Below, piece after piece: positions 1-49,117 of a DNA stretch of 49,117 nt. Origin of the DNA: Methylococcaceae bacterium. Its GTDB lineage: Bacteria > Pseudomonadota > Gammaproteobacteria > Methylococcales > Methylococcaceae. Location: the NCBI GenBank assembly GCA_004299145.1, contig SCQD01000092.1:1-49117 (forward strand). Reading direction: 5' to 3'. The notes below the pieces were generated by a model. The model ran no database searches and was not told the origin of the DNA. It saw nothing but the letters and a program-made list of their open reading frames with translations. Position numbers and translations under genes: made by a program. The first letter of the stretch is position 1. Each line of letters opens with the position of its first letter.

Positions 1-866
1 TGAAATTCAAGATAGGCGGGCAATGCCTGCAAGCCGCGCTGTTTTTCTTCGGCCAGCAAGCTGGCGACAGCGGTGCTGGTTTGACGGCTGTCTTCTGCGT
101 GGCAACCATAAACGCGCAAACTTCCACCATGGGTAGGCAGTTCTTCCACGTTCCATACGCGCAGCCCTGCCTGGGCAAAAATGCGGCTGACTGTAAACAA
201 GGATAGGTAGGAGAAGTGTTCGTGATAGGCGGTGTCGAATTGGGCCTGCTCAATCAGCCGCATCAGGTGAGGGAACTCCAGTGTGATGGCGCCGCGCGGT
301 TTCAGGAGGACTTTCAGTCCGGCGGTAAAGTCATTGATGTCCGGCACGTGGGCATAGACGTTATTGCCGACAATCAGATCGGCTTGTTTGCCTGCGGCGG
401 CCAGGCGTTCCGCCAATGCTTTATCGAAAAATTCGCATAACACGGGGATGCCGAGGCTTTCCGCCGCAGCGGCGGTGCCGGCGGTCGGTTCTATGCCCAA
501 ACACGGAATGCCGGCCGCGACAAAATTCCGCAACAGATAACCGTCGTTGGCGGCGATCTCGATGACGTGGCTTCGTCTGTCCAAGTCCAGGCGGGCGGTG
601 ATCATGCGGGTATACAGAGCGGCGTGCTGCAGCCACGCCGGCGACACCGAGGAGAAGTACGCATAATCGGCGCTGAATAACTCGTCGGCCTGCGCAAAAT
701 CTTCGGTTTGCACCAGCCAGCAGCATTCGCAGACGTATAGCGTCAACGGAAAATAGCGTTCCGGTTTTTGCAAATCTTCCTCGCTGAGATAGGCATTGGA
801 TGGCGGAGCAAAACCCAGATTGAGAAAAACGTGTTGCAGCGGCGCTGAGCAATGGCGGCAGTTCAT
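1..866 (-). CDS. Zinc-binding sugar C-methyltransferase, 3' end cut by window edge
   Basis: SAM-dependent methyltransferase of the NovU/TylC3/TcaB9 sugar C-methyltransferase type (Methyltransf_13 then class I MTase then C-terminal domain). About 288 residues lie in the window; the C-terminal domain runs off the left edge. The N-terminus carries a zinc site, C3-x2-C6 with C46-x2-C49. The SAM loop follows (VIEIAANDGYLL), then the signature AYHEHFSYLSLF. In TcaB9 the matching Tyr-x-Glu-His residues line the active site, and all are kept here. The ATG overlaps the stop of the upstream epimerase (ATGA). It is last in view of an operon with rfbF, rfbG and an epimerase, so a CDP-4-keto-6-deoxyhexose is the likely acceptor (inference). 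Methylation at C3 or C5 cannot be told apart from sequence. Confidence 0.85.
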   Translation of the reverse strand, partial: MNCRHCSAPLQHVFLNLGFAPPSNAYLSEEDLQKPERYFPLTLYVCECCWLVQTEDFAQADELFSADYAYFSSVSPAWLQHAALYTRMITARLDLDRRSHVIEIAANDGYLLRNFVAAGIPCLGIEPTAGTAAAAESLGIPVLCEFFDKALAERLAAAGKQADLIVGNNVYAHVPDINDFTAGLKVLLKPRGAITLEFPHLMRLIEQAQFDTAYHEHFSYLSLFTVSRIFAQAGLRVWNVEELPTHGGSLRVYGCHAEDSRQTSTAVASLLAEEKQRGLQALPAYLEF

Positions 867-1414
867 GGCGTAATTCCAGGAAAATCGGGAGCGATGCATG
901 GATGGTCATGATCGCGTTGGGAAAGATCGATTATCGGCAGCGGCCAGGCTATCGCCAAACGCGGATCGCTACAGGATGCGCCGCTTTCGGCCGCCGGCAC
1001 ATACTCATGTGTGTGCAAATACAGCAATTCGCTGTCCGCCTCCAGCACCTGGAAACCGTGCGCGCAACCTTCGGGAATCACCAGCAGGCGGGCATTCTCC
1101 GGGGACAGGACTTCGGCATGCCATTGCAAAAAAGTCGGCGAGCCGGCGCGCAAATCCACTGCAACGTCCCACACGCGCCCCCTGATGCAGCGCACCAGCT
1201 TCATTTCCGCGTGCGGCGGGCGCTGATAGTGCAAGCCGCGCACCGCCCCGACCGCATGGGTGCGCGAATGGTTGATTTGTACGATGCGTCTATTGCCCAT
1301 GACGGTGCTCAATTCCTGTGCGCAATACAGGCGGGAAAACGCCCCACGGTGATCGACAAACGCCGTGGTTGTCACGACGCATATGCCCGGCAAGGCGGTT
1401 GGCTGCACGATCAT
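863..1414 (-). CDS. dTDP-4-dehydrorhamnose 3,5-epimerase-like (RmlC/RfbC cupin) protein
   Basis: Cupin-fold NDP-4-keto-6-deoxyhexose 3- or 3,5-epimerase, 183 residues, the usual RmlC length. It has the family core GLHYQRPPHAEMKLVRCIRG followed by DVAVDLRAGSPTF, which contains the catalytic His and the His-Asp dyad region; IPEGCAHGFQVL comes later. I chose the ATG at 1414 because it overlaps the rfbG stop as ATGA, like most junctions in this operon; an ATG at 1426 is the alternative. It lies between rfbG and a C-methyltransferase, so it more likely epimerises a CDP-linked 4-keto sugar than makes dTDP-rhamnose; no rmlA, rmlB or rmlD is present. Single versus double epimerisation is unresolved. 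Confidence 0.87.
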   Translation of the reverse strand: MIVQPTALPGICVVTTTAFVDHRGAFSRLYCAQELSTVMGNRRIVQINHSRTHAVGAVRGLHYQRPPHAEMKLVRCIRGRVWDVAVDLRAGSPTFLQWHAEVLSPENARLLVIPEGCAHGFQVLEADSELLYLHTHEYVPAAESGASCSDPRLAIAWPLPIIDLSQRDHDHPCIAPDFPGITP

Positions 1415-2490
1415 GCCTGGCACCATGCCACCTTGGCAGCGCGCGCCGCTGCGATATAAGCTGCCAACTGGGCGCGGCTGCACGCCGACTGCGTCGCGGC
1501 ATAATGACGGTACCAAGCCGCAGTGGCGGCCAGGGCATCGTCCAGCGTCCACAGAGGGCGCCATCCCAAAAACGCTTTGGCTTTAGCGCTGTCGAGATAC
1601 AGCAAGCCGGCTTCGTGCGGTTGGGGCCGTGCCGTGCACTGCCACGACAATGCCGGCCAATGCCGTTGCAAACGCGTCAGCATGTCCATCACGCTGGCGT
1701 TACCGTCTGGGTCGGGGCCGAAATTCCAGCTATCCGCCGTCTCTCGTCGCGCTTCCAGCAGCTTTTGTCCCAGGGACAGATAGCCGCTCAAAGATTCCAG
1801 CACGTGTTGCCAGGGGCGCGTCGCCAGGGGGGAACGAACTTCCAGCGCAGCATGCTCGTCGACGGCGCGAACCAGATCGGGCAGCAACCGGTCTTCCGAC
1901 CAATCGCCGCCGCCGATGACGTTACCCGCCCGCGCAGTAGCCAGTAGAGGGGAGTGCGGCATATTGAAAAAAGCGCGGCGATAACTGCTTACCAGCAATT
2001 CGGTGGCGGCCTTGGAAGCACTATAAGGATCGTGGCCGCCCAGGCGGTCCGTTTCCCGGTATCCCCACGACCATTCCTGGTTTTCATAACACTTGTCCGT
2101 CGTTACTACGACAATTCCTCGTATGCCGGGCGTATGGCGGCATGCTTCCAGCACGTGGGCTGTTCCCATTACGTTGGTGGACCAGGTGTCCAGCGGATTG
2201 TGGTAAGAGCGGCGCACCAGCGGCTGGGCGGCGAGGTGAAAAACCAGTTCCGGCCGGGTATTTGACAAAATGGCCGCTACAGCGGTGCTGTCGCGGATAT
2301 CCGTGCGGTGTTCGGGTATCTTCAAATCCAACAGTTCCCAGTGATTGGGACTGGTCTGCGGCGGCAAAGCCAAGCCCACGACCTCCGCGCCCAATTCGCT
2401 CAGCCATAACGCCAGCCAACTGCCTTTAAAGCCGGTATGGCCGGTCAGCAAAACCCGGCGGCCACGATAATTATCGGCAAACAATTTCAT
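1411..2490 (-). CDS. rfbG: CDP-glucose 4,6-dehydratase
   Basis: Converts CDP-D-glucose to CDP-4-keto-6-deoxy-D-glucose; extended SDR with bound NAD. The Rossmann motif is TGHTGFKGSWLALW, which is characteristic of RfbG. The catalytic tyrosine/lysine lie in DPYSASKAATELL, and a family-typical NVIGGGDWSEDRLLPD follows. The protein is 359 residues, the normal length. I start at 2490 because that ATG overlaps the rfbF stop as ATGA; an upstream in-frame ATG at 2505 would lie inside rfbF. Coupled to RfbF, it feeds the epimerase and C-methyltransferase downstream. RfbH, the 3-dehydrase for 3,6-dideoxyhexoses, is absent from the visible part. Confidence 0.95.
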   Translation of the reverse strand: MKLFADNYRGRRVLLTGHTGFKGSWLALWLSELGAEVVGLALPPQTSPNHWELLDLKIPEHRTDIRDSTAVAAILSNTRPELVFHLAAQPLVRRSYHNPLDTWSTNVMGTAHVLEACRHTPGIRGIVVVTTDKCYENQEWSWGYRETDRLGGHDPYSASKAATELLVSSYRRAFFNMPHSPLLATARAGNVIGGGDWSEDRLLPDLVRAVDEHAALEVRSPLATRPWQHVLESLSGYLSLGQKLLEARRETADSWNFGPDPDGNASVMDMLTRLQRHWPALSWQCTARPQPHEAGLLYLDSAKAKAFLGWRPLWTLDDALAATAAWYRHYAATQSACSRAQLAAYIAAARAAKVAWCQA

Positions 2491-3254
2491 GCCCAAAGTT
2501 TCCACGGTGGATTGTCCAGCCAGAGTGTTTCCAAATGGGTTTTATCGCGGAGCGTGTCCATCGCTTGCCAAAAGCCTTGATGCTGGAATGCCATTAACTG
2601 CCCGTTTTTTGCCAGATGTTCCAGCGGCGCGGCTTCCCAAGCCATAAAATCATCCTGAATCAGGTCGAACACCGCCGGCTCCAATACAAAAAAGCCGCCG
2701 TTGATCCAGGCGCCGTCACCGACGGGTTTTTCCTGAAAATTCATGACCACGCCTGCTTGAAGATTCAGTGCGCCATAGCGCCCCGGAGGCTGTATGGCGG
2801 TGACCGTCGCCTGTTTGCCGTGTGAGCGGTGAAATTGGATCAGCGCGCCGATATCCACGTCGGCAACGCCATCGCCATAGGTAAAGCAGAAAGATTCGTT
2901 GCCTATATATTTCCGCACTCGCTTAAGCCGTCCCCCTGTTAGCGTATCCTGGCCGGTATCCACCAATGTAACGCGCCATGGTTCAGCATGGGCTTCATGG
3001 ATTTCCATGCGGTTTCCCACCATGTCGAAAGTGACATCGGACATGTGTAAAAAATAATTGGCGAAATACTCTTTAATGACATATCCCTTGTAGCCCAGGC
3101 ATATGACAAAGTCGTTGACGCCATGGTGTGAATATAGTTTCATGATGTGCCATAGAATTGGCTTGCCGCCGATTTCAATCATGGGTTTTGGGCGAAGATG
3201 CGATTCTTCACTGATACGAGATCCCAGGCCCCCAGCTAAGATGACGGATTTCAT
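2487..3254 (-). CDS. rfbF: Glucose-1-phosphate cytidylyltransferase
   Basis: Makes CDP-glucose from CTP and glucose-1-phosphate, the entry step to CDP-deoxy sugars. The start MKSVILAGGLGSRISEESH and RPKPMIEIGGKPILWHIMK is the nucleotidyltransferase signature in its RfbF form. GYKGYVIKEYFANYF, TYGDGVADVD and the end region FWQAMDTLRDKTHLE are also typical. Full length at 255 residues. A 56-base gap separates it from the radical SAM gene upstream, the only sizeable gap in this operon, so a secondary promoter could lie there, though I see no clear one. It overlaps rfbG by ATGA. Confidence 0.95.
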   Translation of the reverse strand: MKSVILAGGLGSRISEESHLRPKPMIEIGGKPILWHIMKLYSHHGVNDFVICLGYKGYVIKEYFANYFLHMSDVTFDMVGNRMEIHEAHAEPWRVTLVDTGQDTLTGGRLKRVRKYIGNESFCFTYGDGVADVDIGALIQFHRSHGKQATVTAIQPPGRYGALNLQAGVVMNFQEKPVGDGAWINGGFFVLEPAVFDLIQDDFMAWEAAPLEHLAKNGQLMAFQHQGFWQAMDTLRDKTHLETLWLDNPPWKLWA

Positions 3255-3310
3255 GATTGCGCTTCAAAGATTAGTATATGATTGAAAAGATCGGATAATG
3301 TGAGAATTAG

Positions 3311-4396
3311 TTATACAAAATTATCGGCATTGGTATCGACCAAGCCTTGAATGAAAATATTCTTTCCATCGTTGGCGCATTGATGACGACACACTTCCAT
3401 CGGATTAAGCTTGTCGAAAACCTGCTTCGCTGCTTTGCTGAACCATAATTCCCGGAAGCGCTGATTACGGATGGAGCCTATCGCACCGGTTTTATCGTAA
3501 GCTTTATTGTGACAGGCATATACCACTTGATCCGCACCGACGACGGGAACGATCTGCATGAAATGGCATTTTCCATAGGAGCGCTCGGGCAGGTGGCTGC
3601 GGGATTGAATATTATAAGTGGTATTCAAAGTGAATTTATCGTCGATCAAAGTTCCCGCCTTGGCCAGTTGTTCATAGACCGCGTCCTGGATGGGCGTGTG
3701 GTAACCGACCAGATCGGGAACCCACATCGGCGAAAAACGGATATTCTCGACACCGCAATCTTTCATGATTTTCGAAAATTCATAAATATCCTGATAATTG
3801 TCGCGGTGAATGATGTAATTAATCCCCAGATCACAGTCGCGCCGCTTGATTTTGGCAAACTCTTGCAGATTTTCCAGAATCATGGCGAAGTTTTTTTCCG
3901 ACACGCCGCGTGTAGCCGCCATTTGCTGTGCGTTGGTATAGTCGATGGAAACCCGTACCCATTTTGCGTGCGCCAATACTTCGGCACGCTGTTTTTTCAG
4001 CATTTGTCCGTTGGTGATAATGGATAAATCGATGCCGTAATCCAGCGTGGTCTGCATGATTTTGACGATATCGCGATGCATCAGCGGTTCACCGCCGCCG
4101 GAATAGGTGACCGCTTTGACGCCCAAATCGCGAAAATCTTCCAGGATTTCCAGCATTTTTTCCGTGGGTAGAATGTCGTCATGCACCATGTCGGTATGCA
4201 TGCCGCTGATAATATGGTTTTCCCTGTCATTTTTGCGAAAGCCGGTGGAATAAACGCAGAAAAAACAGCTGTGATCGCAGCGATTGATCGGCTTGACCCT
4301 GACGTAAATGGGCGCGGCAATTTTTTCTTCCAAAAAAGACTGAATTTTCTCTGGAAAAAAGACGATTTTATAGTCGCTGTATTTATTGTTTTTCAT
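3311..4396 (-). CDS. Radical SAM enzyme with SPASM-like C-terminal cysteines
   Basis: Radical SAM protein of 361 residues. The [4Fe-4S]-SAM cluster motif is C40-x3-C44-x2-C47 (RCDHSCFFCVY), and the SAM-binding GGGEPL follows. The C-terminal third has a scattered cysteine set (GKCHF, YACHNK, VCRHQCAND) like SPASM/twitch auxiliary cluster domains. Its ATG overlaps the stop of the TPP-enzyme pyrimidine-domain gene (ATGA). It therefore belongs to an operon that pairs a small TPP enzyme with CDP-sugar synthesis. A role in sugar dehydration, epimerisation or C-C chemistry is plausible, but the substrate is unknown. SPASM proteins also modify peptides; no precursor peptide is visible here. Confidence 0.82.
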   Translation of the reverse strand: MKNNKYSDYKIVFFPEKIQSFLEEKIAAPIYVRVKPINRCDHSCFFCVYSTGFRKNDRENHIISGMHTDMVHDDILPTEKMLEILEDFRDLGVKAVTYSGGGEPLMHRDIVKIMQTTLDYGIDLSIITNGQMLKKQRAEVLAHAKWVRVSIDYTNAQQMAATRGVSEKNFAMILENLQEFAKIKRRDCDLGINYIIHRDNYQDIYEFSKIMKDCGVENIRFSPMWVPDLVGYHTPIQDAVYEQLAKAGTLIDDKFTLNTTYNIQSRSHLPERSYGKCHFMQIVPVVGADQVVYACHNKAYDKTGAIGSIRNQRFRELWFSKAAKQVFDKLNPMEVCRHQCANDGKNIFIQGLVDTNADNFV

Positions 4397-4926
4397 ACCA
4401 AATCTTTATATTCGACGAGGATGGTGGAAACGCCGTCGGACTGGTTTTGTGCCGCTGTGCGATAGGCATCGACTACGTCCTCCGCCGCATTCAGTTGCAG
4501 GACCGGAAAGGCAATCATGCGGCGTAATGCATCGCTGAAGTCCTGGGTATGTGTAAGTCCTGTGTACAACGGCTTGCCGCGATTGCCGACCACTGCCCGG
4601 ATGATTACAGCGGGCGAAAATTCGCCGTGAGAAATGGCATGGGCTTTGTCCAGGTGGTTTACGATGGCATCCAGGGCATTGAGGATGAAATCCATGCGTT
4701 CGATGAATACGACCGGCCGCATGCCTTTCAAGGAAAGGCCAATCGCCAAACCCAGCATCAGATTTTCCGCCACCGGGGTTTCTATGATCTGTTTGTCGTC
4801 GATTCCTTTCAGCGTGCCCAGTGCCCGTCCTTTCTGCAGGCCGTAGCCGATAAATCGAGTACTCGAGTTAGCGGCCAATGCATGATTTGCTTGCGTCAAA
4901 GCTTCTTTGTAAGTCATTGCGGTCAT
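4393..4926 (-). CDS. TPP-enzyme beta subunit, transketolase pyrimidine domain only
   Basis: Pyruvate-dehydrogenase-E1-beta-like protein of only 177 residues; the normal length is about 325-350. It contains the transketolase pyrimidine-binding (PYR) domain: YKEALTQANHALA at the start and IIETPVAENLMLGLAIGLSL, whose Glu should contact the aminopyrimidine N1' of TPP. VFIERMDFILNALDAIVNHL and a THTQDFSD loop follow. The transketolase C-terminal domain is missing entirely. It is not a frameshift product: the stop overlaps the next start as ATGA. Separately encoded PYR and PP domains without the third domain are known in sulfopyruvate decarboxylase (ComD/ComE), so it could be active with the alpha partner two genes upstream. 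Confidence 0.8.
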   Translation of the reverse strand: MTAMTYKEALTQANHALAANSSTRFIGYGLQKGRALGTLKGIDDKQIIETPVAENLMLGLAIGLSLKGMRPVVFIERMDFILNALDAIVNHLDKAHAISHGEFSPAVIIRAVVGNRGKPLYTGLTHTQDFSDALRRMIAFPVLQLNAAEDVVDAYRTAAQNQSDGVSTILVEYKDLV

Positions 4927-5693
4927 AACAGCCCCCGGTTTTTCAGGATTTCCACGGCTTCAGGCAGCGTTTTGGCGTGGACGGTGTTGGGTGCGATCAG
5001 CACTTGTTCCTGGGCAGGCAATAAAAGGCGCAGTAAGACGCTGTCTTTGTTCCAGATGTTAAACGTCGGCCAACTGGGTCCGGTGCTGACGCCGACGATG
5101 TATTTGCAGCTCAGGGACAGCCCTCCGATGGCAGTTACCGAAAGCTGTGAGTTCATGGTGCACGGCGCGTTGGTATGAGAAGGAGCTGTGGTAGCGACGG
5201 AATAACCTCGGTCCAGCAGCGCCGCGATCAATGTGTCGAAATCTGCTGGATTGAATTCTGGGAAATGGCCGCTCATGGGTGCGGAATTAATAACAAGAAA
5301 GTCATATTCGGCATAGCGGGTTTTCAAGATGGCGGGATAATCGAACAACAAGTCCTCGGCTTTTTCAAAAGGGGATATCAGTCCTAGTTTGTCGGATAAA
5401 TAGCGAAAAAAATCAAGATAAAAAACCGCGTAATCTTGCCAGCCGGCATGAGAATAAAAATAGTTGTCGCGGTTTTTCCAGGCGTCCTGAGAATGCTCCG
5501 GTTTGTAGGTAATATCGATGAGCGAAATATTAGGGATATCGCATATCACCTCTATCATTTGTGGCAGATGCGCATATTTGGCGGCGTGTACAAAATGATG
5601 GTCAGCATATCGAACCGCTTGTTTTCTCAGATAATGCAGGTGTGCCAGATTATCGCCCAAGTTATAATCGCAGTGCGTGTATAGGGTGGTCAT
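4923..5693 (-). CDS. GT9-like (heptosyltransferase-fold) protein of unknown specificity
   Basis: A 256-residue protein not matched to a named family with certainty. The N-terminus (HCDYNLGDNLAHLHYLRKQA) and a C-terminal VGVSTGPSWPTFN resemble the two Rossmann halves of GT-B enzymes of the GT9/heptosyltransferase type. There is no signal peptide or membrane segment, so it should be cytoplasmic. It is unusual in lying between the alpha (1-base gap) and beta (ATGA overlap) subunits of a small TPP enzyme, which suggests it acts on, or hands over, the product. Similar GT9-like genes occur near 23.9 kb and 29.1 kb. It could instead be a nucleotide-sugar binding protein without transferase activity. 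Confidence 0.5.
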   Translation of the reverse strand: MTTLYTHCDYNLGDNLAHLHYLRKQAVRYADHHFVHAAKYAHLPQMIEVICDIPNISLIDITYKPEHSQDAWKNRDNYFYSHAGWQDYAVFYLDFFRYLSDKLGLISPFEKAEDLLFDYPAILKTRYAEYDFLVINSAPMSGHFPEFNPADFDTLIAALLDRGYSVATTAPSHTNAPCTMNSQLSVTAIGGLSLSCKYIVGVSTGPSWPTFNIWNKDSVLLRLLLPAQEQVLIAPNTVHAKTLPEAVEILKNRGLL

Positions 5694-5694
5694 G

Positions 5695-6333
5695 TCAGCT
5701 TGCCGTCTCGGTAGTCTGCGCCAAAGGCTTAAAAGTAATCATGTGTTTGCAGCCATTGCCGGCATGCGGGTAAACCGGAGTATAGCTATGACGTACAACG
5801 CAATCCGGCCACGGCATTCTGAATGGGTTGGGCATGCGTTCTTCGATGCTGGTGTCGACGCTGCGATTGTTGTCTTCGATGATAAACGTGCAGGGTAGGT
5901 CGTGCCCTGTCACCATCATAACGGCTTCGTAAAAATGCCCCTCTTCTTCGGCGCCGTCTCCCAGGAAACACCATACCCGGTTTTTCGAGGATTCTTCTTT
6001 CAGAGCCCAGGCAACGCCTGCCGCTATGCCGCAAGTTCCAGCCAATATGGACGAAGTGAAAAAATGCCGCTGCTGGTCGAATACGAACATGCTGTCGCCC
6101 CGGCGTATCAGGTCGGTTAAGCGATTGGGATCGATGCCGCCGAGCAGAGCGTGATAGTGATTGCGGTGCGTACTGAATATCCAGTCGCCCTCATTGACTT
6201 GTTGAAAAAAATCGGCCAGCCATGCTTCATTGCCGCCGCAAAAGTGCAGTAAAAAAGGAAGGTCGCCATTTTCCCAAAGCTTGGCTATGCCCAGTTCAAA
6301 ATTAATCAAGTCATCGGCGGTTGCATAATTCAT
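5695..6333 (-). CDS. TPP-enzyme alpha subunit, short E1-alpha-like PP domain
   Basis: Thiamine-diphosphate-binding protein related to the E1 alpha subunit of 2-oxoacid dehydrogenases, about 212 residues against the usual 320-360. The TPP/Mg motif is present: GDGAEEEGHFYEA ... IIEDNNRSVDT (GDG to NN). STHRNHYHALLGG and SSILAGTCGIAAGVAWALK match the E1-alpha fold. The C-terminal part of a normal E1 alpha is missing. I prefer the ATG at 6333; an in-frame ATG at 6369 would add 12 residues unlike the family and has no ribosome site. It is the first gene of a minus-strand operon that runs to the left edge. No lipoyl E2 or E3 gene is nearby, so carboligation or decarboxylation on a sugar intermediate is more likely than a dehydrogenase complex. 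Confidence 0.82.
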   Translation of the reverse strand: MNYATADDLINFELGIAKLWENGDLPFLLHFCGGNEAWLADFFQQVNEGDWIFSTHRNHYHALLGGIDPNRLTDLIRRGDSMFVFDQQRHFFTSSILAGTCGIAAGVAWALKEESSKNRVWCFLGDGAEEEGHFYEAVMMVTGHDLPCTFIIEDNNRSVDTSIEERMPNPFRMPWPDCVVRHSYTPVYPHAGNGCKHMITFKPLAQTTETAS

Positions 6334-6420
6334 GATTACAGTCCACAAATATAAATGGAGTCCGGTCATTGTATCGGACTAATGGGGGAAAAATAGAGGG
6401 GTTTACATATAAAGCCGAAC

Positions 6421-6450
6421 TTGACGGCGGGTGTTATATCGGCGTAATAT
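6421..6450 (+). promoter_or_regulatory. Probable sigma-70 promoter of the FkbM gene
   Basis: A -35 box TTGACG is separated by 18 bases from TAATAT (4 of 6 matches to the -10 consensus). The ATG of the FkbM gene lies 37 bases downstream. It is in the divergent region (6334-6487) that must also serve the minus-strand TPP/CDP-sugar operon, for which I see no equally good promoter. Confidence 0.4.
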
Positions 6451-6487
6451 TTGAGCCGGTATTTGAGTAAATCTTGGTAAAGTTACT

Positions 6488-7063
6488 ATGAATAATAAAC
6501 ACTTTTTTGATATTGGCGGAAATATTGGTCAGACTTTCGACTGGTTGGCGACGCTGCCTCATGATTATAGCGATCATACTCTGTGGATATTTGAGCCTTC
6601 ACCGCGGCATTATGCCCAGCTGCTGGCTAAATGCCGGCAAATGTCGGCCAAATATACCATAAAGGTTTGCCCATTTGGTTTGGGCGGTAAAACGGAAACG
6701 CAGGTTTTTTTCGAAAAGGACGACGATAAGGGTGATTCGTTCGAGCCATGGCTGGCTTCGGATCACGAAGTCAATAATATATCGCAGGGCTATGAGGTTG
6801 TTGCGTCTATAGTTTCGCTCCCCGAATTTATTCTGCGTGTTACCGGTCCCGACGATGCCGTGGTGTTGGATATCGATGCCGAAGGGAGCGAGTATGCGAT
6901 GCTTGAAGCATTAGTGCAGAATAGTGCCGCCATGCAGCGAGTTTCTGAAATCATTGTCGAGTTTCACCACATCAAGGATCAAGATCGGTTTATGTCAAAA
7001 ACCGCTATCGAGGCGGAATTGGCTCGATACCATGTCAAATTGACGACGCGGGGATTTGTATAG
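6488..7063 (+). CDS. FkbM-family SAM methyltransferase
   Basis: Small (191 residues) FkbM-type methyltransferase. Its SAM site starts almost at the N-terminus (FFDIGGNIGQTFDWL), then LWIFEPSPRHY and the family signature VLDIDAEGSEYAMLEAL, with EIIVEFHH near the end. FkbM enzymes O-methylate sugars or polyketides, and in bacteria they are common in glycan and flagellin-glycosylation loci. The protein is shorter than the usual 240-270 because the N-terminal extension is absent. It is a single gene, divergent from the TPP/CDP-sugar operon and convergent with the DUF5672 gene (36 bases between stops). The ribosome site is weak. Confidence 0.85.
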   Translation: MNNKHFFDIGGNIGQTFDWLATLPHDYSDHTLWIFEPSPRHYAQLLAKCRQMSAKYTIKVCPFGLGGKTETQVFFEKDDDKGDSFEPWLASDHEVNNISQGYEVVASIVSLPEFILRVTGPDDAVVLDIDAEGSEYAMLEALVQNSAAMQRVSEIIVEFHHIKDQDRFMSKTAIEAELARYHVKLTTRGFV

Positions 7064-7099
7064 GGCCGAGGCTGTGTCGGAAAGACGCCGCATCCTCCT

Positions 7100-7900
7100 T
7101 CAAATGATGCCGGCAATTCCCAGTTCTGCAAAAACCTGTAGCCAAAAATCTTTATCCGTACGTTCCCAAGCATGCGCCCCCATCGGAAGCTTGTTGATCA
7201 GCGCAAGGTGGCGGCGCGGTTCGTATTCAAACGAAAAGTGCGAAGCGTGCACGGGGTTGGGCACGATGAAGTTGCATGAAATCTGCCCCGCCAATGCGAA
7301 AAAAATATCTTCGTTCGCATTGATCGACATTTCGTTGACCAGCGAAGTTCGCTCCACCCGCACATAAACGTCCTTATTGACCATGATTCTGTCGACGATG
7401 ACCGATAATTCCCGCAATACCTGGGCGCACGATTGAATTTTTCTTAAGGAAAATCCGCCATTACCCACGTTCATGTGTACTCTTTCTCCGGCAAATGGCG
7501 AATCCATTTCGGGGATTTCAACCACCATGCCATGTCTCCATGGCGCGCCCACATAATCGAAACAGCTGTTGGTCCAATACTCCAAATGGTCCGCGAATAC
7601 GATGGCGTCCGTCTGGACGATCAGCATGTGTGTGTATGCAGAGAAATAGACGTAGAAAAGTTCGCTTAACATCAGCGAATTGTAGGTGGAAGCCGACTGG
7701 AAAAACATCGGCGGAAAAAAAACATATTTCACTTGCGGAAAATTTGATTCATAGAACGCGATATTCATGCCTTCCGGGCATATAAACCATATGTCGTGAG
7801 CTGCAAGTATGCCGTACGAATGACGCAAGGCGATGGATTCGTTTACCGATAACGTTTCCTTGTATATGGGCGTAACTACAATGACATTGGATTTTGGCAT
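7100..7900 (-). CDS. DUF5672 putative glycosyltransferase
   Basis: Matches the DUF5672 pattern: N-terminal VTPIYKETLSVNESIALRHS, then MLIVQTDAIVF (a GT-A-like DxD region), FDYVGAPWRHG, MNVGNGGFSLRK, INANEDIFF and the end HASHFSFEYEP ... LPMGAHAWERTD. DUF5672 proteins occur in polysaccharide loci and are thought to be GT-A glycosyltransferases. Length 266 is normal. It is last in a minus-strand group after the radical SAM gene, UDP-xylose synthase and another glycosyltransferase, so a pentose donor is possible (inference). Confidence 0.82.
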   Translation of the reverse strand: MPKSNVIVVTPIYKETLSVNESIALRHSYGILAAHDIWFICPEGMNIAFYESNFPQVKYVFFPPMFFQSASTYNSLMLSELFYVYFSAYTHMLIVQTDAIVFADHLEYWTNSCFDYVGAPWRHGMVVEIPEMDSPFAGERVHMNVGNGGFSLRKIQSCAQVLRELSVIVDRIMVNKDVYVRVERTSLVNEMSINANEDIFFALAGQISCNFIVPNPVHASHFSFEYEPRRHLALINKLPMGAHAWERTDKDFWLQVFAELGIAGII

Positions 7901-7987
7901 AAAAAGTTGGTCTTCAATTGGTGTAGAGGCTATCGGCTGATATCCGGGGAATGAGTAAACTGCATGAAAAGCGCCGGCCGTTCCCGG

Positions 7988-8689
7988 TTACACTGTACTC
8001 CAATCGGTGAGTGGTGATATCCATGGCAGGTCGCAATGCGTCGCTCGACCTGGAACGCTGGAAATCAGCGTTCTGTTTTTATTTTGTATCAGTTCGCAAA
8101 AGCCGTGGTAATCGAATACCGGTGTTTTGTCAGAGTAGGCCAGCCATACGTCACGGTCTTCCCGGATAATTTTTCCGTTGGTGCCAAACGTACCCGTAGT
8201 CGAGTTGGTAAGCTTCCAGTGAGACGAGTTGGTGATCACCAGTCGCGTTACTTCTCCGCCGCCACATATCATCGGGTTTCCGCCCAGGTGGCTCTCCACG
8301 TATTTGTCCGGGTGGTCATAGAGCGTTGCGTAATTGGCGATATGCAGCCCTTCCAGCAATATCGGATAGGCATTGTCCGTGTAGAGGTAATCGTCTTCCG
8401 CGAAATAGACAAACTCCTCGTCCCTGATTTCGTCGCACGCTTTTGCCAGCAAGTGCCTGAATGAGCCCGCATTGCCCAGTGCGGTTTGTTCCAGCGTGAT
8501 ATTGGCGCATGTTTTTGCTTTCAAAAACTCGGCCAGCGGAACTTCCGTGACGTTGTCGGCGAGTATGAGGATGGAGTTTTCCGGCCGGTGAAAATGCTTT
8601 AGAAAGTTTTCCAGGCAGTGTTCCTTGGTGGCATAGGGTAGTCGGTTTTTTTTGTTGGAGTTGTTGCTGATTCTATAGTAAATTTTCAC
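7988..8689 (-). CDS. Putative GT-A type glycosyltransferase
   Basis: A 233-residue protein beginning MKIYYRISNNSNKKNRL. A central EFVYFAEDDYLYTDNAYPIL (E98-D99-D100) resembles the metal-binding DxD site of GT-A transferases, preceded by GNAGSFRHLLAKA, which could bind the nucleotide. There is no signal peptide or transmembrane segment. I do not recognise a named subfamily. It lies 41 bases downstream of the UDP-xylose synthase gene and is followed by a DUF5672 gene, a context consistent with transfer of xylose or a derivative. The fold assignment is moderate; the donor and acceptor are unknown. Confidence 0.6.
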   Translation of the reverse strand: MKIYYRISNNSNKKNRLPYATKEHCLENFLKHFHRPENSILILADNVTEVPLAEFLKAKTCANITLEQTALGNAGSFRHLLAKACDEIRDEEFVYFAEDDYLYTDNAYPILLEGLHIANYATLYDHPDKYVESHLGGNPMICGGGEVTRLVITNSSHWKLTNSTTGTFGTNGKIIREDRDVWLAYSDKTPVFDYHGFCELIQNKNRTLISSVPGRATHCDLPWISPLTDWSTV

Positions 8690-8730
8690 TCGTTCACCTG
8701 GTTATATGTTTACGCATGCATCCACCGTTA

Positions 8731-9663
8731 TTACAGTGTTCTGCTGAAGTAATCTATCGTTAATTTCAATCCGTCATCCAACGATACTCTGGGTTCCCAG
8801 GCGAGTTTTTCCTTGGCCAATGCAATATCGGGTTGCCGTTGTTTGGGATCGTCTTCCGGCAGCGGCAGGAAAACCAGTTTGGATTTGGATTTTGTAAAGC
8901 GGATGACTTTTTCCGCCAGTTCCAGCATGCTGAACTCGCCCGGGTTGCCCAGATTAACCGGGCCGATAAAGTCTTTGGGTGAGTTCATCATCTTCAATAT
9001 GCCTTCGATCAAGTCGTCGACGTAACAAAAGCTGCGCGTTTGGGTTCCGTCGCCGTAAAGCGTAATCGGTTCCCCTTTGAGCGCCTGTACGATAAAGTTG
9101 CTGACGACGCGGCCATCGTCCGGCTGCATGCGTGGTCCATAGGTGTTAAAAATACGCACCACTTTAATTTCCAGCGCGCTTTGACGCCAATAATCGAAAA
9201 ACAAGGTTTCAGCGCAACGCTTGCCCTCGTCATAACAGGAGCGAATGCCGATGGGGTTGACGCGTCCCCAGTAACTTTCCACCTGCGGATGCACTTCAGG
9301 GTCGCCGTAAACTTCGCTGGTCGATGCTTGCAATATCCGGGCCTTGACTCGCTTGGCCAGCCCCAGCACGTTGATGGCGCCGTGCACGCTGGTTTTGGTG
9401 GTTTGCACCGGATCGTGCTGGTAATAGATTGGGCTGGCGGGGCAGGCGAGGTTAAAAATACGGTCGACTTCGATATAGAGCGGTAAAGTTACGTCGTGCC
9501 GCAATAGTTCGAAGTTCGGATTGCCCAGCAGGTGCCGAATATTTTGCTTGCTGCCGGTAAAAAAATTATCCACGCAAATGACGTCTGCGCCGAGTGCCAG
9601 CAACCTTTCGCATAAGTGGCTGCCTAAAAAACCGGCTCCGCCGGTGACGAGTATTCTGTTCAT
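8731..9663 (-). CDS. UDP-glucuronate decarboxylase (UDP-xylose synthase)
   Basis: Extended SDR that oxidises and decarboxylates UDP-glucuronate to UDP-xylose. The Rossmann motif is [16 protein letters not shown]. The UXS-specific stretch [20 protein letters not shown] is followed by [34 protein letters not shown] (YxxxK) and [18 protein letters not shown]. Length 310 is typical of the short bacterial form without a membrane anchor. It starts 12 bases after the stop of the B12-type radical SAM gene, so the two are co-transcribed. UDP-glucose dehydrogenase, needed to make UDP-glucuronate, is not in the window. Confidence 0.93.
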
Positions 9664-9675
9664 CGATGTTTGCCT

Positions 9676-11232
9676 TTAGGTGTCGACGAGGCGCTGAATA
9701 AAGCCGGATTCGCGATACAGCGATCCCGGCAAGCCTTGCCCCATGGAGTGCTCATAACGCAAGGCCGGCTTGCCGGGATAGAAGGGGATGGACAGCTTGG
9801 CGCGAACTTCGCTTTCGACCTGGTCGCGCAATGCAACGATTTGTTCCGATGAAAGGTAATCGGTGAATACGTAGGCTTTGTAACCTCCGTTGGGATCACC
9901 TTTGTAATAGTCGGGAGTTACCGTGTAATCCAGCTCATAAGCATGAAGTTTGTCCCCCGTTTTTTTATGGGTATAAGTCCAGACGTTGGAGTAATCGGGG
10001 TTGCGAACAGCCAGGTCGTAATAGGGGGTGCCCGGATACGTGGTGATTACCGTGCAATCGAAGTCGTCTACGCGCATATCGATCAACCAGTCGCGCACGT
10101 CCAAAATAGAGCGTTCGCTTTCGCCGGGATGGCCGACGGACATCAGGGCTTTTATTTTAAGCCCGTGCTTTTTGGCGATTTCTACGGCGCGGGTATTGTC
10201 GTCCACTGTCGCGATTTTATCGATGTTTTGCAGGATGCGGGGATTGGCGCCTTCAAATCCGCACAACAGCCAGCGAAATCCCGCTTTTTTCATGGCTTCC
10301 GCCTGTTCGTCGGTAAATAACTCCGACTTGATGAATCCTCTGAGGCGAAATTCCACGCCTAAATCGCGTTGCAGGTCATAAAGCGCATTCATCAGCGCCA
10401 CCAGCGATTTGCTGACGTTGAGTTCGTCGTCGTAAAACATAAAGCCGGTATAGCCATATTTTTCGTGCAGACCGCGGATTTCGTCGATGATGGAGGCGAC
10501 ACTGCGGGTACGGATCAAACGCAGGCTTTTCGAGTTTCGACCGCCGCAAAAGCCGCAGTGAAACGGGCAGCCCAGTTGGGCAATCAGGCTGGTGGCGGGG
10601 AATCCTTCGATGTCGTATTTGTAGCTGGATAAATCGACGAGATGCCGTGACGGGCCGGGCAGGGCTTCGTACTGTGCGTCCGACATGAACAGCGGCCCTT
10701 TATTGTCGTCCGCGTCTATCAGTCTGGGGCAGTCATCGTTAAACAGTGTCAGTGCTGCAAACTCGCCATCGCCCGAAACCATGACGTCGAATACGCTTTC
10801 CAGTACAGCGGCGGCTTTGGCGGCGCGCCCGTCCATGACACCGAGTTTGGTGCGTTCTATTTTTAGGGCTGAATAGGTCAGGGTAACGTGCGGGCCGCCT
10901 AATACGATGCGTAATCCGGGGGATGCTTCCCGAATCAGCTTGGCCAGTTGCACGGCGGAAGGCAGTTGAGGGGTCGTGGCGGTCATGCCTATCCATTCCG
11001 GCTGATGTGTAGCCAGGTGAGCACGCAGGGCATCCAGGTAATTACCCACTCCTGATAAATCAAGTAATCCAACATTGACGCCGTGGTTTTCCAATGCGCC
11101 GGCAACGCGCAATACACCAAGGCTTACAAAAACTCGCTCATCCAGTAGAAAAGGTGAGGGTGGAATAATCAGGGTTACACACCGGCCCTGGATCGGCGAA
11201 GCTGCCGTAGTAGAAGAATTGATATTATCCAT
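9676..11232 (-). CDS. B12-binding-type radical SAM enzyme
   Basis: A 518-residue protein with an N-terminal cobalamin-binding-like Rossmann domain (GVLRVAGALENHG, IGMTATTPQLPSA, IVLGGPHVTLTYSALK) and a radical SAM barrel starting at C222-x3-C226-x2-C229 (GCPFHCGFCGGRN). The classic DxHxxG cobalamin loop is not visible; it is also missing in many members of this family. MFYDDELNVSKS and GFEGANPRIL match the barrel of B12-dependent radical SAM proteins. It is first in a minus-strand operon with UDP-xylose synthase. Family members C-methylate unactivated carbons or rearrange rings; the substrate here is unknown, and a sugar or lipid is plausible. Confidence 0.83.
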   Translation of the reverse strand: MDNINSSTTAASPIQGRCVTLIIPPSPFLLDERVFVSLGVLRVAGALENHGVNVGLLDLSGVGNYLDALRAHLATHQPEWIGMTATTPQLPSAVQLAKLIREASPGLRIVLGGPHVTLTYSALKIERTKLGVMDGRAAKAAAVLESVFDVMVSGDGEFAALTLFNDDCPRLIDADDNKGPLFMSDAQYEALPGPSRHLVDLSSYKYDIEGFPATSLIAQLGCPFHCGFCGGRNSKSLRLIRTRSVASIIDEIRGLHEKYGYTGFMFYDDELNVSKSLVALMNALYDLQRDLGVEFRLRGFIKSELFTDEQAEAMKKAGFRWLLCGFEGANPRILQNIDKIATVDDNTRAVEIAKKHGLKIKALMSVGHPGESERSILDVRDWLIDMRVDDFDCTVITTYPGTPYYDLAVRNPDYSNVWTYTHKKTGDKLHAYELDYTVTPDYYKGDPNGGYKAYVFTDYLSSEQIVALRDQVESEVRAKLSIPFYPGKPALRYEHSMGQGLPGSLYRESGFIQRLVDT

Positions 11233-11594
11233 GGTTTTGTGCTAGGTGAGGATGTTTTTGTAACGCAGGTGGCTGCTGTGTAATGATGAAGGCGGTAGCG
11301 GCACGGTATTGCGCGGGCAGTGGGGTTGGTTGTCTTGCCATGGTTTCGCCGGTGCATGATGTTTTATCGGCAGCGATAGCCGGAGATTTAGCGCACGTCA
11401 ACCTAGGCTTCGTAATATTATCCTGCTATCGTTGGTATTTGCAAATCACCCCCTTGAAATGCGGGGAATTAGGTGGTTTTATGGTCGACGTGCTGTATCA
11501 TGCCTTTAGTTGATTTTTGCAAGGTACGGTGGTTGCCTTAAAGTTCCATTTCAATTTGCCGATAAATGAGCTTCAATATTTAAGTTTTCCAGCT
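11233..11594. other. Divergent intergenic region, 362 bases
   Basis: Lies between the minus-strand radical SAM operon and the plus-strand epimerase operon, so it should hold two promoters. The only recognisable candidate I see is TTGCCG near 11557 with TATTTA 15 bases further on, which is weak. No hairpin with a T-tract, riboswitch or convincing ORF is visible; short open frames here look non-coding. Confidence 0.4.
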
Positions 11595-12545
11595 ATGAAA
11601 ATTCTTGTTACCGGTGCGTGTGGTTATAAAGGCAGTGTTTTGATTCCCAAATTACTGGCCGCCGGCCATAATGTCGTCGGCCTCGATATCCAGTGGTTTG
11701 GTAATTATCTGGCCGCGCATCCCAATCTAATAGTGCTCAAACAGGATGTCCGCAATATCGACCAAATACCACTGGAGGGGGTCAACGCCATTATCCATTT
11801 GTCCTCGGTGGCGAATGATCCTTGCGGCGACTTGGACCCAAAACTCACTTGGGAAATCAGTGCGCTGGCGACGATGCAGCTCGCCGATAAAGCCGCCCGT
11901 CTGGGTATATCCCGGTTTATCTATGCCTCATCAGGCAGCGTTTATGGCGTTAAGGAAGAGGATCAAGTCACCGAGGATCTTGAACTCACGCCGATTTCCG
12001 AATACAACAAAACCAAAATGGTTTCAGAGCGGGTATTGCTGAGTTATCAGGACCGCATGGCTGTTCAGATTGTCCGTCCCGCCACGGTCTGCGGATATTC
12101 GCCGCGCATGCGCCTGGACGTGGCGGTGAACATGCTGACCATGCAGGCTTTGTCGAATGGCGTCATTACCGTGTTCGGCGGTAATCAAATTCGCCCGAAT
12201 ATCCATATCGACGATATTACCGACGTTTATTTGTTTTTGCTCGATCATCCGCAGCTGCAAGGCATTTACAATGCCGGGTTTGAAAATATCTCCATACTGG
12301 AAATTGCCGAACGCATAGCTGCGCGGATCCCCACCGATATTCGCGTAACGGAATCCAACGATCCGCGTTCGTACCGGATAAACTCGGATAAGTTGTTGTC
12401 TACTGGTTTTAGTCCGAAAAAAACCGTGGATATCGCCATCGCAGAAATGATAGCGCAGTATCGGTCGGGTTTGCTCAAAGACGAAGCGCATTTTTATAAT
12501 CTGCAGTGGATGCAAAAAACCTTGTTCGCACACGCCGCATTATGA
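11595..12545 (+). CDS. NAD-dependent nucleotide-sugar epimerase/dehydratase
   Basis: Extended SDR of 316 residues. The N-terminus MKILVTGACGYKGSVL is a complete Rossmann motif, so I start here and not at an upstream codon that adds 26 unrelated residues. IIHLSSVANDPCGDLDP and YASSGSVYGVKEEDQV follow, and the catalytic YxxxK is in ISEYNKTKMVSE. The close of the substrate domain is GGNQIRPNIHIDDITDVY. It most resembles UDP-glucose 4-epimerase-like or NDP-sugar reductase-like SDRs of O-antigen loci; the exact reaction is not clear. It overlaps the SIS isomerase gene by ATGA. Confidence 0.82.
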   Translation: MKILVTGACGYKGSVLIPKLLAAGHNVVGLDIQWFGNYLAAHPNLIVLKQDVRNIDQIPLEGVNAIIHLSSVANDPCGDLDPKLTWEISALATMQLADKAARLGISRFIYASSGSVYGVKEEDQVTEDLELTPISEYNKTKMVSERVLLSYQDRMAVQIVRPATVCGYSPRMRLDVAVNMLTMQALSNGVITVFGGNQIRPNIHIDDITDVYLFLLDHPQLQGIYNAGFENISILEIAERIAARIPTDIRVTESNDPRSYRINSDKLLSTGFSPKKTVDIAIAEMIAQYRSGLLKDEAHFYNLQWMQKTLFAHAAL

Positions 12546-13132
12546 ATCAAATTCCCGCTACCGACGGTTTTTTTTCCGCCTACGCCGAACGCTTGGGTGG
12601 CGCTTTGCATGCCATGGATTGGTCTGCCGTGGGCTTGCTTGCCGCAGCGCTGACTGAGTGCTGGCGCAATGACCGGCAGGTATTTTTGTGCGGCAACGGC
12701 GGCAGCGCCGGCAATGCGGTGCATCTGGCGACCGATTTTTTGTACGGCATCGGCAAGGAAAGATTTCCCGGCATGCGTGCTCACGCTTTATCCGCCAATA
12801 CGGCGATACTTACCTGTTTGGGTAATGATCTGGGCTACGAGCACATTTTTTCGCGACAGCTGGAAACGATGGCAAACCCCGGCGATTTGCTCATTGCATT
12901 TTCTGGCAGCGGGAATTCGGCAAATATTCTTGCCGCCATTGAAGCGGCTAAAAACCGGCAAATGCGCACGTTTGCCGTGCTGGGTTACGATGGCGGCAAG
13001 GCAAAGGCGATGGTGGACGTGCCGATTCATTTTGCCATCGACGATATGCAGATGGCGGAAGACCTGCAATTGATCGTCGGCCATATGCTGATGCAATGGC
13101 TTTATGCGCATCCTGCAGTTTTTTGTCATTAG
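12542..13132 (+). CDS. GmhA-like SIS-domain phosphosugar isomerase
   Basis: SIS protein of 196 residues resembling D-sedoheptulose-7-phosphate isomerase (GmhA), first enzyme of NDP-heptose synthesis. The family motif VFLCGNGGSAGNAVHLATDF is intact, followed by AFSGSGNSANILAAIEAAK and a C-terminal AEDLQLIVGHMLMQWL, the GmhA-type helix. The ATG at 12542 overlaps the previous stop (ATGA). GmhA's substrate is a transketolase product, and a split transketolase lies 9 kb downstream. An HldE-like fusion and a sugar-1-phosphate nucleotidyltransferase near 30-32 kb could carry the product on. No GmhB phosphatase is visible. It may serve a housekeeping or a modified heptose pathway. Confidence 0.85.
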   Translation: MNQIPATDGFFSAYAERLGGALHAMDWSAVGLLAAALTECWRNDRQVFLCGNGGSAGNAVHLATDFLYGIGKERFPGMRAHALSANTAILTCLGNDLGYEHIFSRQLETMANPGDLLIAFSGSGNSANILAAIEAAKNRQMRTFAVLGYDGGKAKAMVDVPIHFAIDDMQMAEDLQLIVGHMLMQWLYAHPAVFCH

Positions 13133-13135
13133 GAT

Positions 13136-14131
13136 ATGAATACAAAATTTCTGGTTCTCGGCAGCAATTCTTTTTCCGGTGCCAGCTTCACCGATTATTT
13201 GCTGGAGCAAGGTCATACCGTCGTGGGTACCAGCCGCTCGCCGGAACCGGTAGCGGCTTTCCTGCCATACCGTTGGCAGCCGCAGCGAGCGGATGACTTC
13301 AGTTTTCATCAGCTGGATCTGAATCACGATCTGGATGCGCTGATGGCGTTGATCGAGCAGGAACAGCCCGGGTACGTCGTCAACTTTGCCGCCCAGAGTA
13401 TGGTCGGCGAGAGTTGGAAAAATCCCGATCACTGGTTTATGACCAATCTGGTGTCCACGGTGCGTCTGCATGAACGCCTGCGCCATTGTAAGTTTTTGCG
13501 CAAATATGTGCACATTACTACCCCGGAAGTCTATGGTAGCACGGCGGGGTTTATCGCCGAGAACACGCCTTTTAACCCCAGTACGCCCTATGCGGTTTCG
13601 CGTGCGGCGGCGGATATGAGTTTGCATAGTTATTTTGCTGCTTACGATTTTCCGGTGGTATTCACGCGCGCCGCCAACGTATTCGGCCCCGGGCAGCAAC
13701 TCTACCGCATCGTGCCGCGCACGATTTTGTTTATTCGGCTGGGCCGCAAGCTTCAATTGCACGGCGGCGGTTATTCGGAACGCTCTTTTATTCATATCCG
13801 CGACGTGTCCGACGCAACGCTACGGGTAGCGTTGGATGGGCGACCAGGCGACACTTACCATATTTCCACCAGCCGCATTGTGACTATTCGTGCGCTGGTC
13901 GAGTTGATCTGCGAACGGCTGGGTGTCCGGTTTGCCGATTGCGTTGAAGAAGTCGGCGAACGCTTGGGCAAAGACGCGGCTTATCAATTGGACAGCGGCA
14001 AGATTCGCCGTGAGCTGGGTTGGTCCGGCCACGTCACGCTGGAACAAGGCATAGATGAAACCATCGCCTGGGTGGACCGCTGGTTCGACGTGTTGAAAGA
14101 TCAGCCTTGCGACTATTTGCACAAGCCGTGA
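13136..14131 (+). CDS. NDP-sugar 4,6-dehydratase-like SDR with YxxxR in place of YxxxK
   Basis: Extended SDR of 331 residues. It starts FLVLGSNSFSGASFTDYLL and continues YVVNFAAQSMVGESWKNPDH, HITTPEVYGSTAGF and NVFGPGQQLYRIVPRTI, a layout close to dTDP-glucose or GDP-mannose 4,6-dehydratases. The catalytic segment reads TPYAVSRAAADMSL: the invariant lysine after the tyrosine is arginine (codon CGT). Arginine might substitute poorly for lysine in lowering the tyrosine pKa, so it may be an altered or weak enzyme, or a binding protein. It follows the isomerase gene by 3 bases. Confidence 0.8.
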   Translation: MNTKFLVLGSNSFSGASFTDYLLEQGHTVVGTSRSPEPVAAFLPYRWQPQRADDFSFHQLDLNHDLDALMALIEQEQPGYVVNFAAQSMVGESWKNPDHWFMTNLVSTVRLHERLRHCKFLRKYVHITTPEVYGSTAGFIAENTPFNPSTPYAVSRAAADMSLHSYFAAYDFPVVFTRAANVFGPGQQLYRIVPRTILFIRLGRKLQLHGGGYSERSFIHIRDVSDATLRVALDGRPGDTYHISTSRIVTIRALVELICERLGVRFADCVEEVGERLGKDAAYQLDSGKIRRELGWSGHVTLEQGIDETIAWVDRWFDVLKDQPCDYLHKP

Positions 14132-14157
14132 CCATCGTGCCTGAAATCGTGGAACTG

Positions 14158-14398
14158 CTGTAGCGCGTAACCGTTCAGTCCCCCACCCTATTTGATGCCC
14201 TCACCCTAGCCCTACCCAGGAACCTGCCGGGGGCGCCGCAAAGCCCCCCTCTCCCATCGGGAGAGGGCTGGGGTGAGGGCATCAAAAACGCGCCCCCGGC
14301 AGATTCCTGGGCTCCATTCGGCGCGGGGAGCGCGCTGGAGTCTCTCCCGGAGGGAGAGGGGATTTAAGGTAGGGGGACTGAACGGTTACGCTGTAGCG
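14158..14398. mobile_element. MITE with 19-base terminal inverted repeats and 8-base target duplication
   Basis: The ends are inverted copies: CGTAACCGTTCAGTCCCCC from 14166 and its complement ending at 14390. The element is flanked on both sides by the direct repeat CTGTAGCG (14158-14165 and 14391-14398), a plausible target-site duplication. Inside are a CCCTCTCCC/GGGAGAGGG hairpin (14247-14267), a second CTCTCCC/GGGAGAG hairpin (14342-14358) and two interleaved inverted pairs: 14191-14206 with 14271-14286, and 14215-14235 with 14291-14311. It is 225 bases long and non-coding, and needs a transposase supplied elsewhere. The rest of the 14132-14518 gap holds only the operator-like repeat before mntA. 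Confidence 0.75.
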
Positions 14399-14439
14399 GT
14401 GATCACTCGTTTATCTATGTCGAATATGGGGCTTTTGTG

Positions 14440-14468
14440 TTGTAAGGTACTCACGGCATACCTTACAA
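14440..14468. promoter_or_regulatory. Perfect 10-base inverted repeat upstream of mntA
   Basis: TTGTAAGGTA and its exact complement TACCTTACAA are separated by 9 bases, and the repeat ends 50 bases before the mntA start. No T-tract follows, so an operator is more likely than a terminator. Autoregulation by the antitoxin or the toxin-antitoxin complex is a reasonable guess, although MntA has no known DNA-binding domain. Confidence 0.45.
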
Positions 14469-14518
14469 ACTTGGTGGTTATTTAAAACGGGTAGTTTCGG
14501 GATGGGTAAGGGGATAAT

Positions 14519-14803
14519 ATGAGGCTTTCTGCCCGAGAGGTTGGTTTAATCCGCAAAGTATTGCATGAAATAGCCCCTGATGGACGAATCTATTTGTTTG
14601 GGTCGCGCGTCGACGATGCCAAAAAAGGCGGTGACATCGATTTATTTCTGGAATCGTCCATACCGCTCGACATGAAAACTCAATTAGCTCTGGAATACCG
14701 GCTGGCCGCCATGTGTGATACCAAAGTAGATTTACTGGTTAAAAACCCCGGTCAGGCCAATCAGGAAATTTATGATGTGGCGCGGCAGGGTGTTTTGCTG
14801 TGA
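14519..14803 (+). CDS. mntA: MntA-type minimal nucleotidyltransferase antitoxin
   Basis: Minimal nucleotidyltransferase of 94 residues with the polymerase-beta motif IYLFGSRVDDAKKGGDIDLF (GS-x9-DxD) and a later KVDLLVKN strand carrying the third acidic residue. In MntA/HepT modules this protein AMPylates a tyrosine next to the HEPN RNase active site and so silences the toxin. Its stop overlaps the toxin start (GTGA), the usual antitoxin-first order. The module sits between a MITE and a second toxin-antitoxin pair inside the glycan island. Confidence 0.87.
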   Translation: MRLSAREVGLIRKVLHEIAPDGRIYLFGSRVDDAKKGGDIDLFLESSIPLDMKTQLALEYRLAAMCDTKVDLLVKNPGQANQEIYDVARQGVLL

Positions 14804-15279
14804 CTGTGGAACTGGCGATGCTGCAAAGTAATGTGGAAGCGACTCGGCAGCGCATCGATAAGCTTGCATATTCGCTGGGCAGAATTAAGTCGCTATTCCT
14901 TTTAACGATCCAAACCATGATGCAGCTTGGCGACGATCAGCAGGAATCCATAGATGCTTTGATTTTGCGCTATTCCCAGTCGGTTTCCATGATACAAGAC
15001 CAGCTTTTTCGAGGCATTGCTTATATTGAGCAAGAAAGTTTAAGCGACAAATCCAACCGCGACAAAGCGCTGCTTATGGAGAAACTGGGTGCAATTCGCT
15101 CCGCCGATGAGTTTGGCAGCGCAGCGCTGTTGAGAAACAAATTTGCACATCACTATCCTGAAGATATTGAGAGGCGGATTGAAAGGCTTAATCTGGTTGT
15201 GCATAAACCCGAATATGTCATCAAAATGTTCTGCGAAATTGTCGCCTATTTGGAACGTAAAGGGTTTATATCATCGTAA
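14800..15279 (+). CDS. hepT: HepT-like HEPN RNase toxin
   Basis: All-alpha HEPN protein of 159 residues. The RNase motif R-x4-H-x-Y is intact as RNKFAHHYPED, where R and H are catalytic and Y is the residue AMPylated by MntA. The start is GTG at 14800, overlapping the mntA stop; an internal ATG at 14818 is an alternative. HepT toxins cleave the 3' end of tRNAs or mRNA in the cytoplasm. It looks intact and should be functional. Confidence 0.87.
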   Translation: MTVELAMLQSNVEATRQRIDKLAYSLGRIKSLFLLTIQTMMQLGDDQQESIDALILRYSQSVSMIQDQLFRGIAYIEQESLSDKSNRDKALLMEKLGAIRSADEFGSAALLRNKFAHHYPEDIERRIERLNLVVHKPEYVIKMFCEIVAYLERKGFISS

Positions 15280-15465
15280 ATTACCACTGAACTACGCGGT
15301 CATGGAGTGCGCCGGCAAAGCCGCCGCGTCCTCGCGGAAATACTAAGGCTTCTGGAAAGCGCTAGCGGCGACGGCGCTATGACTTTCGAAACATTGTGTT
15401 TTGGTTTAACTAATCGCTTAGATAGTAATGAATAAACTTATGCGTATATTAATAGGAGCAGACTC

Positions 15466-15711
15466 ATGAATCTACAAATTTCGAAATGGGGTAAAAGTTT
15501 GGCAGTGCGCATCCCACCCGACTACGTTCGTAGCATCGGTATCAAAGAAGGGGATAGTGTGCAAGCCTCCTTGACTTCAGACGGAGGTCTCTGTATTCGC
15601 CCACTCAAATGGGATCGGAAGTCTTTCGCGCAGGTGGTGGCGGCATCCCGCAATGCCATGGCCATGGGCACATCGGTTATCGAAGAAATGCGGCGTGAGG
15701 CGCGTTACTGA
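15466..15711 (+). CDS. vapB: AbrB/MazE-type antitoxin (VapB)
   Basis: An 81-residue protein with an N-terminal SpoVT-AbrB swapped-hairpin DNA-binding domain: ISKWGKSLAVRIPPDYV ... IGIKEGDSV. A toxin-binding tail of about 35 residues follows. A good ribosome site (AGGAG) lies 7 bases before the ATG. It is first of a two-gene operon, its stop overlapping the toxin start by one base (TGATG). VapB proteins repress their own promoter with VapC bound; the AT-rich stretch 15405-15460 is the likely promoter. The 186-base gap before it shows no other feature. Confidence 0.88.
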   Translation: MNLQISKWGKSLAVRIPPDYVRSIGIKEGDSVQASLTSDGGLCIRPLKWDRKSFAQVVAASRNAMAMGTSVIEEMRREARY

Positions 15712-16133
15712 TGGTTTATGTCGATACCAGTGTTCTCGTGGCGCTTTACACGAAAGAAATAAAAAGTGCCGATGTGTCTGGTTGGTACGCCGCCTGCACA
15801 GATGAACTGGTTTCGGCAGTGTGGTGCGTGTCCGAATTTGCTAGCGCACTGGGTATTAAGCAGCGTACCGGTCAGATATCCGATACTGAAGGTCAAACAG
15901 CATGGGTGCAATTCGAGCGAATGTGCGCCAACGACCTGCAATTGTTACCGATAGAACCGAGCACCTTTCATCGGGCTGCTGTCCTGATATTGGATGCTGC
16001 GAGCGGACTGCGCGCCGGTGATGCACTGCATCTGGCAGCTGCGTTGGACATCAAGGCAAAATCTATAGCGACTTTGGATGATGTTTTAGCCAAGAATGCC
16101 AGGCGCATGAAGTTAAAACAAACGAAGATTTAG
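15711..16133 (+). CDS. vapC: PIN-domain RNase toxin (VapC)
   Basis: PIN-domain ribonuclease of 140 residues. The acidic Mg-binding residues are in place: D5 in VYVDTSVLVALY, the Glu in CVSEFASALG, the Asp in LRAGDALHLAAA and the one in IATLDDVLAKNA. VapC toxins typically cut tRNA or the sarcin-ricin loop. It is coupled to its AbrB-type antitoxin. The 229 bases after it (16134-16362) hold nothing I can name beyond a short GGAAG/CTTCC hairpin near 16300. Confidence 0.88.
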   Translation: MVYVDTSVLVALYTKEIKSADVSGWYAACTDELVSAVWCVSEFASALGIKQRTGQISDTEGQTAWVQFERMCANDLQLLPIEPSTFHRAAVLILDAASGLRAGDALHLAAALDIKAKSIATLDDVLAKNARRMKLKQTKI

Positions 16134-16362
16134 AAAAAATACTACGCGGGGTTGAGTCGGCGAAACCCAGTATGACTTAATGTAATTCGCGAAAATATCC
16201 CCCGGATTCGCGCACTTCCAGTGGCGCGAAAAGGCCGATAACGCCTGGGCGGAAAAAAGGATTTTATAAAAATTTAACGATGGCCGGGGTTGTTGCTGGA
16301 AGATTTCAACTTCCATTGCCCAGCCTGGCGGCCTAGTGCATATTAAATTTATCTGAACCAAA

Positions 16363-17430
16363 ATGATTTATCCAAAAGCCATGCAAGCCGCCATCCTGGT
16401 TGCACAAAATCAGCCGCTGGTGATTGATGAAGTGGAGCTGCCCCAAACGCTGGATGTCGGCCAGGTTTTGGTCAAGGTCTACTACAGCGGTATCTGTGGC
16501 TCGCAATTGGGTGAAATAGACGGCGTCAAAGGAGAAGACAAATTTCTGCCGCATTTGCTGGGGCACGAAGGCTCGGGTATCGTTGTTGCGGTCGGCGCGG
16601 GGGTGCGCCATGTCGAGCCGGGTGATCGCGTTGTCTTGCATTGGCGCAAAAGCCAGGGCATTGAGGCGGTGCCGCCGCGCTACAGCTGGCGTGGTCAGCC
16701 ATTGAATGCGGGTTGGATCGCCACGTTCAACGAATACGCCATTGTGTCGGAAAACCGCGTTACCCCAATCGAAGCAAATGCCGACATGCTTGTCGCTACT
16801 CTTTATGGCTGTGCGGTGACCACTGGCTTTGGCGTGGTCGAAAACAATGCCAAAATTCGTCTGGGTGATGCCGTCGTGATTTATGGCGCCGGCGGCGTGG
16901 GCTTGAACATCGTGCAGGCCGCCGCCTTGCGTTCCGCTCACCCGATTATCGCCGTCGATCTTTACGATAATCGGTTGATGCTCGCCCAGGCTTTGGGAGC
17001 CACCCACGTAATCAATGCCAAAACCTGTGATGCAAGTGCGCGGCTCCATGAAATACTGGGTCCGCAGGGTTGCGACGTATTTATCGACAATACCGGACAG
17101 CCGCCCATCATCGAATTTGGCTACGCATTGACCAAACCCCAAGGGCGAGTCGTGTTGGTCGGCGTGCCTAAAAAGGGTAATGCGGTGGCTATTTATACCT
17201 TGCCGTTGCATTTTGGAAAAATTTTGCAAGGCTCTCATGGCGGCGAGGCCATTCCCCATGAAGATATTCCACGTTTTCAAAAGCTGCTCGACGCAGGGAA
17301 AATTCAATTAAAGCCGCTGATTACTGATAAATTTGCACTGGACCAAATCAACATGGCAATACAAAAAATGCGATCCGGTGATATTGTTGGGCGCTGTATC
17401 ATCGACATGCATGGTCATGGTGTCGAGTAA
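16363..17430 (+). CDS. Zinc-type medium-chain alcohol dehydrogenase without the structural zinc lobe
   Basis: MDR-family NAD(P)-dependent dehydrogenase of 355 residues. The catalytic zinc ligands are in SGICGSQLGEIDG and LLGHEGSGIVVAVG; the cofactor loop is VIYGAGGVGLNIVQAA. The four-cysteine structural zinc lobe is replaced by LHWRKSQGIEAVPPRYSWRG. It should oxidise an alcohol or reduce a carbonyl, and in this setting probably acts on a sugar or polyol intermediate. Just upstream of the 17.5-26.5 kb operon (78-base gap), it could be its first gene or stand alone. The ATG at 16381 is a possible alternative start. Confidence 0.87.
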   Translation: MIYPKAMQAAILVAQNQPLVIDEVELPQTLDVGQVLVKVYYSGICGSQLGEIDGVKGEDKFLPHLLGHEGSGIVVAVGAGVRHVEPGDRVVLHWRKSQGIEAVPPRYSWRGQPLNAGWIATFNEYAIVSENRVTPIEANADMLVATLYGCAVTTGFGVVENNAKIRLGDAVVIYGAGGVGLNIVQAAALRSAHPIIAVDLYDNRLMLAQALGATHVINAKTCDASARLHEILGPQGCDVFIDNTGQPPIIEFGYALTKPQGRVVLVGVPKKGNAVAIYTLPLHFGKILQGSHGGEAIPHEDIPRFQKLLDAGKIQLKPLITDKFALDQINMAIQKMRSGDIVGRCIIDMHGHGVE

Positions 17431-17508
17431 TTTATACTTTACAGACCTTACCAGTTTTTATACTGGTTAGACGAATACATACACACACCAACTGCTGCGA
17501 GTTAAGTG

Positions 17509-18168
17509 ATGGGACAGGCGATTGACTTACTGGAGCATTATCCAAAAACACCGCGCGCCGTCAGCGAGCGTGGCGCGGCCAAGAGCGAAGAGGATCGCCG
17601 TATTGCCCGGCAATTCGGCGCGGACTTTTTCGACGGAGACCGGCGTCACGGCTATGGCGGTTTTAACTACCAACCGCGCTTCTGGCAACCGGTAGTACCG
17701 ACGTTCCGTGACTATTTCGGTTTGGCGGCGGGCCAATCGCTGCTTGATGTGGGGTGCGCCAAGGGGTTTATGCTGCACGATTTGGCGACATTGATTCCGG
17801 GGTTGGTGGTTAAAGGCGTGGATGTTTCGGAATATGCCATCGCCAATGCCATTGAAGATATGCGTCCCCACGTGCAAATCGCCGATGCACAGGCGCTGCC
17901 TTTCCCTGATCGATCTTTCGACGTCGTGATATCGATCAACACCGTGCACAATCTTGAGCGTGCGGAGTGCGGCAAGGCTTTGCAGGAGATTGAACGGGTG
18001 AGCCGGGGCAAATCTTTCATTACCGTGGATGCTTACCGCAACGACGCGGAAAAAGAACGCATGTACGCCTGGAATCTGACGGCCAGGACGATTATGTCCG
18101 TCGACGAGTGGGTGGCTTTTTTTGCCGAGGTCGGTTACAGCGGCGATTATTTCTGGTTTATTCCGTGA
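17509..18168 (+). CDS. Class I SAM-dependent methyltransferase
   Basis: Methyltransferase of 219 residues. Motif I is SLLDVGCAKGFMLHDLATL, then VKGVDVSEYAI, ADAQALPFPDRSFDVVISIN (motifs II/III) and ALQEIERVSRGKSFITVDAY. I start at the ATG at 17509 and not at the GTG one codon earlier. Its stop overlaps the start of the E1-alpha-like gene (GTGA), so it is the first gene of a long coupled operon. The acceptor is unknown; O-methylation of the sugar made by the operon is a reasonable guess. Confidence 0.83.
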   Translation: MGQAIDLLEHYPKTPRAVSERGAAKSEEDRRIARQFGADFFDGDRRHGYGGFNYQPRFWQPVVPTFRDYFGLAAGQSLLDVGCAKGFMLHDLATLIPGLVVKGVDVSEYAIANAIEDMRPHVQIADAQALPFPDRSFDVVISINTVHNLERAECGKALQEIERVSRGKSFITVDAYRNDAEKERMYAWNLTARTIMSVDEWVAFFAEVGYSGDYFWFIP

Positions 18169-19133
18169 ACGTCGATCTCGCCCTGCGCCTGTTGTTTCAG
18201 ATGCAGCGCATACGCCGGGTGGAAGAGGAAATTGCGCTGCGCTATCCGCAAAACCGCATGCGCTGCCCGACGCACCTGTCGACGGGTCAGGAGGCCGTGC
18301 CGGCGGCGATTGCCGAAGTGTTGCGCAAGGACGATTTCGCCGTCAGCACTCATCGCGGCCATGCTCACTACCTCGCCAAGGGCGGCAATCTACCTGCGTT
18401 GATCGCCGAAATTTACGGCAAGGCTTCCGGTTGTTCGCGCGGCAAAGGCGGCTCGATGCACCTCATTGATTTGAGCGTCGGTTTTATGGGCACATCGGCA
18501 ATCGTCGGCAACAGCATCCCTATCGGCGTGGGTCTGGGGTTGTCGGCGCAACTGCGTGGTAGCGATCAGATCAGTTGTGTTTTTTTGGGCGATGGCGCGA
18601 TTGAAGAGGGTGTTTTTTATGAATCGCTCAATTTCGCTGCGCTGCGTTGTTTGCCCGTGCTGTTTGTCTGTGAGAACAATCTGTATTCGGTTTATTCGCC
18701 GCTGGCGGTACGGCAGCCATCCCAGCGCAGCATTGCCGGCATGGCCGCCGCTATCGGTGTCGCGGCGGCAACCTGCGACGGCAATGATGCGCTGGCTTGT
18801 TACGATCAATTGCGCGAGGCCGTGGCTCATATCCGCCGTGGCAATGGGCCGCGTTTTTTGGAGTTCGCCACTTATCGCTGGCGCGAGCATTGCGGCCCCG
18901 CTTTCGATAACGACCTCGGCTACCGCGCGGAAGCGGAGTTTCTTGCTTGGCAGGCGCGGGAACCACTGGCGCGTTTGGAATCCCGTTTGCTGGCGGCGGA
19001 TGGTTCGGCAGCGCCGCGGATTGCACAAAATCTGGCGGCCATTGAGCGTGAGGTGCTGGCAGCGTTTGCTTATGCCGAAGATGCCGCTTTTCCCGCTCCG
19101 GAAGCAGCCTTCCAGGGCGTTTACTGTGAATAA
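18165..19133 (+). CDS. E1-alpha-like TPP enzyme subunit
   Basis: Full-length homologue (322 residues) of the E1 alpha subunit of pyruvate/acetoin dehydrogenase. The TPP/Mg motif is CVFLGDGAIEEGVFYESLNF ... LFVCENNLYSVY, with STHRGHAHYLAKGG and KGGSMHLIDLSVGFMG as in E1 alpha. I start at GTG 18165, which overlaps the previous stop; longer frames begin inside the methyltransferase. It is paired with the beta gene 16 bases downstream. No lipoyl E2 or E3 gene is in the window. Similar orphan pairs in avilamycin synthesis (AviB1/AviB2) are thought to add a two-carbon branch to a sugar; that is my working model here, not something the sequence proves. Confidence 0.9.
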   Translation: MNVDLALRLLFQMQRIRRVEEEIALRYPQNRMRCPTHLSTGQEAVPAAIAEVLRKDDFAVSTHRGHAHYLAKGGNLPALIAEIYGKASGCSRGKGGSMHLIDLSVGFMGTSAIVGNSIPIGVGLGLSAQLRGSDQISCVFLGDGAIEEGVFYESLNFAALRCLPVLFVCENNLYSVYSPLAVRQPSQRSIAGMAAAIGVAAATCDGNDALACYDQLREAVAHIRRGNGPRFLEFATYRWREHCGPAFDNDLGYRAEAEFLAWQAREPLARLESRLLAADGSAAPRIAQNLAAIEREVLAAFAYAEDAAFPAPEAAFQGVYCE

Positions 19134-19149
19134 CGAATGATTTGATTGC

Positions 19150-20205
19150 ATGACCGCTCTGAATTTTGCCGCCGCCATCAACCAAGCACTGCACGTGGCG
19201 ATGGAGATGGACCCGACCGTCATTTGCTATGGGCTCGGCGTTACCGATCCCAAGGCCGTGTTCGGCACCACGGCGAACCTGGAAGCCCGTTTCGGCAAGG
19301 CGCGCGTGTTCGACATGCCGACTGCGGAAAACGCCATGACCGGTGTCGCCATCGGTGCCTCACTCGGCGGCATTCGACCGGTGATGGTGCATCAGCGCCT
19401 GGATTTTTTTCTGCTGGCGATGGATCAGCTGGTGAATGCCGCCGCGAAGTGGCATTACATGTTCGGCAGCCAGTGTTCGGTGCCGATCACGATTCGCTTG
19501 ATTTTAGGCCGTGGCTGGGGACAGGGACCCACCCATTCGCAAAATTTGCAGGCTTGGTTTGCCCACATCCCCGGCTTGAAAGTGGTTATGCCATCGACGC
19601 CGGAAGACGCCAAGGGTTTGCTGTTGGCGTCGATTTTCGATCCGAATCCAGTGGTTTTTCTTGAGCATCGCTGGCTGCACAATGCCGTGGGCGACGTGCC
19701 CGACGGGGACTTGCGCACGCCGATCGGCCCACTCAGGTTGGCGCGCCGGGGCGGGGACATAACGATAGTCGCCATGTCGTACCTGACCGTTGAAGCGCTG
19801 CACGCCATTCGCTACCTTGAAACCCGCGGTATCGATTGCGAATTGCTCGACTTGCGCACGGTTAATCCGATTGACTGGCCCGGTATCTACGCTTCGGTGG
19901 AAAAAACCGGAAAACTGTTGGTGCTGGATACGGGGTATGGCACCGGCTCAGTCGCTGGAGAAATTATTGCCCGCGTTGCCATGGAACGCATGCCATCTTT
20001 GCGTTGCGCGCCGGTACGCCTGGCAATGCCGGACGTGCCGGAACCGACCAGTTTTGCTTTGACCCAGGGGTTCCACGTCCGGGCGGGTGATATTGCCGCA
20101 ACGGTATTGCAGATGCTGGGGTGTGAACTCGCCGACGTCGCGGAAAAACTGCCCGAGCCGATACCGCACGATGTGCCGGGATCTTGGTTTACCGGGCCTT
20201 TTTAA
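19150..20205 (+). CDS. E1-beta-like TPP enzyme subunit
   Basis: Full-length (351 residues) E1 beta homologue with both domains. The PYR domain includes VFDMPTAENAMTGVAIGASL (the Glu that activates TPP) and GRGWGQGPTHSQNLQAWFAH; the transketolase C-terminal domain includes IDCELLDLRTVNPIDW and VLDTGYGTGSVAGEI. The extra C-terminal tail (VPGSWFTGPF) resembles beta subunits of acetoin or branched-chain dehydrogenases. It forms an alpha2beta2 enzyme with the gene before it and is followed 16 bases later by a sugar C-methyltransferase. It is much longer than the beta subunit near 4.4-4.9 kb, so the two are not recent duplicates. Confidence 0.9.
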   Translation: MTALNFAAAINQALHVAMEMDPTVICYGLGVTDPKAVFGTTANLEARFGKARVFDMPTAENAMTGVAIGASLGGIRPVMVHQRLDFFLLAMDQLVNAAAKWHYMFGSQCSVPITIRLILGRGWGQGPTHSQNLQAWFAHIPGLKVVMPSTPEDAKGLLLASIFDPNPVVFLEHRWLHNAVGDVPDGDLRTPIGPLRLARRGGDITIVAMSYLTVEALHAIRYLETRGIDCELLDLRTVNPIDWPGIYASVEKTGKLLVLDTGYGTGSVAGEIIARVAMERMPSLRCAPVRLAMPDVPEPTSFALTQGFHVRAGDIAATVLQMLGCELADVAEKLPEPIPHDVPGSWFTGPF

Positions 20206-20221
20206 TCATTTGAGGGCTGTC

Positions 20222-21463
20222 ATGTCCAACCAGGGCGAGTTTTCGACGAGGCGCGGATCAATCGATCAGCGTGAGCGCTGTTCGATTTGCAGTGGAGCTT
20301 TGCTCGCTGCGATTGAGCTGCCGGCATTACCGCTGACGGATACTTTCTGTCTGACGCCGGTGCAAGAGGCATTCAAGCAGCCTGAGTTATTCCGCTCTGC
20401 GGCGGCTTTGTCGATCGTTGACCAGCGGCTGTTGTATTGCCAGGCCTGTGGGCATGGGCAGCTGCAAAACCTGATCGCGCCGGAGCAACTCTACGGCAGC
20501 CACTATTGCTTTCGCAGTTCCGCAAGCGCCACCGCGCGTAAAGGCACTGACTTTTTTATGGCGGTATTGGACGAGGTGGCGTCTGACCGTCGATTTCGCT
20601 GCGCGCTTGATCTGGGCTGCAACGATCTTTATCTGCTCGGGCGCCTTGCGTCCAGGGCGGAACTTCGTGTGGGGATCGATCCGGTATGGGGGGGGCGTGA
20701 GGATGAGCGGGCGGATAAGTCCATTCTGCTGTTCGGCAAGAACGTTGATGCCGTCGATCTCAATGCGCTGCCGGAAAAGCCCGATCTGATCGTTTGCCGT
20801 CATACGCTGGAGCATCTGGTCGAGCCGCGACAGGTTGTCGAATCGCTGATGAATAGTGCCGCCGATGACGCGCTGTTCATTTTTGAGGTACCCGGTTTCG
20901 ACGGTCTATTGGAGCGATTGCGCTTCGATCAGGTATTTCATCAACACGCGCAGTATTTCACCCTGGCCTCTTTTTTGCGCCTGCTGGATGGGGTAGGCGG
21001 ACGCTATCTGTTGCACCGTTATAACTACCATGATTGGGGGGCCATGGCGGTGGTCTTTGCACGCGGCAAAACGGCGGCCCAGCCGGAGGCCAGGCGCTGG
21101 CTGCCGGCGGAAATACAGTCGCGTTATCGGCTTTTTCAAGCGCAAATGCGCCTGTCTAAAGAGGCGCTGGATTTGCATACGGATGGGATTGTGTACGGTT
21201 ACGGCGCGGCGCAGATGTTGCCGGTGCTGGGCTATCACCTGGGAACGGATTTCGGCGAATTGGTCGCAGTATTGGACGACGATCCAGCCAAGGATGGTCT
21301 CGGTTATTGGAATCTCCCGGTTAAGGTGATGCATTCCAGCCATGTCGGCGATTTGGCGCAATCCACGGTGCTGATTACTGCCGTGGATAATGTTCAGGGA
21401 ATTATGCAGAAATTATTGTCGCAGCGGCCACGGCATATTATTTATCCGCTTAGTATTATTTAA
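20222..21463 (+). CDS. Zinc-binding sugar C-methyltransferase with a variant active site
   Basis: Protein of 413 residues with the three-part layout of NDP-sugar C-methyltransferases: a zinc domain (C20-x2-C23, C73-x2-C76), a SAM fold (CALDLGCNDLYLL; VCRHTLEHLVEPRQVVESL) and a C-terminal Rossmann-like domain (YGYGAAQMLPVLGYHLG; AVLDDDPAKDGLGYWN). The signature is VFHQHAQYFTLASF: compared with the usual Y-H-E-H, Tyr is Phe and Glu is Gln, while the His thought to act as base is kept. The ATG at 20222 starts the protein; the longer frame begins inside the E1-beta gene. A shifted acceptor is likely (inference). Confidence 0.85.
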   Translation: MSNQGEFSTRRGSIDQRERCSICSGALLAAIELPALPLTDTFCLTPVQEAFKQPELFRSAAALSIVDQRLLYCQACGHGQLQNLIAPEQLYGSHYCFRSSASATARKGTDFFMAVLDEVASDRRFRCALDLGCNDLYLLGRLASRAELRVGIDPVWGGREDERADKSILLFGKNVDAVDLNALPEKPDLIVCRHTLEHLVEPRQVVESLMNSAADDALFIFEVPGFDGLLERLRFDQVFHQHAQYFTLASFLRLLDGVGGRYLLHRYNYHDWGAMAVVFARGKTAAQPEARRWLPAEIQSRYRLFQAQMRLSKEALDLHTDGIVYGYGAAQMLPVLGYHLGTDFGELVAVLDDDPAKDGLGYWNLPVKVMHSSHVGDLAQSTVLITAVDNVQGIMQKLLSQRPRHIIYPLSII

Positions 21464-21477
21464 GGGAAAAAACGACA

Positions 21478-22251
21478 ATGAATTTGAATATAGCCGGCCG
21501 TCGTGCCTTGGTAACGGGGGCGGGGCGCGGCATAGGGCAGGCAATCGCACAGTGTCTGGCCCGTGAAGGGGTTAAGGTGGCCTGCGTGTCGCGCACGGCG
21601 GCGGATTTGGCGGCGCTGGTGGATGGCCTGGGGGGCAGTGAGGCCGGTCACATGGGCATTGCCATGGACTTGATGCCCGAAGGCGCGCCTGCACAACTGA
21701 TGGCCAAACTCGATGCTTTCGGGCCGTTGGATATCGCGGTACATAATGCCGGCGGCACTTTGGGCATCAGCGATCCTTTTTGCTCGCTGGAGGATTGGCG
21801 TAAAGTCTACCGCTTCAATTTCGAAATCGCGGTGGAGCTGAATGCGATGATTTTGCCCGGTATGCAGCAACGCCGTTGGGGCCGGGTTTGTCATATTTCC
21901 TCCATTTCGGCTATGGAAAATCATGGGCCGGTAACTTATTGCGCCATGAAAGCGGCGCTGACGGCCTATACGCGCAGCATGGGCGGCGTGGTTGCCCCGG
22001 ACGGCGTGGTGATTTCCGCCGTTTTGCCGGGCGCGGTTTTTACCGAAAAAGGCTTTTGGGACGAGGCATCCCGCGAGCGCCCTGAGCACGTGCATAAATA
22101 TCTCACGGAGCGCCAGCGCATCGGCCGTTTTGGCCGCCCCGAGGAAATCGGCAACTATGTCGCTTTTTTGTGCTCGGAACTGGCTTCTTTTAATACCGGC
22201 AGTATCGTTCCCGTGGACGGTGGGCAGGGCAGAGGATATTTCGGACAATGA
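21478..22251 (+). CDS. SDR-family oxidoreductase
   Basis: Classical short-chain dehydrogenase of 257 residues: cofactor loop ALVTGAGRGIGQAIAQCL, HNAGGTLG, catalytic Ser in CHISSISAMENHG and Tyr/Lys in VTYCAMKAALTAY. The end FNTGSIVPVDGGQGRGYF is typical. NAD(P)-dependent oxidation or reduction of a hydroxyl or keto group is expected. It starts 14 bases after the C-methyltransferase and overlaps the transketolase N-half by ATGA. It could reduce a keto sugar after C-C bond formation; the substrate is unknown. Confidence 0.87.
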   Translation: MNLNIAGRRALVTGAGRGIGQAIAQCLAREGVKVACVSRTAADLAALVDGLGGSEAGHMGIAMDLMPEGAPAQLMAKLDAFGPLDIAVHNAGGTLGISDPFCSLEDWRKVYRFNFEIAVELNAMILPGMQQRRWGRVCHISSISAMENHGPVTYCAMKAALTAYTRSMGGVVAPDGVVISAVLPGAVFTEKGFWDEASRERPEHVHKYLTERQRIGRFGRPEEIGNYVAFLCSELASFNTGSIVPVDGGQGRGYFGQ

Positions 22252-23042
22252 ATCACAATAATTCACTCATCAATAAAGAGCTGCGTCGTCAGATCGTCGA
22301 TATGGTGGTCGCCGGCGAGGACGGACATATTCCCAGCGCGTTTTCCATTCTCGACATAATAACCTTGTTGTATCGCGAGGTGCTTAAATTCGATGCCGGT
22401 AATCCGCAATGGCAAGATCGGGATTATTTTATTCTTTCGAAAGGCCATGGCTGTCTGGCGTTATACGCTAATCTGCATCGCCATGGTTTTATTACCGACA
22501 AAGACATAGCCCAGTTTTGTAAAAAAGGCGGCATACTCGGCGAACACCCGGATCGTACCAAGATTCCAGGCGTTGAAGCCTCGACCGGTTCGCTGGGCCA
22601 TGGCTTGAGCTTTGCCACCGGTATTGCGCTGGGGCTGCGTATTCGCGGACGGAATAATCGCCTGTTTGTCCTGGTGGGGGACGGCGAGTGCCATGAAGGC
22701 ACGGTATGGGAAGCGGCCAACGTCGCCCGCAATCAACGGCTGGGAAATTTATGCGCTTTTGTCGATTGGAATCAGTCCGCCATGCAATTACTCCCTCACG
22801 ACGACATGCCGGCCAAATGGGCCGCTTTCGGCTGGAATGTCCAGATCATTGATGGTCACAGTGAAAACGAGATTCGCCGCGCTATCGCCCAGGTGCAATT
22901 CCACGGCGACGGCATACCCAGCGTCATTGTCGCCAAGACGGTGAAAGGCAAAGGCGTGCCGCTGATCGAGGGGCACGGCATTTGGCATCATCGCATTCCC
23001 GATGCTTCGGAATATGCAACGATCATGGAGGCATTGACATGA
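22248..23042 (+). CDS. Split transketolase, N-terminal (TPP-binding) subunit
   Basis: The N-terminal half of a two-subunit transketolase, 264 residues. FILSKGHGCLALYANLHRHG, EASTGSLGHGLSFATGIALG and the TPP motif VLVGDGECHEGTVWEAANVA ... VDWNQ are clear. KTVKGKGVPLIEGHGIWHHR is the usual end of this half. Split transketolases transfer a two-carbon ketol unit between sugar phosphates. ATGA overlaps on both sides place it firmly in the operon. As it sits among sugar-modifying genes and not pentose-phosphate genes, a dedicated ketose or chain-extended sugar is the likely product (inference). Confidence 0.93.
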   Translation: MNHNNSLINKELRRQIVDMVVAGEDGHIPSAFSILDIITLLYREVLKFDAGNPQWQDRDYFILSKGHGCLALYANLHRHGFITDKDIAQFCKKGGILGEHPDRTKIPGVEASTGSLGHGLSFATGIALGLRIRGRNNRLFVLVGDGECHEGTVWEAANVARNQRLGNLCAFVDWNQSAMQLLPHDDMPAKWAAFGWNVQIIDGHSENEIRRAIAQVQFHGDGIPSVIVAKTVKGKGVPLIEGHGIWHHRIPDASEYATIMEALT

Positions 23043-23959
23043 TATCTCCGCGTCAGCAGTTTGCCGATACCATGCTCGCGATCGGTCAGGCCGATCCCGA
23101 TTTGGTGGTGGTGGTCGGCGATATCAGCCACGGCATACTCAAACCGTTTGCCGCTGCCTGTCCGGGCCGTTATTTTAATATCGGTATTTTGGAAGCCACC
23201 ATGATGAGCATGGGGGCCGGCATGGCGGCTGTGGGGCTTTATCCGGTCTTGCACACGATTGCGCCGTTTATGCTGGAAAGGGCTTTTGAGCAAATAAAAC
23301 TCGATTTTTGTTACCACCGATTACACGGCAATATCGTTACCCAGGGCAGCGCCTTCGATTATTCCAATCTGGGGTGTACCCATCATTGTTACGGCGATTT
23401 TGCCTTGCTGAAGACGCTGCAAGGTTGCGAAATATGCTTTCCCGCCAGTGCCGTCGAGTTCGACCGGCTGTTCCGGCAAGCCTATCGCAACGACCAGCTG
23501 ACGGTTTACCGGCTGGCGGGGTATGACCATGAGGTTGCTTTGGCTCCAGGCGATATCGAGTTTGGGAAAGCCGTTAAAGTTGCCGAGGGTGCGGACGTTA
23601 CTCTCGTTGCCACCGGACCCATGCTTAAAGTGGCGATGCTTGCCAGAGAGCGGTTGGCGGCGAACGGCTGTTCGGTCGAAGTGGTGTACGTGCATACCAT
23701 CCGCCCGCTGGACGTCGATATGATTCGCGACAGCGTAGCCAAAACCCGCAACGTGGTGGTGGTGGAAGAGCACATGCGTAGCGGCGGCCTGGGCGACGAC
23801 GTGCTGCGCGCGGTATATGCAACACCGGGGCTGCGTTTTCACTCGGTTTCCATACCCGATAAGTTCGTTACCGGCTATGGCAGTTATCAGGATTTGTGCG
23901 AATCCTGTGGCCTCACGCCGGAAGCCATCGTGTCCGCTGTTGCAGCGTGGGATATTTAG
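23039..23959 (+). CDS. Split transketolase, C-terminal (PYR plus third domain) subunit
   Basis: The C-terminal half of the transketolase, 306 residues. The PYR domain has YFNIGILEATMMSMGAGMAA with the TPP-activating Glu, then LGCTHHCYGDFALLKTL; the third domain has VEVVYVHTIRPLDVDMIRDS, VVVVEEHMRSGGLGDDVLRA and DKFVTGYGSYQDLCE. I start at the ATG that overlaps the previous stop (ATGA); a longer frame begins within the N-half gene. It resembles the PYR halves of 1-deoxyxylulose-5-phosphate-synthase/transketolase-like proteins in polysaccharide loci. It works with the preceding gene. Confidence 0.92.
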   Translation: MISPRQQFADTMLAIGQADPDLVVVVGDISHGILKPFAAACPGRYFNIGILEATMMSMGAGMAAVGLYPVLHTIAPFMLERAFEQIKLDFCYHRLHGNIVTQGSAFDYSNLGCTHHCYGDFALLKTLQGCEICFPASAVEFDRLFRQAYRNDQLTVYRLAGYDHEVALAPGDIEFGKAVKVAEGADVTLVATGPMLKVAMLARERLAANGCSVEVVYVHTIRPLDVDMIRDSVAKTRNVVVVEEHMRSGGLGDDVLRAVYATPGLRFHSVSIPDKFVTGYGSYQDLCESCGLTPEAIVSAVAAWDI

Positions 23960-24918
23960 CCTTGGATGGGCCGTTTCGCCCGTGTTCGCGGATTTTGGGC
24001 TGGTGGGATCGCACGGTTCCGGGGACGGCGCTGGGCGCGGCGCTGATTTTTTTGGCCGAATGCCATTTGGTGGGGCGATTGTGCCGGGCGGCAGGCATCG
24101 ATATGGCGGTGTATGCAGAGGCTCACGGTATTGGCGATGTGCTGCCGGGACGGTGGCGCCGCGTCGCCGCGGACGAATGCGCGGGCGATGCCGCATTGTC
24201 GGTGCTGGCAGGCATGGCGTCGGTAGGTGAAATTTATGCTTGTGCCGATTGGCCGGCGTATCAGGCACTGTCTGCCGAATTGGCCGGAACGCACAACGCA
24301 TGGCCGGAAACGCCCCGCATCTCTTACGACTCCACCCTTTATGTCCAAGCTTTGTGGCGCAGGCTTGGAGCCATGGTGTATCTGCGTTGCGCCCCCGCTT
24401 TGCAAGCATGGGCGGATGGCGTGTTGCACCGGCATTGCGGCGAGCGTCCGGTGGTCGCGTTGCACCTTAAGAATGTCCCCAACGGCACCGGCGCCAGTAA
24501 TGCCCGGCAAGCGGTGTGGCATACATTCCTGAATACGGCAACTGAAAATTACGGTACGGGTTTTTTACTGATCGGCGACGACCGGGTGGAAGCAAGAATC
24601 AGTGGTTTACCCGGCGTCTTATCCGCCCGCGCTATCGGTGCCGACAGTTTTTCCCGGCATCTCGCCTTGCTGATGCAGGCCGATGCATTCATGGGCATGA
24701 TGAGCGGCCCTTGTAACGGTGCTATTTTTTCCGATAAACCGTATGCGATTTTTAAACATCCAGACCATCATCGCGATGAAATGCTGAGCGAGATTGGCGA
24801 CCAGGATCATTATTGTTTTGCCCAGCCGGGACAGCGGGTGTTGCGCGTCGAAGAAACGCCGGAAATCTTGCTGGCCGAGCTGGCGCGTATGCCGTTTTTA
24901 CTGGGAGGCGAGGCATGA
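23947..24918 (+). CDS. Putative GT-B/GT9-like protein of unknown function
   Basis: About 323 residues with no certain family match. The second half (VVALHLKNVPNGTG, FLLIGDDRVEARISGL, MGMMSGPCNGAIFSDKPYA) looks like the nucleotide-sugar-binding half of GT-B enzymes. The start is uncertain: no ATG is available, and I use GTG 23947, overlapping the transketolase stop, while TTG 23962 with a GGGA 9 bases upstream is also possible. It overlaps the next SDR by ATGA. Like the GT9-like gene at 4.9-5.7 kb, it is directly coupled to a TPP enzyme. Confidence 0.55.
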   Translation: MGYLALDGPFRPCSRILGWWDRTVPGTALGAALIFLAECHLVGRLCRAAGIDMAVYAEAHGIGDVLPGRWRRVAADECAGDAALSVLAGMASVGEIYACADWPAYQALSAELAGTHNAWPETPRISYDSTLYVQALWRRLGAMVYLRCAPALQAWADGVLHRHCGERPVVALHLKNVPNGTGASNARQAVWHTFLNTATENYGTGFLLIGDDRVEARISGLPGVLSARAIGADSFSRHLALLMQADAFMGMMSGPCNGAIFSDKPYAIFKHPDHHRDEMLSEIGDQDHYCFAQPGQRVLRVEETPEILLAELARMPFLLGGEA

Positions 24919-25718
24919 CGATGCAATGCCGGCGTTTTGCCGGGCGTGTGGCTTTGGTTACCGGTTCAGGCAGGGGCATCGGCAAGAATATCGCCAGAGC
25001 ATTCGCGCAAGCAGGCGCTACGCTGGCGGTATGCGATATTGATGAGGAACGGGGTAAGCAAGCTTGTGACGAATTGAAAGCGGTCGGTTATGACGCCGGA
25101 TTTTTTCCTGTCGATCTGGGGCAAAAAGGCGCGCCGCGTGCGCTGTTGGAAAGCGTTGTCGCCGGTTTGGGGCGCATTGATGTTATCGTCAACAATGCCA
25201 GAGCAGGGCAGCGTTTGGCGTTTGAGGACGAGACCGAAGATAACTGGGATTTAGCCATGGCGGTTAATCTGAAATCGGTATTTTTTTTGGCGCAAGCGGC
25301 CATTCCTCTGATGCCGGCTGGCGGGGCCATTATCAATATCAGCTCGGTATCGGCCCGCCTGGTTTCGCGCGAGTCGGCGAGTTATCAGGCCAGTAAGGCC
25401 GGTTTATTACAGTTGACGCGTTATCTGGCCAAGGTGGCCGGTCCTCGTGGTGTGCGGGTTAATGCCGTATTGCCGGGGTTTATCGTGCAGGACGAGCATA
25501 GGGCGCGCTACGAACAGAACGATAATGCGCGCTATAGAGAATTGGCCGGGCAATTGCACCCGCTGGGCGCGCCGGGCCGTGCGGACGACGTGGCAAATGC
25601 GGCGATTTTTCTTGCTTCGGTCGAAGCGGCTTTTATCACTGGCCAAGCATTTGTCGTGGATGGCGGGCTGACCATTCAGGACCAGTCGGCGCTGCTGATG
25701 TCTTACGCCATGGAGTAA
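24915..25718 (+). CDS. SDR-family oxidoreductase
   Basis: Classical SDR of 267 residues: ALVTGSGRGIGKNIARAF, VNNARAGQRLAF, Ser in IINISSVSARLVSRESA and YQASKAGLLQL. FITGQAFVVDGGLTIQ near the end is typical of the FabG-like group. The ATG at 24915 overlaps the previous stop, with GGAGGCGAGG just upstream as ribosome site. Two bases separate it from a second SDR. It probably acts with its neighbour on two keto or hydroxyl positions of one intermediate; the substrate is unknown. Confidence 0.87.
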   Translation: MTMQCRRFAGRVALVTGSGRGIGKNIARAFAQAGATLAVCDIDEERGKQACDELKAVGYDAGFFPVDLGQKGAPRALLESVVAGLGRIDVIVNNARAGQRLAFEDETEDNWDLAMAVNLKSVFFLAQAAIPLMPAGGAIINISSVSARLVSRESASYQASKAGLLQLTRYLAKVAGPRGVRVNAVLPGFIVQDEHRARYEQNDNARYRELAGQLHPLGAPGRADDVANAAIFLASVEAAFITGQAFVVDGGLTIQDQSALLMSYAME

Positions 25719-25720
25719 AC

Positions 25721-26524
25721 ATGGAACTTGGCATGCGGGGCCGGGTGGCGCTGGTAACCGGCGGCAGCAAAGGCATAGGGTGCGCGATTGCGCAGGCTCT
25801 GGCCGTGGAAGGCGTGGCCGTCGTCGTCGTCGCCAGGGGTGGGGCTGCCGTCGACGAGACTTGTGCAAAAGTCAGGGCTGCTGGTGGCGAAGCGTTGGGA
25901 GTGGTGGCGGACGTCACCGTCGCAACGGAAGCGGTAAAGGCCGTCGATGCCGCTTTGGAGCGTTATGGACGCCTGGATATCCTGGTCAATAATGCGGGTG
26001 GTATTGCAAAATTCGGCGCATTGACGGAATTGTCCAGCGAGGATTGGACCGACGCATTCCGCCTTAACGTGCTGGGCTGTGTCAATTTTGTAGTGGCGGC
26101 GGAATCCGCGTTATTACGCTCGCCGGCGGCAAGGATTATTACCGTGTCGTCCATTTCCGGGATGCAGCCCGGCTTTTACAACCCGCATTACACGACGACC
26201 AAAGCCGCGACCATAAACCTGTCCAAACACTTGGCAAACGTCTATGCCGACAAAGGCATACTCGCCAATGCCGTATGCCCGGGGCCGGTGCATTCCGATG
26301 CATGGATGCAGAATGTGGCGCAACTGGCTGATAAAACAGGGGTTGATGTGGAGGCGGCCTATCGGACGATGGAGCAATTAGAGTCCCGGAAAATTCCGCT
26401 GGGCCGCGTGGGCGAAGGCGCCGATGTCGCCGATTTAGTGGTGTTTTTAGCTTCGGATAAAGCCCGTTGGATTACAGGCGCCTGCTTTCACGTAAGTGGC
26501 GGCAAATATGCGGCAATGGGCTAA
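25721..26524 (+). CDS. SDR-family oxidoreductase, last gene of the operon
   Basis: Classical SDR of 267 residues, related to but clearly different from the SDR before it: ALVTGGSKGIGCAIAQAL, VNNAGGIAKFG, Ser in ITVSSISGMQPGFYNP and catalytic HYTTTKAATINL. An insertion of about 15 residues before the C-terminal motif (AQLADKTGVDVEAAYRTMEQ) resembles glucose-dehydrogenase/ketoreductase-type SDRs. It ends the 17.5-26.5 kb operon, its stop lying in the left end of a MITE-like inverted repeat that probably ends transcription. Confidence 0.87.
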   Translation: MELGMRGRVALVTGGSKGIGCAIAQALAVEGVAVVVVARGGAAVDETCAKVRAAGGEALGVVADVTVATEAVKAVDAALERYGRLDILVNNAGGIAKFGALTELSSEDWTDAFRLNVLGCVNFVVAAESALLRSPAARIITVSSISGMQPGFYNPHYTTTKAATINLSKHLANVYADKGILANAVCPGPVHSDAWMQNVAQLADKTGVDVEAAYRTMEQLESRKIPLGRVGEGADVADLVVFLASDKARWITGACFHVSGGKYAAMG

Positions 26525-26629
26525 TAATCGTTCACGCCCCCACCTTTATCCCCCCGGCCCCTCGCTTCGCTCTCCCCGCAGGAGAGGGCCGGGGTGAGGG
26601 CATAAAAAGCAGGGGGCGTGAACGATTAT
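26524..26629. repeat. MITE-like inverted repeat, probable bidirectional terminator
   Basis: The ends are inverted: ATAATCGTTCACGCCCCC from 26524 and its complement ending at 26629. Inside, CCCCGGCCC (26552-26560) pairs with GGGCCGGGG (26586-26594) around TCTCC/GGAGA. The ends and the GGGTGAGGGCAT core resemble the element at 14.2 kb, so both may belong to one REP/MITE family, though this copy is 106 bases long. It fills the gap between two convergent genes; no clean target duplication is seen. Confidence 0.65.
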
Positions 26630-26634
26630 ATGGG

Positions 26635-28077
26635 TTAATAATGCACGCCACATTTCAGCCGGGTTTGTTTCCTGTGCTCATTCAGCTCTTCCAGCGTAAA
26701 GTTCATCATTTTTGCTATTTTGGCGGTTTTTTCCGGGGTTTTAAAATTAATTCGATCCCATTCAAATGAGCGCAGCACCATGAGTTCGAACGGGGTGAAT
26801 TCTTTGGTGGTGATAAAGCCTCGGCTGGTGCCGTAAAAATCGGGGTTGAAGAAACTGAAGTTTTCGGGCAGCAAATGGTGGGTTTTGGCGTATTCGTACA
26901 GCTCGGTTTTGGGATAAGGCGTAGCGATATGGAAAACCACCAGATCGGCGTCCAATGACTCGGCGAAGCTGAAAGTCTGGCGGATTTCCTCCCAGGTTTC
27001 CTCGGGTAAGCCGATGACGAAGTGCGCGGCGACATTGATGCCCAATTCTTTGCACTTCGCCACCACCGACGGCGCTTTTTCCAGGATTTTGAGCGGCTTG
27101 CCGATGATGTTCTTGAGTACGTGCGGATCGCCCGATTCGATGGACGGGCTGATGGCGGTGCAGCCGGCGCGCTTCATCAGTTCCAGCAGTTCATCGTCCA
27201 AATGCCAGAGCGCGACATTACCCATTTGCCATATAATCTGGTAGTTACGGTCGATGAATGTGTTTAATATGGCCTCAACGCGCTTGCGGTTTGCCAGGAA
27301 ATTTTCATCGACGATGGTGAAATTCCTTACCCCATGCTCATGGATGTAGAATTCCATTTCTTCTATGACCTGTTCAACCGGCCTGAATAATACTTTGCGT
27401 CCGCTGATGGTGCGCGAGGCGCAGAACGAGCAATTCAACGGACAGCCGAACGAGGTGATAATCGTCGCGTTATCGCCTTCGATGGTGTTGCTCAAAAAGT
27501 CCTGGGATTTGTGCTTGACGTAAGTGCCGACATCCAGCAAGGAATAGTCGGGTTTGACGACGTCTTTGGTGAAGCTTCGGGTGGGATTGATGCAGGCCTC
27601 GCCGTTTTCGTTGCGGTAGCCGATGCCGTCAAAACGCTGTATGGCGTCGTTTGCCTGGGTCAGAATAATGCGCATGAGTGCCGGCAATCTGTCCTCGGCC
27701 TGGCCTATCATGACGTAATCGATGTTCGCGTCCTTCATGGCGTCTTCGGGTATCAGCGTCGGGTAAACGCCGCCGAACAGCGTGATGCATTGCGGGTTGG
27801 CCAATTTGGCAATTTCGAAAGACTTATGGTATTGCTGATAATATTCCACCGATAATCCGGAAATAAGCACCATGTCGGCCTGGAGTTGTTGCAAGCGTTC
27901 CAGGCATTGTGCTTCGGAAAGATTTTCAACGTTGGCGTCCACCATGAGCAGGCCGAATTCTTCCTTAATCAGTGCGGTGATAATGGCGGCGACATAGGGT
28001 ACTTGCATCCAGGGACGCTTGTTATACCAGCGAGTGTTTGGAATGAAAAATACGATGGTTTTGTCAAGGAATGCCAT
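26635..28077 (-). CDS. B12-binding-type radical SAM enzyme
   Basis: A 480-residue protein with an N-terminal cobalamin-binding-like domain (FFIPNTRWYNKRPWMQVPY; ADMVLISGLSVEYYQQ; ITLFGGVYPTLIPE) and a radical SAM barrel with C212-x3-C216-x2-C219 (SFGCPLNCSFCASRT). FTIVDENFLANRKRVEAIL and SPSIESGDPHVLKNI are typical of the B12-dependent group. It shares the 281-base divergent region with the TylF-type operon. It belongs to the same broad family as the enzyme at 9.7-11.2 kb but is not a close copy. The substrate is unknown. Confidence 0.83.
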   Translation of the reverse strand: MAFLDKTIVFFIPNTRWYNKRPWMQVPYVAAIITALIKEEFGLLMVDANVENLSEAQCLERLQQLQADMVLISGLSVEYYQQYHKSFEIAKLANPQCITLFGGVYPTLIPEDAMKDANIDYVMIGQAEDRLPALMRIILTQANDAIQRFDGIGYRNENGEACINPTRSFTKDVVKPDYSLLDVGTYVKHKSQDFLSNTIEGDNATIITSFGCPLNCSFCASRTISGRKVLFRPVEQVIEEMEFYIHEHGVRNFTIVDENFLANRKRVEAILNTFIDRNYQIIWQMGNVALWHLDDELLELMKRAGCTAISPSIESGDPHVLKNIIGKPLKILEKAPSVVAKCKELGINVAAHFVIGLPEETWEEIRQTFSFAESLDADLVVFHIATPYPKTELYEYAKTHHLLPENFSFFNPDFYGTSRGFITTKEFTPFELMVLRSFEWDRINFKTPEKTAKIAKMMNFTLEELNEHRKQTRLKCGVHY

Positions 28078-28279
28078 AACTTATTACCTTAATGAAAAGT
28101 TCGATGTTTTGTCTAGGTCGGCATGCAGGCTGAAAACTTAAGCGGATTGTCCTAAGTGCCGAATCTTGTTATCGTGCGATTCAATGCAAACCGCACACCG
28201 TTTTGTCTGTTTTTTTGATAAACTACCATGAAATTTGTAGGGTATTGTTCGGTTTGGGGCGCTGGACCTGTTGAGTTGT

Positions 28280-28307
28280 TTGACAGGCTCTGTACGGTAA
28301 TTATAGT
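28280..28307 (+). promoter_or_regulatory. Strong sigma-70-like promoter of the 28-35 kb operon
   Basis: A perfect -35 box TTGACA, 16 bases of spacer, then TATAGT (5 of 6 to consensus). The start codon of the TylF-type gene is 51 bases further on, with GGGAG 8 bases before the ATG. It is the clearest promoter in the window and lies in the region divergent to the radical SAM gene. Confidence 0.6.
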
Positions 28308-28358
28308 ATGCTTATCAGCGGGTAACAAAACCACCTTTGCGGTGCGGGAGATTTCAGG

Positions 28359-29036
28359 ATGTCAAAAATAACAAAACCGTCGATCATGCCATTGATGCAT
28401 GGCGATTTGCTGCGTCGGTCGAATTTATTTCGCTGGTTGCGAGAGTTTATCGAGTTTCAAAATATGCCTGCGGGCTATTATATGGAATTCGGGGTGTTGA
28501 ATGGGGAATGCATGATCGATTCCTATCGCCAGTTTCGTGGCGCGTTAACCCATTTCATCGGCTTCGATTCGTTTCAGGGCTTGCCTGATCTGAGCCCGGA
28601 AGATCAGGCCGTTAGTGACATGGCGCCGGCTTTCGTGAAGGGAAACTTCCAATCCATGCAAAAGGAGTTTGTGCGCCAGACGATAAAAAGTTCCTGCCGC
28701 ATTGGTGATGACGAATTGACGCTGGTGGAAGGTTTTTTTTCCGATGTACTGCCTGGTTACGATAAAAGTCAGCTGGCTGCGTACGGTGTTCCGATGGTTA
28801 TCTATATAGATTGCGATTTATATTCGTCCACCGTTTCCGTCTTGGAGTTTATCAGTGATTTGGTGGTTGCCGGTACCTGGATATTTTTCGACGATTATTG
28901 GTTTTACCGCGGTTCGCCGCAGCACGGTCAGCAGCGGGCGATTAGAGAGTGGCTGGATAGTCAGGACAGGATAGGTCTGTCGGATTATGGCAACTTCAAT
29001 GGCTGGGGTAAGGCTTTCGTGGTTTATGAGAAATAA
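28359..29036 (+). CDS. TylF/MycF-type O-methyltransferase
   Basis: Protein of 225 residues of the macrocin-O-methyltransferase (TylF) family: GYYMEFGVLNGECMID (SAM loop), THFIGFDSFQGLPD, LTLVEGFFSDVLP and IYIDCDLYSSTVSVLEF ... GTWIFFDDYWFYRG with the acidic metal ligands. Family members O-methylate sugar hydroxyls using Mg2+, either on antibiotics or on surface glycans. It is the first gene after a strong promoter and is followed by a GT9-like gene. Confidence 0.88.
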   Translation: MSKITKPSIMPLMHGDLLRRSNLFRWLREFIEFQNMPAGYYMEFGVLNGECMIDSYRQFRGALTHFIGFDSFQGLPDLSPEDQAVSDMAPAFVKGNFQSMQKEFVRQTIKSSCRIGDDELTLVEGFFSDVLPGYDKSQLAAYGVPMVIYIDCDLYSSTVSVLEFISDLVVAGTWIFFDDYWFYRGSPQHGQQRAIREWLDSQDRIGLSDYGNFNGWGKAFVVYEK

Positions 29037-29087
29037 TCAGTTGCCGTCAACGCCATTTATGAATTACGGTTATCGGGGTTGTGCTGC

Positions 29088-30209
29088 ATGAGTGATAATG
29101 TAATATTTGACAAATTGAACGAAATTCTGCGGGTGTCGCTGCGAGATCCTGAACGCCCGGCATGGATCATGTTAAGTTTATATGGGATAGGCGAGACGGC
29201 GATATTTTGCGCATTTGCAGAGGCATTTCTCAAAGAGCATGGACATGCCGTTACCATGGTTTTAACGCCAAAACTCGCCCCTGTTGCTCAGTTTTACCAG
29301 CACAGGTTTCATAGAATTCTTGTTGCCAGCGATGAGATCATTGCTACTTTTCTTAAAAGTGGTTTTATCAAGCATGACCGCTTTGATTTGGATTATCCCA
29401 TGGAGGCACACACCTCCGGTTTTGGGTTTGAGTTTTCCGACGGCATTTCACATTTATTCAAGTGGCCCGGACGTGGTGGAATCAGCGCCATCGATCTTGC
29501 GCGCTTTGTATTTCGCTTGCCTTGGAATTCGCGGCTTGAACGGCCGACTATTCCCCCCGAGTGGGAGTTGGAAGCTAAAAGTTATGCCAACAAGGTTGGC
29601 TTGATACCAGGCCGCTCAGTGGTTTTATTTCCCCTCAACAATACCTGTCCGATGTATTCGTTGGATTTCTGGAATGGCGTAGCGGATAGGTTGATAAAAA
29701 ACGGCTATAAGGTATTTTCAAATGGTTTGGGCCTTATTCCTGGTCGAGGCCGCGAACCTCTGGTCATTAACGGTGCAGTGCCGATAGATCTACCGATTCA
29801 GTTAGGCTTATCTTTTTGCAAATTGGCGGGGCGAGTGATTATTGGCTCAAACGGCATGCAATGCTTCATGACCATGTTGGCCAGCAAAGATATCGACATA
29901 ACCGTTTTGCTTGCCGTACCCTCCAAAATCCCGCCTGCCGCGATCAATTTTTCCCGGGGTATGGCGGATCATCCCTTAAACAGCGTTCCTTCTTCCCAAT
30001 CGATGCAGTATCAGTTTCCTGAAGCCGCGCTGCAAATCAAATCCAATGAATTCGTTGTTCCTTTTGACGCCGGACCCGATGAGCTTGCTCATCTGGCGAA
30101 GGTGGTTGCCGATAACGACGCATCTGATGCTGCTTGCTTTAAACGCTACGAAACGAATGGCAAGCTTTTTCTCGAAGAGCACGCGCACTGGTTGCGCGAA
30201 CTTTTTTAA
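29088..30209 (+). CDS. GT9-like protein, putative glycosyltransferase
   Basis: A 373-residue cytoplasmic protein. IMLSLYGIGETAIFCAFAEA resembles the N-terminal GDAL motif region of heptosyltransferases, and SVVLFPLNNTCPMYSLDFWN ... LIKNGYKVFSNGL resembles the start of the GT9 C-terminal domain; VIIGSNGMQCFMTMLASKD is the likely donor loop. I start at the ATG at 29088; the frame three codons upstream starts with TTG. It precedes an HldE-like heptose enzyme, which suits transfer of a heptose-like sugar, but the specificity is not shown. Confidence 0.6.
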   Translation: MSDNVIFDKLNEILRVSLRDPERPAWIMLSLYGIGETAIFCAFAEAFLKEHGHAVTMVLTPKLAPVAQFYQHRFHRILVASDEIIATFLKSGFIKHDRFDLDYPMEAHTSGFGFEFSDGISHLFKWPGRGGISAIDLARFVFRLPWNSRLERPTIPPEWELEAKSYANKVGLIPGRSVVLFPLNNTCPMYSLDFWNGVADRLIKNGYKVFSNGLGLIPGRGREPLVINGAVPIDLPIQLGLSFCKLAGRVIIGSNGMQCFMTMLASKDIDITVLLAVPSKIPPAAINFSRGMADHPLNSVPSSQSMQYQFPEAALQIKSNEFVVPFDAGPDELAHLAKVVADNDASDAACFKRYETNGKLFLEEHAHWLRELF

Positions 30210-30237
30210 TTTTTGCTATTGCTAAGGGTCGCTTGTC

Positions 30238-31713
30238 ATGTCCGCTAATAATGATCAAGCTATCCAAGAAATCCATAAGCGTGCCGAAAAACTTAAACAT
30301 ATTGTTTTCGTTTGCGGCAATTTCAATATTGTCCACCCGGGACATTTACGCTTATTGCGTTTTGCCTCGGAATGCGGAAACTTTCTGGTCGTGGGCGTCC
30401 ATGATAATTCCTCGCCGGGCGTCATGTTGCCGGATGCGTTGCGTCTGGAAGGTGTTCAGGCGATAAGTTTTGTCGATTACGCGTTTATTTTGCGGGAACC
30501 CGCCGTCGATTTTATTACCAGGTTGCGACCGGATTTTGTGGTCATGGGCAAGGAGCACGAATACTGTTCCGACGCAGAAAAAAACGCGGTGGCGGCTTAC
30601 GGCGGAAAGTTGTTGTTCAGCTCTGGCGAAGCGCGTTTTTCGTCATTGCACCTGTTGCATAGGGAATATATAGAAACGCGGTATTCGCAAATTTACAAAC
30701 CGAAAGAATATCCAGCCAGACACGGCTTCGAACTGCAAGATCTCAAGCGAGTCCTGCATAAAATGATCGGATTAAAAGTGCTGGTCATCGGCGATTTAAT
30801 CGTGGACGAATACATTACTTGCGATCCTTTGGGTATTTCGCAGGAAGATCCGACCATAGTCGTCACCCCTATCGAAAGCATGCGTTTTGTCGGCGGCGCG
30901 GGGATAGTCGCCGCCCACGCCCAAGGGCTGGGCGCGGAGGTCAAGTTTTTGTCCATATCCGGCAAGGATGATGCGGCCCATTTTGCCGAAAGCAAATTGT
31001 CGTCATACGGCGTGCATTACAAATTACTGTGCGATGAAAGCCGCCCCACCACGCTCAAACAGCGTTACCGAGCTTCAGGCAAAACTTTGCTGCGCGTCAG
31101 CCACTTGCGGCAGCACGCCATCTCCAGCGAACTGGCCGATCAACTGCTTGAGCTTGCCCGTAGCGCCATGACCGATTGCGATCTCTTGGTGTTTTCCGAC
31201 TTCAATTATGGTTGCCTTCCGCAAGGCCTGGTCGACGACATTATTGCCAGTGGGCATGAGCGAGGCATTATGATGGTGGCCGATAGCCAGGCGTCTTCGC
31301 AAATCAGCGATATTTCACGTTTTACCGGCATGACGCTGTTGACGCCGACCGAGCGTGAAGCGCGCTTGGCGTTGCGTGATTCCGACTGTGGATTGGCGGT
31401 GCTGGCCCAGGGAATTGTCAACCAGGCCTGCGCCAAAAACGTCATCATTACTTTGGGATCTGAAGGTTTATTGGTTATTGCCAAAGATATTAACTGGGTG
31501 ACGGATTTATTGCCGGCCTTCAATGCCGCGCCTAAAGATACGGCGGGTGCTGGAGATTCGCTGTTGATTTGCACCTCCATGGCGATGTGTGCTGGTGCCG
31601 ATACCTGGAGTAGTGCTTATCTCGGTTCGATTGCCGCCGGTTGCCAAGTCGCGCGCGTGGGCAATACGCCGCTGACGCAGTCGGATTTATTGGCGGAAAT
31701 TGATATTTTTTAA
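30238..31713 (+). CDS. HldE-like fusion with inverted order: nucleotidyltransferase then PfkB kinase
   Basis: A 491-residue fusion. Residues about 20-130 are a cytidylyltransferase-like domain (IVFVCGNFNIVHPGHLRLLR with HxGH; DFVVMGKEHEYCSDAEKNAV; SSGEARFSSLHLL). Residues about 175-490 are a ribokinase/PfkB domain like the HldE kinase (VLVIGDLIVDEYITCDPLGI; MRFVGGAGIVAAHAQGLGAE; catalytic DTAGAGDSLLI). E. coli HldE has the opposite order, kinase first. The parts would make heptose-1,7-bisphosphate and an activated NDP-heptose, or analogues. It sits with a sugar-1-phosphate nucleotidyltransferase 6 bases downstream. The substrate could be a modified heptose or another ketose-derived sugar. Confidence 0.85.
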   Translation: MSANNDQAIQEIHKRAEKLKHIVFVCGNFNIVHPGHLRLLRFASECGNFLVVGVHDNSSPGVMLPDALRLEGVQAISFVDYAFILREPAVDFITRLRPDFVVMGKEHEYCSDAEKNAVAAYGGKLLFSSGEARFSSLHLLHREYIETRYSQIYKPKEYPARHGFELQDLKRVLHKMIGLKVLVIGDLIVDEYITCDPLGISQEDPTIVVTPIESMRFVGGAGIVAAHAQGLGAEVKFLSISGKDDAAHFAESKLSSYGVHYKLLCDESRPTTLKQRYRASGKTLLRVSHLRQHAISSELADQLLELARSAMTDCDLLVFSDFNYGCLPQGLVDDIIASGHERGIMMVADSQASSQISDISRFTGMTLLTPTEREARLALRDSDCGLAVLAQGIVNQACAKNVIITLGSEGLLVIAKDINWVTDLLPAFNAAPKDTAGAGDSLLICTSMAMCAGADTWSSAYLGSIAAGCQVARVGNTPLTQSDLLAEIDIF

Positions 31714-31719
31714 TTGACC

Positions 31720-32424
31720 ATGAACGCACTGCTTCTAGCCGCCGGCTTAGGCACCCGGCTACGCCCCCTTACTGACAAAGTACCCAAGTGTCTGGTGCCG
31801 ATCCACGGGAAACCTTTATTGGCATATTGGCTGGACAGATTGTTTGCCTGCAAGGATATCGAACAGGTAATGATTAATACGCATTATTTGTCGGACGTTG
31901 TTCACGAGTTTATTGAAACAACAGCGGATAAGGAAAAAATTACACAGGTTTACGAAGCCGAATTGCTGGGCACGGGCGGGACGGTACTACACAACGCCTC
32001 TTTTTTTAATGGACTCGCTTTTATGGTGATACACGCCGATAACTTATCGCGTTTCGACGTGGGGCGTTTTATCGCAAGGCATCGTGCGCGTCCGCCGCAT
32101 TGTGCGATAACCATGATGATATTCGAGACCGATAGCCCGAAAAGTTGCGGGATCGTGGCGCTCGACGCACAAGAGGTGGTTGTCGGATTTTATGAAAAAG
32201 TCGACGATCCACCCGGTATTTTGGCGAATGGCGCTGTTTATATTTTTGAGCCTGAAGTGCTGGCGTTTATGCGTACGTTGAATCAGTCGGTTATCGATCT
32301 GAGTACCGAGGTATTACCCCATTTCATCGGTCGCATTTATACCTTTATTAATACGGATTATCACCGGGATATCGGTTCGCTGGAAAGCTTGCGGCTGGCT
32401 GAAATTGAATATGTTAATCAATAG
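31720..32424 (+). CDS. Sugar-1-phosphate nucleotidyltransferase (HddC/mannose-1-P guanylyltransferase-like)
   Basis: NTP_transferase protein of 234 residues. The N-terminus ALLLAAGLGTRLRPLTDKVP, then KCLVPIHGKPLLAYWLDRLF, is the signature loop; LLGTGGTVLHNA, VIHADNLSRFDVGRFI and GILANGAVYIFEPEVL follow. The short length without a left-handed beta-helix fits HddC-like enzymes, which activate D-glycero-D-manno-heptose-1-phosphate with GTP, or small mannose-1-phosphate guanylyltransferases. With the HldE-like fusion upstream, a heptose-type substrate is likely. The ATG at 31720 is used; the TTG two codons upstream is less likely. Confidence 0.84.
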   Translation: MNALLLAAGLGTRLRPLTDKVPKCLVPIHGKPLLAYWLDRLFACKDIEQVMINTHYLSDVVHEFIETTADKEKITQVYEAELLGTGGTVLHNASFFNGLAFMVIHADNLSRFDVGRFIARHRARPPHCAITMMIFETDSPKSCGIVALDAQEVVVGFYEKVDDPPGILANGAVYIFEPEVLAFMRTLNQSVIDLSTEVLPHFIGRIYTFINTDYHRDIGSLESLRLAEIEYVNQ

Positions 32425-32439
32425 CCCTAAAATCCAAGG

Positions 32440-32528
32440 CACCGGCGCCCGGTGCGAGACCGCGCTATGGCACCATATTGAGGGTTGTTAAAGCATTGGG
32501 CGTGAAACTGCACGCGCAAGCCGCTTGA
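32440..32528 (+). pseudogene. Possible remnant of an antitoxin-type HTH protein C-terminus
   Basis: One frame ending at the TGA at 32526 reads RYGTILRVVKALGVKLHAQA, which resembles the C-terminal end of HigA/XRE-type addiction-module antidotes (ALG-x-KLH). The rest of the gene is not recognisable upstream, and the frame has no start or ribosome site. The remaining part of the 32425-32622 gap shows nothing. The match is short, so this is a weak call. Confidence 0.3.
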
Positions 32529-32622
32529 ATTGCGATTCGGTAAAAAAGACGGCGCCGACGTTGTACCACTGAAGCGGAAGCGAGGATAACCTCATGGGTA
32601 TTGTGGAGCGAGTTTACGAGTC

Positions 32623-33870
32623 ATGAAAATTTTACCTTTTATTTGTCAATCCAACCTGATTCCCGGTTTTTTTTATCAGTCTACTTGTGACAATCCTTCC
32701 TATCGGTTGGGACTAGCCGCCAACAATCTGCCGCCGGCCGAAGGTAAATACATCGTGCTGATTGCCGTCATGGATATATGGCGGTTGATAAGGTCCAGTA
32801 CGCAACAATACGGTGTGCCGTTTTTCTACGACGACCTGAGTCCAGCGGTACGCGCTGACGTAAAAAACGGTCGGGCCATCCTGGTGCTCGATTTATCCAA
32901 TGAAGGACCGGTGATTTCCACGGATTTTTTTCGGGCGCTTTTACTCGAAATGGAAGCGTGCCTATCCAGTAAGTCAAGGTTGTTGTTTGTCAGCCAGAAC
33001 AGGAATTTGCATGGCCTGATGCTGTTTGAACTGCCGAATGGCGGAACTGTGCGCATCGAGCATCTTCACTATGATTATTTTATCAAGGAGTTTGCCGTCA
33101 GTATTGACGCCGGTGCAGGAAAAAGCTCAATAACCGCGCTGACGCATCACCCATTTTATGATCAATCCAAAAAACGAAAGCTTGCTCTTTGTCTTAATGG
33201 CGCTACACACAATCATCGATTGCTAACCTGTGCGGCGCTTATCCATATGAATTTACTGGATGAATCGTTGGTTTCGTATCATGGCGCCGCATCTCCAAAA
33301 CAGACCGGTGGTAACGATATCAATGCTTTGTTTGAACAGTTCAACAAGCTTTCCTTTCTTAAAGAAAGCGCGCATGAACTGATCAAGTTGTCACCGCTGT
33401 TTATTGATCGGCCTCTCGGCTTGGGGAATGATTTAGCCTTTACTTTTGAGGTTGATCACTATGACCAAACGTATTTTTCCATAGTGACGGAAACGGATTT
33501 TTTTTGCGGAGAAGTTGACCGCCTAACCGAAAAATCATTTAAGCCAGCCTGTCTTGGTCATCCTTTTTTTATCGTCGGTAATCCTGCCTCAATTGCCGCC
33601 ATGGAATCCTTTGGTTTCGATTGTTTTCGTGACGTATTTCGTCATTCTTACGATTTAACGGAAGATCCTGAAGATAGGTTTTGTTTGTTTTTGCAGGATC
33701 TCGCTCACGTTGTTGCTTTCATCAAAAACAGCCCTGACGATTTTGTGCGTAAAGTGGCTTACGGCGTGTCTCACAACCTGCATTTTGCCCGCTTTGGATT
33801 TTTAAACCAATACAGAATGACTGTTGAAAATGCGGTTTTCGAACGCATGGCCTATCATTTAGGTTTGTAA
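32623..33870 (+). CDS. Unknown protein of glycan loci, possible glycosyltransferase
   Basis: A 415-residue protein without a signal peptide or membrane segment. The C-terminal part has YFSIVTETDFF, then RLTEKSFKPACLGHPFFIVG, NPASIAAMESFGFDCF and RHSYDLTEDPEDRF. A T/S-E-K-x-x-K-P ... P-F motif of this form occurs in GT10 fucosyltransferase-like and exostosin-like enzymes, where it contacts the donor. The first 200 residues are unlike anything I know. It is followed 12 bases later by an LhgO-like oxidase. Assignment as a transferase is an inference from one motif. Confidence 0.5.
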   Translation: MKILPFICQSNLIPGFFYQSTCDNPSYRLGLAANNLPPAEGKYIVLIAVMDIWRLIRSSTQQYGVPFFYDDLSPAVRADVKNGRAILVLDLSNEGPVISTDFFRALLLEMEACLSSKSRLLFVSQNRNLHGLMLFELPNGGTVRIEHLHYDYFIKEFAVSIDAGAGKSSITALTHHPFYDQSKKRKLALCLNGATHNHRLLTCAALIHMNLLDESLVSYHGAASPKQTGGNDINALFEQFNKLSFLKESAHELIKLSPLFIDRPLGLGNDLAFTFEVDHYDQTYFSIVTETDFFCGEVDRLTEKSFKPACLGHPFFIVGNPASIAAMESFGFDCFRDVFRHSYDLTEDPEDRFCLFLQDLAHVVAFIKNSPDDFVRKVAYGVSHNLHFARFGFLNQYRMTVENAVFERMAYHLGL

Positions 33871-33882
33871 GTATTTTTTCAA

Positions 33883-35085
33883 ATGACAGCCCATACATAC
33901 GATTATCTTATCATCGGCGCCGGTATTATGGGGTTGAGCGTGGCGCTGGAATTAACAAAGCGTAATCCTCTCGCTCATATCGCTGTTCTGGAAAAAGAAC
34001 CCGAGCCGGGTTTGCACGCGAGCGGCCGCAATAGCGGCGTGCTGCACTGCGGCATCTATTACGCGAGCGATACGCTGAAAGCGAAGCTGTGCGCCAAAGG
34101 CGCTGCATTGATGCGGGCATTTGCCGAGGAACATTGCATTCCTTGTGAACGTAACGGCAAGATTATTATTCCGACCAGTGCGCAAGATTTGCCTACCGTT
34201 GAGCGGTTGTTGAGCAATGCCGCCGATCATGGCATACGCGCCGAGAAACTGGATGTGCAGGCCGTCAAAGCACTTGAACCCTACGCCAATCCCTATCAGG
34301 TGGGCATTCACTGCCCCGATACCGCCGTCATTGACGGCAAGGGTGTTATTCAGCAGCTTAGGCGAATGCTGGAGGCACAAGGCGTGCGCTTTTTTTGGAA
34401 TTGCAAAATTGTCGAAGTGGTGCCGGCGGCAAAATGCGTTAAATCTGCGACCGATAGTTTCAGCTACGGTTATTTACTGAATTGTGCGGGAGCACACGCC
34501 GACCGCTTGGCGAAAATGTTTGGTTTGGCACAAAACCATGCCTTGGTGCCGTTTAAAGGGATTTATTACAAGCTGAGCCCGCGTAGCGCCGGGCTGGTTA
34601 AAAACAGTATCTACCCTGTCCCCGATATTGCCTTGCCATTTTTAGGCGTGCATTTGACGCGCGTGATCAGCGGCGATGTTTATGTCGGTCCGACGGCTAT
34701 TCCCGCGTTGGGCCGTGAAAATTATGGCTTGTTGCAAGGTATTGAGTGGGCTGAGTCGCTGACCATTGCGCAGCGCTTGGCGCAGTTATATTGGGATAAT
34801 TCGCAAAATTTCAGGCTGCTGGCACACAGCGAGATGAAGAAATATTTGAAAACTTATTTTCTGGATGCCGCGCGCAAACTGGTGCCTGCGCTTAAGGCGG
34901 AGGATTTGTTGCCCACGCAAAAATCCGGCATCAGACCGCAATTGGTGAATATTGCCGAGCAGCGTTTGGAAATGGATTATCTGTTGGAGCATACGGAAAA
35001 TTCTTTGCACGTGCTCAATGCGATCTCGCCGGCTTTTACCTGTGGTTTTGCGTTTGCCGAACTTTTGGTGGATAGGATGCCATGA
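33883..35085 (+). CDS. lhgO: LhgO-like FAD-dependent L-2-hydroxyacid oxidase
   Basis: DAO-family flavoprotein of 400 residues, close to L-2-hydroxyglutarate dehydrogenase (LhgO). The FAD loop is YLIIGAGIMGLSVALELTKR; LHASGRNSGVLHCGIYYA, VPFKGIYYKLSP, VYVGPTAIPALGRENYG and KSGIRPQLVN follow the LhgO pattern. It would oxidise an L-2-hydroxyacid to a 2-oxoacid, passing electrons to quinone. Its presence at the end of a glycan operon is unusual; it may act on an acidic sugar or be a stray metabolic gene. It overlaps a truncated gmd start (ATGA). Confidence 0.87.
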   Translation: MTAHTYDYLIIGAGIMGLSVALELTKRNPLAHIAVLEKEPEPGLHASGRNSGVLHCGIYYASDTLKAKLCAKGAALMRAFAEEHCIPCERNGKIIIPTSAQDLPTVERLLSNAADHGIRAEKLDVQAVKALEPYANPYQVGIHCPDTAVIDGKGVIQQLRRMLEAQGVRFFWNCKIVEVVPAAKCVKSATDSFSYGYLLNCAGAHADRLAKMFGLAQNHALVPFKGIYYKLSPRSAGLVKNSIYPVPDIALPFLGVHLTRVISGDVYVGPTAIPALGRENYGLLQGIEWAESLTIAQRLAQLYWDNSQNFRLLAHSEMKKYLKTYFLDAARKLVPALKAEDLLPTQKSGIRPQLVNIAEQRLEMDYLLEHTENSLHVLNAISPAFTCGFAFAELLVDRMP

Positions 35086-35171
35086 GAAAAGTCGCACTGA
35101 TCACGGGCATTACCGGACAGGATGGTTTTTATCTGGCAGGGTTTCTCTTCGACGTTCATTTGTCATCTTAA
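35082..35171 (+). pseudogene. gmd: Truncated GDP-mannose 4,6-dehydratase (gmd), N-terminal stump
   Basis: A 29-codon frame starts with ATG overlapping the lhgO stop (ATGA). Its first residues, MRKVALITGITGQDGFYLAG, are the N-terminal Rossmann motif of Gmd. After about residue 22 the similarity stops, and a foreign tail leads to a stop codon that overlaps the 3' end of the TonB receptor gene on the other strand. The normal length is about 350-370 residues, so more than 90 percent is missing. The break, near 35150, marks where the glycan island was joined to, or cut from, the zur region. Confidence 0.75.
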
Positions 35172-37243
35172 TAGTCGATGCGTATCCCTATCTCCGCCCC
35201 ACGCCCCGGTTCCGGCGCGAAGTTGCGCAAATAAGACGTGGCGTTGCGGATGTTTTCGTTGAGCAGGTTATTGCCTTTGGCGAACAGCATGACGTCGGCT
35301 CCCTGGAAATTTTTTACCTGATATTGGGTGCCGATGTTCAGCAGCAAGTAACCGTCGGTCGGCGTTTCAAAGTCGCCGGCGTAGGGTTGCGAATCGGCGC
35401 GGGTCAGGCGCAGGTAGCTGATCAGTTTGCCGTGGCTGTGGTCCAGTTGCACGCCATAGCGCAACGGCGGCAGACGCGGCACGTCGCTGCCGTCCTTGAA
35501 CTGACCACGGGTGTAGTCGCTGAACAAGGTCAGGTCCAGCACGCCGTGGCTGTTTTCCATCACCGGAAAAATCAGCTTGGCCTCGTAGCCTTTGAATATC
35601 GCGTCCTGCTGGCCGCTGACGAGCAGTGGCACGCAGTCGGCGACGCAGGGATTGCCGTCTTCGTCGACGAACCGGCCGCTGCGCTGCTGGTAGATGTAAT
35701 CGCCGGCCCAGTTGTGGAACAGGTCGAATTCGGCGCGCATCCAGTCGGCTTTAAAACGATAGCCCAGGTCCAGGTTGTAACTGGTTTCCTCGCGCAAGCC
35801 GATGTTGCCGCGCTCGTAGCTGCGGGTGGCGTCGTGATAGCCGTCGGACAGCAGTTCTTGTACCTGGGGCGCGCGCGCGGAGCGGGTCAGGCCCAAATTG
35901 AAGCTGTGGCTGTCGTCGAGTTTCCACAACGCCGACGCGGACGCGCTGACCGGGGTGTAGCTCAAGCCGGCCATGGTTTGCGGAGCAAAGCCGCCGCGAA
36001 GCGGTATCACTAAGGCTTCTTGAATGTCGGTTTGTTCGACGCGGGTGCCGAGCTGGTAGTTGATGGCACCGACGTCGAACGATTCCACCGCAAACAGGCC
36101 GTAGCTGTGGATTTGCGAATGCGGCACGATGCTCGCGCCGCTGAGTTTTTCGATGGCGTCGAAGTCACTGGCCTGCGCCTGCAAGCCGACCGTGCCGCGC
36201 AACGGCCCTATGTCCTGATGCACCAGCTCCAGCCGGCCTTCATAGGACTGGTTGGTATAAAAAGCGCCGGGTTCGCCGTTGGTGATTTCGGTATGCTGGT
36301 AATCGGTGTAGCCCAGGCGGGTGCGCAGGGTTTTGGCAAAGCGGAACGGCTCGTTCAGTTCGCTTTTGAAGTCGTATTTGTCCTGGCGCATGGCGATGCG
36401 CGTGGTCTCCTCGCCGCTGCCGTCCGGAGCGATGCCGTAGTTGTTTTCCAGGTGGTTGATGGATACGCCGGCAAAACCGGGCGCGCCGATCCAGGATGCG
36501 CCCGCCGAACCGCTGATGGCGTCGGCGCCGCTGTTGTTGAGAAAACCGTGGGGATTATCGGTCACCGTCAGCGCAGGATCAGTAACGGCCACGGCGCGCG
36601 TGTCGATGCCGGTGCCGCCGATGGCGAGGTTGCCGCGGTCCCGGTAAAAGCCGTCCAGGTGATAGGCAATACTGCCCTGGCCGCCTTCCAGCTTCAGGGT
36701 GGTGCTGGTTTCGTCGCTGCTGGAGTCGAAGCGCTGTTCCAGCGCGCCGCCCAGCGCTTTTTCGGGCAGATAAGCCGGAATGCGGTTGTCGATGACGTTG
36801 ACCACGCCACCGATGGCGCCGCCGCCGTACAGCAAGGTGGCTGGGCCGCGCAGCACTTCGATGCGTTCCGCCAGCAGTGGTTCGACGCTGGTGGCGTGAT
36901 CCGGGCTGAGGGCGGAAGCGTCGTTGCTGCCGATGCCGTTGCCCAGCACGCGCACGCGCGGACCGCTTTGGCCGCGGATGACCGGCGTGCCGACGCCGGG
37001 GCCGAACGATTGGCTGCTGATGCCCAGTTCCTGCTTCAAGGTTTCGCCGATGCTGTGGCCGGTTTTCAGGCGCAATTCGTCCCCGCTCAGTATGGTGAGC
37101 GGTACTCCGGTTTCCGGCAATTCTTCCAAGGCCGGTGCGGTAACGACCACCGATTCCAACTCGGTCAGCGCCGCTTCCTCCGCCTGTGCCGGTGTCGTCA
37201 GTACTCCGACCGCAGCCAGCAATAGTGCCGTTTTTTTATACAT
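35168..37243 (-). CDS. znuD: TonB-dependent receptor, ZnuD-like zinc uptake
   Basis: Outer-membrane TonB-dependent receptor of 691 residues. The signal peptide is about 1-24 (YKKTALLLAAVGVLTTPAQA); the TonB box region is LESVVVTAPA. The plug holds VIRGQSGPRVRVLGNGIGSN and ERIEVLRGPATLLYGGGAIG, and a 22-strand barrel follows, ending RGAEIGIRIDY. A short loop NPCVADCVPLL with two cysteines and histidine-containing loops suit zinc binding. I start at the ATG at 37243, which has GAGGAA 6 bases upstream; a TTG four codons earlier would swallow that site. Downstream of zur, with a Zur-box-like palindrome 40 bases before the start, it is probably repressed in zinc excess. Confidence 0.87.
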   Translation of the reverse strand: MYKKTALLLAAVGVLTTPAQAEEAALTELESVVVTAPALEELPETGVPLTILSGDELRLKTGHSIGETLKQELGISSQSFGPGVGTPVIRGQSGPRVRVLGNGIGSNDASALSPDHATSVEPLLAERIEVLRGPATLLYGGGAIGGVVNVIDNRIPAYLPEKALGGALEQRFDSSSDETSTTLKLEGGQGSIAYHLDGFYRDRGNLAIGGTGIDTRAVAVTDPALTVTDNPHGFLNNSGADAISGSAGASWIGAPGFAGVSINHLENNYGIAPDGSGEETTRIAMRQDKYDFKSELNEPFRFAKTLRTRLGYTDYQHTEITNGEPGAFYTNQSYEGRLELVHQDIGPLRGTVGLQAQASDFDAIEKLSGASIVPHSQIHSYGLFAVESFDVGAINYQLGTRVEQTDIQEALVIPLRGGFAPQTMAGLSYTPVSASASALWKLDDSHSFNLGLTRSARAPQVQELLSDGYHDATRSYERGNIGLREETSYNLDLGYRFKADWMRAEFDLFHNWAGDYIYQQRSGRFVDEDGNPCVADCVPLLVSGQQDAIFKGYEAKLIFPVMENSHGVLDLTLFSDYTRGQFKDGSDVPRLPPLRYGVQLDHSHGKLISYLRLTRADSQPYAGDFETPTDGYLLLNIGTQYQVKNFQGADVMLFAKGNNLLNENIRNATSYLRNFAPEPGRGAEIGIRIDY

Positions 37244-37282
37244 GTTGTTCCTCAATCGCGTTCCAATGAATGACCTGAATCA

Positions 37283-37300
37283 AATGTTATATCATTACAT
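37283..37300. promoter_or_regulatory. Zur-box-like palindrome before the TonB receptor gene
   Basis: AATGTTATATCATTACAT matches the gammaproteobacterial Zur operator (AATGTTATA-N-TATAACATT type): the left half is perfect and the right half has two differences. It ends 40 bases upstream of the receptor start codon, where bound Zur would block RNA polymerase. Confidence 0.55.
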
Positions 37301-37369
37301 ACAGCCGGCCATGGATAGCCGGAAAACTTGTGCCAGCCTTCATCGCGGCTATTTTTGCTTTACTTTGAA

Positions 37370-37897
37370 TCACGCCGGTTGGGCGGGCGGGACGCCCGCG
37401 CTCCCAGGGGCTGCGCCGGCCACGCAATGGGCGCACAGCCCATGGATTTCGATGGCTTTGCGGTGCACGCTGAATCCGGCCTGCTGCATTTCTTCGGCCA
37501 GCGCGGCCATCACCGCGACGGCGGGTCTTTCCTCGACTTCGTGGCAATGCCGGCAAATCAGCAGCAACAACTCGTGCCGGCGGTCCGAGCACACGCAGCC
37601 GATGAAGGCGTTGAGGCTTTCCACGCGATGGATCAAGCCCTGTTCGACCAAAAATTCCAGTGCGCGGTAAATCGTCACCGGTTTGGCTGCCTGCTCGTAG
37701 GGCTTGATGCGGTCCAGCAAGTCATAAGCCTTGACCGCCCGGTGGCTTTCCCAAATCAGCTCCAGCACTTTGCGGCGGATGGGCGTAAAGCGCGCACCGC
37801 GGTGCATGCACAACTGTTCCGCAGTGTGGATTGCTTTATCGATGCAGTCGTGGTGGTCGTGTGGAGCAGCCGGCGTCGGTGCGGCCTGGGTTTGCAT
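37370..37897 (-). CDS. zur: Zinc uptake regulator Zur (Fur family)
   Basis: Fur-family metal-dependent repressor of 175 residues. The winged helix is RFTPIRRKVLELIWESHRAV ... KPVTIYRALEFLVEQGLIHR, and VESLNAFIGC is a Zur-specific stretch. Zinc sites are CRHC with a second CAHC pair near the C-terminus, plus the His-rich N-terminus (PHDHHDC). The last residues are Ala/Pro-rich and low in complexity (AGAAPGSAGVPPAQPA). It precedes the ZnuD-like receptor on the same strand and has a Zur-like palindrome upstream, so feedback control is likely. Confidence 0.92.
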   Translation of the reverse strand: MQTQAAPTPAAPHDHHDCIDKAIHTAEQLCMHRGARFTPIRRKVLELIWESHRAVKAYDLLDRIKPYEQAAKPVTIYRALEFLVEQGLIHRVESLNAFIGCVCSDRRHELLLLICRHCHEVEERPAVAVMAALAEEMQQAGFSVHRKAIEIHGLCAHCVAGAAPGSAGVPPAQPA

Positions 37898-37927
37898 GGA
37901 ATTTCACGCTCCGAATGCGGTTGGGTT

Positions 37928-37940
37928 GTTATTTTATAAC
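37928..37940. promoter_or_regulatory. Zur-box-like palindrome upstream of zur
   Basis: GTTAT-TTT-ATAAC is a perfect 5-base dyad 31 bases before the zur start codon, set in an AT-rich stretch that may overlap its promoter. It resembles the core TGTTAT..ATAACA of Zur operators. It also lies 141 bases before eutB on the opposite strand and might influence it. Confidence 0.45.
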
Positions 37941-38081
37941 GTTACGCATCAGCGTCCAACGCTACCACCTACTCCCCGGCCTCCCCCTGCGTTTTGACTC
38001 CGCCCAGGCGGCCAAAACGCTGTCGGCGTTTGGGTATAGAATGCCCCTTCCGTCATGCAGATTGCAGGCTTCGACAGTCCC

Positions 38082-39467
38082 ATGTATAGCCAAACCATCG
38101 GTCAGCGCGTCTATCACTACCCCGACCTGAAAACACTATTGGCCAAAGCCTCTCCGGAACGTTCAGGTGATCAGTTGGCCGGGGTCGCGGCGCACAGTGC
38201 CGAAGAGCGGGTGGCGGCCGGCATGGCGCTGATGGAGGTGCCGCTGCGGCGCTTCCTGGAAGAGGCTTTGATTCCTTACGAGGAAGACGAAGTCACCCGC
38301 CTGATACTCGACAGCCATGACGCCGAGGCGTTTGCGCCGGCGGCCGCCTTCAGCGTGGGCGAGTTGCGCGACTGGCTGTTGTCGGAGCAGGCTGATGGTG
38401 AGACTTTGACACGCTTGGCGCCGGGCTTGACGCCGGAAATGGCGGCGGCGGTGTCCAAGTTGATGCGCAATCAGGACTTGATCGCCGTGGCGCGCAAATG
38501 CCGGGTGGTGACCCGCTTTCGCAGCACCATCGGCTTGCCGGGCCGGCTGTCCACGCGCTTGCAGCCCAATCATCCCACCGACGACGCCAAGGGCATACTG
38601 GCGTCCACCCTCGACGGCCTGCTGTACGCCAACGGCGATGCGGTCATCGGCATCAACCCCGCTTCCGACAGTCTGGCTGCCACGCTGAATCTGCTGCGCC
38701 TGCTGGACGACTTGCGCAACGCCTACGCCATTCCCACCCAGAGCTGCGTGCTGGCCCACGTCACCGGCTTGCTGAGCATCATGGAGCGCGATGTCCACGC
38801 CCCGGTGGATCTGGTTTTCCAGTCCATCGCCGGCACCGAAGCGGCCAATACCAGTTTCGGCATTTCCCTGAGTTTGCTGCAGGAAGCCTGGGATGCGGCG
38901 CGCAGCCTCAAGCGCGGCACGGTGGGCGACAATGTCATGTATTTTGAAACCGGCCAGGGCAGCGCGCTGTCGGCGGGAGCCCACGGCGGGCTGGATCAGC
39001 AGACTTGCGAGGCGCGCGCCTATGCCGTGGCGCGCCGTTTCCAGCCGTTGCTGGTAAACACGGTGGTGGGCTTTATCGGCCCGGAATATTTATACGACGG
39101 CAAGCAGATCACCCGCGCCGGCCTGGAAGATCATTTTTGCGGCAAGCTGCTGGGTCTGCCCATGGGTTGCGACGTTTGCTATACCAATCACGCCGAAGCC
39201 GACCAGAACGACATGGATACCTTGCTGACCCTGCTGGGCGTGGCCGGCGTGAACTTCATCATGGGCGTGCCGGGCGCCGACGACATCATGCTCAACTATC
39301 AGAGCACTTCTTTTCACGACGCGCTGTATTTGCGCGAAGTGCTGGGTTTGCGGCCCGCGCCGGAATTCGAGGACTGGTTGTTGCGCCTGGGGTTGATGAC
39401 GCCCGCCAACCGTTTGGCGCCGCGCGGCCCGGCGCTACCCATGCTGGAATATTTACAGAGGCTATGA
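38082..39467 (+). CDS. eutB: Ethanolamine ammonia-lyase large subunit
   Basis: Adenosylcobalamin-dependent ethanolamine ammonia-lyase heavy chain, 461 residues; cleaves ethanolamine to acetaldehyde and ammonia. The core is unmistakable: YHYPDLKTLLAKASPERSGD, LQPNHPTDDAKGILASTLDG, AVIGINPASDSLAATLNLL, MYFETGQGSALSAGAHGG and NFIMGVPGADDIMLNYQSTS. I start at the ATG at 38082 because the family begins MY-x-T-x-G; an ATG nine codons upstream is an alternative. It overlaps eutC by ATGA. No microcompartment, EutA reactivase, EutR or permease genes are visible. No cobalamin riboswitch is seen in the 184 bases upstream. Confidence 0.95.
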   Translation: MYSQTIGQRVYHYPDLKTLLAKASPERSGDQLAGVAAHSAEERVAAGMALMEVPLRRFLEEALIPYEEDEVTRLILDSHDAEAFAPAAAFSVGELRDWLLSEQADGETLTRLAPGLTPEMAAAVSKLMRNQDLIAVARKCRVVTRFRSTIGLPGRLSTRLQPNHPTDDAKGILASTLDGLLYANGDAVIGINPASDSLAATLNLLRLLDDLRNAYAIPTQSCVLAHVTGLLSIMERDVHAPVDLVFQSIAGTEAANTSFGISLSLLQEAWDAARSLKRGTVGDNVMYFETGQGSALSAGAHGGLDQQTCEARAYAVARRFQPLLVNTVVGFIGPEYLYDGKQITRAGLEDHFCGKLLGLPMGCDVCYTNHAEADQNDMDTLLTLLGVAGVNFIMGVPGADDIMLNYQSTSFHDALYLREVLGLRPAPEFEDWLLRLGLMTPANRLAPRGPALPMLEYLQRL

Positions 39468-40273
39468 TGGAAAACTCAGCCGTTCATGCCGATAGCTGGC
39501 AAGCCTTGCGCCGTTTCACCGACGCCCGCATCGCCTTGGGCCGTGCCGGCCACGCGCTGCCCACGGCGGCGGTGATGGCGTTTCAACTCAGCCACGCTCA
39601 GGCGCGCGACGCGGTGAATCAGACGGTGGATTTCAGCGGCGTGGCAACCGGGTTGAGTGCATTGGGCTTTGGCGTGCACCACCTGCACAGCCAGGCGGCG
39701 GATAGGCCGGAGTTTTTAAAGCGGCCCGATCTGGGGCGCTTGCTGGCGGAAGACGCGCAGCGGCAGTTGCAAGCCGCATCGTCCACGCTGAGCGGTTGTG
39801 AAGTGGTGTTCGTGATCGGCGACGGCTTGTCGGCCTGGGCGGTGCAGCGCCATGCCGTGCCGCTGCTGGCGGAGACCGTGGCGCGGCTGGCCGGCATCCG
39901 GCTGTGTCCCACGGTGTTTTTGGCGCAGCAGGCGCGGGTGGCGCTGGGCGATGAAGTCGGCGCGGCGTTGCAATCCCGTCTGGTGGTGATCCTTATCGGT
40001 GAGCGGCCGGGCTTGAGTTCGCCGGATAGCCTGGGCGTTTATCTGACCTATGCGCCACAACGGGGCCGGCAAAATGCCGAGCGCAATTGCATTTCCAACG
40101 TGCGGCCGGAAGGCCTGGGCTATGCCGCCGCCGCATCAGCGCTGGCGGGGTTGATCCGCGAGGCATTGCGCCTGCAATTGAGCGGGGTGGGCTTGAAGCT
40201 GGAGGAAAAGCTGTTGGTGGCCGGTGCAGGCAATGACCTGTTGCCGGCTGGTTCCATAGCCGAGGGCGTTTGA
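39464..40273 (+). CDS. eutC: Ethanolamine ammonia-lyase small subunit
   Basis: Light chain of ethanolamine ammonia-lyase, 269 residues; binds the adenosylcobalamin lower side with EutB. Family motifs: RFTDARIALGRAGHALPTAA, FQLSHAQARDAV, DYLKRPDLGR-like FLKRPDLGRLL, VIGDGLSAWAVQRHAVPLL and ERPGLSSPDSLGVYLTYAPQ followed by RNCISNVRPEGLGY. ATG 39464 overlaps the eutB stop; a much longer frame reading back into eutB is a shadow. The two genes seem to form a complete operon. Confidence 0.95.
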   Translation: MMENSAVHADSWQALRRFTDARIALGRAGHALPTAAVMAFQLSHAQARDAVNQTVDFSGVATGLSALGFGVHHLHSQAADRPEFLKRPDLGRLLAEDAQRQLQAASSTLSGCEVVFVIGDGLSAWAVQRHAVPLLAETVARLAGIRLCPTVFLAQQARVALGDEVGAALQSRLVVILIGERPGLSSPDSLGVYLTYAPQRGRQNAERNCISNVRPEGLGYAAAASALAGLIREALRLQLSGVGLKLEEKLLVAGAGNDLLPAGSIAEGV

Positions 40274-40339
40274 CTAAGGATCCGGCTCAAAATAATTTGC
40301 TGTTCGAGGCTAGGAACCAGGGGTTAGGGGCTAAATTTC

Positions 40340-40404
40340 TGACCACTGACCACTGACCACTGACCACTGACCACTGACCACTGACCACTGACCACTGACC
40401 ACTG
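40340..40404. repeat. Heptanucleotide tandem repeat (TGACCAC, nine copies)
   Basis: Nine exact copies of TGACCAC in a row followed by TG, in the 162-base gap between eutC and the convergent HDOD gene. Exact copies suggest recent slippage. The unit is not a multiple of three, but no gene spans it, so phase variation of a coding frame is unlikely here. Confidence 0.95.
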
Positions 40405-40435
40405 CGATCCCTATAGCTTTGAGCAATGGCATAAC

Positions 40436-41527
40436 CTATGCCTCCGGCAACGCCAGCAACGCGGCCGTTTCCTTGGGAAAGGCCGTTTGCAGCAAATACA
40501 GCGGAATGCAGTATTGCTCGATCAGCTCATCCAGCTTTGCCTGGTTTTTTGCCGTCATTTCGGCGATCAGTTTGAATTCCGCCACCGTATTGGCCTGCTT
40601 CAGAATAAAACCATAAGCCGAGCATTCGGCGTAGGGTTTTTCACCGATCTGTTCTTCAAAAGCCTGTAATAAATAATGGGGCATATCCCATTGTCTGGCC
40701 AGCTTGACGGAAAGCCGCATGGAGTTTTCACTGACGATTTTTGAAAATACGCCGCCACGCGGATTGAGGTCTGGATTTTTTCGCAGCGTGTCGATCAGCA
40801 GGCGAAAAATCACCAGTTTGCCCACGTCGTGCAGCAATCCGACGATATAGGCATTGAACGGGTCGGCGACGCCGGATTGCTTGGACAATGCCTGACAGGC
40901 CTGTGCACAGTCGACGGAGTGTTTCCACAGGTATTGACCGTACATTTTGAAATAAATGGGCGGTATGTTCATCATGCGCTTCAACAATACCGCATTGATG
41001 ACCGTCCTCAGTGTATTGAATCCCAGCAGCTGTACGGCTCTGTCCAGGTTTTCGACCTGCTCGTGCCCTACGTGGAACAGCGGGCTGTTCGACATGCGCA
41101 ATACTTCCGAGGCAATCGCCGGGTCGTGTTTCATCTGATCGAGTATGCGCTCCTGCGAGACGTTTTCATCGGCCAATTCTTTCATCAGCACCATGGCTAC
41201 CTCGGGCAGGCGCGGCACGGCCGAGTCGGGGATGTCGCCCACCATGAGTTGCTCCAATTCCCTGATAATCGAGCGCTCGGCTTCGTTGGGCGGTAATTTG
41301 TTCTGAGCCCCGGCGTCCAGAAGCAAATCGCTGAAACTATTCGCCAATACCTGGCGATCGGCGTCGCCCAGGTCTTTTACCGGTGCGCTGGGCGGGGAGT
41401 GCAGCGGTGCTGGAGCGGGTGAGGGCGGGTTTTCAGGCGCAACCGCAACCGCAGCCGTTGGCGAGGGTTTTGGGGCCGGTGTTTGCGTTTGCGATTGGGA
41501 GGAGAAGAGTTTTGCAAAAAAGCCCAT
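40436..41527 (-). CDS. HDOD-domain signalling protein
   Basis: A 363-residue protein with a Pro/Ala-rich N-terminal linker (residues about 12-50, rich in QTQTPAPKPSP-type sequence) and an HDOD domain from about residue 100: VPRLPEVAMVLMKELADENV, HDPAIASEVLRMSNSPLF, AVQLLGFNTLRTVINAVLLK and YIVGLLHDVGKLVIFRLLID. HDOD proteins are non-catalytic HD relatives that take part in stress and signalling networks in proteobacteria. It is monocistronic, convergent with eutC. Confidence 0.88.
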   Translation of the reverse strand: MGFFAKLFSSQSQTQTPAPKPSPTAAVAVAPENPPSPAPAPLHSPPSAPVKDLGDADRQVLANSFSDLLLDAGAQNKLPPNEAERSIIRELEQLMVGDIPDSAVPRLPEVAMVLMKELADENVSQERILDQMKHDPAIASEVLRMSNSPLFHVGHEQVENLDRAVQLLGFNTLRTVINAVLLKRMMNIPPIYFKMYGQYLWKHSVDCAQACQALSKQSGVADPFNAYIVGLLHDVGKLVIFRLLIDTLRKNPDLNPRGGVFSKIVSENSMRLSVKLARQWDMPHYLLQAFEEQIGEKPYAECSAYGFILKQANTVAEFKLIAEMTAKNQAKLDELIEQYCIPLYLLQTAFPKETAALLALPEA

Positions 41528-41560
41528 GGTTTTCTCTCATATCGTCAAAACTTGACTGTT

Positions 41561-41884
41561 TTAAGACTCGCACATACATCGCAGGTCTTTCAGTAAGCGG
41601 TACAGCAGTAGGGAGTCATCCATAAATGGTTGGAAGCCAAAGTGAATATAAAATTGGCGGGCGTTGTCGTTTTTCGCATGGACGAGTATAGCCCGTATGC
41701 CGGCAATGTCGGCGGCTTGCCGCGTGCGGCGCAGGGCATTTTTCAACAATGTTGGCGCGCTGGCCGCTGATGGCGTATTGGCGTATTGGCGGATGAAATG
41801 ATCGAGCGCGGCATTGCCGCGTCCAGACAAATCAATCCGAACGCCCTTGGTTTTGCGCGCGGCGGCGCTGCATGATGAGCGCAA
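41561..41884 (-). pseudogene. GNAT acetyltransferase (TacT-type toxin) remnant with internal deletion
   Basis: A 107-residue frame joins two parts of a TacT-like GNAT: the N-terminal ALDHFIRQYA motif and, directly after it, the C-terminal LLKNALRRTRQAADIAGIRA with LVHAKNDNARQFYIHFGFQP and LYRLLKDLR. Complete proteins are about 165 residues; the missing 60-80 hold the acetyl-CoA loop, so it should be inactive. Its 5' end also runs into the 3' end of the membrane-protein gene in another frame. No DUF1778 antitoxin is beside it. Confidence 0.65.
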
Positions 41885-42338
41885 TGCCGTTGAAAATCAG
41901 CAGAGCCAGCAGGCTGGCTTCCAGCAGCAGAAACGAGGCGATTTTAAAATAGGCGAAGTGTGGGTGGACAAAACGCACCAGCCAGCCGGCGCCTTCATCG
42001 GCCAGCGCCGAGAAAAACGTCAAACCGGTCAGCCAGATTTTCGGCCCCATGGCCAGCGGCGTGAACAAGAGTAGATGGGTGAGGGTGAGCACCAGCATGC
42101 CCATGGCAAATAAATGGAAATGGCTGACTTCCAGTAAAGTCTGGTAGCTGACCGGCTGGGTAAAACGGGCTTCCGAGCCCAGGTAGTAGTCGATGACCGA
42201 TTGCGCGGTCAGCCCCATTTTGTGGAAATACATGAGGCCGTTGCTGAGCCACAGCAAAAAAATGTAGCCCAGAAACAGCAGGACGACGGTGCTGAGCACC
42301 ACTTGGCGGTTTTGTTCGCCGGTGACGAAAAAACGCAT
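41832..42338 (-). CDS. Four-helix membrane protein partnered with an FMN-binding protein
   Basis: A 168-residue inner-membrane protein with four predicted helices (residues about 14-38, 68-92, 97-121 and 127-155). SHFHLFAMGMLVLTLTHLLL in helix 2 carries three histidines, and HPHFAYF precedes helix 4; such residues could bind haem or a metal. I do not know the family name. It starts on the last base of the FMN-binding gene's stop codon (TGATG), so the two are translated together and probably form an electron-transfer unit across or at the inner membrane. Confidence 0.7.
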   Translation of the reverse strand: MRFFVTGEQNRQVVLSTVVLLFLGYIFLLWLSNGLMYFHKMGLTAQSVIDYYLGSEARFTQPVSYQTLLEVSHFHLFAMGMLVLTLTHLLLFTPLAMGPKIWLTGLTFFSALADEGAGWLVRFVHPHFAYFKIASFLLLEASLLALLIFNGIALIMQRRRAQNQGRSD

Positions 42339-42874
42339 CAGGGAGCACCTGCACTCAACATGACCCGGTATACGGCCATGACCTTGCGGGTGCTGGCCAC
42401 GGCGGATTGGGTGCTGAGCGTGGCGCCGCTGATGGCGTCTATGCCGTTGCCCAGACGCAGGGTTTCCAGGGGGTTTTTCAGCAGTTGGGCATACCAGCGC
42501 GCGGGCGGCTGGTATTCCGGCGGTTCGTGGAAAGCCAGTACTTCGACTTTTTCCAATTCACCGGCAGGGGACAAAACGATCAGCAGGGTTTCCGGGTGGC
42601 TGCGCACCGTATGGGTTTCGATGGCGGCATAACCCAGTACCTGGCCGGCGCGTTTACCTACATAGAAAGTGTATAACTGCGAATCGAGCTTGGTTTGGGC
42701 CAATTGCTCGATTTGTGCCGTCTGGGCTTCCGACAAGAACAGCGGTTGGTTTTCCACGCTCGCGTCAGCGCCGAATGCCAATTGAAAAGCTTCTTCCTTG
42801 CTGTAATAAACCGTGGCGCCGGCCTGAAAGGCCAGCAAGGCAAGGGTCAATCCGATAGCAATGTTTCGGCGCAT
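42338..42874 (-). CDS. Periplasmic FMN-binding protein with covalent flavinylation motif
   Basis: A 178-residue protein with a signal peptide (MRRNIAIGLTLALLAFQAGA) and an FMN_bind domain. The motif DAISGATLST (D-x-x-S-G-A-T, Thr152) is the site where ApbE attaches FMN by a phosphoester bond in RnfG/NqrC-like proteins. I start at the ATG at 42874, where the signal peptide begins; a longer frame reads back into the porin gene. Downstream is the four-helix membrane protein and 19 bases upstream ends a porin gene, which suggests extracytoplasmic electron transfer. No apbE is seen in the window. Confidence 0.85.
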   Translation of the reverse strand: MRRNIAIGLTLALLAFQAGATVYYSKEEAFQLAFGADASVENQPLFLSEAQTAQIEQLAQTKLDSQLYTFYVGKRAGQVLGYAAIETHTVRSHPETLLIVLSPAGELEKVEVLAFHEPPEYQPPARWYAQLLKNPLETLRLGNGIDAISGATLSTQSAVASTRKVMAVYRVMLSAGAP

Positions 42875-42893
42875 GGCGATGTCTGTCTGTGGT

Positions 42894-44351
42894 TTAGAAA
42901 ATAAAGCCCACGCCCAGGTTGAACTCATCCGCCGGCTTGCCTTGGCGCGCCGAGATGTTGCGGTAGTCCGTCTTGATGGCGATATTGCGGATGGGTTTGA
43001 AAGTGAGACCGGCCTGGTAGATTTCTTTGTTCTGACTGGGATCATCGCTAAAGCCCGTGGGCACGTCGGCGATTGTATCAAAGCGCTCGTAACGCACGAA
43101 AGGCGCCAGATACTGGTTGGAGGCCGGCATCAAATACGGCATCACGTCGTAAGCCGCTTCCGTATACCAGCCGAAAGTCGCATTGCCGATGGTTTCACCC
43201 TTTTCGGCGCTGAGCGCGCCCGCATTGTCCAGGTGGCCCCAAGCGCCCAGGGCGCGGAATTCGAAGCCTTTGTACTGCCATTGCAAATGGCCTTCATATA
43301 ACTGGGTGAACAGGTCTTTTTTCTGGCCGGCGATGGTCAGGTTCTGGCCCGAATTGCCCATGTAGGCCGAACCGCCCACGGTCAATCCGGCCGCAAACTG
43401 CGGTGAATAGTCCACGCGACCCACGGTGGCAAAATCTTCCGCTTTTGATTTGGAGCCGCTTTGACGCCCGTCGCGCCAACCGGAAGAGGCAAATTCGTCG
43501 GCATTCAGGCCGTTGACCGCATAAAGACGGTATTGCAAACCGGGCAGCAGCTCGCCGAACAGCCCCGCGCCCATTTCGCGCCAGGTGCTGGGGATGATGC
43601 GGCGCTCCACTTCCGGCCGGAAATTGCCGTGATAATACAGCGGTTCGTGAATTTCGTTGATGAAGCCCATGGGCATCAGCATCAAGCCGGCGCGAATATT
43701 GACCATGGGATTGAGCAGGAAGTCCAATTGCGAAAATTCAACTGAAACCTCGCCTTTCTCTTCGGCGCCCTCGCCGGTGGTGGCGTGCTCGAATTCGATC
43801 TCGTTGTTCAAAATGATGTTGTCGCTGAACTTATAGCCGAGATACATCACCAGGCGTTCGGCATCGGCTTGGTCGGAAGTATTGCCCTTGTCGCTGGTAC
43901 GATTGGTGTAGACGGCTTCGCCGTAGCCGCCGATCGACAGTCCCTTGTTGACCTTATATACCCCGGAAGCGGCGGGTCCCAGACCATATTCGCTCTTGTA
44001 GTCTTTTGATTCAGGCAGCACCAGTGCGGTTTTCAGCTTTTCCACTTCGCTTGCCAGAATGTCGGTTTTGCGCTGCTCGTCAGTTTGTACCGATGCTGTG
44101 TTGGTGGCGCCGACATTACGCAGCGGCTTTTCTGGGGCTGCCTGGACCCGCGCTTTCAGCGTTTCCAACTCCTGTTTTTGAGCATCGGCTTGTTCGGCCT
44201 TGTGTTTTAATGCCTCAATTTCTTTTTGTTGCTGCTGGATGATGGCCCACATTTGTTCAAGATTGGCCGGTGGTTTGGATGCTGCCTGGGCATTACTCAG
44301 CGCCATGAGACTGGTGATGACCAGACCGGTGATTTGTTGTTTGCTACGCAT
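42894..44351 (-). CDS. Outer-membrane porin with N-terminal coiled coil
   Basis: A 485-residue protein with a signal peptide (about 1-23, ending ALSNAQA), a coiled coil (about 30-70, EQMWAIIQQQQKEIEALKHK) and a beta-barrel. SIGGYGEAVYTNRTSD and EIEFEHATTG are porin-like, and the terminal VGFIF is a C-terminal aromatic BAM signal. The ATG at 44351 has GGAGG 6 bases upstream; a start 11 codons earlier lacks this. The coiled coil may span the peptidoglycan or trimerise. Substrate unknown; transcription through to the FMN-binding gene is likely. Confidence 0.85.
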   Translation of the reverse strand: MRSKQQITGLVITSLMALSNAQAASKPPANLEQMWAIIQQQQKEIEALKHKAEQADAQKQELETLKARVQAAPEKPLRNVGATNTASVQTDEQRKTDILASEVEKLKTALVLPESKDYKSEYGLGPAASGVYKVNKGLSIGGYGEAVYTNRTSDKGNTSDQADAERLVMYLGYKFSDNIILNNEIEFEHATTGEGAEEKGEVSVEFSQLDFLLNPMVNIRAGLMLMPMGFINEIHEPLYYHGNFRPEVERRIIPSTWREMGAGLFGELLPGLQYRLYAVNGLNADEFASSGWRDGRQSGSKSKAEDFATVGRVDYSPQFAAGLTVGGSAYMGNSGQNLTIAGQKKDLFTQLYEGHLQWQYKGFEFRALGAWGHLDNAGALSAEKGETIGNATFGWYTEAAYDVMPYLMPASNQYLAPFVRYERFDTIADVPTGFSDDPSQNKEIYQAGLTFKPIRNIAIKTDYRNISARQGKPADEFNLGVGFIF

Positions 44352-44563
44352 ATGAACCTCCGCATAAATGAGAATGGTTCGCATAGTGTGCTCGTGATGC
44401 GCCTTAAATGCAAGTTATTCGCATTTGGCGCGAGAGAAAGCAATTGTGACGTGATGGTCAGCACGAATATAATCACGGGCTGCCTTGAACGGCAGGCCGA
44501 CTCGGCTCAATACGAGCGGTTTTTTCAACCCATGTGTGACCCGATTGCGGCGCACGGTGACCG

Positions 44564-45625
44564 ATGAATAACCTCGAACAAAATATTTTCGACGCCAAGC
44601 TCCTGATTGTGGACGACAATCGAGCCAATGTCGCCCTACTGGAAAAATTGCTGCGCCGGGGCGGCTACGAACAGGTTGATACCGTCACCGATCCGCGCGA
44701 AGTGAAAGCCTTATACGAGGCCAATCGCTACGATCTGATTTTGCTCGACATCCGCATGCCTCACCTGGACGGTTTTCAGGTCATGGCGCAACTGCGGGAA
44801 AGCAAAGGCGACGATTATTTGTCCATCCTGGTGCTCACGGCTGAACTGACCAGCGAAACCAAGCTGCGTTCCTTGCAGGAAGGCGCCCGGGACTTTTTGT
44901 CCAAACCTTTCGACAGCGTGGAAGTCCTGGCCCGCGTGCGTAATCTGCTGGAAGTGCGCATGTTCCACAATGGCCTGCGCAACCAAAACCGCGTGCTGGA
45001 AGAGCAAGTCCGTCAGCGTACTCAGGAACTGGAAAATACGCGTCTGGAAATCATCCGCCGCCTGGGCCGGGCCGCTGAATACCGCGACAACGAAACCGGC
45101 GCCCATGTTATCCGCATGAGCAAATACTGCGCCCTGCTGGGTGAACAAGTCGGCATGGACGTGAAAGCCTGTGAGTTATTGCTGAATGCCAGCCCCATGC
45201 ACGACATCGGCAAAATCGGCATCCCGGACCGCATCCTGTTGAAGCCCGGCAAACTGGACGCGGAAGAATGGGCGATCATGCAGACCCATGCCGCCATCGG
45301 TGCGGAAATGCTGTCCGGGCACGATTCCGAATTGCTGCAAATGGCGGAAGTTATCGCCCTGACGCACCACGAAAAGTGGGACGGCACGGGTTATCCGCGC
45401 CAATTGAAAGGCGAAGACATTCCCGTGGTGGGGCGCATTACCGCCGTTTGCGACGTATTCGACGCGCTGACCTCTGTACGGCCCTATAAAAAAGCCTGGA
45501 GCGTGGCGGATGCGTTGGCGGAACTGGAAAAGCTTAGAGGCAGTCATTTCGATCCACTGTTGGTGGACAAATTCCACAACATCGTGCAGGACGTCTTAAA
45601 AATCAAGGAACAGTTTAAGGATTAA
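44564..45625 (+). CDS. Response regulator with HD-GYP c-di-GMP phosphodiesterase domain
   Basis: A 353-residue RpfG-like regulator. Receiver domain (about 12-128): LLIVDDNRANVALLEKLLRR, phosphoacceptor Asp in LILLDIRMPHLDG and the Lys in FLSKPFD. After a coiled-coil linker (VLEEQVRQRTQELENTR), an HD-GYP domain (about 165-350) has SPMHDIGKIGIPDRILLKPG and LTHHEKWDGTGYPRQLKGED, so the metal-binding and GYP residues are intact and it should hydrolyse c-di-GMP. Its stop overlaps the start of the thiolase gene (TAATG). The kinase is not in the window. Confidence 0.93.
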   Translation: MNNLEQNIFDAKLLIVDDNRANVALLEKLLRRGGYEQVDTVTDPREVKALYEANRYDLILLDIRMPHLDGFQVMAQLRESKGDDYLSILVLTAELTSETKLRSLQEGARDFLSKPFDSVEVLARVRNLLEVRMFHNGLRNQNRVLEEQVRQRTQELENTRLEIIRRLGRAAEYRDNETGAHVIRMSKYCALLGEQVGMDVKACELLLNASPMHDIGKIGIPDRILLKPGKLDAEEWAIMQTHAAIGAEMLSGHDSELLQMAEVIALTHHEKWDGTGYPRQLKGEDIPVVGRITAVCDVFDALTSVRPYKKAWSVADALAELEKLRGSHFDPLLVDKFHNIVQDVLKIKEQFKD

Positions 45626-46662
45626 TGAAACAAGTCAAAGCAGTCAGCCTTATCTCCGGTGGCCTGGATTCCATGCTGGCCGCCAAAGTGGTGCTGGATC
45701 AGGGCGTACACGTCGAAGGTATCAATTTCTACACCGGGTTTTGCGTGGAAGGGCATACCCACGCCATCCGCAGGCAAGACCAGAACAAGCAAAAACGCAA
45801 CAATGCCCTGTGGGTCGCCGAGCAACTGGGCATCAAGCTGCACATCGTCGACATCATCGAAGAATACAAGGACGTCGTCATCAATCCCAAGCATGGTTAC
45901 GGCGCCAATCTCAATCCCTGCCTGGATTGCAAAGTGTTCATGGTGAACAAAGCCCGCGAATGGATGCTCGAAAACGGCTTCGACTTCATCATCACCGGAG
46001 AGGTCATCGGCCAGCGTCCCATGTCGCAGCGGCGCGACACCATGCGCATCGTTTCGCGCGACTCTGGTGCTGACGACGTACTGCTACGTCCCCTGTGTGC
46101 TAAAACCCTGGTGCCCACCCTGCCGGAAAGAGCAGGCTGGGTAGACAGGGAAAAGTTGTATGGTTTCAACGGGCGAGGCCGCAAGCCGCAAATCGAGCTG
46201 GCGCGCCGCTTTGGTTTTGAAGACTTTGCCCAGCCGGCCGGCGGTTGCTGTTTTCTCACCGACGAAAGCTACGCGCGTAAACTGGCCGATTTGTGGCGGG
46301 CGCGCGGCAGCAAAATCTATGAACTGGACGACATCATGCTGCTCAAAGTCGGGCGGCACATCCGGCCCCAGCCTCACTACAAGCTCATCATCGCCCGCGA
46401 AGCCGGTGAAACCCAGTTTTTGATGGGTTACCGCAAGGCTTATACTCACCTGTTCCCGGTGAGCCACGGCGGTCCTTTGACATTGGTGGACGGTCAGGTC
46501 GATGCAACAGATTTGCAGCTGGCGGCGCGCATCGTCGCCCGTTTCAGCCAGGGGCGCGATGCCGATCAGGTCGACATCGCGCTGGTCGAGCACGGCGAAC
46601 AACGAGTGATCACGGTTACGCCGCTGCGGGCGGAAGAACTGCCGCAGGAATGGTACTTGTGA
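45625..46662 (+). CDS. MnmA-like PP-loop tRNA thiolase-family protein
   Basis: A 345-residue ATP-pyrophosphatase-fold protein. The PP-loop is VSLISGGLDSMLAAKVVL; NPCLDCKVFM and PAGGCCFLTDESYARKLADL supply the cysteine pairs expected of a sulfur-transfer enzyme of the MnmA/ThiI-like family. The C-terminal region (LLKVGRHIRPQPHYKLIIAR) resembles the NFACT-R-type RNA-associated domain. tRNA thiolation is the likely function, although the target nucleotide is unclear and a housekeeping MnmA probably exists elsewhere. A TusA gene overlaps its end, giving a ready sulfur donor. Confidence 0.82.
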   Translation: MKQVKAVSLISGGLDSMLAAKVVLDQGVHVEGINFYTGFCVEGHTHAIRRQDQNKQKRNNALWVAEQLGIKLHIVDIIEEYKDVVINPKHGYGANLNPCLDCKVFMVNKAREWMLENGFDFIITGEVIGQRPMSQRRDTMRIVSRDSGADDVLLRPLCAKTLVPTLPERAGWVDREKLYGFNGRGRKPQIELARRFGFEDFAQPAGGCCFLTDESYARKLADLWRARGSKIYELDDIMLLKVGRHIRPQPHYKLIIAREAGETQFLMGYRKAYTHLFPVSHGGPLTLVDGQVDATDLQLAARIVARFSQGRDADQVDIALVEHGEQRVITVTPLRAEELPQEWYL

Positions 46663-46892
46663 ACGAAGAAACGCTGGACGTCAGAGGGTTGCTCTGCCCC
46701 ATGCCGGTCATCCGCACCCAGAACCGGGTAAAAACCCTGGCGGCTGGGCAACGGCTGGAGGTGGTGGGCAGCGATCCGGGGATGCTCAGCGACATACCGG
46801 CGTGGTGCCGCATCAACGGCCATCGCCTGTTGGATTCCAGGCGCGACGGCGGCAACATCGTCGTGGTGCTGGAGGTAGGAGCGAACGGCTGA
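46659..46892 (+). CDS. tusA: TusA-family sulfur carrier protein
   Basis: A 77-residue TusA-like protein. The active-site cysteine is C13 in LDVRGLLCPMPVIRTQNRV, and the end GNIVVVLEVG is usual. I use GTG 46659, which overlaps the thiolase stop (GTGA) and has AGGA about 9 bases upstream; an ATG three codons earlier has the AGGA too close. It should take persulfide sulfur from a cysteine desulfurase and pass it to its neighbour. Confidence 0.88.
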   Translation: MNEETLDVRGLLCPMPVIRTQNRVKTLAAGQRLEVVGSDPGMLSDIPAWCRINGHRLLDSRRDGGNIVVVLEVGANG

Positions 46893-46981
46893 TTACAGCC
46901 GTTCATACACCGTTATGGGCGTGTTTACCTCATAATAGGCGTGTTTCAGGAGGAAAAACGGGGCTGGGATGCGCTATCAAT

Positions 46982-46996
46982 GGGCACGGGTGCGGC
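46982..46996 (+). promoter_or_regulatory. Possible sigma-54 promoter of glnA
   Basis: GGGCACG-N4-CGGC fits the -24/-12 layout (TGGCACG-N4-TTGC) with GG and GC correctly spaced by ten bases, but it departs from consensus at the -12 side. It would start transcription about 60 bases before the glnA ATG. RpoN/NtrC control of glnA is common in proteobacteria; no NtrC site is obvious here. Confidence 0.35.
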
Positions 46997-47067
46997 GGCG
47001 GAATATCTATAAAGACAATCTGCGTCCTCTCAGCCTTGGCAAATATTACAAAGAAGCGGAGATAAAC

Positions 47068-48477
47068 ATGACACCAAAAGAAGTACTCCAGTTGATCAAA
47101 GAAAAAGAAGTCAAATTCGTCGACTTTCGTTTTGCCGATACGCGCGGCAAGGAACAACACGTCACGGTTCCCTCGCACACCATCGACGAAGCCCTGTTTG
47201 AAGACGGCAAAATGTTCGATGGCTCGTCCATCGCCGGCTGGAAAGGCATCAATGAATCCGACATGATCCTGATGCCGGATCCCACCACCGCCGTGATGGA
47301 CCCGTTCTTCGACGACGCCACGCTGATCTTGCGCTGCGACATCATCGAACCGTCCACCATGCAAGGCTACGAACGCGATCCGCGTTCCCTGGCCAAACGC
47401 GCCGAAGCCTATCTGAAGAGCACCGGCATCGCCGACACCGCCTTCTTTGGCCCGGAAAACGAATACTTCATTTTCGACGACGTCCGCTGGGGCGCGGCCA
47501 TGGGCGGCACCTTCTACAAAGTAGACAGCCAGGAAGCCGGCTGGAACTCCGAAAAAGCCTTTGACGACGGCAACATGGGCCACCGTCCCGGCACCAAGGG
47601 CGGCTACTTCCCCGTACCGCCGGTCGACAGTTTCCAGGACATCCGCTCCGCCATGTGCATGACGCTGGAAGACATGGGCCTGACCACCGAAGTGCATCAC
47701 CACGAAGTCGCCACCGCGGGACAGTGCGAAATCGGCGCCTTGTTCAACACCCTGGTGAAAAAAGCCGACGAAGTGCTGATCTTGAAATACGTGGTGCAGA
47801 ACGTCGCCCACGTCTACGGCAAAACCGCCACCTTCATGCCCAAACCGCTGGTCGGCGACAACGGCAGCGGCATGCACGTGCACCAGTCCTTGTCCAAAGA
47901 CGGCAAAAACCTGTTCACGGGTGACTTGTACGGCGGCCTGTCCGAAACCGCGCTGTTCTACATCGGCGGCATCATCAAGCACGCCAAAGCGTTGAACGCT
48001 TTCTGCAACGCCTCCACCAACAGCTACAAGCGACTGGTGCCGGGCTTCGAAGCCCCGGTGATGCTGGCCTACTCCGCACGCAACCGCTCGGCTTCCATCC
48101 GCATTCCGTACGTACAGAACCCGAAAGCGCGCCGCATCGAAGTGCGCTTCCCGGACTCCACCGCCAATCCGTACTTCGCCTTCACCGCCATGATGATGGC
48201 CGGTCTGGACGGCATCCAGAACAAGATCCATCCGGGCGACGCCATGGACAAAGACTTGTACGACCTGCCGGCGGAAGAAAGCAAATCCATCCCGCAGGTT
48301 TGCCATTCATTTGACCAGGCATTGGAAGCGCTGGACAAAGACCGCGAGTTCCTCACCCGTGGCGGCGTATTCACCGACGACGTGATCGACGCCTATATCG
48401 ACCTGAAAATGCAGGAAGTTACCCGCTTCCGCATGAGCACCCATCCGGTCGAATTCGACATGTACTACAGCTTGTAA
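47068..48477 (+). CDS. glnA: Glutamine synthetase type I
   Basis: Makes glutamine from glutamate, ammonia and ATP; 469 residues, dodecameric type I-beta. Motifs: [82 protein letters not shown] and the adenylylation loop [10 protein letters not shown] with the modified Tyr. The ATG at 47068 has GGAG 7 bases upstream and matches the family start; an open frame 33 codons longer upstream is the untranslated leader. Adenylylation by GlnE and transcription control by nitrogen status are expected. Confidence 0.98.
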
Positions 48478-48482
48478 TTTTC

Positions 48483-48503
48483 CGGCCTGTTTCAGACAGG
48501 CCG
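48483..48503. terminator. Hairpin just after glnA
   Basis: CGGCCTGT pairs perfectly with ACAGGCCG around a five-base loop, beginning 5 bases after the glnA stop. No T-tract follows, so it probably protects the 3' end of the transcript, with the stronger terminator 16 bases further on. Confidence 0.5.
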
Positions 48504-48518
48504 ATACAGGCTCTCAAG

Positions 48519-48550
48519 CCCGCGTCAGCCTTGGCTTTCGCGGGTTTTTT
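48519..48550 (+). terminator. Rho-independent terminator of glnA
   Basis: CCCGCG pairs with CGCGGG; an inner AGCC-TT-GGCT helix strengthens the stem, and six T residues follow. It is a textbook intrinsic terminator. The 116 bases between it and the next gene show no clear promoter. Confidence 0.88.
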
Positions 48551-48666
48551 ATGCGGCCTGGAATGCTGAGTCATACCTTGCGCTATTCAGGGGTAGCGGG
48601 AACAATACGCTCCCGATGAAAGAACTGGTAACCGTGTTGGAAAACCTCGGCCTTTGATGAATCTAT

Positions 48667-49117
48667 ATGAAGAACTTATCCTCATCGCAACGCTTCGACG
48701 CTATAGCCGTCAACTACGCCTCCAGCGAAGTCCACACCAGCAGCCCGACCCGCGCCCGCTTGCACGAACTTTTGCCCCGCGTCGCATCGGTTTGCGACGT
48801 GGCCAGCGGCGCGGGGCATACCGGCCTGGGTTTTGCCGGCATCGCCTCGCGCATCGTCGCGGTCGATCCTGCGCCGAATATGCTCGCGCAGTGCCGGCAA
48901 TTGGCGGAACAACGCGGTGTTGCCGTGGAGACGGTGGAGGCGTTTGCAGAGTCGATTCCGCTGGCCTCAGCCTCATTTGATCTGGTCGTGTGCCGGTTGG
49001 CTGCGCACCATTTTTTCGATCTTCCCAAAGCCATGAGCGAACTGGTCCGCTTGGCGAAGCCGGGCGGCTATGTGGCGATTATCGACATGGAAGGCGACGA
49101 AAACCCCGCTCTCGATG
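48667..49117 (+). CDS. Class I SAM methyltransferase (UbiE/Methyltransf_11 type), cut by window edge
   Basis: The N-terminal 150 residues of a SAM-dependent methyltransferase, running off the right edge. RFDAIAVNYASSEVHTSS at the start, motif I VCDVASGAGHTGLGFAGI, then IVAVDPAPNMLAQCR, AESIPLASASFDLVVCRLAA and LAKPGGYVAIIDMEGDENPA are typical of YcgJ/UbiE-like enzymes. The ATG at 48667 is the start; another frame that opens at 48654 is non-coding. The substrate is unknown. Confidence 0.85.
   Translation, partial: MKNLSSSQRFDAIAVNYASSEVHTSSPTRARLHELLPRVASVCDVASGAGHTGLGFAGIASRIVAVDPAPNMLAQCRQLAEQRGVAVETVEAFAESIPLASASFDLVVCRLAAHHFFDLPKAMSELVRLAKPGGYVAIIDMEGDENPALD

Follow-up and report, generated by a model that had tools for sequence, protein, structure and literature searches.

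A run of short, tightly joined genes in a Methylococcaceae bacterium (assembly GCA_004299145.1; the window is the whole stretch of contig SCQD01000092.1 analysed, 49,117 nucleotides) raises the question of whether a ThDP enzyme stripped of several E1 parts is still an enzyme and, if so, what it does beside a glycosyltransferase-like gene. As judged from the sequences, the four-gene set of this methanotroph probably serves to make an unusual sugar and to attach it, and otherwise appears to occur mainly in phages.

The original prediction described intact, coupled frames for an alpha subunit of 212 residues, a GT9-like protein and a beta subunit of 177, and the sequence agrees: the alpha stop and the GT9-like start (5693) are one base apart, and the next junction is an ATGA overlap (beta start 4926). 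An alternative alpha ATG at 6369, in place of that at 6333, would give 224 aa. The run is nevertheless longer than the proposed 4393-6333, since a fourth gene, encoding a radical SAM/SPASM protein and joined to beta by another ATGA overlap, had been missed (Table 1). Downstream lie the CDP-glucose genes rfbF and rfbG (over NCBIfam cut-off) and an RmlC-like gene, not heptose genes, so that the E1-like pair lies within a cluster of NDP-sugar genes, as in alphaKADH2-type systems.

Table 1. Position, strand and supporting matches of the window features under discussion.
Feature	Position	Strand	Evidence
Mini-E1 alpha subunit (PP domain of ThDP enzyme, 212 aa)	5695..6333	-	PF00676 (E1_dh) 62.2 bits, cut-off 22; GDG...N motif
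GT9-fold glycosyltransferase, 256 aa	4923..5693	-	AF2 model and fold match; no Pfam family over cut-off
Mini-E1 beta subunit (177 aa; a PYR domain without Transketolase_C)	4393..4926	-	PF02779 (Transket_pyr) 30.1 bits, cut-off 27
Radical SAM/SPASM (twitch-like) enzyme, 361 aa	3311..4396	-	PF04055 66.6 bits and PF13186 24.3 bits, both over cut-off
Optional FkbM-family methyltransferase, a divergent neighbour	6488..7063	+	PF05050 42.6 bits
Zinc alcohol dehydrogenase, part of second ThDP cluster	16363..17430	+	
Full-length E1 alpha, second cluster	18108-19133	+	PF00676 over its length
Full-length E1 beta, second cluster	19150-20205	+	PF02779 plus PF02780

Both subunits score higher against E1 models than against transketolase models, and alpha also matches PF02775 more weakly (25.4 bits, cut-off 21.9). 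Of the C-terminal losses that had been proposed, that of beta holds, as the Pfam scan found no Transketolase_C there and detected this domain in the full-length E1 beta of the window, while in alpha the loss is more than a cut at the end: in alignment with the full-length E1 alpha of the window, about 36 residues are missing from its interior and about 58 from its C terminus, and the last strand and a Tyr...His motif are retained between the two. The same alignments place the expected GDG-NN and activating Glu at D126 and N155-N156 of alpha and Glu54 of beta, with the active-site His at beta 126. Among the rows passing length and score limits, D126 is present in 83 of 83 and N155 in 82 of 83 (rows outside a divergent cellular subgroup), and Glu54 and His126 in all 106 beta rows. 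The pair is therefore like PDH/BCKDH E1 in the sequence family of both subunits, the Mg-ThDP motif, the activating Glu and the active-site His, and unlike it in having no transketolase C domain and, in alpha, neither the internal segment nor the C-terminal tail.

The missing domains alone would suit local decay, with the pair as a remnant of a truncated pyruvate dehydrogenase, a reading to which we give practically no credence. All 30 cellular relatives found have a short alpha followed directly by a beta match. The relatives measured are not full length: alpha has 196-220 aa and beta 169-194 aa, with starts chosen by script, only the matched part counted in fused chains, and exclusion of two partial matches to the full-length E1 genes of the window, the interrupted beta of L009 and genes cut by contig ends. 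Because these cellular relatives and the viral set are equally short and the active-site residues are conserved, decay is ruled out, as had been expected, and the alpha and beta genes are, on this comparative evidence, short by descent.

The predicted model of a natural alpha-beta fusion (L008; pLDDT 90.9, pTM 0.91), which stands in for the window's own pair, matches the PP and PYR domains of transketolase over its whole length and has no C domain; as far as this fusion shows, the two subunits could form a ThDP site. Sequence and model comparison thus shows alpha and beta as a predicted ThDP enzyme that descends from E1 and is minimal but complete, made of PP and PYR without a C domain. Minimal PP and PYR enzymes such as sulfopyruvate decarboxylase are decarboxylases, which is a point for considering the mini-E1 a plain 2-keto acid decarboxylase, whose aldehyde product (for instance from shortening of a sugar-acid chain) would be reduced or oxidised by a dehydrogenase, such as the partner found in the ADH-type cassettes described below. 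We consider this rather improbable, since the sulfo-/phosphonopyruvate type has its own PYR family and a PYR-PP order, whereas Transket_pyr is the only match of the cassette beta and the order in the fusions is PP-PYR. Besides, a radical SAM/SPASM enzyme would be an odd substitute for an aldehyde reductase, and ketol transfer would be expected of the split transketolases that can take the place of the mini-E1, as is usual in their family.

By sequence, the GT9-like protein has no convincing solved relative and no named phage was found, and PF01075 gave no match over cut-off in it or in three phage relatives. Its AF2 model (pLDDT 86.8) has WaaC as best Foldseek match (E 1e-5) and superposes on WaaC (VIA) with Z 14.6 and rmsd 3.7 over 233 of 256 residues, so that the proposed GT9-like identity stands at fold level, as a WaaC-type heptosyltransferase fold. 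It shares the whole-chain fold of WaaC, WaaF and TibC, but is only about 12% identical, some 65 residues shorter than WaaC and without PF01075. Its place between alpha and beta had been read as a sign of a three-protein complex. This order does recur in 6 of the 80 top-ranking viral loci out of 351 (three rows once dereplicated), but elsewhere among these 80 the gene lies just before beta with alpha last (17 loci) or 5.6-7.4 kb upstream (17), and in 40 it was not found in the available locus DNA. Since the order is permuted and alpha is frequently fused directly to beta (4 of 30 cellular loci; 44 of 67 viral ADH clusters, best 80 kept), such a complex is not supported, and we regard an obligate one of alpha, the GT9 protein and beta as very improbable.

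In the radical SAM protein, Cys 40/44/47 and 277/295/336/340 are invariant in 8 rows. BlsE, which acts on a sugar nucleoside, is the best solved match of its profile (E 3e-13), followed by MoaA, a peptide enzyme and the sugar enzyme DesII. According to the parts of PMC9012708 available, BtrN, a twitch radical SAM enzyme, is capable of oxidising a hydroxyl group of a cyclitol to the ketone and has an auxiliary cluster ligated by four Cys. The four conserved C-terminal Cys of the window enzyme would likewise allow one fully ligated auxiliary cluster, although BtrN is absent from the 16 matches of the profile at E 0.01. An anti-phage defence system was rejected: in PADLOC, viperin models alone match this protein, within residues 37-218, the match is limited to the shared radical SAM core, and none was obtained for the other three proteins.

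All four proteins have phage relatives. The window alpha shares 61-70% identity with the 80 best-matching of 351 viral relatives and falls among 70 viral rows on a quick tree, and phage relatives of beta, the radical SAM protein and the GT9-fold protein reach 67%, 66% and 45-48% identity, respectively. Four phage loci (L121, L122, L125 and L129) have relatives of the FkbM protein, of up to 43% identity, close to alpha, and an FkbM match occurs in 5 of 10 ADH-type clusters of the dereplicated viral set (best 80 kept per scan). Among plasmids, alpha matches 317 records, all below 60% identity; of the 20 listed, some lack annotation and the rest are named as ThDP genes, of E1 type or other. In Synechococcus phage S-SM2 and Prochlorococcus phage P-TIM68, a zinc alcohol dehydrogenase (ADH) accompanies a fused mini-E1 labelled 'transketolase central region', and in PHROGs the fused protein is phrog_34187, given there as of unknown function. 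A recent prophage was rejected as the source of the window cassette: the window has no tRNA, the 'phages' collection holds no near-identical DNA for 863-9663, and no phage structural gene was noticed beside the cassette among the part of the genes run against Pfam or PHROGs.

The composition of the viral loci was compared in scans that kept the best 80 of 351, 234, 166 and 185 relatives, dereplicated by single-linkage clustering of loci that have 600-base words beginning with GATC in common, the longest locus representing each ADH cluster. The alpha, GT9 and radical SAM searches gave 99 clusters (best 80 per scan), 71 of them with alpha and beta; the redox gene of these is radical SAM in 60 and a zinc ADH in 10, while one cluster has neither and none has both. 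Conversely, no radical SAM gene of the cassette family lies within 4 kb in the 67 viral ADH clusters (best 80 kept), which hold a fused mini-E1 of 381-402 aa (44), a split transketolase (9), a full-length E1 (7), a cut alpha (1) or none of these ThDP types (6). Split transketolases, also shortened, replace the mini-E1 in 4 of 65 viral radical SAM clusters (best 80 per scan). Like the split-gene transketolase of Carboxydothermus (PMC7661550, as far as described in the text available), they have PP and PYR on separate chains, but their PYR chain is only 151-160 aa and both of those scanned lack Transketolase_C. On the quick alpha tree the redox label changes five times, at least three of them forced (80 labelled rows). 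Comparison thus shows that the predicted ThDP enzyme occurs together with a redox enzyme, radical SAM/SPASM or zinc ADH, and in many loci with a GT9-fold glycosyltransferase, and that its slot also takes a split transketolase without C domain or, beside ADH, a full-length E1; by sequence, the cassette is permutable, phage-borne and provided with exchangeable slots. The redox exchange implies equivalent roles, but not which reaction. Radical SAM and zinc ADH enzymes also replace each other in deoxystreptamine synthesis, as BtrN and NeoA. That exchange is not stated in the portions of PMC5461906 available.

Some loci depart from this pattern. No redox gene of either family was found over score limits in the available locus DNA of 24 cellular relatives (L015-L037 and L007; L035 has a weak ADH match of 78 bits), two GT9 contigs (L179 and L189) lack alpha despite over 8 kb of downstream sequence, and one ADH contig (L259) has no ThDP gene in flanks of 7.9 and 9.0 kb.

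The reading that we favour, with about even confidence, is that the window carries, as a chromosomal copy, a sugar cassette of phage type in which a redox enzyme would make a keto-sugar, the mini-ThDP enzyme would add two carbons and the GT9-fold protein would transfer the branched sugar. One hydroxyl of an activated sugar, perhaps, and less surely, an NDP-heptose, would become a ketone; at the alpha/beta interface, ThDP would turn a keto acid or ketose into an acyl or ketol anion; addition of this anion to the sugar ketone would give a branched-chain sugar, which the GT9-fold protein may move to a surface glycan in the bacterium, or to the virion or host lipopolysaccharide in phages. As the C domain of PDH E1 beta binds E2, the loss of that domain fits a carboligase that no longer passes its product to a lipoyl domain. 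AviB1/AviB2 form an alphaKADH2 sugar carboligase pair. For other alphaKADH2 E1-like pairs within sugar clusters (Plm8/Plm9 and KbDH-alpha/beta), C2 branching of keto-sugars has been either proposed or demonstrated (PMC12247030; PMC4802897); the available parts of these sources mention no C-domain loss, phages or radical SAM/GT9 partners, and the likeness drawn here is one of description. We counted in favour the short lengths, natural fusions, catalytic residues, models, co-occurrence, redox exchange, the BlsE match, the C2-branching E1-like pairs and the BtrN precedent, and against it the HldE split given below, the CDP-glucose neighbours, the redox-less cellular relatives, contigs L179, L189 and L259, and the missing BtrN match.

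The ThDP enzyme may instead be transketolase-like, passing a C2 ketol unit from one phosphorylated sugar to another and so supplying or lengthening a heptose precursor, with GT9 using the NDP-heptose that results. We consider this unlikely, though it draws on the split transketolases in the same slot, on GmhA-like genes near several cellular relatives and on HldE-like genes in the available locus DNA of 60 of 67 viral ADH clusters (best 80 kept). HldE-like genes were, however, found in 0 of 99 alpha/GT9/radical SAM clusters (best 80 per scan), alpha and beta fit E1 models better, and the redox partner is left without a role. Nearly all of the heptose assignments checked fall below curated equivalog cut-offs, the HddA matches far below, and the names HddA, HddC and DegT for neighbours of the cellular relatives are presumed from resemblance. 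The 'GmhA' counts in ADH clusters are unreliable, coming from two queries, one of which, from S-SM2 and labelled phosphoheptose isomerase, gives a weak HAD phosphatase match and no isomerase match.

More tentatively than for the branched-sugar reading of the window, we suggest a modular phage pathway with one redox and one ThDP slot that would lead to a branched or higher-carbon sugar, and for which E1 and transketolase would have been stripped independently to PP and PYR; the GT9 protein would put the sugar, possibly made from NDP-heptose, on virions or host lipopolysaccharide, and bacterial surface clusters would have taken the module over. If true, a widespread phage sugar pathway has so far gone without assigned function, very small ThDP enzymes were reached from two lineages, and the pairings of redox and ThDP enzymes are a natural experiment on how these enzymes act. 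Among the matches listed, no title or abstract opening in open-licence PMC describes such a cassette or minimal E1. Glycan regions of pelagimyophages and cyanophages carry phage glycan genes, rfaE and radical SAM gene cassettes, but the parts of that source available name no ThDP enzyme or cassette of this kind (PMC7029224). Single-chain ThDP enzymes of about 400 aa, possibly ketone-accepting, would be useful, and the value of ketone-accepting ThDP enzymes for obtaining tertiary alcohols is reviewed in PMC12247030, in the part available.

Apart from the cassette, the window has a second cluster made of a zinc ADH and full-length E1 alpha and beta genes; this ADH is of the same family as the occupant of the radical SAM slot in other cassettes. 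The window also encodes a split transketolase that has the Transketolase_C domain (Pfam).

The original prediction described an intact short alpha and beta subunit of a thiamine diphosphate (ThDP) enzyme with a GT9-like gene between them, and our analysis confirmed this arrangement. The junctions of the run are a 1-base gap followed by two ATGA overlaps, the last of which joins beta to a fourth gene, radical SAM/SPASM, that had not been included before.

Genes of the cassette run in the window
Feature	Position	Strand	Length
alpha	5695-6333	minus	212 aa
GT9-like gene	4923-5693	minus	256 aa
beta	4393-4926	minus	177 aa
radical SAM/SPASM gene	3311-4396	minus	361 aa

The short pair (mini-E1) retains recognizable E1 domains, with alpha matching positions 7-170 of the 300-position E1_dh profile and beta matching Transket_pyr, while Transketolase_C was not found in the Pfam scan of either. 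Compared with the full-length E1 alpha of the window, the short alpha has an internal gap of ~36 residues and also lacks the final ~58, retaining the strand and Tyr...His motif between the missing stretches. D126 was present in 83/83 and N155 in 82/83 alpha rows outside a divergent cellular subgroup, and beta Glu54 and His126 were conserved in 106/106 rows. Relatives measured 196-220 aa (alpha) and 169-194 aa (beta), with starts chosen by script, fused chains counted by their matched part, and two partial matches to the full-length E1 genes of the window, the interrupted L009 beta and contig-end-cut genes omitted. A natural alpha-beta fusion (locus L008, 392 aa, 64 alignment rows) was modelled at pLDDT 90.9 and pTM 0.91. 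In VIA-align, the beta half of this model superposed on residues 1-176 of E1 beta (1w85_B; Z 23.2, rmsd 1.8, 169 residues), and the complete chain on residues 17-477 of transketolase (3ooy_A; Z 21.3, rmsd 3.8, 355 residues). In the divergent subgroup (alpha genes of L015-L037 and L007, 24 rows), many of which adjoin GHMP-kinase and B12-radical SAM genes, the Mg-ThDP G-D-G motif reads G-E-M in 16 and G-D-M in 8, possibly a change of metal ligand.

Close alpha relatives were rare among whole genomes, occurring in 2/369 genomes of the class (E 1e-25) and 2/398 of the phylum (E 1e-30), counting in both the genome of the window, which carries two PF02461 genes (methane/ammonia monooxygenase family); a relative is present in the same-class genome G291. 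The host is probably a gammaproteobacterial methanotroph. The GT9-like gene was rare in bacteria: of the 38 genomes in the family and the 369 in the class, only that of the window had it. A single scan covering 84,980 species produced 93 matches to the pattern and 30 relatives, whose sources include Aminicenantes, Nanoarchaeota, Prochlorococcus, Pelagibacteraceae, SAR86, SAR116, Verrucomicrobia and Betaproteobacteria. A beta match directly followed alpha in all 30 loci, being cut by the contig end in L024 and interrupted by one in-frame stop in L009 (2506-3036, MAG contig).

Viral contigs held 351 alpha relatives, the best 80 of which were 61-70% identical to the alpha of the window, above the best cellular relative (57%). 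On a quick alpha tree the window fell within a 71-row set (SH-aLRT 95) whose remaining 70 rows were all viral contigs, and neighbours in the scanned loci included phage terminase, portal, major head and tape-measure genes (2/10 proteins without a match). Among the best 80 viral loci, the order alpha-GT9-beta occurred in 6, followed by radical SAM in 5 as in the window; 17 had GT9-beta-radical SAM-alpha, another arrangement placed GT9 5.6-7.4 kb upstream of alpha (17 loci), and in 40 no GT9 was found within the sequence examined. In 32 of the 33 viral loci with alpha-beta-radical SAM and no GT9, the upstream sequence was shorter than 6.4 kb. Phages S-SM2 and P-TIM68 carry a fused mini-E1 after a zinc alcohol dehydrogenase (ADH), and a 735-kb uncultured phage has the order beta-radical SAM-alpha. 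The three-protein complex originally suggested was not supported, given this varying order and the fusion of alpha with beta in 4/30 cellular loci. In L068, the space separating alpha from beta is taken by a gene (8615-9745) that by eye resembles a DNA cytosine methyltransferase; therefore, genes other than GT9 also enter this gap.

Searches with alpha, GT9 and radical SAM yielded 209 viral loci, which dereplication grouped into 99 clusters: 41 with alpha, beta, GT9 and radical SAM, 21 with GT9 alone, 19 with alpha, beta and radical SAM, 10 with alpha, beta, GT9 and ADH (5 also with FkbM), 4 with GT9, radical SAM and transketolase, and 4 with other combinations. The 71 alpha-beta clusters carried radical SAM (60), ADH (10) or neither (1, on a contig stopping just past beta), and never both. 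Conversely, the 65 radical SAM clusters carried mini-E1 (60), a split transketolase instead (4) or neither (1, a 4.1-kb contig). Downstream sequence was under about 6 kb in 49 of the 53 GT9-alone loci, yet L179 and L189 lacked alpha with >8 kb downstream. The ADH search gave 67 viral clusters, with fused mini-E1 in 44, split transketolase in 9, full-length E1 in 7, a cut alpha in 1 and none of these ThDP types in 6, including L259 despite long flanks; no radical SAM of the cassette family lay within 4 kb in any of them. On the quick alpha tree we counted 5 switches of the redox label, of which supported branches require at least 3. The split transketolase N chain measured 211-213 aa in L233, L236 and L242, 231 aa in L136 and 241-250 aa in nine ADH-type contigs, with PYR chains of 151-160 aa; the two PYR chains scanned had Transket_pyr and no Transketolase_C, which the window's own bacterial transketolase retains.

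Downstream of the window's cassette lie glucose-1-phosphate cytidylyltransferase and CDP-glucose 4,6-dehydratase genes (both over the NCBIfam cut-off) and then an RmlC-like gene, so that its setting is a surface-sugar cluster. Most likely, a sugar dehydrogenase would form a ketone, to which the ThDP enzyme would attach two carbons (a C2 unit), leaving transfer of the resulting sugar to the GT9 protein. Against solved structures, the radical SAM profile matched best BlsE (a sugar-nucleoside enzyme), followed by MoaA, 5v1q (a peptide enzyme) and DesII (a sugar enzyme). With four conserved Cys near its C terminus, the cassette's radical SAM enzyme could hold a single auxiliary cluster with full ligation, as in BtrN, which is described as oxidising a cyclitol to a ketone (PMC9012708). 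The model for C2 addition is the E1-like pairs of paulomycin, avilamycin and kibdelomycin, for which addition to a keto-sugar is described as proposed or shown (PMC4802897, PMC12247030); split transketolases are proposed to act likewise for miharamycin (PMC12247030). The GT9-like protein was recognised by no sequence family in our family scans, despite a model (11 phage relatives, pLDDT 86.8) best matching WaaC (2h1f_A; Z 14.6, rmsd 3.7, 233 residues); WaaF and TibC matched nearly as well. Because of this fold and the HldE-like genes in 60/67 ADH clusters, the substrate is perhaps a heptose; however, such genes occurred in 0/99 clusters from the other searches, heptose-gene assignments were mostly below curated cut-offs, and CDP-glucose genes adjoin the window's cassette, all of which count against it. 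The cassette parts are members of known families, and the titles and abstract openings listed by our searches of open-licence PMC literature gave no description of a minimal E1, a minimal transketolase or a swappable phage cassette.

No Pfam match was obtained for three sugar-cluster proteins of the window (23896-24918, 29079-30209, 32623-33870), which are 340-415 aa long. HldE-like proteins of the window (30238-31713) and L010 (6362-7915) have swapped domains, with cytidylyltransferase ahead of the PfkB kinase, and that of L011 (2905-4233) has the kinase first. In S-SM2 (L118, 16980-17291), a protein labelled phosphoheptose isomerase matched a HAD phosphatase weakly and no isomerase model, a possible misannotation. 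The window has a second ThDP cluster (16363-23959), in which a zinc ADH, a methyltransferase and an SDR accompany full-length E1 alpha/beta and a bacterial split transketolase that retains the C domain, and thus three ThDP enzymes lie inside 20 kb.
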